Assembly: GCA_029259895.1 (NCBI GenBank)
Contig: JAJDEG010000134.1
Coordinates: 1 to 35,343 of the forward strand
Source of the DNA: Planctomycetota bacterium
GTDB lineage: Bacteria > Planctomycetota > Planctomycetia > Pirellulales > PLA5
Length of the DNA stretch: 35,343 nt
Direction of reading: 5' to 3'
In this document: positions 1 to 35,343 of the stretch, piece after piece
How the letters are laid out: the number at the start of each line of letters is the position of its first letter
Numbering within the stretch: position 1 is the first letter of the stretch
The notes under the pieces: model-generated
The model's database searches: none
Told to the model about the DNA's origin: nothing
The model's input: the letters and a program-made list of their open reading frames with translations, nothing else
Position numbers and translations under genes: made by a program

Positions 1-2158
1 TGAAAACATGCTCAAGGAGACGATCTTCGCCGCCACGGTCGAGATTCGCCGCCGCTTAGGCGCGGACGACTGGTGCGTCAGCGTGTTCAAGGATAACGCC
101 GGCATCGTTCGCTTCGACGAGCAGCACAACATCGCCTTCAAGGTCGAAACGCACAATCATCCCTCGGCCATCGAGCCCTACGGCGGCGCGAACACCGGCG
201 TCGGCGGCGTCATCCGCGACACCCTCGGCACGGGCCTCGGCGCGAAGCCAATCTGCAACACCGACGTCTTCTGCTTCGCCCCGCCCGACACGCCGGCCGA
301 TGCGATTCCGCCCGGCACTCTCCATCCCCGCCGCGTGATGAAGGGCGTCGTCGCCGGAGTTCGCGACTACGGCAACCGCATGGGCATTCCCACCGTCAAC
401 GGCGCGATCTACTTCGACCCACGCTACGTCGGCAATCCGCTCGTCTACTGCGGCAACGTCGGCCTGATTCCGCACGACAAGTCCTTCAAAAAAACGATCC
501 CCGGAGATCTGATCGTCGCGCTGGGCGGACGCACCGGCCGCGACGGCATTCACGGCGCGACGTTTAGCTCCGCCGAACTGACCAGCGAAAGCGAAACCGT
601 CTCCGGCGGTGCCGTGCAGATCGGCAACGCGATCGAGGAAAAGATGGTGCTCGACGTGCTGCTCGCCGCCCGCGATCGCGAGTTGTTCACCGCAGTCACC
701 GATTGTGGTGCCGGCGGATTCTCCAGCGCCGTCGGCGAGATGGGCGCGGAGATTGGGGCGGAAGTCTGGCTCGACCGCATCCCGCTCAAATACGACGGCC
801 TCTCCTACACCGAGATGTGGATTTCCGAAGCCCAGGAGCGCATGGTCCTCTCCGTAAGCGACGACAAGTGGCCGCAGCTCGAAGCGCTATGCAAAAGCGA
901 AGGCGTCGAAGCCACCATCCTCGGCCGTTTCGCGCCGACGGGCCGACTCGTGCTCAAGTACGGCGAGCATCAAGTCGCCGATCTGTCGATGGAGTTTCTG
1001 CACGACGGCCGGCCGCCAACGGTTCGCGACGCCGTCTACACGCCGCCGCCGATCGTGCCGCTTCATGTCGCGCCGCGGGCCAACTACACCGACGCGCTCG
1101 TCAAGATTCTCGGCTCGCTCAACGTCGCCAGCAAAGAATGGGTGATTCGCCAGTACGATCACGAAGTGCTCGGCGGCAGCGTCATCAAGCCGCTCGTCGG
1201 CGTCGTCAACGACGGCCCCAGCGACGCCGCCGTGCTGCGGCCGGTCCTATCGTCGCGTCGCGGCGTGGTCGTCTCCTGTGGCATGAATCCGCGGTACGGC
1301 GAGTTCGACACGTATCACATGGCGGCCAGCGCCATCGACGAAGCCATCCGCAATTGCGTGGCCGTCGGAGCCGATCCAAGCCGCATCGCCATCCTCGACA
1401 ACTTCTGCTGGGGCGACTGCGACCGACCGGAAACGCTCGGCTCGCTCGTCCGCGCGGCGATCGCCTGCCAAGACATGGCCCTCGCCTTCGGCACGCCCTT
1501 CATCAGCGGCAAGGACAGCCTCAACAACGAATTCAGCTACGTCGACCACCGCGGCGCGAAGCAAACGATCGCCATCCCCCCGTCGCTGCTCATCAGCGCC
1601 ATGGGCCAGGTCGACGACGTCGCCCGCTGCGTAACGATGGATCTCAAACGCCCCGGCAGCGTGCTCTATCAAATCGGCGAAACCCGCGACGAACTCGGCG
1701 GTTCGCACTTTGCATGCGTCGAAGGACTCAGCGGCGGGCAAGTCCCCACGGTCGACGCCGACAAAGCCCGCGCCACATTCGCCGCGCTGCATCAAGCGAT
1801 CAACGCCGGCCTCGTGCTCGCCTGCCACGATCTAAGCGAAGGCGGCCTCGCCGCGGCCATCGCCGAAATGGCATTCGCCGGCGGGATCGGCGCAAAAATC
1901 CATCTCGACCAAGTCCCCCGCAAGCCAAGTATCGACGCGGCCGCATTATTGTTCAGCGAATCCAACAGCCGCTTCGTCGTCGAAGTAACGAATGATAACA
2001 CCACGAAATTCGAGGCCGCACTAGCCGGCATTCCGCTGTACCGCATCGGCGAAACAACGAGCGATCAAAAACTAACCATCGCCACATCCGACAAAAACGT
2101 AATCGAATCGGACCTAACACAACTAAAAGAAGCCTGGCAGTCACCACTGCGCTGGTAA
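1..2158 (+). CDS. purL: Phosphoribosylformylglycinamidine synthase, synthetase subunit (PurL), 5'-truncated by window edge
   Basis: PurL converts formylglycinamide ribonucleotide, ATP and ammonia from glutamine to the amidine in the fourth step of purine synthesis, in the cytoplasm. The frame is open to the left edge (codons for Glu-Asn precede the first ATG at position 8), so the N-terminus is missing; 716 residues are visible from that ATG. Family hallmarks are the [21 protein letters not shown] block near the visible N-terminus, followed by RD, the [17 protein letters not shown] block, SGKDSLNN in the second half, and [16 protein letters not shown] near the end. These are the repeated AIRS-type ATP and substrate binding elements. 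The gene lies 63 bases before purQ in the same direction, so the two subunits are probably co-expressed. The family call is very secure; the true start and total length cannot be seen here. Confidence 0.95.
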
Positions 2159-2177
2159 GCAAACAAGTCAGTCGCAA

Positions 2178-2221
2178 AGCCCCTGCTCCCTGCCCCAGCC
2201 CCCAATCCCCAGCCCCCGTTC
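2178..2221 (+). repeat. C-rich degenerate short-period run before purQ
   Basis: The purL-purQ spacer is almost wholly built from short C-rich units of the type CCCTGCTCCCTGCCCC and CCCAATCCCC, running up to the base before the purQ ATG. There is no Shine-Dalgarno sequence in it. A similar run is present at 18457-18490. I know of no named function for it. Confidence 0.6.
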
Positions 2222-3052
2222 ATGCCGCCCAGCGTTCTCATCCTCCGTGCCCCCGGCACCAACTGCGATCAGGAAACGGCCTACGCCTTCGAGGTCGCCG
2301 GTGCCCGCACGCAATCCGTTCACGTCAATCGGTTGCTCGAAAATCCGCGGCTGGCCGATGAGTTTCAGATTCTCTGCCTGCCGGGCGGATTCAGTTACGG
2401 CGACGACATCGCCGCCGGGCGTATCCTCGGCAATCAAATCCGCCATCACCTCGCCGACGCGATGCACGCCTTCAAGGCGGCCGGCAAGCTCATCCTCGGC
2501 ATCTGCAACGGATTCCAGATCCTCCTCAAGTCCGGGCTGCTGCTCGAAGACGATCCGGCTCTCGGCCCAGCGGCGACGCTGGCGTGGAACGCTTCCGGAA
2601 AGTTCGAGGACCGCTGGGTCCGCCTCAACGCGGCATCGAGCACGTCGGTGTTCCTGAATGGAATCGAGTCGATCTATCTGCCGGTCGCCCACGCCGAAGG
2701 AAGATTCGTCGCCCGCGACGAGCAGACGCTCGCCGCGCTCGACGCCGGCGGACATCTCGCGCTGCGTTACGCTCCGCTCGGCGACGCCCCCGGCGACCGA
2801 GTGGCACTGGCTCAGCCAGTGGAAAAGCACGCGACCGCCAACGGCGAAGTCCCCTACCCAGCAAACCCCAATGGCTCTTCGCGTGACGTCGCCGGCGTGT
2901 GCGACGCGACCGGCCGCGTGTTCGGCCTCATGCCGCATCCCGAGCGGCACATCGACCGCACGCACCACCCACGCTGGACGCGCGGCGAAGGCGGCGACGT
3001 CGGCGGCGGACTGAAGCTGTTCCGCAACGCCGTCGCCTATTTTGCGGCGTAA
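2222..3052 (+). CDS. purQ: Phosphoribosylformylglycinamidine synthase, glutamine amidotransferase subunit (PurQ)
   Basis: PurQ hydrolyses glutamine and passes ammonia to PurL. The 276-residue product is a class I glutamine amidotransferase. LPGGFSYGDD lies at about 53-62, the nucleophile Cys95 sits in ILGICNGFQ, and the His239/Glu241 pair sits in GLMPHPERH. The N-terminal PGTNCDQET segment is typical of PurQ. It is somewhat longer than the roughly 220-residue PurQ of Bacillus, with an extra stretch between about 195 and 222. The ATG at 2222 is preceded by a C-rich run rather than a recognisable ribosome binding site, so translation may depend on coupling to purL or on a non-canonical mechanism. 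No other in-frame start fits better because the conserved region begins at once. Confidence 0.96.
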   Translation: MPPSVLILRAPGTNCDQETAYAFEVAGARTQSVHVNRLLENPRLADEFQILCLPGGFSYGDDIAAGRILGNQIRHHLADAMHAFKAAGKLILGICNGFQILLKSGLLLEDDPALGPAATLAWNASGKFEDRWVRLNAASSTSVFLNGIESIYLPVAHAEGRFVARDEQTLAALDAGGHLALRYAPLGDAPGDRVALAQPVEKHATANGEVPYPANPNGSSRDVAGVCDATGRVFGLMPHPERHIDRTHHPRWTRGEGGDVGGGLKLFRNAVAYFAA

Positions 3053-3189
3053 CCGCAGTGAATTCGTATCGACGCCGGTCCGTGCCTCGATCGAACCGGT
3101 CACAGAGACCTTGATCGAAGGCCCGGACCCCGCGGCGCGGCGTTCGGGTTATGACACTCCATCGCTCGCCAATCGCCGGCAGCGTTCGC

Positions 3190-3217
3190 TTGTTGCGGCG
3201 TCGCACCAGATTACAAT
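3190..3217 (+). promoter_or_regulatory. Candidate housekeeping-sigma promoter for the Hsp70-like gene
   Basis: TTGTTG (3190-3195) and TACAAT (3212-3217) are separated by 16 bases in the 262-base gap between purQ and the Hsp70-like gene. The predicted transcript would start near 3224 and give a leader of about 90 bases. The call is by consensus match only. Confidence 0.45.
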
Positions 3218-3314
3218 AAAAGGTTTCGCGGCACGTCCCCCGCTCCGCCCCCTCTGCTGGGCCAACCGCCATGGGCTGCTTCGCGCCGGCAAACGCCAAC
3301 GACCGAGACCCTTC

Positions 3315-4877
3315 ATGGAAAAGCAACCCATCGTGGCCGTCGGCATCGACTTGGGTACGACGTACTCCGCGATCGCACGAATCGATCAGACCGGCCGGCC
3401 CGTCACGCTCCCCAACGGCGAGGGCGACCTGCTCACCCCCAGCGTCGTGCTGTTCGAGGGAACCAACGTCGTCGTCGGCAAAGAGGCCGTCAAAGCCCTC
3501 GTAACCGAGGCAGAGGACGTGGCGCTCTGCCCCAAACGCGATTTGGGAAATCGGGCGTACCACAAATCGCTGCATGGGCGGCAATATCCACCCGAAGCGA
3601 TCGAGGCCTGGATTCTCAAGAAGCTCAAGGACGACGCCGTGCGGCAAATCGGCGACTTCCAGCAAGTCGTCATCACCGTGCCGGCCTACTTCGACGAAGT
3701 CCGCCGCAAGGCCACGCAGGACGCTGGGTACATGGCCGGTCTCGAAGTGATGGACATCATCAACGAGCCAACCGCGGCGGCCGTGGCCTTCGGTTTTCGC
3801 GAGGGCTTTCTCAATACCGAAGGGATCGCGACGGCGCCAAAAAACATCTTGGTCTACGATCTCGGCGGCGGCACGTTCGACGTCACCGTGATGGAGATTC
3901 GCGGCAACCAATTCACCGCGCTGGCGACCGACGGCGACGTGCAACTCGGCGGGCAGGATTGGGATCAACGACTGATGGACCTCGTCGCCGAGGAATTCAT
4001 CCGCCAGCATCGGCTCGACCCTCGCGAAGACCCCAACGTCGTCGGCCGCCTGTGGCGGGAGTGCGAAGACGTCAAACGCACTCTGTCGGCACGCGGCAAG
4101 GCGTCGATCGCTTGCGACTTCCGCGGACAAGCCGTGCGCGTCGAAATCACGCGGCAGAAATTCGAGGAAATCACCCGCGATCTCGTCGACCGGACGCTGT
4201 TCACGACCCGGCAAACGCTGCAAGCCGCCGGCCTGGCGTGGACGAACATCGACCGCGTATTGCTCGTCGGCGGTTCGTCGCGAATGCCGATGATTCGCGA
4301 GATGATCGCAAAGCTCTCCGGCAAGGAACCGGATACGTCGGTTTCGGCCGACGAAGCGGTAGCACACGGCGCGGCGCTGCGGGCCGCGCTGATCCTCGCC
4401 CGCAGCAACGGCGAGCCGCCCCGATTTCACATTCGTAACGTCAATTCGCACAGCTTGGGCCTCGTGGCAACCGATCCCAAAACGAAGCGAAAGCGCACCG
4501 CGGTGCTCGTGCCCCGCAACACCCCGCTCCCCGTCACGGCCAAGCGGACGTTCAAAACCGAGAAGGCCGATCAGCGTTCGATTCTGGTGCAAATCGTCGA
4601 AGGCGAAAGTGCGTCGCCCGACGATTGTTCGCAGATCGGCCGCTGCACGGTCCGCGATCTGCCGCGAAACCTCCCGGCCCAAACGCCCATCGAGGTGCGG
4701 TTTCGTTATCTCGAAAACGGCCGGCTGACCGTCACCGTGGCGGTCGAGGGAACGGGCAAAGCGCTGCAACACGAGATCGCCCGCGAAAATAGCCTCATGC
4801 CCGAGCAATTGGATATGTGGCGGCAGTACATCAGCGGAATTGCGCCGGGCGCAGGGCCGGCCATGCGTGAGCAGTAA
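3315..4877 (+). CDS. Short Hsp70/DnaK-like chaperone without C-terminal lid
   Basis: A cytoplasmic Hsp70-family ATPase of 520 residues. The actin-like nucleotide domain is complete: DLGTTYS at 12-18, TVPAYFDE at 121-128, NEPTAAAVAFG at 150-160, DLGGGTFDV at 182-190 and LVGGSSRMP at 317-325. A beta substrate-binding region follows (SHSLGLVA at about 378-385, through about 480). The product then ends after a short tail, where DnaK (about 640 residues) would continue with the alpha-helical lid and an EEVD-like or acidic tail. The frame stays open upstream to 3042, but those 91 codons look non-conserved and the MEKQPIVAVGIDLGTT start at 3315 fits the family. It is monocistronic with its own candidate promoter and converges on the serpin gene. 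It is likely a specialised DnaK paralogue rather than the housekeeping DnaK, since no grpE or dnaJ is adjacent. Confidence 0.9.
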   Translation: MEKQPIVAVGIDLGTTYSAIARIDQTGRPVTLPNGEGDLLTPSVVLFEGTNVVVGKEAVKALVTEAEDVALCPKRDLGNRAYHKSLHGRQYPPEAIEAWILKKLKDDAVRQIGDFQQVVITVPAYFDEVRRKATQDAGYMAGLEVMDIINEPTAAAVAFGFREGFLNTEGIATAPKNILVYDLGGGTFDVTVMEIRGNQFTALATDGDVQLGGQDWDQRLMDLVAEEFIRQHRLDPREDPNVVGRLWRECEDVKRTLSARGKASIACDFRGQAVRVEITRQKFEEITRDLVDRTLFTTRQTLQAAGLAWTNIDRVLLVGGSSRMPMIREMIAKLSGKEPDTSVSADEAVAHGAALRAALILARSNGEPPRFHIRNVNSHSLGLVATDPKTKRKRTAVLVPRNTPLPVTAKRTFKTEKADQRSILVQIVEGESASPDDCSQIGRCTVRDLPRNLPAQTPIEVRFRYLENGRLTVTVAVEGTGKALQHEIARENSLMPEQLDMWRQYISGIAPGAGPAMREQ

Positions 4878-5122
4878 CGGCCCTCTCGCGAATGCGGCGG
4901 CCGCGGCGATAGCCTACACAGCGGCAAAGGACGAAACTGGCAACGCAGTTAGCAGTGACGTTCGCCGCGCGGGGCCAGTACCGCGAGTTCACGCAAGAGC
5001 GATTGTCGTCAGGCACGCGCAGCAAATCACCATGCCCGTGAACCCGCCAGGGCCGAAGTATTCAAGAAAAAGGTCGCGCCAGGACATGGCACCTTCCGGC
5101 AACGATTGGCAAACGGCCGGAG

Positions 5123-6559
5123 TTAGGTGACTCGGCGCAATGGGTGCAGCCTTCGGGAAAAGATCAAGAGGGAAACACCCGTTATGCCAGCGAGCAGGGC
5201 TGACGACGGTTCGGGGACTTGGACGCCGCCGGGGTTAGACGTTAGTTCAGGGAATGGAATGCCGTCGCCTGGCAGCAACTTTATCTCTCGAATCGGAAGT
5301 TCCCCCGGCGGATTCGTCGTGGTTCCGTCGACGGACTCCGGCAGACCTAATCGGCCCATGAAGAGAATGCTATCCGTGCGTTGGTCGCGCAGAAAGTACA
5401 GGAAGGGATGATCGGCGTTGAACACCTCGAATTCGGCCGGCGGCGGGCACATGCACGTTGTAATGCCAACGACAATGGCCGTGGCAGCCGCCGCTTCCGT
5501 ACCGGCCTCATCGACCTCAATGACAGCTTTGTGAATAGCGCGATCGACGAAAAGATCCACGTCGGCGATTCTCGTTAAGTCTGGATTTGCGAAGGTTTCG
5601 ACCATGCCCAGCGCCGCAAGACTGGCGTTAAGATTGAGTTGCGATTCGATACGGAATTTTGGTAGACGAAGCGAAACGGACGTTCGCGTCATTGCGTCGA
5701 GGGAATCTTGCAGGATGTTGGCCGTGAGGTTTTCCTCGAGCGCCGCGAGGCCGTCGATTTCACTGGGTAACACGACGACCATCGACACATCACTCGCTCG
5801 ATATGGGAGTTCGACCATTTGGAAACCGTCGAACGCGCCGTAACTTAGCGAGCTGCGCTGGTACATCATCGAAACGTTGTGCGATTCGTCTTCGGACGTG
5901 TGAAATTCGCCCGTGTAAGTGCTTTCCTTCTTGAACGGCGATTGCCACTTGGCTTTCATGTAGACGGCGTTCGTGAGGACGAGGCCGGTGTTCTGTTTGA
6001 TGCTGCCTGCGGGAAGCAAGTCGACGATCTTATCGCGGGTTTGCTGTTGCACCCAGGCGTTGATGCGCTGGCGGCCGGACTCTGGGTCGGCGTAGAAGTC
6101 GAGCGTTTCGAGCGGGGCGCGATAGTCGGACTGCAACGTGTCGAGGAATGGCTGTTTGAACGGAAAACGGCTCGCGCCCCACAGCCGATTGGCGACGGCA
6201 AAGTCGAAGCGCTCGCCGTTGCGAGCGTTTAGATCGTCGGAGAGAGCACCCAGAGTCGAGTGGACGATCGGCTCGTCGACGGACCAATGCATGACGCGGC
6301 CGATTTCGTCGGCCGTGGTGCCGCGGGCCCCAGCGTATAACATGCCGAACGCGGACGAGATGCTGTACGGTGAGTAGACGAAGTTCGCCGTGTCGGGCGA
6401 GATATACTGGCGGTAAAGATCGAACGCGAAGGCGTTATTACCTTCGACAACGGCAGAGTGAACGCCGTCCACTCCGGCCGCGCGAGACGAGTCCACGATC
6501 GCGGTGATCGAAAGGACGAGGCCAAAGACAATCAACGGCTTTTGAACCATTTGGCGCAT
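5123..6559 (-). CDS. Exported serpin (inhibitory type) with PEP-CTERM sorting signal
   Basis: A 478-residue serine-protease-inhibitor family protein. The chosen ATG at 6559 gives a signal peptide (hydrophobic residues 8-21, likely cleavage near SRA-AG at 26-28) and is preceded by GGGAAG eight bases upstream; the frame opens further, to 6664, but with non-signal sequence. The serpin fold covers about 37-406, including FVYSPYSISSAFGMLYAGARG, LVLTNAVYMKAKW and the closing HPFLYFLRD...ILFMGRL. The hinge before the reactive loop reads EAGTEAAAATA (351-361), the small-residue pattern of inhibitory serpins. The loop after it is IVVGITTCMCPPP, so the P1 residue is uncertain (a Thr or Cys region). After a linker comes VPEP at 448-451, a hydrophobic segment and an RR-containing tail, which is the PEP-CTERM signal recognised by exosortase systems. 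The target protease is unknown. Confidence 0.93.
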   Translation of the reverse strand: MRQMVQKPLIVFGLVLSITAIVDSSRAAGVDGVHSAVVEGNNAFAFDLYRQYISPDTANFVYSPYSISSAFGMLYAGARGTTADEIGRVMHWSVDEPIVHSTLGALSDDLNARNGERFDFAVANRLWGASRFPFKQPFLDTLQSDYRAPLETLDFYADPESGRQRINAWVQQQTRDKIVDLLPAGSIKQNTGLVLTNAVYMKAKWQSPFKKESTYTGEFHTSEDESHNVSMMYQRSSLSYGAFDGFQMVELPYRASDVSMVVVLPSEIDGLAALEENLTANILQDSLDAMTRTSVSLRLPKFRIESQLNLNASLAALGMVETFANPDLTRIADVDLFVDRAIHKAVIEVDEAGTEAAAATAIVVGITTCMCPPPAEFEVFNADHPFLYFLRDQRTDSILFMGRLGLPESVDGTTTNPPGELPIREIKLLPGDGIPFPELTSNPGGVQVPEPSSALLAGITGVSLLIFSRRLHPLRRVT

Positions 6560-6950
6560 GGCGATCTTCCCAGTGGTGCTAGAAAAGACACGCCCATTTT
6601 GCCCAATCAATTGGCCCCTTCGGCAAACAGCATCGTAATGGTAACGAGGGAAGTCGTCAATCAAAATGAACCAGGGATAAAACCGTGTTCTCCATGAAGG
6701 CGGTGTCTGTAAGGGGGGTGGCCGATTTGGCGTATCGGTTGGCGGCCCGTTTGGTATGGTTGTGGGTTGGTGGGTCGTATTTGCTGGATCGCGTAGCCGT
6801 CCTTAATCCGTAAAACCCCCACGTTTTTCGGCCTTCGCATGGATTAGTTCCTGCGGCTGGAGGGCGAGCGACTGCCCCATTGGGGACGCGTGCGAATAAT
6901 TGGGGCACGTGAGGATCGGTTGATCAAAAACCGCAGGAGAGATCGACGCC
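6560..6950. other. Divergent intergenic region between serpin and surE
   Basis: This 391-base spacer should hold promoters for both divergent genes, but none matches consensus well. It has a strikingly G/T-rich stretch on the plus strand (about 6728-6775, many GG and GGG runs). Before surE there is an inverted repeat, TGCCCCA at 6873-6879 and TGGGGCA at 6901-6907. The left arm can also pair in a shorter hairpin CCCC-att-GGGG at 6875-6885. I see no convincing coding sequence. Confidence 0.5.
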
Positions 6951-7742
6951 GTGGAGATACTGCTGACGAACGACGATGGGATTTATGCGCCCGGCTTGGC
7001 CGCTTTGCAGAAGGAGCTTTCGGCGCTCGGCGACGTGACGCTGGTGGCGCCGGCCGTGGAGCAGAGCGGCGTCGGGCATTCGATTACGTATCTAACGCCG
7101 CTGATCGTCAACGAGGTGTTCGACGGCGTGAAGCGGCGCGGGTATGCCGTGGAGGGAAGTCCCGCGGATTGCGTCAAGCTGGGGCTGACCGAGTATTGCC
7201 CACGCCGGCCCGACATCGTGGTCAGCGGGATCAACTACGGATTGAACGCCGGTATCAACGTGCTGTATAGCGGCACCGTGGCCGCGGCCATCGAAGGAGC
7301 GTTCTTCGGCCTCACCAGCGTGGCCGTCTCGCTGGAATTTCGCCAGCATCCGGAGTTCGACCGCGCGGCGGCGATCGCGCGGCGAGTGATCGAACGGATT
7401 CTGGCGCAGAAGGGGCCTGCCCCGCAGCTCTACAACGTCAACATCCCGACCTCGGCGCTATGGGAGAAGCCTCAGGTGAAGGTCGTGCCGATGGACGTGC
7501 GGCAATATGCCGAGCACTACGAGAAACGCACCGATCCGCGCGGACGAAGCTACTATTGGGCCGCCGGGCGGCTGCCGGAAGATCACGACGCAACCGAGAC
7601 CGACCTGACCTCGCTGGCCGACGGATTCGTGACGATCACGCCGCTCGAATTCGACCTCACCAAGCGGTCGGTCGTGTCGGCGATGCAGGACTGGTCGTTC
7701 GATAATCTGGACACCGACGGGCCGGGAAAGCGCAAGCCATAG
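6951..7742 (+). CDS. surE: 5'/3'-nucleotidase SurE
   Basis: SurE is a metal-dependent nucleoside 5'/3'-monophosphate phosphatase linked to stationary-phase survival. The 263-residue product starts MEILLTNDDGI, so the metal-binding Asp8 and Asp9 are present. Ser39 lies in EQSGVGHSIT, the AVEGSPADCVKLG block at about 66-78 is conserved, and Asn95 falls in DIVVSGINYGLNAG. SGTVAAAIEGAFFG follows. The start codon is GTG at 6951, supported by AGGAGA about 11 bases upstream and by the lack of room for residues before the conserved strand. It is followed on the same strand by a dehydrogenase gene after 189 bases. Length is normal for the family (about 250). Confidence 0.96.
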   Translation: MEILLTNDDGIYAPGLAALQKELSALGDVTLVAPAVEQSGVGHSITYLTPLIVNEVFDGVKRRGYAVEGSPADCVKLGLTEYCPRRPDIVVSGINYGLNAGINVLYSGTVAAAIEGAFFGLTSVAVSLEFRQHPEFDRAAAIARRVIERILAQKGPAPQLYNVNIPTSALWEKPQVKVVPMDVRQYAEHYEKRTDPRGRSYYWAAGRLPEDHDATETDLTSLADGFVTITPLEFDLTKRSVVSAMQDWSFDNLDTDGPGKRKP

Positions 7743-7931
7743 TTTGGCGGACTGCTGCCATCGGCACCGCGCCGGTTATCGAGCCGATCATCGCGTCGAG
7801 AACTTCGCCGCTGCGAGATTCTTTCGCGAAAAAAGACGTGGGCGAGTTGACTGAGCGTTCGCGCGACTAGAGACTGACGCGGTCGCCCGTTTCGCCGGTT
7901 TTCATTCGTCAACCATTCGCTTGAGATTGCC

Positions 7932-8894
7932 ATGCCCCGTTTTCGCGTTTTGCTTACGGACTATGCCTGGCACGATCTCGATATCGAGCGGGCCGTACTC
8001 GCCGACGGCGACGCCGAGTTGGTCGTTGCCGAAGGCGGTGACGCCGAGACACTGACGAAGCTGGCCGCCGATTGCGACGCGATTATGACGAATTGGGCGA
8101 AGGTGCCCGAGGCGGTGATCGCCGCATGCGAGCGGTGTCGGATCGTGGCGCGGCTGGGCGTGGGCCTGGACAACATCGACGTGGCCTACGCAACGAGCCG
8201 AGGCATCGCCGTGACGAACTGCCCGGATTATTGTGTCGTCGAGGTGGCGGAACACGCATTGGCCCTGCTGCTGGCCCTGTCGCGGAAGGTGGCGTATTAC
8301 CATCACGCGACCAAGGGCGGAACCTACGATCTAAGCGCCGGGCCGACGCTGCGGCGGATCGAAGGACAAACGCTGGGCATCGTCGGACTGGGTAACATCG
8401 GCGCGAAGCTGGCCGAAAAGGCCCGCGGGCTCGGAATGAACGTGCTGGCGACGAGCCGCTCGAAGGAGCGGAAGGCCGACGGCGTGCGATTCGTGCAGCT
8501 CGACGAACTGCTGGCCGAGAGCGACTACGTATCGCTCCACGTGCCAGCTACGGCCGAGACGCGGAATTTGATCGGCGCGGCGGAGTTGGCGCGGATGAAG
8601 CCGACGGCGTACTTAGTCAACACGGCGCGCGGCGCGGTCGTCGATCATGCCGCACTGGCCGCAGCGCTGGCGGCGGGCGAGATCGCCGGCGCGGCGCTGG
8701 ACGTGCAGGAAACCGAGCCGCCGGACCTTTCCAAGCCGCCCTACAACGATCCGCGCACGATCGTCACGCCGCACGCTGCGTTCGTGTCGGTCGAATCGCT
8801 CGACGACCTCCGCCGCCGCGTGTCGCAACAAGTCATCGACCGGTTGGCGGGCCGGACGCCGGAGAACGTCGTCAATCCGGCCGTGCTCGCTTAG
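7932..8894 (+). CDS. D-2-hydroxyacid dehydrogenase, CtBP/phosphoglycerate dehydrogenase-like
   Basis: An NAD-dependent oxidoreductase of 320 residues, of the D-isomer-specific 2-hydroxyacid dehydrogenase family. The Rossmann motif GLGNIG is at 152-157. The catalytic set is Arg233 (in VNTARGAVVD), Glu262 (in DVQETEP) and His281 (in VTPHAAF). The segment GVGLDNIDVAYATSRGI followed by TNCPDYCVVEVAEHALAL (about 95-112) resembles the C-terminal-binding-protein-like bacterial subgroup rather than SerA, and there is no ACT domain. The substrate cannot be told from sequence. Only a weak ribosome binding site (GAG) precedes the ATG. A TTGACT at 7847 could be part of a promoter. The SDR gene follows after 85 bases, so the two may form an operon. 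Confidence 0.92.
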   Translation: MPRFRVLLTDYAWHDLDIERAVLADGDAELVVAEGGDAETLTKLAADCDAIMTNWAKVPEAVIAACERCRIVARLGVGLDNIDVAYATSRGIAVTNCPDYCVVEVAEHALALLLALSRKVAYYHHATKGGTYDLSAGPTLRRIEGQTLGIVGLGNIGAKLAEKARGLGMNVLATSRSKERKADGVRFVQLDELLAESDYVSLHVPATAETRNLIGAAELARMKPTAYLVNTARGAVVDHAALAAALAAGEIAGAALDVQETEPPDLSKPPYNDPRTIVTPHAAFVSVESLDDLRRRVSQQVIDRLAGRTPENVVNPAVLA

Positions 8895-8979
8895 CGCGGC
8901 GAGTTGCACCGTCTCGCGAGGCAACGTTCTTCATCCGGTGTTTTCGAACCGACACGTTCAAACTGTCACCTACGGAATC

Positions 8980-9768
8980 ATGGACCTACTCCTAAATCGA
9001 CGCGTGATTCTGCTCGTTGGCGGCAACGGCTCGATCGGCCGCGCCGCGCAGGAAGTGCTGCGCGAAGAAGGGGCGATCGTCGTCGTTGCCGACCGTGCGG
9101 ATACGAATCCCGCCACGACCGTCGACCTGACCGTCGACGTGACTGATGGCGAGAGCGTCCGCAGCGCCGTCGACGCGACGCTCGCCAAGCACGGACGCCT
9201 CGACGGACTGGTTGTGCTGTCGGCGATCTTTTCCGCCAAGCCGGCCGTCGCCATCTCGGCCGACGAATGGGACGAGGTACTCGACGTCAATCTCAAGGGG
9301 ACGTTTCTGGCTTGCCGGGAAGTGTTGCCGCATATGCAGCGAGCCGGCTTCGGGCGCATCGTGCTGCTGGCGAGTCTTGCGGCGCAGATCGGCGGCGCGG
9401 TGGCCGGGGCGCACTATTCGGCGTCGAAGGGGGCGGTGCTGTCGCTGGCCAAGAGCCTGGCGCGGCAGGCGCGGCGCGGCGTTGTGCCCGGCGTTGAGCG
9501 CGGTGACGAGGCCGAGAACCCAGCGCTGGCTGCGTCGGCCGCCGAGATCGACATCACGGTCAACGCGATCAGCCCGGGGCCGGTGGAAAGCGCGATGACG
9601 GCCGGCTGGAATGACGACGAGCGGCAGCGGATGATGGCGGCGATTCCGGCGGGTCGATTCGCCCAGCCACGCGAGATCGCCGACGCGATTGCGTGGCTGC
9701 TGTCGCCGCGAACGGCCTACATCCACGGCGCGCGGATCGACGTCAACGGCGGAGCGTTGATGGACTAG
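8980..9768 (+). CDS. Short-chain dehydrogenase/reductase with internal insertion
   Basis: A classical-type SDR oxidoreductase of 262 residues. The nucleotide-binding turn is GGNGSIG (14-20). The catalytic tetrad can be placed at Asn104 (in VNLKGTF), Ser132 (in LLASLAA), Tyr146 and Lys150 (YSASK). The C-terminal ITVNAISPGPVES and IDVNGGALMD blocks are typical. Two oddities: the usual NNAG motif after strand 4 reads VVLSA, and about 25 residues (164-190, Gly/Glu/Asp/Ala-rich) are inserted between the YxxxK helix and the next strand, where relatives run straight on. The start at 8980 is chosen because the fold begins there; the frame is open far upstream inside the previous gene. GGA four bases before the ATG is a weak ribosome binding site. 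The substrate is unknown. Confidence 0.9.
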   Translation: MDLLLNRRVILLVGGNGSIGRAAQEVLREEGAIVVVADRADTNPATTVDLTVDVTDGESVRSAVDATLAKHGRLDGLVVLSAIFSAKPAVAISADEWDEVLDVNLKGTFLACREVLPHMQRAGFGRIVLLASLAAQIGGAVAGAHYSASKGAVLSLAKSLARQARRGVVPGVERGDEAENPALAASAAEIDITVNAISPGPVESAMTAGWNDDERQRMMAAIPAGRFAQPREIADAIAWLLSPRTAYIHGARIDVNGGALMD

Positions 9769-9860
9769 CGGCTATCGACGGTTGCGCGGCACGGTCGGGA
9801 GACCGGCCACAATGGCATCGACCACAACGTCAGCGACGCCGCCGTCTCAGCGTAGACCAC

Positions 9861-10832
9861 CTAATGTCTCAGTTGGTACATATGCCATTTGGCCACCGCA
9901 AAACCGACGCCCATGCCGACGAGCAAGCCGACGCCGTGGGCCGTGTTGGCGACCGGACCGACGAAACCGAAAAGGCACACGAAGAACCACACGATCATCA
10001 GCATCACCGTCTGGTCGTCCATGTGGTAGCGCGACAACGGATCGCGCCGCGCTCGCATCCAGACGTACCCGAATAGCCCGTAAACGACGCCCGACATCCC
10101 GCCGAACCACGGTTTGGGGACGATGGCGACGAGGTCGGGCCGCGTCGTCAAAAAGTCTTCCACATTGGGATAATAGAACTGCGCCACATTCGACGATACC
10201 GCGACGCCGGCGACCAGCAAGGCGAACTTCCACGAGCCTTCGATCGCCTCGACCACCATGCCGAGGTGATACAGCCACATCATGTTGAACAGTAGATGCA
10301 TGGGATCCAGATGAAGCAGGATCGGCGTCACCAGACGCCAAACCTCGCCGTGGGCGACGGCTTCCAGCGAGGCGGGCTGTCCGACGAGCGGCGGTTCGGC
10401 GATCCAAATGCGGTCGAGAAACGCCGCTCGACGGGCGTCGTCGCCGGGTTTGATTCCGCCGAAATTCGTAATCAGCGTGACGGCGACGCTGGCCAAGATG
10501 AGCAGCATCACGACCGGCGTGCGGCCGATCGACGCCTTGCGCCAGTGTTGCCGCATGTCGACGACGTTGCGCCGCGCTTGTTGCTCGCGGGCGTCCTCCA
10601 CTTTTTTGATCGAGCGGGCTAGCGGCACGGCGGCCGCGTACTTTGGATCGCCGGGGTTGGTCGCGAAGGCCGCGAGTTCGGCTTTCGCGCGTTCGATTTG
10701 CGCCTCGTCGCGGACCCACAGGCTCCAGCCGTTGCTCTCGCTGAGGACGCGCGTTGCGATGCCGATCGTCAACAGATACTCGGCCAGCCGCTGCGCGTCC
10801 GCCTGTTTCTCGATGATGCCGGCCTGTCGCAT
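9861..10832 (-). CDS. Rhomboid family intramembrane serine protease, GlpG type
   Basis: An integral membrane protease of 323 residues that cleaves transmembrane substrates within the bilayer. The N-terminal cytoplasmic domain (about 1-60) has the GlpG layout. A long basic linker is followed by six predicted membrane segments from about 105. The active-site features match GlpG: HLLFN with Asn183, GGMSGVVYGLFGY with nucleophile Ser247, and NTAHGVGL with catalytic His299. HMDDQ follows the serine helix. The ATG at 10832 is chosen because the domain starts there; the 57 codons upstream look non-coding and no Shine-Dalgarno sequence precedes this ATG. It converges on the SDR gene, leaving 92 bases between the stops. 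Substrates are unknown. Confidence 0.93.
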   Translation of the reverse strand: MRQAGIIEKQADAQRLAEYLLTIGIATRVLSESNGWSLWVRDEAQIERAKAELAAFATNPGDPKYAAAVPLARSIKKVEDAREQQARRNVVDMRQHWRKASIGRTPVVMLLILASVAVTLITNFGGIKPGDDARRAAFLDRIWIAEPPLVGQPASLEAVAHGEVWRLVTPILLHLDPMHLLFNMMWLYHLGMVVEAIEGSWKFALLVAGVAVSSNVAQFYYPNVEDFLTTRPDLVAIVPKPWFGGMSGVVYGLFGYVWMRARRDPLSRYHMDDQTVMLMIVWFFVCLFGFVGPVANTAHGVGLLVGMGVGFAVAKWHMYQLRH

Positions 10833-11122
10833 GGATACCGCTGGTCGAAGGGGCGAAAGGGAAGAGCCGTAGCCTTCAGAATCGAACGCCGTGCATCTTA
10901 TCCGTTGCGTGGCGGACGGACCACGGCGACTGGGATTTCGCGTCGTTGCGCCGCGAATGAAGGGGCGAAATTGCGTCGTCGGCGCGCGCCAACCGCGACG
11001 CACCGAGAATCGACGCGCTTCGTCTTCGTCGACGACTTAGGCCAAGAGGGGCGGTGCGGCCCGCTGCGCATCAAAGGACGGCGCAAGAGAACCACCGTGC
11101 CCAACCACGGCCAAGGACTAAT

Positions 11123-11141
11123 GCCGACCTTATCGGCCGGC
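11123..11141 (-). terminator. Hairpin downstream of the small basic gene
   Basis: GCCGGCC, loop GATAA, GGTCGGC on the minus strand forms a 7-pair stem with one G-T wobble, 18 bases after the stop codon of the 29-residue gene. A CCCCTTTTT run lies before it rather than after it, so this may be a structured 3' end rather than a classic intrinsic terminator. Confidence 0.35.
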
Positions 11142-11158
11142 GCGAAAAAGGGGCGGCG

Positions 11159-11248
11159 TTATCGCTTGCGATGGCGAATCTTCGCCCGCATTCGGCGCTT
11201 TTTCTGCCCCAGCTTGCGCCGACCCTTACCAGATTTCTTTACTCCCAC
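11159..11248 (-). CDS. Very small, extremely basic protein (29 residues), possibly ribosome-associated
   Basis: A GTG-started frame of 29 codons plus TAA. The product begins MGVKKSGKGRRK; 16 of 29 residues are Lys or Arg (8 each), one is His, and none is acidic. TTGGAG lies eight bases before the GTG, an ideal ribosome binding site, and no other in-frame start exists nearby. Composition and the pattern RRK..xKKRRMR resemble tiny RNA-binding ribosomal proteins such as actinobacterial bS22 and the AURKAIP1/COX24-like short proteins, but I could not align it and do not claim membership. It lies on the same strand as the secretion cluster, behind that cluster's hairpin, so it is probably a separate unit. 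It is too short for ordinary gene calling. Alternatively it could be chance, but the ribosome binding site and composition argue against that. Confidence 0.6.
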   Translation of the reverse strand: MGVKKSGKGRRKLGQKKRRMRAKIRHRKR

Positions 11249-11431
11249 AAACGCGACTCCAAAATTCGATTGTTTTCGCTATCATCCGAAAAACGCGATC
11301 CAGCGGCCAAGCCACCGCAGCGGCACGTTACCGTCGCGTCACATCTACCCAAAATAGCGGATCGTCGGCCGCTTCGCAACCGCGCCGATCCGAGGGGGGG
11401 ATGCACCATACGGGCGTCGGCTTACACAAAT

Positions 11432-11461
11432 CGGCCGCGCGAGGAGTCCCCCGCGCGGCCG
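11432..11461 (-). terminator. Strong GC hairpin after the secretion cluster
   Basis: CGGCCGCGCG and CGCGCGGCCG form a perfect 10-bp inverted repeat with a 10-base loop, 38 bases beyond the stop of the last cluster gene. On the minus strand it is followed by ATTTGTG, a modest T-rich tail. It is a likely terminator for the nine-gene unit. Confidence 0.65.
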
Positions 11462-11499
11462 CATGGCATGCGTTGCTCGTTCCATTCGCTGCCGCGGCG

Positions 11500-14400
11500 T
11501 CACTCGACCAATCGACTGATCATCACGGCGCGATGGATGTTGTTGATCTGACCCGGCTGACAGGCCACCGGAATCGTCCGATCGACGACGTAAAAAGCCC
11601 TGTGCCGCTCGACGGCTCCGGTATCCCAGCCAATCTCCGCGCCGAGTTGGAAGCCGTCTGGATGCGATTCTGACGGTGCCGTTTGCTCGGCCTCGAACCG
11701 GCCGACGGTGATCCAGATCGCGTACACATTCGACCGCGTCGTCGTCGTGGCGGCCATCCGCATCAGACTTTGGTAATAGAAGTACGGATTTCGCTTCGGA
11801 TAAGGACTCGCCTCGGCACCGCCGCCCGCCGCGTCGAAAGCGAACAGCGGCGTGCTCGAACCGCGCGACTCGCGACGGAAGATCGTCACGTCGATCGGCT
11901 TGATTTCCTCGCCGGCACCTTCCGGCGGAACGAGGTCGGCCCCGCCATACGAGCGGAACGGACGCTCGAACCCGCCCGTCGTCGTGCTTCCACGGGCGCT
12001 GTTGAGGTTCGTAAAGGTCCGCTCGTATTGCGTCTGGTTGGGCTGACTCGTCAACACGGCCACCGGCGGTGCTTCGGAGACGGCGTTGAGATTCGTTCGA
12101 CCCGGCTCCCGATAGCTGTTGACCCGGTTGAAGAACGGCGGTCGCATCATCTCGATTTCCGTGTAGTTCTCCGCCGTGCCAGCCACTTCCGTGCCAACCC
12201 ACGGCGAGGGAACGCCGACGAACTCGAACAGCATGGCCCAGTCCTGCGGACCGAGCACGGACGTGCCGTCCTGGGTGTTGTAGAAGAAGTTGCGCAGATG
12301 CGGGAAGTGCCATCGTTCGCTGGGACGCGAATAGATATCGGCGCCGTCCGCGCCCTGCCGCACGACGTTGTATTGACGCAACAGATCGAACGACGAACCG
12401 CGCGGGACGAGCAACAGCTCCATCGGATTGGCGAATGGGCGGTTGAGGAAGGTCAACCAGGGATAAGGCGTACCGGTCTCTCCCCCTTCGCCGCCGAGCG
12501 CCTTGTTGCGACGGCCGAACGAATGCTGCATCACGCCGGCCGGCACCTGGCCGCCCTTCTTTTCTTGCATCCACAACATGCTCTTGTGGTTGAATTGCGT
12601 TTCCGCCGTGACGCCACGTTCGCGCGTAACGAATTGCAGCGTGTCGGCCTCGGCTTCGCTGTTGTAGACCGTCAAGTCGGCCCACATCGAGTCGATCGTG
12701 CGGAACGGATTTTCGCTGAGGTGGAATGGCTTCGACGGGTCGGCCAGCCGCTGGAGATTCACCTTACGGTAGCCGAGCGTCAGGCCGGGCGTCGTCAACT
12801 TGGCGGGGGACTCGTCCGAGCGAAACGAATCGAGCGGCCGATCGAACTGAGGGACGTAGCTGCCGTCCGAGCCGTCGCCGCCAGGCCCGCCACGCGTGTA
12901 CGTGTGCGGCGTCATGGTGCCTGGCTCGATGATCGTGTCGGGATAACCGCTCTGTCGACCGTTGGGAGAACGGTAGTCGTTGTACGCGGCACCCGGTTCG
13001 GTTACGCTCGCCGGACGTTCGTCCTGCACCGTGTCTCCGCCGCCCGGCTGACGCTGGCCGTCGCAAACGATGGCCACCGGGGGAAGTCCGGAGAGCGGAT
13101 CGTTTCCGGCGCGTTGATTGAAGACTTCGACGATGCCACCGGTCGGATCGATCGAAGGCGTCAGCTTGATCTCACGATTCTGGCCAAAGGTTTGAATGCG
13201 CCGCGAACCGATGACGGCGAATTGGCCGGGGCGAATCGGCGAGATCGGCTGCAAAGTGCGGCGGAAAAAGTCCCACTGATTACGCGTGCCGTCGCCCGGC
13301 AGCGATACGGGCTTGTCGTCGAAGTAGACGGTCCGCGTGTAGTTACCTTCGCCCCGCTCGATCGTGGAGGTCGGCAAGTCGTCGAGTTGCGTGAAATCTT
13401 CCCGATGGAACGCCATCCGCCACACCGGCTTCGCGCTCGATGCCTGACCTTGCACCAGCGGGGGCGAAAGCTGATCGAGCACGACGCCCGTGCTCAACTG
13501 CGTCGAGCGGCTGTGCTGATACAACGCTCCGGGAAACGCTTCCTTGTCCGTCCACGGGTTGTAAAGCTCGACGTAGATCCAGCCCTGCGGCTTTTTCCGC
13601 TGCACGCGCTTGCCGGCGTCTTCGTTGAACCGCGCGTCGTGACCGACGAGCGCTTCGGTAATGATCAACTCCGGTCGCTCGACGCCGAACACGGTCTGCG
13701 AGTTCCACGCCGCGTTGCCCAGCGTCGGCGCCAACCAACCATCGCTGTCGAACGGATCGATGTCGTACGTGAACCGCGTCATGATCCCATCGCGGTCGCG
13801 CATATCGCAGACGTTCACGCACCACTGGGCGACTTCCTTGCAGAACGTGCGGTGCGTGATGCCTTGCCAGTCGTACGTTTCGTCGCCGGGCGTCGCCACG
13901 GCCAGAATCAACACGAACAGGTTGCGAATGTAGACGTCGCGGATGTCGTCCTTTTCCAATTCGATCGAATCGTCGTTGAGCAACATCGAGTCGCCGAAGC
14001 CTTGCAAGGGTTCGCCCAAATCGCCCTCGCCCTTGTGCGAGAGGACCTTGCCACCTTCGTCGACGATGCCGTTGCGGTTGTCGTCCAGACCGTTGCCGAA
14101 CGGACGATTCAAATTCATCCGCAACCCGGCCCGCATCTCCGCCGGCACGTAGGCCCGGAGCAACATCGATTCCTCACCGCCGCCCTTCTTGATGCGCGCG
14201 CGGAGGATGTCGACGTAGCTCCTTGCGACGCGGGCAGTATCTCCGCTGACCGCCGACTGGGCCAGCGTCAACTCGCGAATCGTTTTGCGAACCTGCACGT
14301 TCGGTCCGGGTACGTCGAAGTTGCCCGGCGAAATGCGGTAGGGATAATCCTTCAACTCTTCGGGCAGTAGATTCCACAATCGTTCCGGTAGTCCGGTCAC

Positions 14401-16137
14401 GTCGCCGTCGTTGCGGCGGATGCACCGTTCGTACTCGGCGTAGGTAAACGGCGTATCGCGAGCGCCGGGCAACGGACCTCGGGGCGCGTTTCGCGAAAGG
14501 TCCAACTCGTAAGGCGAAACCGTGGCCCCTTCGGCACTCGTAGGCGGCGGCTTGAGCCAATTCACCTGACCCGTCTTGGGGTCGATGTCCAGCGGACGCG
14601 TGCTCCACAGGTACGGCGGCGGAGAACCGAAATCGCGGGCCATCGGATGCTTCGGTTCCCACTGCCAATTCTGCGGCAAATACTGCTGCCGCGAATCGCG
14701 AAGACGCTCTTGATCTTGCTTGGTGCCAGGCTGACCGTCGGCACCGTAACGCCCGAGTTCGTTCGGGTTCACCTTCGAGCCGGCCGACGGCTGTCCCAAT
14801 ATCTTGCGGAACCAGCCCGGCGTGTTGGAGAGCGGTATCGGATCGAGTTCGGCGGCGCCCGTGGCGAGACCGTATCCGCCCTTGGGGGCTTCGCCGCCTT
14901 CCTGGGCGGCATGCGCCATGTTTCCGACGGCGTTGATGTCGATGCCGCCGTCGAGCGGACGGACCTGGATCGCCACCAGATGCTTGTACGATTGGCCGTT
15001 GGCGGCCACTTGGGCGGGCCAACCTGGATCGAGCCACACGCTGTCCGGACGGCCGTCACGGTCGTTGTCGACATCCCACGGGCCTTCGACCGGATCGAAA
15101 TTCGGATTCGAGCCGGAGAAGTTCGGATTGTCTTCCTTCATCGGGCGGAGCATCGTTTTCCGCGACGCGCCCGACTTGCGGATCATTGCCGGCCGGTGAT
15201 ACGACGGGATGACCGTTTGAGTCGCCGCGCCGGGCACGTAGGCCATGAACATGTTGTCCATGTCGGCCGCGTCGTATTCTTCATTCGCGCCGCCGAAGAG
15301 CAGCCCGTTGTCGGCTTTGTCGACCCAATCGCGAAAGCTGTTGACGCTCTTGCCGAAAACTTCGCCGAAGTTGACCGATTCGCGCACCGGGCCGCCTTCG
15401 CCCTCGGCGTCGAGACGGTGCGTCGATTTGTTGTAGCCGAAACCCAACCCGGAAAACGGTTGTCCGTTGATCCAGACCCGATCTTGCGCGCCGGGCATGA
15501 CGCGGCGCGGTTCGTCGGCCACCCAAGGGCGGACGCGAATAATGGTAGGCGTGTCCAAGTTCTGCCAAATGATGTGCGTCGAAAGGCCGATGCCTTCGCC
15601 GTCGAGCAACGTAATGACCGAACCGGCCAGGTAGCCCATCTCTTCCAGCGTCGTGCGGCCGAACGGCATGTTCGTTGGCGTCGAGAGCGTGATTTCCAAC
15701 ATCTCGCCGTTGGCTTTTTCCTCGACGGCTTGGATCGACGTGCCGATGCCGAAGTGGCCGTACATGTCGCCGAGCATGTCGTGGAACACGAACGGCGAAC
15801 GGGGATTCGTCGTTCCGACCAACGTGTAGTAGAGAGCCGTGTCGGCGATTTCCTTGGGATCGGTGCCGTAGTAACCGCCGCCCTTATTGATCGCGTACGA
15901 CGACTTTTTGTGGCTGCCGGCGGAGACGACGTAGGTAATGGCGATCATCGAGAACAGCGACAGCAGGCTGATGATCAGCAGCAAAATCACACCGCGGCGA
16001 TTGCCGTCGCCGCGATGGCCGCCTTGCCGACGAAGCGACCGGCGACGACGTTGTCTGCGCCACGATTGCGACTCGCGTCGTTCCTCGGGCCAGGATGACC
16101 AGGAAAACTCCTGGCGACTTCCGTTTTCCAGCGACAT
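11500..16137 (-). CDS. Giant GspK-like pseudopilin-type protein
   Basis: A 1,545-residue protein, about five times the length of usual GspK (300-340). An Arg-rich cytoplasmic leader (about 1-48) is followed by RRG and a single hydrophobic helix (50-73), a type IV prepilin-like N-terminus. The residue at mature position 5 would be Leu, not Glu; lack of Glu5 is known for GspK, the pseudopilus tip protein. The rest would be periplasmic. It holds two Asp/Asn-rich calcium-loop-like motifs: DVDNDRDGRPD at 355-365 and GNGLDDNRNGIVDEGG near 680-695. IDINAV near 400 recalls the LNxN segment of GspK. The ATG at 16137 has AGGAG about 8 bases upstream. It is the last gene of the cluster. It might cap the pseudopilus, but that role is inferred from position and N-terminus only. 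Confidence 0.75.
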   Translation of the reverse strand: MSLENGSRQEFSWSSWPEERRESQSWRRQRRRRSLRRQGGHRGDGNRRGVILLLIISLLSLFSMIAITYVVSAGSHKKSSYAINKGGGYYGTDPKEIADTALYYTLVGTTNPRSPFVFHDMLGDMYGHFGIGTSIQAVEEKANGEMLEITLSTPTNMPFGRTTLEEMGYLAGSVITLLDGEGIGLSTHIIWQNLDTPTIIRVRPWVADEPRRVMPGAQDRVWINGQPFSGLGFGYNKSTHRLDAEGEGGPVRESVNFGEVFGKSVNSFRDWVDKADNGLLFGGANEEYDAADMDNMFMAYVPGAATQTVIPSYHRPAMIRKSGASRKTMLRPMKEDNPNFSGSNPNFDPVEGPWDVDNDRDGRPDSVWLDPGWPAQVAANGQSYKHLVAIQVRPLDGGIDINAVGNMAHAAQEGGEAPKGGYGLATGAAELDPIPLSNTPGWFRKILGQPSAGSKVNPNELGRYGADGQPGTKQDQERLRDSRQQYLPQNWQWEPKHPMARDFGSPPPYLWSTRPLDIDPKTGQVNWLKPPPTSAEGATVSPYELDLSRNAPRGPLPGARDTPFTYAEYERCIRRNDGDVTGLPERLWNLLPEELKDYPYRISPGNFDVPGPNVQVRKTIRELTLAQSAVSGDTARVARSYVDILRARIKKGGGEESMLLRAYVPAEMRAGLRMNLNRPFGNGLDDNRNGIVDEGGKVLSHKGEGDLGEPLQGFGDSMLLNDDSIELEKDDIRDVYIRNLFVLILAVATPGDETYDWQGITHRTFCKEVAQWCVNVCDMRDRDGIMTRFTYDIDPFDSDGWLAPTLGNAAWNSQTVFGVERPELIITEALVGHDARFNEDAGKRVQRKKPQGWIYVELYNPWTDKEAFPGALYQHSRSTQLSTGVVLDQLSPPLVQGQASSAKPVWRMAFHREDFTQLDDLPTSTIERGEGNYTRTVYFDDKPVSLPGDGTRNQWDFFRRTLQPISPIRPGQFAVIGSRRIQTFGQNREIKLTPSIDPTGGIVEVFNQRAGNDPLSGLPPVAIVCDGQRQPGGGDTVQDERPASVTEPGAAYNDYRSPNGRQSGYPDTIIEPGTMTPHTYTRGGPGGDGSDGSYVPQFDRPLDSFRSDESPAKLTTPGLTLGYRKVNLQRLADPSKPFHLSENPFRTIDSMWADLTVYNSEAEADTLQFVTRERGVTAETQFNHKSMLWMQEKKGGQVPAGVMQHSFGRRNKALGGEGGETGTPYPWLTFLNRPFANPMELLLVPRGSSFDLLRQYNVVRQGADGADIYSRPSERWHFPHLRNFFYNTQDGTSVLGPQDWAMLFEFVGVPSPWVGTEVAGTAENYTEIEMMRPPFFNRVNSYREPGRTNLNAVSEAPPVAVLTSQPNQTQYERTFTNLNSARGSTTTGGFERPFRSYGGADLVPPEGAGEEIKPIDVTIFRRESRGSSTPLFAFDAAGGGAEASPYPKRNPYFYYQSLMRMAATTTTRSNVYAIWITVGRFEAEQTAPSESHPDGFQLGAEIGWDTGAVERHRAFYVVDRTIPVACQPGQINNIHRAVMISRLVE

Positions 16138-16248
16138 AACCTTCTCCTTTTCGAAGCGTGACGTTTTGCCCCGGCCCGCTTCGAACGTGGAATCTATATG
16201 CGATTTTCGCCTTCGCGATGGATCGTTTTCCGTCTCGACGTTGGACTC

Positions 16249-16278
16249 ATTCTACCGGACCTTCCGCGCCAAAGGCAA
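16249..16278 (-). promoter_or_regulatory. Candidate internal promoter for the giant GspK-like gene
   Basis: On the minus strand TTGCCT (16273-16278) and TAGAAT (16249-16254) are spaced by 18 bases in the 233-base gap before the giant gene. This is the longest gap in the 3' half of the cluster, so separate expression of the last gene is plausible. The call is by consensus match only. Confidence 0.4.
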
Positions 16279-16370
16279 TCTTGTTCTTTTGGCGTGAATT
16301 CGTCCGATTTTTACCCCGTTGCGGCCCAGGGCATCCGTTGCCAATGCCGTTATCGTTATCGTTGCCGCGG

Positions 16371-17462
16371 TTACTTTCTCCCCGTCGTTGGGCTGGCGCC
16401 CGGCGACCACATGGTTTGGCCTTCGAGTTGGACCATTTTCTCGATCACGGCGACGACGCTCTCAAACACGATGGCCGTGGGCTTGCTGCCCGATTGCGAG
16501 TCCCAGTCCGGTCCCATCAGCGACACGACGCGGTCGGAGCGGTCCTCGGCCACGGAACCTTCGACCGTGCCTAGCCGATACCAGCGGAATAGCCGTTCGT
16601 TGTCGGTGAGCAGAATCCAACGCCGCGGACGCAGGAACTTCTTGGCGTCGTCGTCGGCCCCTTGCGGAATCCGCAAACGAAATTCGTTGCCGCCGAGCGT
16701 TTCCGCGTCCATCCTCAGCGCTCGCCGCGGCTGGTTCCCGGGCGTGTCGCGGAAGAACACCACGACCGACATCAGGTAAGTGTCGAGTTTGAATTCCGGT
16801 GCCAGCGTGCCGTTGGGCATGACTTGCATCGGCGAGAGCATCGCCATCCAGGAATAAATCGGCGTCGTGCGCCGCCGCGGGCCGCTTTGACCTTCGCGGA
16901 ATTGCATCGGCACGCGGGTTTGCTCCTTCGGACGGTCGAACAGCAGGTTGTCCTGGCCGACGAAAACCCGTTCCGCGACGGAAGTCTTCATTGCTCCGGC
17001 CGAGTTGTCGTTCTCCGTCGCCATCGCCTCGCGAAGCGAAAGCGTCTTCACATCCGCACCGGGAATCGCCTGCCCGCCGGAAAGCGACGACAGCGGATCG
17101 ATCACCAGCGTCTTGCCGCTGAACTCGGGCTTCATGACGCCGGTTTCGGCGTCGACGACGGCCTGTCCGCCGGAGAGCCAGTTTCGCGGGTTCAGATATC
17201 CGCGGAGCTTCATTTCGCGAAACGCCCGCAGCCCCGTTTCGGCCGAGCGATGGGCGATCTGGGCCTTGATGACTTCGCTATTGCCGACGGGAATGAGCGA
17301 CGCGACGCCCAACAGCCCGATCGACAGGATGAAGATCGCGACGAGTATTTCCAGCAGACTGATGCCGCGGGCGCGTCGGCGCGAACGGGACGAGAACCCG
17401 CCAACGCCGACGCCGACACCGGCCCGGCTTACGGCACCGGTACGTTTTTCAAATCGTATCAC
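16371..17462 (-). CDS. Prepilin-type protein, PilV/GspI-like
   Basis: A 363-residue pseudopilin-family protein. A basic leader of about 30 residues ends in RARG, followed by ISLLEILVAIFILSIGLLG, a canonical prepilin peptidase site with Glu at mature +5 and an LLG..S pattern typical of PilV and GspI minor pilins. The remainder is a long periplasmic domain, much larger than GspI (about 120). The upstream gene's TGA overlaps a possible TTG start in a TTGA junction, but the ribosome binding site GGAGGT at 17471-17476 is only two bases from that TTG. It lies eight bases from the GTG at 17462, which is therefore preferred. It probably serves as a minor pseudopilin in the same fibre as its neighbours. 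Confidence 0.82.
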   Translation of the reverse strand: MIRFEKRTGAVSRAGVGVGVGGFSSRSRRRARGISLLEILVAIFILSIGLLGVASLIPVGNSEVIKAQIAHRSAETGLRAFREMKLRGYLNPRNWLSGGQAVVDAETGVMKPEFSGKTLVIDPLSSLSGGQAIPGADVKTLSLREAMATENDNSAGAMKTSVAERVFVGQDNLLFDRPKEQTRVPMQFREGQSGPRRRTTPIYSWMAMLSPMQVMPNGTLAPEFKLDTYLMSVVVFFRDTPGNQPRRALRMDAETLGGNEFRLRIPQGADDDAKKFLRPRRWILLTDNERLFRWYRLGTVEGSVAEDRSDRVVSLMGPDWDSQSGSKPTAIVFESVVAVIEKMVQLEGQTMWSPGASPTTGRK

Positions 17463-17464
17463 GA

Positions 17465-18436
17465 TCAATTACCTCCGATTCCGAGCATTTGCCTGGCTTG
17501 CTCGCGTGCGTCTTTCACCGACCCGCCCCCACCGCCTTGGTTCGTCACGATCTCCGCCGTGGTCACCAATCCCGATTGATTTCCGATCGACACCCACAGG
17601 TTCCGATTGTCTTCCAAGTTTTCGCCCGAGGCGACCTTTTCAAAGCGTCCTAGCAAGAGATGGATCGGACCGGTTGGTATTTCGCTCGACTTGTCGTTCT
17701 TGTAGAAACGATCGATGTGCCCGCTGGGCGAGAACATGATGGTGACTCGATCGCTTCCCTGCTCGTTGAACTCGACGCCCGACGCGCCGACGCCGGACTT
17801 CGTCATGTCGACGACGACGTTGCCGCTCAATTGGACTGGCATGCCGATCGCCTTGCGCGGCTTGCGCATGATCTGGAAGGGGACGTTCATCGGCTGATCG
17901 CCGGCAGGCTTGGGCAATTGGCTCTGCAAACGCGACATGGCCGCGAACTGAACCTGCGCCCCGCCGGCCGACGTGATTTCGTAGATCGGGTCCTGGAAGT
18001 TGAAACGGATGAAGTCACCGGCTTCGATCAGCGACGTATTCGCGCCGGTCAGTTGGGCGCTGCCGCCCTCGCTAATCATCGCCCGCGCGTTTTCCGAATC
18101 GCCGGCATAAATCGGCGGCGACTCGGCGAAGTAGAGCGTTCGCGAGGCGGGTGCTTGGGGGTCGCTGTTCTCCGCCCGTTCGATCATCACGCCGAACGAC
18201 CGGCCGGTTTCAACGGCGCGGGCTTTGGCCTGATAGAACATCGTGGTCACGGTGCGGGCCGCTTCGCGCATACGACGCGATTCGATCGCCGGCCGGATCG
18301 CGGTGAGGATCATGCCGGCCAGCAACATCACGATCACCAGCACGACCATGATTTCAATCAACGTGAAACCACGGCGACGCGCGTTATTGTTCGTGATCCG
18401 TCCGCTGACGGATACGCTGCTTCGGTCCACCTTCAT
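17465..18436 (-). CDS. Prepilin-type protein, GspH-like
   Basis: A 323-residue pseudopilin. The leader ends RRRG, followed by FTLIEIMVVLVIVMLLAGMIL with Glu at +5. The next stretch, ESRRMREAARTVTTMFYQAKARAVETG, matches the helix and first loop of GspH/FimT-type minor pseudopilins, where strand-rich C-terminal domains follow. It is about twice the size of usual GspH. The C-terminus is Gly-rich (GGGGGS near 306-311). GGAGGT abuts the first ATG at 18442 with no spacing but lies six bases before the ATG at 18436, so the second is taken as the start. The stop lies two bases before the next gene's GTG, so the two are translationally coupled. Confidence 0.82.
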   Translation of the reverse strand: MKVDRSSVSVSGRITNNNARRRGFTLIEIMVVLVIVMLLAGMILTAIRPAIESRRMREAARTVTTMFYQAKARAVETGRSFGVMIERAENSDPQAPASRTLYFAESPPIYAGDSENARAMISEGGSAQLTGANTSLIEAGDFIRFNFQDPIYEITSAGGAQVQFAAMSRLQSQLPKPAGDQPMNVPFQIMRKPRKAIGMPVQLSGNVVVDMTKSGVGASGVEFNEQGSDRVTIMFSPSGHIDRFYKNDKSSEIPTGPIHLLLGRFEKVASGENLEDNRNLWVSIGNQSGLVTTAEIVTNQGGGGGSVKDAREQARQMLGIGGN

Positions 18437-18456
18437 CGTCATACCTCCGAGCGGAA

Positions 18457-18490
18457 GCCCCTAATGCCTGCCCCCTAATCCCTGCCCACT
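18457..18490. repeat. C-rich degenerate run (CCCCTAATGCCTGCCC type)
   Basis: Units of CCCCTAATGCCTG, CCCCCTAATCCCTG and CCCACTG fill the spacer between two pseudopilin genes. On the transcribed strand this reads as G-rich GGGATTAGGGGG, which could form a structure ahead of the ribosome binding site. It resembles the run before purQ at 2178-2221. Confidence 0.6.
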
Positions 18491-18493
18491 GCT

Positions 18494-19462
18494 CTACAAC
18501 GCCATGTGGTTGTGGATGTTGTCGTGGGAGTTGTCTTTGCCGTCCTGCGAGTATCCGTAGCCGTCTTCGTCGCGCGGCTGGCCCATCTGCATGCTGGAGA
18601 ACGGCTCGTTCCTGTTTCCCGAGTCGCCGCCCTTACCGCCGTGGTAGATGTCCCATTTCTTGTCGCGTCCGGCCGAGTAGATCAGCGGAAACAGGGCGAA
18701 AGCCTTATCGTCGGTCATCAGCGGATCGAAGGGATCGTGATATTCCTTTTTGCGCGCATTGGCTCGCGCCTCGGCGGGCTGGAAATCCGACTCGAAGCCG
18801 GGCGCCCAACGCAAGAACATGATCGGATTGCCCCAGCCGTCGTGGAATTCAAACAGTCCGTCGCCGTCGATGTCGCCGATCTCGCTGTCCTTGATCGAGT
18901 CGCGAATGCTCTCTTCCTCGCCCATTCGCGTGGTGAGGATCATGTACAGGCATTCGGCACCGCCGACGTCGTTGAAGTTGGCGCTTTGCGTGGCCGGTTT
19001 TCCGTCTTTGCCGCGGGCTTCGGCGAGCCGCCGCTGGTAGGCGCGGTTGGCGGCCGGACGGACGATTCCGGTCTGGGGCTGCTCCTGGACGTCGCTCCAT
19101 TTCTGCGGCAGTTCCATTCGCATCAATTCGCGGAGCGCTTGGAGCCGACGCCTTGCCGCGTCGATGGGCGACGTATTCGCCGTCGGGCCTTGGCCTTCCT
19201 GCCAGACGATCCGACGCGTTTCGTAGGTCATCCAACGGGCGAGCAGCGCTTCGTTGAGCCGCTGGACCGTGGTCCGCGTCTTGCGCTCGAGCGCGTTGTT
19301 CCGCGCGCCGGCAAGGGCGAACAGCATCATGCCGGCCAGCAGTGCAATGATCGTGACGACGATCAGCAACTCGACCAACGTAAAGCCCGAGTCGCGACGC
19401 TTTTGGCGGCGCAAGAGCCCTCTTGCCGCCCAGCGCGGCGGGATCGGCATAGCCACGTTCAT
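18494..19462 (-). CDS. Prepilin-type N-terminal cleavage/methylation domain protein
   Basis: A 322-residue pseudopilin. The leader ends RRDSG, followed by FTLVELLIVVTIIALLAGMML with Glu at +5. Then comes RKTRTTVQRLNEALLARWMTYE, a pilin-like continuing helix. DIDGDGLFEFHDGWGNP near 225-241 contains an Asp-rich calcium-loop-like segment next to the D.WG.P motif that major pseudopilins (GspG) carry near their calcium site. The C-terminus is Asp/Gly/His-rich. The start at 19462 is supported by GAGGAG eight bases upstream; the earlier open frame to 19585 runs through an intergenic repeat. The product is large for a major pseudopilin (about 140 is usual). Its precise role is unclear. Confidence 0.82.
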   Translation of the reverse strand: MNVAMPIPPRWAARGLLRRQKRRDSGFTLVELLIVVTIIALLAGMMLFALAGARNNALERKTRTTVQRLNEALLARWMTYETRRIVWQEGQGPTANTSPIDAARRRLQALRELMRMELPQKWSDVQEQPQTGIVRPAANRAYQRRLAEARGKDGKPATQSANFNDVGGAECLYMILTTRMGEEESIRDSIKDSEIGDIDGDGLFEFHDGWGNPIMFLRWAPGFESDFQPAEARANARKKEYHDPFDPLMTDDKAFALFPLIYSAGRDKKWDIYHGGKGGDSGNRNEPFSSMQMGQPRDEDGYGYSQDGKDNSHDNIHNHMAL

Positions 19463-19530
19463 GGTCGATGCTCCTCTTCGATAACGGCGTTGCCCCTCGT
19501 TTTCCGCCGCCGAAAACGGCGCGAACCTAA

Positions 19531-19592
19531 GTAGCATGGGCTGTGCCCAATGCGGTCGCGCTTCGTTCCGGCGGGCATAGCCCACCCCACAT
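19531..19592. repeat. Dispersed intergenic element, GGGCTGTGCCCA...GGGCATAGCCCACCCCAC type
   Basis: An imperfect inverted repeat, with GCATGGGCTGTGCCC at the left and GGGCATAGCCCACCCCAC at the right, lying between two pseudopilin genes. The arms resemble those of the elements at 31847-31925 and 35281-35343. It could form a stem in the operon transcript. Confidence 0.5.
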
Positions 19593-19595
19593 CAG

Positions 19596-20444
19596 TTACT
19601 CGCGGATATCTCCGATCTTCATCGTCGAGAAGGCGACGATATTGTCTTCGTCGGCCTTCGAGATGTACTCCGCACCGCCGGCGGCCGCCGCGCTGTCGAG
19701 CATGAGCGTGCCGCCGGTGCCGAGCAGCTTGTCGAGGCCGGCGGAAATGATTTGGCACGTTTCGGGGGCGGCGTATTCGCGATTGTTGCCGCCACCTCCG
19801 CCGCCTTGCTTGCTCTGCGACTGACCGCGGTCGTACGGTTTGAACGTGGCTTCGCGAAAGCGGTACGTGGCGTCGGCATACGTTTCGTAATAAAAGTACA
19901 AGTAGGGTGGATCGACGTCCGGTTCGTAGTCCGGCGCGTAGAACTTGCCGTTGCGGACCCGCCCGGCTGGGAATTCAAAAAACTTGAAGAAGTCTTCGCT
20001 TTGCGTGTTACTGCCGCCGAGGCCGCCGGATTCTTTCTTGAATGGCCGCTTCGGATCGGTGCTGACTTCGCTAAGCCAGTAGACAATCGCCCGGGCAGGG
20101 CCGGATTCGGTGTTCATCACGTCGCCTTCGGGCATTTCGCCAGCACGTGCCCTCGGAAACGCCTTCTGCACGAACCGCTGCATCTTCTGGTTGCCGCCGT
20201 TGCCGTCCGGGGGCAGCACCGTGAACTTCTCCCTGAACGACTCGAACGCGCCGTACACCTTGCTGACTTCTTGGTAGATGGCGGCTTCCTTGGCCCGGCG
20301 CAGGGCGGCGAACACGGCCATCGTGATCAACGACGCAAGGATGCCGATGATGACGATCACCACCAGTAGCTCGACCAGCGTAAAACCGCCGCGGCGGCTC
20401 GTACAGCGCGTCATTCCGATTGTACTCATTCCATTCCGCACCAT
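19596..20444 (-). CDS. Prepilin-type protein, GspG-like
   Basis: A 282-residue pseudopilin. The leader ends RRGG, followed by FTLVELLVVIVIIGILASLITMAVF with Glu at +5, the closest match in this cluster to GspG/major pilins. The helix continues with RRAKEAAIYQEVSKVYGAFESFREKF. The periplasmic part is longer than in GspG and ends with an EYAAPETCQIISAGLDKLLG segment like the final PxIxSAGxDG region of pseudopilins, so an annotation as major pseudopilin is reasonable. Gly-rich and Gln-rich patches lie near 205-220. Several ATG codons are possible. The one at 20444 is chosen for the AAAGGA 11 bases upstream, but ATG codons 5 or 10 residues later cannot be excluded. Confidence 0.82.
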   Translation of the reverse strand: MVRNGMSTIGMTRCTSRRGGFTLVELLVVIVIIGILASLITMAVFAALRRAKEAAIYQEVSKVYGAFESFREKFTVLPPDGNGGNQKMQRFVQKAFPRARAGEMPEGDVMNTESGPARAIVYWLSEVSTDPKRPFKKESGGLGGSNTQSEDFFKFFEFPAGRVRNGKFYAPDYEPDVDPPYLYFYYETYADATYRFREATFKPYDRGQSQSKQGGGGGGNNREYAAPETCQIISAGLDKLLGTGGTLMLDSAAAAGGAEYISKADEDNIVAFSTMKIGDIRE

Positions 20445-20571
20445 CTTGCACCAATCCTTTCTCGCTACGCCGCCGGTTGGCGACGTGCTCCGTAATATGC
20501 CCCGTTTCACCCCTTAAACCCTACCCGCGGCCATTCGGCCCAGGCATTCGTTACCCACTATTTGTTTTCGA

Positions 20572-21909
20572 CTAGCCACTACTCGACAGTTTCTGAATCA
20601 AGCCGACGAGCGGCATGAACAACGCGATGACGATAAAGCCGACGGCGCCACCGAGCAGGATAATGAGCAACGGCTCCATCAGCTTGGTCAAACTTTCGGT
20701 GAGCACCTTGACTTCTTCGTCAAAGTTGTCGGCCACTTTGTAGAGCATCGTATCGAGCTCGCCGGTTTCCTCGCCGACGTCGACCATGTTCACGACCAGG
20801 TCGTCGATCACCCGTTTGTTGGCCCGCATCAAGTACAGGACGACGCCGACGACGGGAATGAAGATGAAGAAGAACAGCGCCGCGAACGGCGAGAACTGCG
20901 TCTTCGAGTTCTGCTTCATCGGTTTGGCGATCGGTTCGCCCTCGCGAATCGCCTCGCTGACTTTCTGGTAGATATTCTCGAATACGGCGTTGCCGGTCGT
21001 CTCGCGGGTGATGTTGAGTGCTTCGAGAATCGGCACGCCGGACGACACCAACGTGCCGAGCGTTCGCGTGCTGCGGGCCAGCGCGTTCTTTTCGACCAAC
21101 TGTCCGAAAATCGGCACCTTGAGCATGAACAAGTCCCAGCCCAATCTGCCGGCCGGGAATTTGCGCATCAGTTTTATGAACAGCCACAGTGAGATGGGCA
21201 CCAGCGGGATCAAATACCAGTAAGTCACCACGCCCTCGGAAAAGTCCATGAGCATCTGCGTGACGGCCGGCATCTCGGCGTCGAACTCGGCGAAGATCTC
21301 TTGGAACTTCGGCACGATGAAAATCATGATGAACGTCAGGATCGCCGCGGCGAACAAGACGACGAACACCGGATAGAGCAGCGCGCCCTTGACCTGCCTC
21401 GCCAGAGCCAGCGACCGCTCTTGGAACTCGGCCAAGCGGCGCAAGATGACTTCCAACGCACCGCCGGCCTCGCCGGCTTTGATCATATTCACGTAGAGCC
21501 GGTCGAACACCTTGGGCGATTTGTTCATCGCCTCGGAGAGCGTGGAACCGCCTTCGATCTCGTCACAGGTGTCGATCAGCGCGTTCTTCATGCGGCCCGG
21601 CTTGCACTGGCCCTCGAGAATCTTGAGGCTTCGCAAGATCGGCAGGCCGGCATCTTGGAGAATTGAAAGCTGCCGCGTGAAGGCTGTGAGCACCTTTTGC
21701 GGAACGCCGCCGATGACGAAGGTCTTGCCCTTCTTATTGCCGGCGGCTCCGGCTGCCTTCTTGGCCTTGCCTTTCTTGACGCCGATCTTGGTGACGTAAT
21801 ACCCCATCTGCTTGATGGTGGCGGTCGCCTCGGCTTCGGTGGGCGCTTCGATGACGTCCTTGATCTCCTGCCCCGCGGCGTCCATCGCTTCGAATTGAAA
21901 GGTCGGCAT
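20572..21909 (-). CDS. gspF: Type II secretion/type IV pilus inner-membrane platform protein GspF/PilC
   Basis: The platform protein that couples the cytoplasmic ATPase to pseudopilus assembly, 445 residues. Two GspF repeats are seen: the first with FTRQLSILQDAGLPILRSL at about 77-95, the second with STRTLGTLVSSGVPILEALN at about 280-299. Membrane segments lie at about 176-199, 231-247 and 413-436. In the second repeat, the usual short link before VVNMVDVGEETGELD is replaced by about 25 extra residues (338-362) rich in Phe/Leu/Val that look like a fourth hydrophobic segment. A charged Lys/Ala-rich linker (45-62) follows the N-terminal domain. GGGGAT is placed before the ATG. It is downstream of the three ATPases and upstream of the pseudopilins, the usual gene order. 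Confidence 0.94.
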   Translation of the reverse strand: MPTFQFEAMDAAGQEIKDVIEAPTEAEATATIKQMGYYVTKIGVKKGKAKKAAGAAGNKKGKTFVIGGVPQKVLTAFTRQLSILQDAGLPILRSLKILEGQCKPGRMKNALIDTCDEIEGGSTLSEAMNKSPKVFDRLYVNMIKAGEAGGALEVILRRLAEFQERSLALARQVKGALLYPVFVVLFAAAILTFIMIFIVPKFQEIFAEFDAEMPAVTQMLMDFSEGVVTYWYLIPLVPISLWLFIKLMRKFPAGRLGWDLFMLKVPIFGQLVEKNALARSTRTLGTLVSSGVPILEALNITRETTGNAVFENIYQKVSEAIREGEPIAKPMKQNSKTQFSPFAALFFFIFIPVVGVVLYLMRANKRVIDDLVVNMVDVGEETGELDTMLYKVADNFDEEVKVLTESLTKLMEPLLIILLGGAVGFIVIALFMPLVGLIQKLSSSG

Positions 21910-22131
21910 GGCGATCCCCTTACCTCGACTCGGATTTGCCCCGTGTCGCTCTGTTCTCGTTCGACTTCGTTATCGCGATTGGTATCGTGGACGGGTCAGC
22001 GCTGAATTCGGACATCCGGCACCCGCGATGGAGAGACGGGAGCGAGTCATTTCCAGCGTCATATCTCTAGTCCCTACCACCTTTTCACTTTACACGCTTG
22101 CCGACTCCTTTGCGACCACCCCCCAGGGTAG

Positions 22132-23847
22132 CTACGCTTCGAGAATCGTCTCGCGAATCACTTCGTCCATCGACGTCACGCCTTCAAACATGGCCTTGAT
22201 TCCGGCATCGCGGAGCGAGACCATGCCGTAGCCCTTGGCAACGTCGCGCAGTTCGTCGCGCGAGGCGTTTCGCATGATCATGTCGCGGATGTCGTCGGTC
22301 ACGATCATTAACTCGAATAGTCCGAACCGCCCCTTGTAGCCGGTATTGTTGCACTTGTCGCAGCCGGTGCCGCGAAAGACGCTCTTGCCTTCGACGTCCT
22401 TTTCGTTCACGCCGAGATCGAACAATTGCTCGCTGGTCGGTTTGGTCTCTTCCTTGCAATTCTTGCAAATCCTGCGGACGAGCCGTTGGGCGAGAATCGC
22501 TTCGACCGTGGCCGTAATCAAGAACGGCGGCACGCCCATATCGCGCAATCGCGTTACCGTGCTGGGCGCGTCGTTGGTGTGCAGCGTGCTAAACACCAAG
22601 TGGCCGGTGAGCGACGCTTGCACGGCAATCTCGGCCGTTTCGGTGTCGCGAATCTCGCCGACGAGGATGCGGTCCGGATCTTGTCGCAAGATCGCCCGCA
22701 GGCAAGAGGCGAACGTCACGCCGATCCCGGCGTCGATCGGGCATTGGACGATGCCGTCGATGTCGTATTCCACCGGGTCTTCGGTGGTGATCAGCTTGTC
22801 TTCGATCGTGTTGAGAGCGGACAGCGCGGAATAGAGCGTCGTCGTCTTGCCGGAACCGGTCGGACCGGTGACGAGGATGATGCCGTTGGGCTTATCGATG
22901 ACGCTGCGGAACATTTTCAGCGTGGGGGCGTCCATGCCGACCGAATCGAGGCTGAGCGCCGTGACCGATCGGTCAAGTACTCGCAGCACGCAGCTTTCGC
23001 CGAACATGGTGGGGAGCACGCTGACGCGCAAGTCGACGGGATGGCCGCCGACGTTGAGCTCGATGCGGCCGTCTTGCGGCATGCGGCGTTCGGCAATGTC
23101 GAGGTTCGCCATGACCTTGATGCGCGTGGTGATGGCGAACGAGAGGTGCTTGGGCGGCGGCACGATTTCGTACAACACGCCGTCGGCCTTGATGCGAATG
23201 CGGAACTCGTCCTCGAACGGCTCGAAGTGAATGTCGCTGGCGTGGTCCTTGATCGCCAGCAGCAGCACCATGTTGAGCAGCTTGCGAACCGGCGCGCTGT
23301 CCGCCAATGCTTCGACGCTGGTCAAGTCGGTCGCGCCGCCGGCCTCGGCGACGGCCTTCTTGAGGTCGGCGTCGGATTCCATCTCGCGGACGATCTTTTC
23401 GACGCTGTCGGCTTCGTCGTTGTAGTACTTCTCGATGGCGGCAAGCACGTCGCGTTCGCTGGCCACGACGCCGCGGATGTTGTAGCCCAGCAGCGTGCGC
23501 AGTTCGTCGCGAACGGCCAGGTTCTGCGGGTCGGCCATCGCGATGGTGAGCGTCTCATCGTCGAACTTCAACGGCACGATGCGATACATCTGGGCCATCT
23601 GCGGCGTGATCGTGTCGAGCACTTTTTGCGGCAACTGCACGCCTTGCAGACCGATGGTCGGCATGTTCATTTGCACGCCGAGCGCCTCGACCAGTTGCTC
23701 CTCGGTGAGCAAGTTCATGTCGAGGGCGATCTTGCCCATCAGCTCGTCTTTACGGTTGCGCTTTTGCTCTTCGAGCACGGCCTTGGCCTGCTCGGGCTTG
23801 AGCGCTTTCAGCTCGACCAACACCTGTGCCAAACGTTTCATTGCCAT
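22132..23847 (-). CDS. GspE/PilB family assembly ATPase, copy nearest gspF
   Basis: A hexameric cytoplasmic motor ATPase of 571 residues that powers (pseudo)pilus extension. An N-terminal MshEN/GspE_N-like domain (about 1-150) is followed by the core: DIHFEP at 205-210, Walker A GPTGSGKT at 328-335, Asp box TTEDPVEY at 354-361, Walker B ILVGE at 394-398 and the His box TGHLVFSTLHTNDA. Two CxxC pairs (Cys461/464 and Cys496/499) form the zinc-binding C-domain typical of GspE and PilB. Two ATG codons two residues apart could start it; neither has a strong ribosome binding site. It is the paralogue of the first gene of the cluster. This copy, next to gspF, is probably the one working with this platform protein. 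Confidence 0.93.
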   Translation of the reverse strand: MAMKRLAQVLVELKALKPEQAKAVLEEQKRNRKDELMGKIALDMNLLTEEQLVEALGVQMNMPTIGLQGVQLPQKVLDTITPQMAQMYRIVPLKFDDETLTIAMADPQNLAVRDELRTLLGYNIRGVVASERDVLAAIEKYYNDEADSVEKIVREMESDADLKKAVAEAGGATDLTSVEALADSAPVRKLLNMVLLLAIKDHASDIHFEPFEDEFRIRIKADGVLYEIVPPPKHLSFAITTRIKVMANLDIAERRMPQDGRIELNVGGHPVDLRVSVLPTMFGESCVLRVLDRSVTALSLDSVGMDAPTLKMFRSVIDKPNGIILVTGPTGSGKTTTLYSALSALNTIEDKLITTEDPVEYDIDGIVQCPIDAGIGVTFASCLRAILRQDPDRILVGEIRDTETAEIAVQASLTGHLVFSTLHTNDAPSTVTRLRDMGVPPFLITATVEAILAQRLVRRICKNCKEETKPTSEQLFDLGVNEKDVEGKSVFRGTGCDKCNNTGYKGRFGLFELMIVTDDIRDMIMRNASRDELRDVAKGYGMVSLRDAGIKAMFEGVTSMDEVIRETILEA

Positions 23848-24085
23848 GTTGCTAACCGCCGGTTATCGCGCTATTCACAATGCTCAGTCGTCAGTTTCCG
23901 ATCGAATTCGACTTCTCAATTCCCGATGCCTGAAGTTCTGCGGTTCCATCGGCGAAAGGATTCGCCTCCTACAGTCTCGTTTCGCACCACTTCCTCTCGT
24001 ATCGCCTCCGAAAGGTCGTTAAGCATCGGGTAACGGTCGTTCAACCTCATGCTCTGCCTGAAACTTGATACTTGAAGTTTCTCCA

Positions 24086-25195
24086 CTATCCTTCTTTTCC
24101 CGCCTCGGACGGTTTGTCGAATACGCCTCGCTTGGCGTTCGCCATGCGTCGCGCCATGTCGTCCGGCAAGTTTGCCTTGGCGAGCGCGTCTTCGGCCGTG
24201 ACTTGTTCGGTGTGCCACAGGTTGAAGAGTGAATCGTCGAGTAGAACCATGCCCTTCTTGGCGCCGGTTTGGATTTGCGAGTTGATGCGAAACGTCTTAG
24301 CTTCGCGAATCAGGTTTTGCGTAGCCGAGTCGCAGACGAGCATTTCAAACGCCGCCACGCGGCCGCCGCCGATCTTGGGCAACAACGCCTGCGACAGGAT
24401 GCCGACGATCGCGGTCGACAACTGGGCGCGGATTTGCTCCTGCTGCTGCGTCGGGAAGACGTCGATGATGCGGTTGACCGTTCCCTGGGCGCCGGTGGTG
24501 TGGAGCGTGCCGAACACGAGGTGGCCGGTTTCGGCGGCAGAGATGGCCGCTTCGATCGTTGCCAGGTCGCGCATTTCGCCGACGAGGATGACGTCCGGGT
24601 CTTGCCGCAGCGCGCGGCGTAGGGCCTCGGCAAAGCTCGGCACGTCGACGCCGACCTCGCGTTGGTTGACCGTCGACTTCTTGTGCGGGTGGTAATATTC
24701 GATCGGGTCTTCGACGGTGATGATGTGGTGGTCTTGGGTCTCGTTGATGAAGTTGATCATCGAGGCCAGCGTGGTCGTCTTACCGCAACCGGTCGGACCG
24801 GTGACGAGGAACAGACCGCGGGGCCGCATGACGAGCTGCCTGCAAACCGGCGGCAGCTTGAGATCCTCCATCGTGAGGAGCTTGTTCGGGATCTGCCGCA
24901 GCACCATCCCGACGTGCCCCTTCTGCTTGAAGATGGAGACGCGGAAGCGGCACATATCGGCAAATGCAAAGCCGAAGTCGGCACCGCCGTGTTCTTGCAG
25001 TTCTTGCTGCGCCCGCTCGGGGCTGATGCTCTTCATGAGGGCCATGGTGTCGTCGGGCTCGAGCACCTTGGTGTCGAGCTTACGCATCCGGCCGCTTAAG
25101 CGCAAGACGGGGGGCTGACCGACGGTGAGATGCAAATCGCTAGCGTTTTGCTTCACTACCGCGTTCAGCAATTTCTCGATAAGTATCTGTTCCAT
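24086..25195 (-). CDS. pilT: PilT family retraction ATPase
   Basis: A 369-residue secretion ATPase of the PilT subgroup, which drives pilus retraction and twitching in type IV pilus systems. Seen are the SDLHLTVGQPPVLRLSG N-domain start, Walker A GPTGCGKT at 133-140 (Cys in the place often held by Ser), VEDPIEY at 161-167, Walker B ILVGE at 203-207, and TGHLVFGTLHTTGA. The C-terminal PilT signature AIRNLIRE appears as ATQNLIRE at 291-298. There are no cysteine pairs, unlike the two flanking GspE/PilB proteins. No Shine-Dalgarno sequence precedes the ATG. Its position between the two assembly ATPases suggests a machine with both extension and retraction, more like a type IV pilus than a classical type II secretion system, which lacks PilT. 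Confidence 0.94.
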   Translation of the reverse strand: MEQILIEKLLNAVVKQNASDLHLTVGQPPVLRLSGRMRKLDTKVLEPDDTMALMKSISPERAQQELQEHGGADFGFAFADMCRFRVSIFKQKGHVGMVLRQIPNKLLTMEDLKLPPVCRQLVMRPRGLFLVTGPTGCGKTTTLASMINFINETQDHHIITVEDPIEYYHPHKKSTVNQREVGVDVPSFAEALRRALRQDPDVILVGEMRDLATIEAAISAAETGHLVFGTLHTTGAQGTVNRIIDVFPTQQQEQIRAQLSTAIVGILSQALLPKIGGGRVAAFEMLVCDSATQNLIREAKTFRINSQIQTGAKKGMVLLDDSLFNLWHTEQVTAEDALAKANLPDDMARRMANAKRGVFDKPSEAGKEG

Positions 25196-25366
25196 ACCGA
25201 AACGATGTGAAAATTGCCCAGGCCGAAGCCCGCTTGATTATTATTCGCCATCGGCCGATGGGAAACCAAGTCCAAAACCGGCGCGAAATGGCGAAATGCC
25301 GTTATTGTTCCAAAATCTGCGGCCGCAGCCGCGAGTCCCAAGTCTCAGATGTCAGTCTCCGATGTC

Positions 25367-27070
25367 TTAGTCCTGTTCCGTCTTCTTCGCGACGCGATAC
25401 ACCTCTTCGATCGTCGTGATTCCCTTGCAGACCTTGCGCATGGCATCCATGTAAAGCGTGTCCATGCCCTGGGCGATGGCCGCTTGGCGGAGGATCTGCG
25501 TGGCTTTGTTCTCGAATACTAGTTCGCGCATCTTCGAGGTGATGAGCATGAGTTCGTACACGCCGAGCCGGCCGCGATAACCGCTTTGCTGGCAATTGCT
25601 GCATCCCTTGCCCTTCATGAACGTGGCTTGGGCAGCCATCTCGGGCGAGATGCCCGCTTCTTCGAGCACCTCCTCGCCGTAATGATGGGGCTGTTTGCAT
25701 TTGGCGCAGACGACGCGGACGAGCCGCTGGGCCATGACCGCGATAACGCTGCTGGCGACGAGGTAGCTGGGGACGCCCATGTCGACCATTCGCGTGATGG
25801 CGCCGGGAGCGTCGTTGGTGTGCAGCGTGCTAAACACCAAGTGGCCGGTGAGCGAGGCCTGAATGCCCATCTGTGCCGTTTCGGCGTCGCGCATTTCGCC
25901 GACGAGGATCACGTTCGGTGCTTGCCGCAACATGGCGCGAATGATGCGGGCGAAGTCGAGGCCGATGTCGTGGCGGACTTCGACCTGATTGATGCCGGGG
26001 AGGTAATACTCGACCGGGTCTTCGGCCGTGATGATTTTCCGATCGGGCTTGTTCAGCTCATTTAGCGACGCATAGAGCGACGTCGTTTTGCCGGACCCGG
26101 TCGGCCCGGTGACGAGGATGATGCCGTTGGGACGTCGAATGAGGTTGCGGAATTCGCGATAACACTCTTCGGAGAGGCCCAACTGGCGGACGCCGATCTT
26201 AATGTTGTCCTTGTCGAGGATTCGCATGACGCACGACTGACCGTGGTTCGTCGGCAACATGCTGACGCGGAGGTCGAGCTCTTTCTTGCCGACGTCGACC
26301 TTGATGCGGCCGTCCTGCGGTCGGCGTCGCTCGGCGATGTCCATGCGCGCGAGAATCTTGATGCGCGAGAGCAGCGCACCCAGGATTCGCTTGGGCGGGC
26401 TGTCGCGTTCGACGAGCCGGCCGTCGATACGGTAGCGAATTCGAACGCGATCCTCGAACGGCTCGACGTGAATATCCGACGCGCGAAGCTGAACGGCTTC
26501 GCCGATCATCAGGTTGACGAACTTGATGATCGGCCCGCTGCTGGCGTCGACGTCGTCGGCATCCTTGAGATCCGTGTCGTCGGCGTCCGTAAAGTCGATC
26601 GCCGTGTCGGTGAACTCTTGCAGCATCGAGTCGGCGTCGTCGTCTCCGCCGCCGCCGTAGGCCTTGTTGATCGCTTCGAGAATGTGCTCCTTGGGCGCCA
26701 GAGCGAGCTCGATCTTGCGGTTGAGAATGAACCGCAACTTGTCGATCATGTCGAGATCGTAGGGATTGCTGCACACCACGCGGAGCGAGCCGTCCTCGGC
26801 GTCCAGCGGCAAGATCACGTTCTCGCGGGCGACCGATTCCGGCACCAGCTCGATGACGGCGGCGGGGACGCGCGTCTGTTCGAGGTCGACGTAACGCAGG
26901 CCCATTCCCTTGGCCATTGCCTTGGAGATGTCGGCGCTCGTGGCATATTCGAGCTTGACCAGCGTCTCGCCGACGTTTTGGCCGGTTCGCTTGGCCAACT
27001 TCTCGGCTTCGAGAAGCTGTTCCGGACTAATCGTCCGCTGCTTGAGCAATATCTTGGTGAAGTCCGCCAT
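25367..27070 (-). CDS. GspE/PilB family assembly ATPase, first gene of the cluster
   Basis: A 567-residue motor ATPase. The N-terminal MshEN-type region spans about 1-140. A strongly acidic linker follows (143-176, 15 Asp plus one Glu), then the core: SDIHVEPFEDRVR, Walker A GPTGSGKT at 322-329, ITAEDPVEYY, Walker B ILVGE at 388-392 and TGHLVFSTLHTNDA. Zinc-binding pairs are Cys455/458 and Cys490/493. It shares all motifs with the ATPase at 22132-23847, but the two differ throughout in the linker and C-domain, so they are old paralogues rather than a recent duplication. MshEN domains can bind c-di-GMP in some relatives; whether this one does is unknown. It leads the nine-gene unit, so the promoter should lie beyond 27070. 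Confidence 0.93.
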   Translation of the reverse strand: MADFTKILLKQRTISPEQLLEAEKLAKRTGQNVGETLVKLEYATSADISKAMAKGMGLRYVDLEQTRVPAAVIELVPESVARENVILPLDAEDGSLRVVCSNPYDLDMIDKLRFILNRKIELALAPKEHILEAINKAYGGGGDDDADSMLQEFTDTAIDFTDADDTDLKDADDVDASSGPIIKFVNLMIGEAVQLRASDIHVEPFEDRVRIRYRIDGRLVERDSPPKRILGALLSRIKILARMDIAERRRPQDGRIKVDVGKKELDLRVSMLPTNHGQSCVMRILDKDNIKIGVRQLGLSEECYREFRNLIRRPNGIILVTGPTGSGKTTSLYASLNELNKPDRKIITAEDPVEYYLPGINQVEVRHDIGLDFARIIRAMLRQAPNVILVGEMRDAETAQMGIQASLTGHLVFSTLHTNDAPGAITRMVDMGVPSYLVASSVIAVMAQRLVRVVCAKCKQPHHYGEEVLEEAGISPEMAAQATFMKGKGCSNCQQSGYRGRLGVYELMLITSKMRELVFENKATQILRQAAIAQGMDTLYMDAMRKVCKGITTIEEVYRVAKKTEQD

Positions 27071-27684
27071 CCGAATCCGCCACGCTGATAGTTCGCCGTC
27101 GCGCCACAGAGGCGCAGTGCATCGCCCGCGAAGCGAGCGCGCTAATTCCCCAACTCATTTTCGTGCTACAGACGCACGCGGCGCAGTGCCGCGGCCGTCG
27201 GTCGCAGATTAACTAGTCACCCTACGGAACGCAACCGCCCGGCTTTAGCAGCCGGCCGTTTTTGCCTCTCGATATCGTGCCCGATGTGTACGTTTCTCTG
27301 TTCCCGCGTTCCACGTTGCCACGTTTGCCATCCGGTCCATTGGACGGCGCGTCGGCGTTGCTCGCCAGAGGAGGGATCGCCAGGGGATCCGAGCATTTCG
27401 GCATGTCCGGGCGAACTCACCTCGCAACGAATCGGCCGATATGAAGCGGCTATTGCGAACCGGCCGTTTTGGATCGGCCTTTTCGCATCGGGCGTTGAGA
27501 TGCATTCGACAGGAATCTGCCGGTGGGAAGTGCGGTGTTCCTACTTGAATTTCAGCCTAACGACCGGCGATTGCCAAGTCAACTCACCGGTTGGGGGAAG
27601 CTGGCCAAACGCCTATTGTTACGCCGTAACGGGCGGACGCCGCAATGCCCTCTCAAGCTGGGTCGACGACTACCGCGACGCCGT
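27071..27684. other. Intergenic region upstream of the secretion cluster
   Basis: This 614-base stretch should hold the promoter and leader of the nine-gene minus-strand unit, but no clear promoter was found. It contains a direct repeat GGCGCAGTGC (27111-27120 and 27180-27189) and a hairpin CCGGC-tttagca-GCCGG followed by CCG and five Ts on the plus strand (27239-27263). A second hairpin GGCCG/CGGCC is followed by four Ts (27462-27483), and there is a perfect palindrome ATCGGCCGAT (27431-27440). No convincing coding sequence is present. Confidence 0.5.
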
Positions 27685-27699
27685 CTATCGCGACGCCGC
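27670..27699. repeat. Tandem 15-bp duplication across the metallohydrolase stop codon
   Basis: CTACCGCGACGCCGT and CTATCGCGACGCCGC lie head to tail, 13 of 15 bases identical. On the coding strand the unit contains the stop codon, so a second in-frame TAG follows 15 bases after the first. Confidence 0.8.
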
Positions 27700-30267
27700 C
27701 TTGCCGCCCGGCCCATCCCGCCACGTCGTCGCCTCGATCCGCCGTAGTTCGCCGTCGATGTCCGCTCCCTCGTAAAACCACACAGCCCCGCGGACGCGGA
27801 CCGTCTCGCCCGCCGCGCAGTCCGGCAGCTTCGGGTCGCTATGCAGGCAAGGGCACGGCGGGTTCGCCCACGGCCGGTGGCACGGCTCCCACGCCGTGAT
27901 GATCCACCGCCCTCCGTCTTCCGAATGGCAGGCAACGTAGGGCTTGCGGATCAGTTTGTTGGCGTTCGTCTGCCCATTGAAACCGGGCATGCCCTTAAGC
28001 ATGATGCAATTCTGCACGCGCATGTCGGTCAGTTTTTCGTCGGTGCCGTTGCGGAGCCAAAGCTCCATGAGCACGACGTCGCGCCGCGGGACGACCTTAG
28101 TCCCGAAGGCGATGGCGTTGGGCAGCGTCCGCTCGAAGTCGAGCGATCCGTCGTCGCGACGCTGCCATTCGACCGGTTTGAGCTTTTCGCGGCGGCCGTC
28201 CCAGATCGTCGGAACGTGGGTGTGGGCCAGGTACGTCAGGCCAAGGTTCGAGAAAATCGCCTCGGGCACGTCGACGACCGCGTAGCTGGCGGCGTCGGCT
28301 GTCTCGTTTGCCCAGGGCGTGAACACGCTGACCTTCGTATCGCGCTGCGGCTCGATCGCCCCATCGAGAAAACCGATGCGTGGATGCCGGCCGCCTGGAT
28401 AGGGCAGGACCAATAGCGGATCTTCCGCGGCGCGACGGGGCCGCTTTTCGGGCGTAATCTGGAAGCGCTCCAATGCGGCCGCGATTTTCTCGTCGTCGAC
28501 GCCCGTCGCCGCGCGGATTTCGGAGGGCGAGAATCCGTGATACCAGACCATGTTTTCGAGCCAGAACTGCAGTTCGCTATCGTCGGAGGGTCGGCGAGAG
28601 TTAACGTGTTGCTCCGGCTGGGACTTGATCGCACGGTACTCGGCGAGCGCCCGTTCGTACTCCGCCATCGCCGCGGCGGGAAGAACCTCTCGGCCGCGGG
28701 CGATCTCATCGCGCATCCGCCCGACGAGATACTCGACTTCCTCACGCCGCGGTCGCAGTGGCTTGCCCTCCGCCTTCACGTGCCACGGTGCGGTATGGGC
28801 GAAACGGACCCGGCCACCCGGTGCGTCCTCGAAGCACCGCACGGCCAACCAGCCGCTCTCCTCGCAGGCGATCTCGGCGTCGAACGTCGATTCGTAGGCA
28901 CCGCGCTCAGTCCGTTTGTTCTGCGGAAAAAACGTCTTCACGCTTTCGCCGCTGCGGATGATTTCAATCGTCGAGAGCGGATGGGCGCTTTCGACGCGGC
29001 CGCTCACGCGCAGCTTGCCGCCGGATTCGCCAAGCTGAAACGTCGCGCCGGGCTGCTTGCCGTCGACTTCCGCTAGCAGCATCGGCCCCGTCGTGACGAA
29101 GCTCCGGCCTTTGCGCAGAGCGTCGATCCAACGTTCGTACGAGAACCCGTCCGGCAGATGAACGTAGACGCGGCTGAAGCCGACCGGCACGGGATGCACG
29201 CCGCTGGCCGTGCCCGCCGCCGGGACCATCGCGTAACCGCAGTTGAGCAGCGTGTAGTAGCTGCCAAGCGTGAGCCGCAGCCAATCCCACTCGCCGCCCG
29301 ACTTGCCTCCGCTCGGCGGAAGCATAAACGGTGGCACGGTGGCGTTGAACTGGCGAAAAGCGAACTCGGTCCGCCACATGTGGTTGTTCGCCAACTCGAA
29401 CAATTCCGGTCGCACGGTCGGCACGAGCGACATCGCCCAGGGCCAGTCGGGCTTGTCGATATCGAACAGCGCCCCCTCGGCACGGGCCTTGGCGGCCATT
29501 GGCCCGACGGGCGGCACGCCATCGGTAAGCACCGAGCGATGGTTGAGCGCGAAGATCGCTCCGAGCGTATGCCGCCGCTGGCCGACGGAGAAGATTTCGT
29601 ACTCCGTGTTCCGCGGCCAGATGACGTGCGTCGCGTCGACTTCGATCAGCCGATCCGGCACGTCGCCGGGCAGGTTCTTGTCGCCCGTCGTTGGTGGGCG
29701 GCCGGCGTGGGTGACCCAATACGACAGCGGCAGCGCGACGTTCAAGTCCTCGGCCAGCAGGATGTTCGGCAATTCCTCCAGCGGCCGGTGAATGTGTGTC
29801 TCGCCGCTGTACCAGCCGCGCTTGGCCATGTTCGCCCAACGCCGCAGCTTGATCTCGACCCGCACCGGCTCGTCGCCAAGCTCGACTTGCCGCGTCTCGG
29901 CGAAATACTCCTTGCCGCGCTCGACGGTGAGCGTGTATTTGCCCGCCGACAATTCGGCCGCGAACGGATGGGCCGACACGGTCGTGTGCTTCTCGAACGA
30001 CTGGGCGTTGATCCAGTTCGTCTTGTCGTAAACGACGGCCGAACCACGCTCGTCGGCCGAACGAACGAAATGCCACGTGCGGCCGTTGCCGTCGCCGTCG
30101 CGGCCACCAGCATCGCGGCGGACGTAGATGCGGGCAGCAATCGGCTTACCCGTGGCGGCGTCGACGATCGTACCGCGCAATTCGGCCGCGGCGACAGTAG
30201 ACGCAAGTTCCCCCGCAACAACACTCAACGCAAGAGTCGCTATCCACGTCCGGCAAAGCATCGTCAT
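27685..30267 (-). CDS. Exported CehA/McbA-type PHP-fold metallohydrolase, multidomain
   Basis: An 860-residue secreted or periplasmic protein. A signal peptide covers about 1-28 (cleavage near VAAA-EL). Next is a carboxypeptidase-regulatory-like beta domain (LRGTIVDAATGKPIAARIYVRR, about 30-140). The central domain begins GWYSGETHIHRP, with His158 and His160 as likely metal ligands; this variant of the PHP HxH motif is characteristic of the CehA/McbA hydrolase family. The C-terminal third (from about 520) has a helical stretch and then a beta-rich region with no domain I can name. It ends with a Cys-containing segment (PCPCLHSD). The ATG at 30267 has AAAGGA nine bases upstream. It follows thiC by 34 bases, so it may be co-transcribed with it, though no functional link is apparent. 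The substrate is unknown. Confidence 0.78.
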   Translation of the reverse strand: MTMLCRTWIATLALSVVAGELASTVAAAELRGTIVDAATGKPIAARIYVRRDAGGRDGDGNGRTWHFVRSADERGSAVVYDKTNWINAQSFEKHTTVSAHPFAAELSAGKYTLTVERGKEYFAETRQVELGDEPVRVEIKLRRWANMAKRGWYSGETHIHRPLEELPNILLAEDLNVALPLSYWVTHAGRPPTTGDKNLPGDVPDRLIEVDATHVIWPRNTEYEIFSVGQRRHTLGAIFALNHRSVLTDGVPPVGPMAAKARAEGALFDIDKPDWPWAMSLVPTVRPELFELANNHMWRTEFAFRQFNATVPPFMLPPSGGKSGGEWDWLRLTLGSYYTLLNCGYAMVPAAGTASGVHPVPVGFSRVYVHLPDGFSYERWIDALRKGRSFVTTGPMLLAEVDGKQPGATFQLGESGGKLRVSGRVESAHPLSTIEIIRSGESVKTFFPQNKRTERGAYESTFDAEIACEESGWLAVRCFEDAPGGRVRFAHTAPWHVKAEGKPLRPRREEVEYLVGRMRDEIARGREVLPAAAMAEYERALAEYRAIKSQPEQHVNSRRPSDDSELQFWLENMVWYHGFSPSEIRAATGVDDEKIAAALERFQITPEKRPRRAAEDPLLVLPYPGGRHPRIGFLDGAIEPQRDTKVSVFTPWANETADAASYAVVDVPEAIFSNLGLTYLAHTHVPTIWDGRREKLKPVEWQRRDDGSLDFERTLPNAIAFGTKVVPRRDVVLMELWLRNGTDEKLTDMRVQNCIMLKGMPGFNGQTNANKLIRKPYVACHSEDGGRWIITAWEPCHRPWANPPCPCLHSDPKLPDCAAGETVRVRGAVWFYEGADIDGELRRIEATTWRDGPGGKAASR

Positions 30268-30301
30268 CGTAAGGCGTCCTTTGCGGCGCGGACATGCCCG
30301 A

Positions 30302-31675
<1,374 letters not shown>

Positions 31676-31846
31676 TTACCGGCCGACGGTCATCAAGATA
31701 CCCGCCGTAATCGGATTTGTCCGCCGATCGAGAAAAGCCACTATCTGCAAGCGAGGCAACGAGTTAGCAACGAGAACGCCAACGTCGCTTCATCGTATCG
31801 CGATGGCGGCGGTTGTCAATTGCGCAGGAGTTCGTCGAGCGTACCA

Positions 31847-31925
31847 CGTAGGTGGCGTCGAACGACGGTCCGCCGGATTGTGCTTCGTCTTGCGGTGGGC
31901 CTTACTTCATTCGCCCCACCCTACG
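31847..31925. repeat. Dispersed intergenic element with CGTAGG...CCCACCCTACG ends
   Basis: Left end CGTAGGTGGCG, interior GTGGGCC, right end CGCCCCACCCTACG: the ends are imperfect inverted copies. It lies between thiC and the esterase gene. The right end is the reverse complement of the start of the element at 35281. Confidence 0.55.
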
Positions 31926-31932
31926 AGACTGC

Positions 31933-33282
31933 TTACTGCTTCGGCTTGCCGAAATGTTTGTCGGCGTAGTCGCAGAATACTTTCCAGTCGCCGCGGGTCA
32001 TCGAGTGCTCGCCGTCGCGGATGTAGTAGCCGAGCTTGCCGTCGATGAGTTTTCCGGGCGGGGGCATCTTCGTTTCGCCAAGGTCGTCGGCGTCGTAGAG
32101 CTTGTAGACGGGGCGGGTGGCTTGGAGCACTTCAAATTGGCCGGCGGGGTTCGCCCAGGTGTCTTCGACGGCGTTGGCTAGCAGGACCGGACGCGGGGCC
32201 ATCATGGCGACGAGGCAGTGTTGGTCGAAGGGCAGTCGCTCCGGCTGATCGTTGAACTTCTTGAACTCGTCGCAAAACCAGTGCGGAAAGCTGTCGTTGA
32301 TTCGCTTTACGGACTCGCCGACTGTTCCGCGGCTTGGCGCGGTGCCGCCGCAACCGGCTTGAAGTGGAATCGCCAAAGCGATGCGGTCGTCGAACGCAGC
32401 GGCCAGCAGCGACGTCTTGCCTTTGCGGGAGTGGCCGACGACGGCGATTCGCCGGGCGTCGATGTCTTTGTTTGTGTCGCGGTCGGTGGCGAGGTAGTCG
32501 ACGACTCGGTGAATTCCCCATGCCCAGGCGGCGAGGGTGCCCCAATCGCTATCGCCGCGCTCGCTCTGACCGGTTGTCGTAAAATGGGGGTGAATGCCGT
32601 CGGTGAAGTCGGGCTTATCGGGATCGATGTCGGCGGCGTGGAACAGGGCGACGGCGTAGCCGCGATCGATGGTCTGCTCGACGGACCAGTCGTTGGCTTG
32701 CGAGCCGCGGGAGGCTTCGGTGGGGCGATTATTCTCGCCGCCGGCGCAACTGTCGTAGACCCATGCGCCGGTGAGTGGAATTTGTTTGTCGTCGAGGACC
32801 GCGAAGTTGCCGCAGAAGTTGATGCCTAGGAACACCGGCGCGGGTTCCTGGCGACGATTCGGCACGATCACCAGCAGGTTGATCTTCGGCATCCCCGCTT
32901 TGCCGCACGACAGCGTTACCTGTCGTTTGGTGGCTTTGCCGCCGAAGTAGTTTTCGTCTTCGAGGTCGACGTGAGCGGCGACCCGCGTTTCGGTAGCTGG
33001 GAAATAGCCGTACATGTAGTGCTGAAACAGCTTACGCAGCTCCGGCCGGCGGCGCTCTTGCCAGTCGGCACGCGACGCGACTCGCTCGCCGTCGAGCATG
33101 ACGAGCGGATCGGGAAGCCCCTTGTGGGCGGGCAAGTCGTTGGCAGGCGGAAAGGACTCGGCAGCCAGGCCGGCGGACGGTGCGATCATCAGAACGGCTC
33201 CCCAGGCGAACGCCGCATGCAGTGTGGCACGAATCGTCTCGCGGGTTCGCCCTCGTGCGGCATCTTTCTTGGCGTTTCGCAT
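31933..33282 (-). CDS. Exported CE15-like esterase (glucuronoyl esterase family)
   Basis: A secreted alpha/beta hydrolase of 449 residues. The ATG at 33282 gives a signal peptide (about 1-41: basic start, hydrophobic FAWGAVLMIA, GLAAE). The nucleophile motif GHSRKGK places Ser285. FDQHCLVAMMAPRPVL places His355. Both fit carbohydrate esterase family 15, which cleaves ester bonds between lignin and glucuronoxylan or related uronic acid esters. The canonical acid position after the nucleophile (the E of ESGxGG) reads QAGCGG, so it is Gln. An alternative acid is offered by Glu373/Asp374 in NAVEDTWANP, as described for some bacterial members. The frame is open to 33357, but that part does not look like a signal peptide. 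It is probably monocistronic. Confidence 0.82.
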   Translation of the reverse strand: MRNAKKDAARGRTRETIRATLHAAFAWGAVLMIAPSAGLAAESFPPANDLPAHKGLPDPLVMLDGERVASRADWQERRRPELRKLFQHYMYGYFPATETRVAAHVDLEDENYFGGKATKRQVTLSCGKAGMPKINLLVIVPNRRQEPAPVFLGINFCGNFAVLDDKQIPLTGAWVYDSCAGGENNRPTEASRGSQANDWSVEQTIDRGYAVALFHAADIDPDKPDFTDGIHPHFTTTGQSERGDSDWGTLAAWAWGIHRVVDYLATDRDTNKDIDARRIAVVGHSRKGKTSLLAAAFDDRIALAIPLQAGCGGTAPSRGTVGESVKRINDSFPHWFCDEFKKFNDQPERLPFDQHCLVAMMAPRPVLLANAVEDTWANPAGQFEVLQATRPVYKLYDADDLGETKMPPPGKLIDGKLGYYIRDGEHSMTRGDWKVFCDYADKHFGKPKQ

Positions 33283-33473
33283 TGTCGTATTTCCACGTCT
33301 TTCGGTGTGTCGAGTCGTCGCTTGCCGGGCGGAGACGAGTATAGCACCGGGCCGCACGGCGAAACATCGTTTGGGACGGTTCGCGGAATTGTGATTTCGC
33401 CTTTCGAGCGATCGGCGGGCGGCGTAAAATCCACGATTCCACTTGCTTCACTGACCGAAACTGAACGTCCGAT

Positions 33474-35261
33474 ATGACCGTCCTGCTGCAACTTCGCGAC
33501 GCCCACAAACGCTATGGCGCCCAGCACCTGCTCGATGGTGCCGGCTTTACGCTGACGGACACCGATAAGGTTGGTCTGATCGGGCGGAATGGGTGTGGCA
33601 AATCGACGCTGTGCCGCGTTTTGCTGGGCGATGAGGAACTAGATGCCGGCGATTTGTTTCGCCACAACCGGTTGCGGCTGGGCTACTTGCGACAGCACGA
33701 CCCGTTCGCGGCGGGCGAGACGGTGATGCAGTTTCTGATGCGCGACAGCGGGCAGCCGGACTGGCGGTGTGGCGAAGTGGCGTGGCGCTTCGAGTTTCCG
33801 GACGCGGCGCTCAACCGGCCTGTAAGCGAGTTTTCCGGCGGTTGGCAGACGCGGGTCAAGCTGGCGGCGCTGCTGCTGCACGATCCGAATTTGTTGTTGC
33901 TCGACGAGCCGACGAACTTTCTCGACTTGCGGACGCAGTTGCTTCTCGAACGCTTCTTGAACGAGTTTCGCAGCGCGTGTTTGGTGGTGTCGCACGATCG
34001 GGCGTTTCTGAAGGCGACCTGTACGCAGACGCTGGAGCTTGCACGCGGACAATTGACGATGTATCCCGGCGACGTCGAGGCGCACATCGCCAGTCAGGCG
34101 GAGCGGCGGGAGCACGATCGGCGCGTCAACGCAACGACTGCCAGCAAGCGCAAGCAGCTCGAAACGTTCATCGACAAGAACCGGGCGCGGGCAAGCACGG
34201 CGTCGCAAGCGCGGAGCAAAGCCAAGCAACTCGAACGGCTGGAGATGATCGAGGTCGAAGGGCCGGAGAGCACGGTGCGGATTCGGCTGCCGGCCGTCGA
34301 GCCGCGGAAGGGGTCGGCCGTGCGGTGCGTGGGATTGTCGATCGGCTATCCGGATCACACGGTGGCCAGCGGCGTCGATCTGGACCTCGAACATGGGAGC
34401 CGGATCGCGATCGTCGGCGACAACGGCCAGGGGAAAACGACGTTCTTGCGTTCGCTGACCGATTCGCTGCCGCCGCTCTCGGGCGAGGTGCGATGGGGAT
34501 ATGGCTGCGACATCGGCGTGTATGCGCAGCACGTTTATACGACGCTGCCGGAGGATTGGACGGCGTACGACTATCTGCGGCACCGCGCGACGGCCGAGAC
34601 GAAGCCGCAATGGATTCTCGACGTGGCGGGTAGCTTTTTGTTCCGCGGCGAACACACTGAGAAACGAATCGGCGTGCTCAGCGGCGGCGAGCGGGCACGA
34701 CTGGTGCTTGCCGGGCTGTTGCTCGCGCGGCACAACGTACTCGTGCTCGACGAGCCGGGCAACCATTTGGACGTGGAGACGGTCGATGCGTTGGCCGAGG
34801 CGTTGATCGACTATGCCGGGACGATCGTGTTTACGAGCCACGATCGGCATTTCATGCACCGCGTGGCAACGGGCGTGGTCGAGGTTCGCGACGGGCGGGT
34901 GGCGAACTATCCGGGCGATTACGACAGCTACGTCTATCGGGTCGGCAAGGAGATTTCCGACGGGGCGCGCGAACATGCCGCGCTAACTCGGGGGACGCCG
35001 AAGGCAATCAAGTCTGCCGCGGCGTCGTCGGGAGCAGGCGATGGATCGAAATCGCAGGCCCAACGACAGCGCGAGAGGAAGAAGGAAGCGTCGGCGCTCG
35101 AGCGGAAGATCGCCAAGCTCGACGAGCAGAAGAAGTCGATTCACGCGGAGTTGATGCAGGCGACCGACGCGGCCGTGGCGCAGCGGCTTCACGAGGAAGT
35201 ATCGGTGCTGTCGGCGGAGTTGGACGAGGCGGAAAGCCGATGGTTGGAGTTGCAGGAATGA
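33474..35261 (+). CDS. ABC-F family ATP-binding protein
   Basis: A soluble 595-residue protein with two ABC ATPase domains in one chain and no membrane segments; ABC-F proteins act on ribosomes in translation or antibiotic protection. Domain 1 has Walker A GRNGCGKS at 37-44, signature FSGGW at 120-124 and Walker B DEPTNFLD at 144-151. The charged linker (about 205-262) is typical. Domain 2 has Walker A GDNGQGKT at 315-322, signature LSGGE at 402-406 and Walker B DEPGNHLD at 426-433, where Gly replaces the usual Thr. A C-terminal coiled coil (about 525-595) rich in Lys/Glu recalls Uup. The ATG at 33474 lacks a clear ribosome binding site. No resistance context is seen, so a housekeeping role is more likely. 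Confidence 0.93.
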   Translation: MTVLLQLRDAHKRYGAQHLLDGAGFTLTDTDKVGLIGRNGCGKSTLCRVLLGDEELDAGDLFRHNRLRLGYLRQHDPFAAGETVMQFLMRDSGQPDWRCGEVAWRFEFPDAALNRPVSEFSGGWQTRVKLAALLLHDPNLLLLDEPTNFLDLRTQLLLERFLNEFRSACLVVSHDRAFLKATCTQTLELARGQLTMYPGDVEAHIASQAERREHDRRVNATTASKRKQLETFIDKNRARASTASQARSKAKQLERLEMIEVEGPESTVRIRLPAVEPRKGSAVRCVGLSIGYPDHTVASGVDLDLEHGSRIAIVGDNGQGKTTFLRSLTDSLPPLSGEVRWGYGCDIGVYAQHVYTTLPEDWTAYDYLRHRATAETKPQWILDVAGSFLFRGEHTEKRIGVLSGGERARLVLAGLLLARHNVLVLDEPGNHLDVETVDALAEALIDYAGTIVFTSHDRHFMHRVATGVVEVRDGRVANYPGDYDSYVYRVGKEISDGAREHAALTRGTPKAIKSAAASSGAGDGSKSQAQRQRERKKEASALERKIAKLDEQKKSIHAELMQATDAAVAQRLHEEVSVLSAELDEAESRWLELQE

Positions 35262-35280
35262 TGATGTGAGGCTTGAGTTT

Positions 35281-35343
35281 CGTAGGGTGGGTGGGAAGAA
35301 AGGTGTGGCCACCCCACCCGCCGGGCCCCAACGGGGTGGGCAC
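35281..35343. repeat. Dispersed GTAGGGTGGG element, cut by the window end
   Basis: CGTAGGGTGGGTGGG starts 19 bases after the ABC-F stop, followed by GTGGCCACCCCACCC and GGGGTGGGCAC, giving several imperfect inverted copies of the same core. It is the third member of this family in the window and continues past the right edge. Confidence 0.55.

Follow-up and report, generated by a model that had tools for sequence, protein, structure and literature searches.

The protein encoded on the minus strand of the window (the whole 35,343-nucleotide stretch of planctomycete DNA analysed here) is probably a secreted inhibitory serpin that serves as a substrate of the cell's exosortase. Judged by sequence comparison, the pairing of a serpin domain with a C-terminal PEP-CTERM sorting tail is a real and inherited architecture, which the window protein has in common with eight other serpins from a different family within its order (referred to here as f7).

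The serpin gene and its C-terminal tail

The interval picked out in the initial annotation coincides exactly with the bounds of a complete open reading frame (Table 1), with an SD-like GGGAAG located 7–12 bases upstream of the ATG. The N-terminus of the protein begins with positive charge followed by a hydrophobic core, where hydrophobicity over 15 residues is higher than anywhere else in the protein (mean Kyte–Doolittle value 2.57), as expected for a Sec signal peptide. The match to PF00079 covers the full-length domain (372 bits against a cut-off of 27, E = 4.9e-111, profile positions 2–367 of 370), and the closest solved structures are those of Serpin B3 (2zv6, E = 6e-79), Serpin B4 and leukocyte elastase inhibitor. 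The linker that follows has no Pfam match, and both its length and its sequence vary across an alignment of the nine tailed serpins. A weak terminator-like hairpin lies downstream of the stop codon, and the number of hairpins found (2, compared with 2.7 expected from shuffled sequences) is not above chance.

Table 1. Positions in the window of the serpin gene, the parts of its product and other features mentioned in the text.
Feature	Residues	Positions	Strand	Remarks
Serpin gene	1–478	5123..6559	minus	Complete ORF of 478 aa by translation; ATG at 6559, TAA stop at 5123–5125
Predicted Sec-type signal peptide MRQMVQKPLIVFGLVLSITAIVDSSRAA	1–28	6476..6559	minus	Putative cleavage site, from sequence
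Serpin domain	40–404	5348..6442	minus	Pfam PF00079
Hinge P17–P8 EAGTEAAAAT	351–360 (EAGTEAAAATA, 351–361)	5480..5509	minus	Inhibitory-serpin consensus
T367-T368-C369-M370-C371 (TTCMC)	367–371	5447..5461	minus	Predicted P1–P1' Thr-Thr, then P2'–P4'
Pro/Gly/Thr-rich linker (43 residues)	405–447	5219..5347	minus	Between Serpin domain and tail
PEP-CTERM sorting tail	448–478	5126..5218	minus	VPEP, hydrophobic helix, RRLHPLRRVT
Terminator-like hairpin, weak		5076..5092	minus	Downstream of serpin stop
Rhomboid intramembrane protease with Rhomboid_N domain		9861–11003	minus	3.3 kb from serpin

The extreme C-terminus, up to the stop codon, reads VPEPSSALLAGITGVSLLIFSRRLHPLRRVT, with VPEP at residues 448–451, the hydrophobic stretch ALLAGITGVSLLIFS at 454–468 and a basic end after it. 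This tail scores 14.7 bits with the PF07589 PEP-CTERM profile, under the cut-off of 20.7, and it should be noted that this gathering score is a library threshold and not a biological feature; those clade members with a listed PF07589 match are likewise sub-threshold (15.8–19.5 bits). We also built a genome-specific profile, using 29 PEP-CTERM tails encoded in the serpin's own genome. On this the serpin scored 16.1 bits, and 2000 shuffled versions of its final 45 residues reached 8.4 bits at most. The tail is more than chance because of this difference, and because P449-E450-P451 is invariant in all nine tailed serpins (the eight relatives are 38–44% identical to the window protein over the full length) while its distance from the domain varies; a chance origin was rejected on the shuffle test and the grouping of the nine in one clade. 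The sorting tail recognised in the initial annotation from its VPEP, helix and RR therefore holds, though below the Pfam cut-off. We do not regard the additional LHPLRRVT as a defect, since several accepted tails of the same genome also extend beyond their arginines (e.g., L018, which ends in ...ARRAVRRVASITVS). The basic ends are weak in some clade members (L060, ...CGRGPRQ; L099, ...AGRMRS).

The exosortase pathway to which the initial annotation had assigned the protein is encoded in the same genome, where three exosortases score above the cut-off. All three have the Cys (CSG), Arg (N-x-x-RI) and His (HDxxG) catalytic motifs, and they pass the cut-off of the wider TIGR04178 profile, with two of the three also passing that of TIGR02602. 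The genome further contains 69 PEP-CTERM tails above the cut-off, and an exosortase is encoded in each of the eight other genomes having a tailed serpin (and in 9/9 of the other genomes checked). Sub-threshold Planc_extracel matches were also seen in relatives of the same order, and these, with the abundance of PEP-CTERM tails, point to a planctomycete.

The neighbours of the serpin gene have housekeeping roles (purL, purQ, an Hsp70 family gene, surE and a 2-hydroxyacid dehydrogenase gene), with no exosortase or EPS cluster at the locus, and when the flanks of the nine tailed-serpin genes were compared, a common neighbour was found in L289 and L290 alone. A functional gene cluster was rejected on these grounds. 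We found no evidence linking the rhomboid protease to the serpin, and rhombosortase-type processing by this enzyme was set aside as the tail is of the PEP type and the rhomboid has a GlpG-like N-domain. Elsewhere in the window, positions 16371–27070 encode four pseudopilin-like proteins, one T2SSF protein and three T2SSE ATPases, and are flanked by two minus-strand ORFs without any Pfam match (11500–16137, 1545 aa, and 27685–30267, 860 aa).

The inhibitory-type loop and the predicted scissile bond

The inhibitory serpin hinge has the consensus ExGTEAAAA (PMC8233489), and residues 351–359 of the window protein (EAGTEAAAA) agree with this at every position from P17 to P9, including the small residues at P12–P9. 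With the full-length domain, this bears out the earlier assignment to the inhibitory type of serpin. The hinge is also intact in close relatives, with GTEAAAAT found in seven of the nine clade members and near variants in the remaining two (GTEAAGAT in L085 and GAEAAAVT in L101), and G353, E355, A356, A357 and T360 are invariant in the alignment, together with T367. Neither of the findings that the initial annotation named as contrary to its reading, a genome without exosortase or a mutated hinge in close orthologues, was thus observed. Setting P15 at G353 places P1 at T367 and P1' at T368, and the best evidence for a predicted scissile bond at T367–T368 is the invariance of T367 in the clade. 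Most of the clade relatives have T-S at P1–P1', compared with T-T in the window serpin. The loops are otherwise divergent, yet the P1 Thr is found in 9/9 members, which suggests that the clade may have kept a single specificity class directed at a protease taking a small β-branched P1 residue.

Distribution and ancestry of the tailed serpins

Our serpin searches covered 58 relatives, 397 genomes of the order, 392 of the phylum and 44 of family f7, and a further 398 genomes of the class were searched with a profile made from the tailed serpins. C-terminal ends were then inspected in about 220 distinct serpins from the phylum and in the 30 best class loci, and most of these proteins have no more than a few residues beyond the serpin domain. 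A VPEP or IPEP tail was seen in the window protein and in L060, L069, L071, L080, L085, L099, L101 and L103, all eight of them from f7. The class search returned the known tailed serpins at the top (those of G119, G081, G075 and the window), and the next loci among the 30 best were tail-less. A scan of genome contigs gave only a distant serpin from Ruminococcus.

A maximum-likelihood tree of 52 serpin domains, from which the tails had been left out, recovered all nine tailed serpins as a single clade (support 99/92, and 100% of 200 bootstraps), within which the window protein adjoins seven f7 proteins and L071 is outermost. A quick tree of 73 rows agrees on this clade, with weak support for the inclusion of L071. 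The simplest reading is that the tail was gained once and then spread vertically or horizontally; independent gains are not needed as one change would explain the tree. We note that L071 (the same gene as L286:3458-5170) has a dockerin type I-like linker (21.1 bits, cut-off 22.9) as well as a VPEP tail, and thus combines serpin, dockerin-like and PEP-CTERM regions within one protein. L039 (from G023), which lies beside the tailed clade, has a C-terminal extension of about 290 residues made of repeated units, which we take to be reminiscent of DUF4214.

The tailed serpins are patchily distributed, occurring in eight of the 44 f7 genomes and in the window genome. No tailed-serpin orthologue was found in the congener or sister species G001 (99% complete and exosortase-positive), the only serpin of which is the other paralogue. 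The genes that flank the serpin locus in the window lie on different contigs in G001, beside other genes, with gene order broken on both sides, and the locus is therefore a gene-order breakpoint. The GC content of the serpin gene (58.0%, and 70.6% at third positions) is the lowest of the eleven window genes compared, which may be a weak hint of acquisition. The second serpin of the window genome (L002, G000:C236) and its orthologue in G001 (L044, G001:C19) have a long N-terminal extension which looks STN/secretin-like by eye, and both are without a PEP tail.

A separate observation concerns eight f7 genomes with serpins having a Hint (intein-like) domain inside the reactive loop (L052, L149, L154, L155, L158, L159, L160 and L161). 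The four tested matched PF07591 PT-HINT with E values of 3e-15 to 1e-20, and in the four examined in full, Cys1 of the Hint domain falls exactly at P1 (GTTAAAATKVELGI-C-FAAGT), with a T-x-x-H block and a terminal HN before the remainder of the loop. Dockerin-like C-terminal repeats are present in some of these proteins. The Hint-interrupted serpins are possibly self-processing, and nothing on point was found in the literature searched that joins serpins with Hint domains or inteins; they may be more novel than the tailed serpins.

Proposed surface placement and alternative explanations

The protein we describe would be exported by the Sec pathway via its N-terminal signal peptide and, as in the known sorting pathway, would then be parked at the inner membrane by the VPEP–helix–RR tail until one of the three exosortases cuts near PEP and frees the serpin for delivery to exopolysaccharide or the outer surface. 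This location, also suggested in the initial annotation, is one that we infer by analogy. By the usual serpin mechanism, a protease accepting Thr at P1 would attack T367–T368 and the intact hinge would insert into sheet A, leaving the protease bound to the N-terminal part of the protein as a trapped acyl-ester. The fragments of cleaved serpins remain associated, with the C-terminal one bound non-covalently, and for this reason the spent complex would be expected to stay at the surface, held by the sorting attachment on the C-terminal fragment. The likely job of such a protein would be to shield surface or matrix proteins from a small-P1 (elastase- or subtilisin-like) protease, either foreign or the cell's own. 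The nine tailed serpins form one clade in which the PEP triplet and the P1 Thr are both invariant, and because of this we regard the architecture as real and inherited. That they are a distinct subfamily, in which a P1-Thr inhibitor is placed at the surface by exosortase and the trapped protease held through the C-terminal fragment, is a proposal we make tentatively.

Several findings count against an exosortase substrate, namely the sub-cut-off tail, the weak basic ends in relatives, the absence of an exosortase or EPS cluster beside the gene, the unconserved neighbours and the missing gene in G001. Were the tail a mere stop-transfer anchor, the serpin would stay in the inner membrane facing the periplasm, without exosortase processing, and act on the cell's own misdirected periplasmic proteases. 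A helix and positive residues would suffice for this, and the poorly basic ends of some relatives sit well with it, but an anchor has no need of a PEP triplet, which is nonetheless unchanged in nine divergent proteins, and every host genome encodes an exosortase; we therefore consider this explanation unlikely.

The remaining alternatives concern the loop. It might be a substrate or sensor, with cleavage leading to the relaxed state and so reporting protease activity, as many prokaryotic serpins are of unclear function (PMC8233489); we think this quite improbable as the P17–P8 hinge fits the inhibitory consensus given in the same paper and is conserved through the clade. The initial annotation had called the loop unusual for its two closely spaced cysteines (the CMC motif) and its proline run, and had suggested that these could allow crosslinking or redox control. 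On such a reading, a Cys369-x-Cys371 disulfide next to the scissile bond, or a link to the matrix, would gate inhibition. Proline runs are ordinary in this phylum (PP occurs in 73 and PPP in 36 of 180 serpin loops). Cysteine is uncommon (13 of the same 180 loops). Besides the window protein the CxC motif is found in L186 alone (as ECTC), and C369 and C371 are the only cysteines of the window protein; these two points favour a redox switch. However, these residues lie at P2' and P4' and are absent from all eight clade relatives, where the positions vary freely. The CMC motif is odd yet lineage-specific, comparative support for a redox role is absent, and we give a redox-switched or cross-linked inhibitor very little credence.

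An exosortase-sorted inhibitor can be compared with several known systems. The prokaryotic inhibitory serpins (miropin, siropins, chloropin and thermopin) have the full domain and hinge consensus in common with the window protein, and their N-terminal export signal would be matched by its predicted signal peptide; the window protein differs in the added PEP-CTERM tail. The eukaryotic Serpins B1, B3 and B4 resemble it in the hinge type and in a whole-domain match, but are without a sorting tail, and the Cys-Met near the scissile bond in the B1 loop is in a different register. Sorting by exosortase (EpsH) of PEP-CTERM proteins to the surface or exopolysaccharide has been described, with planctomycetes amongst the known hosts (PMC1569441), and the substrates recognised by PF07589 have the same V-P-E-P, hydrophobic helix, basic end and exosortase in the genome; the window protein differs in its serpin cargo, its sub-cut-off score and the eight residues that follow its first RR. 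That serpins can be placed outside the cell is itself known from the dockerin-bearing cellulosome serpins of Ruminococcus flavefaciens (PMC2930009), in which an extra module similarly places the serpin in an extracellular assembly, but there the module is N-terminal to the serpin and acts by dockerin–cohesin docking, in contrast to a C-terminal exosortase signal. Prokaryotic 'membrane anchored' serpins have also been predicted earlier from N-terminal peptides (PMC8233489). A full-text search, with most subscription papers outside its coverage, returned no description of a serpin with a PEP-CTERM tail, and for serpin and exosortase only a haloarchaeon genome paper in which each word is mentioned once. 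Within the literature searched, the tailed serpins are a small and previously undescribed branch of bacterial serpins, all with the same tag.

The functions of prokaryotic serpins have been described as 'relatively enigmatic' (PMC8233489). A clade that keeps an exosortase tag alongside an inhibitory loop whose P1 residue is fixed would point to a definite location for bacterial serpins and to a specificity that can be tested. It would also bring protease inhibition, as a defined cargo, into the highly varied set of PEP-CTERM proteins.
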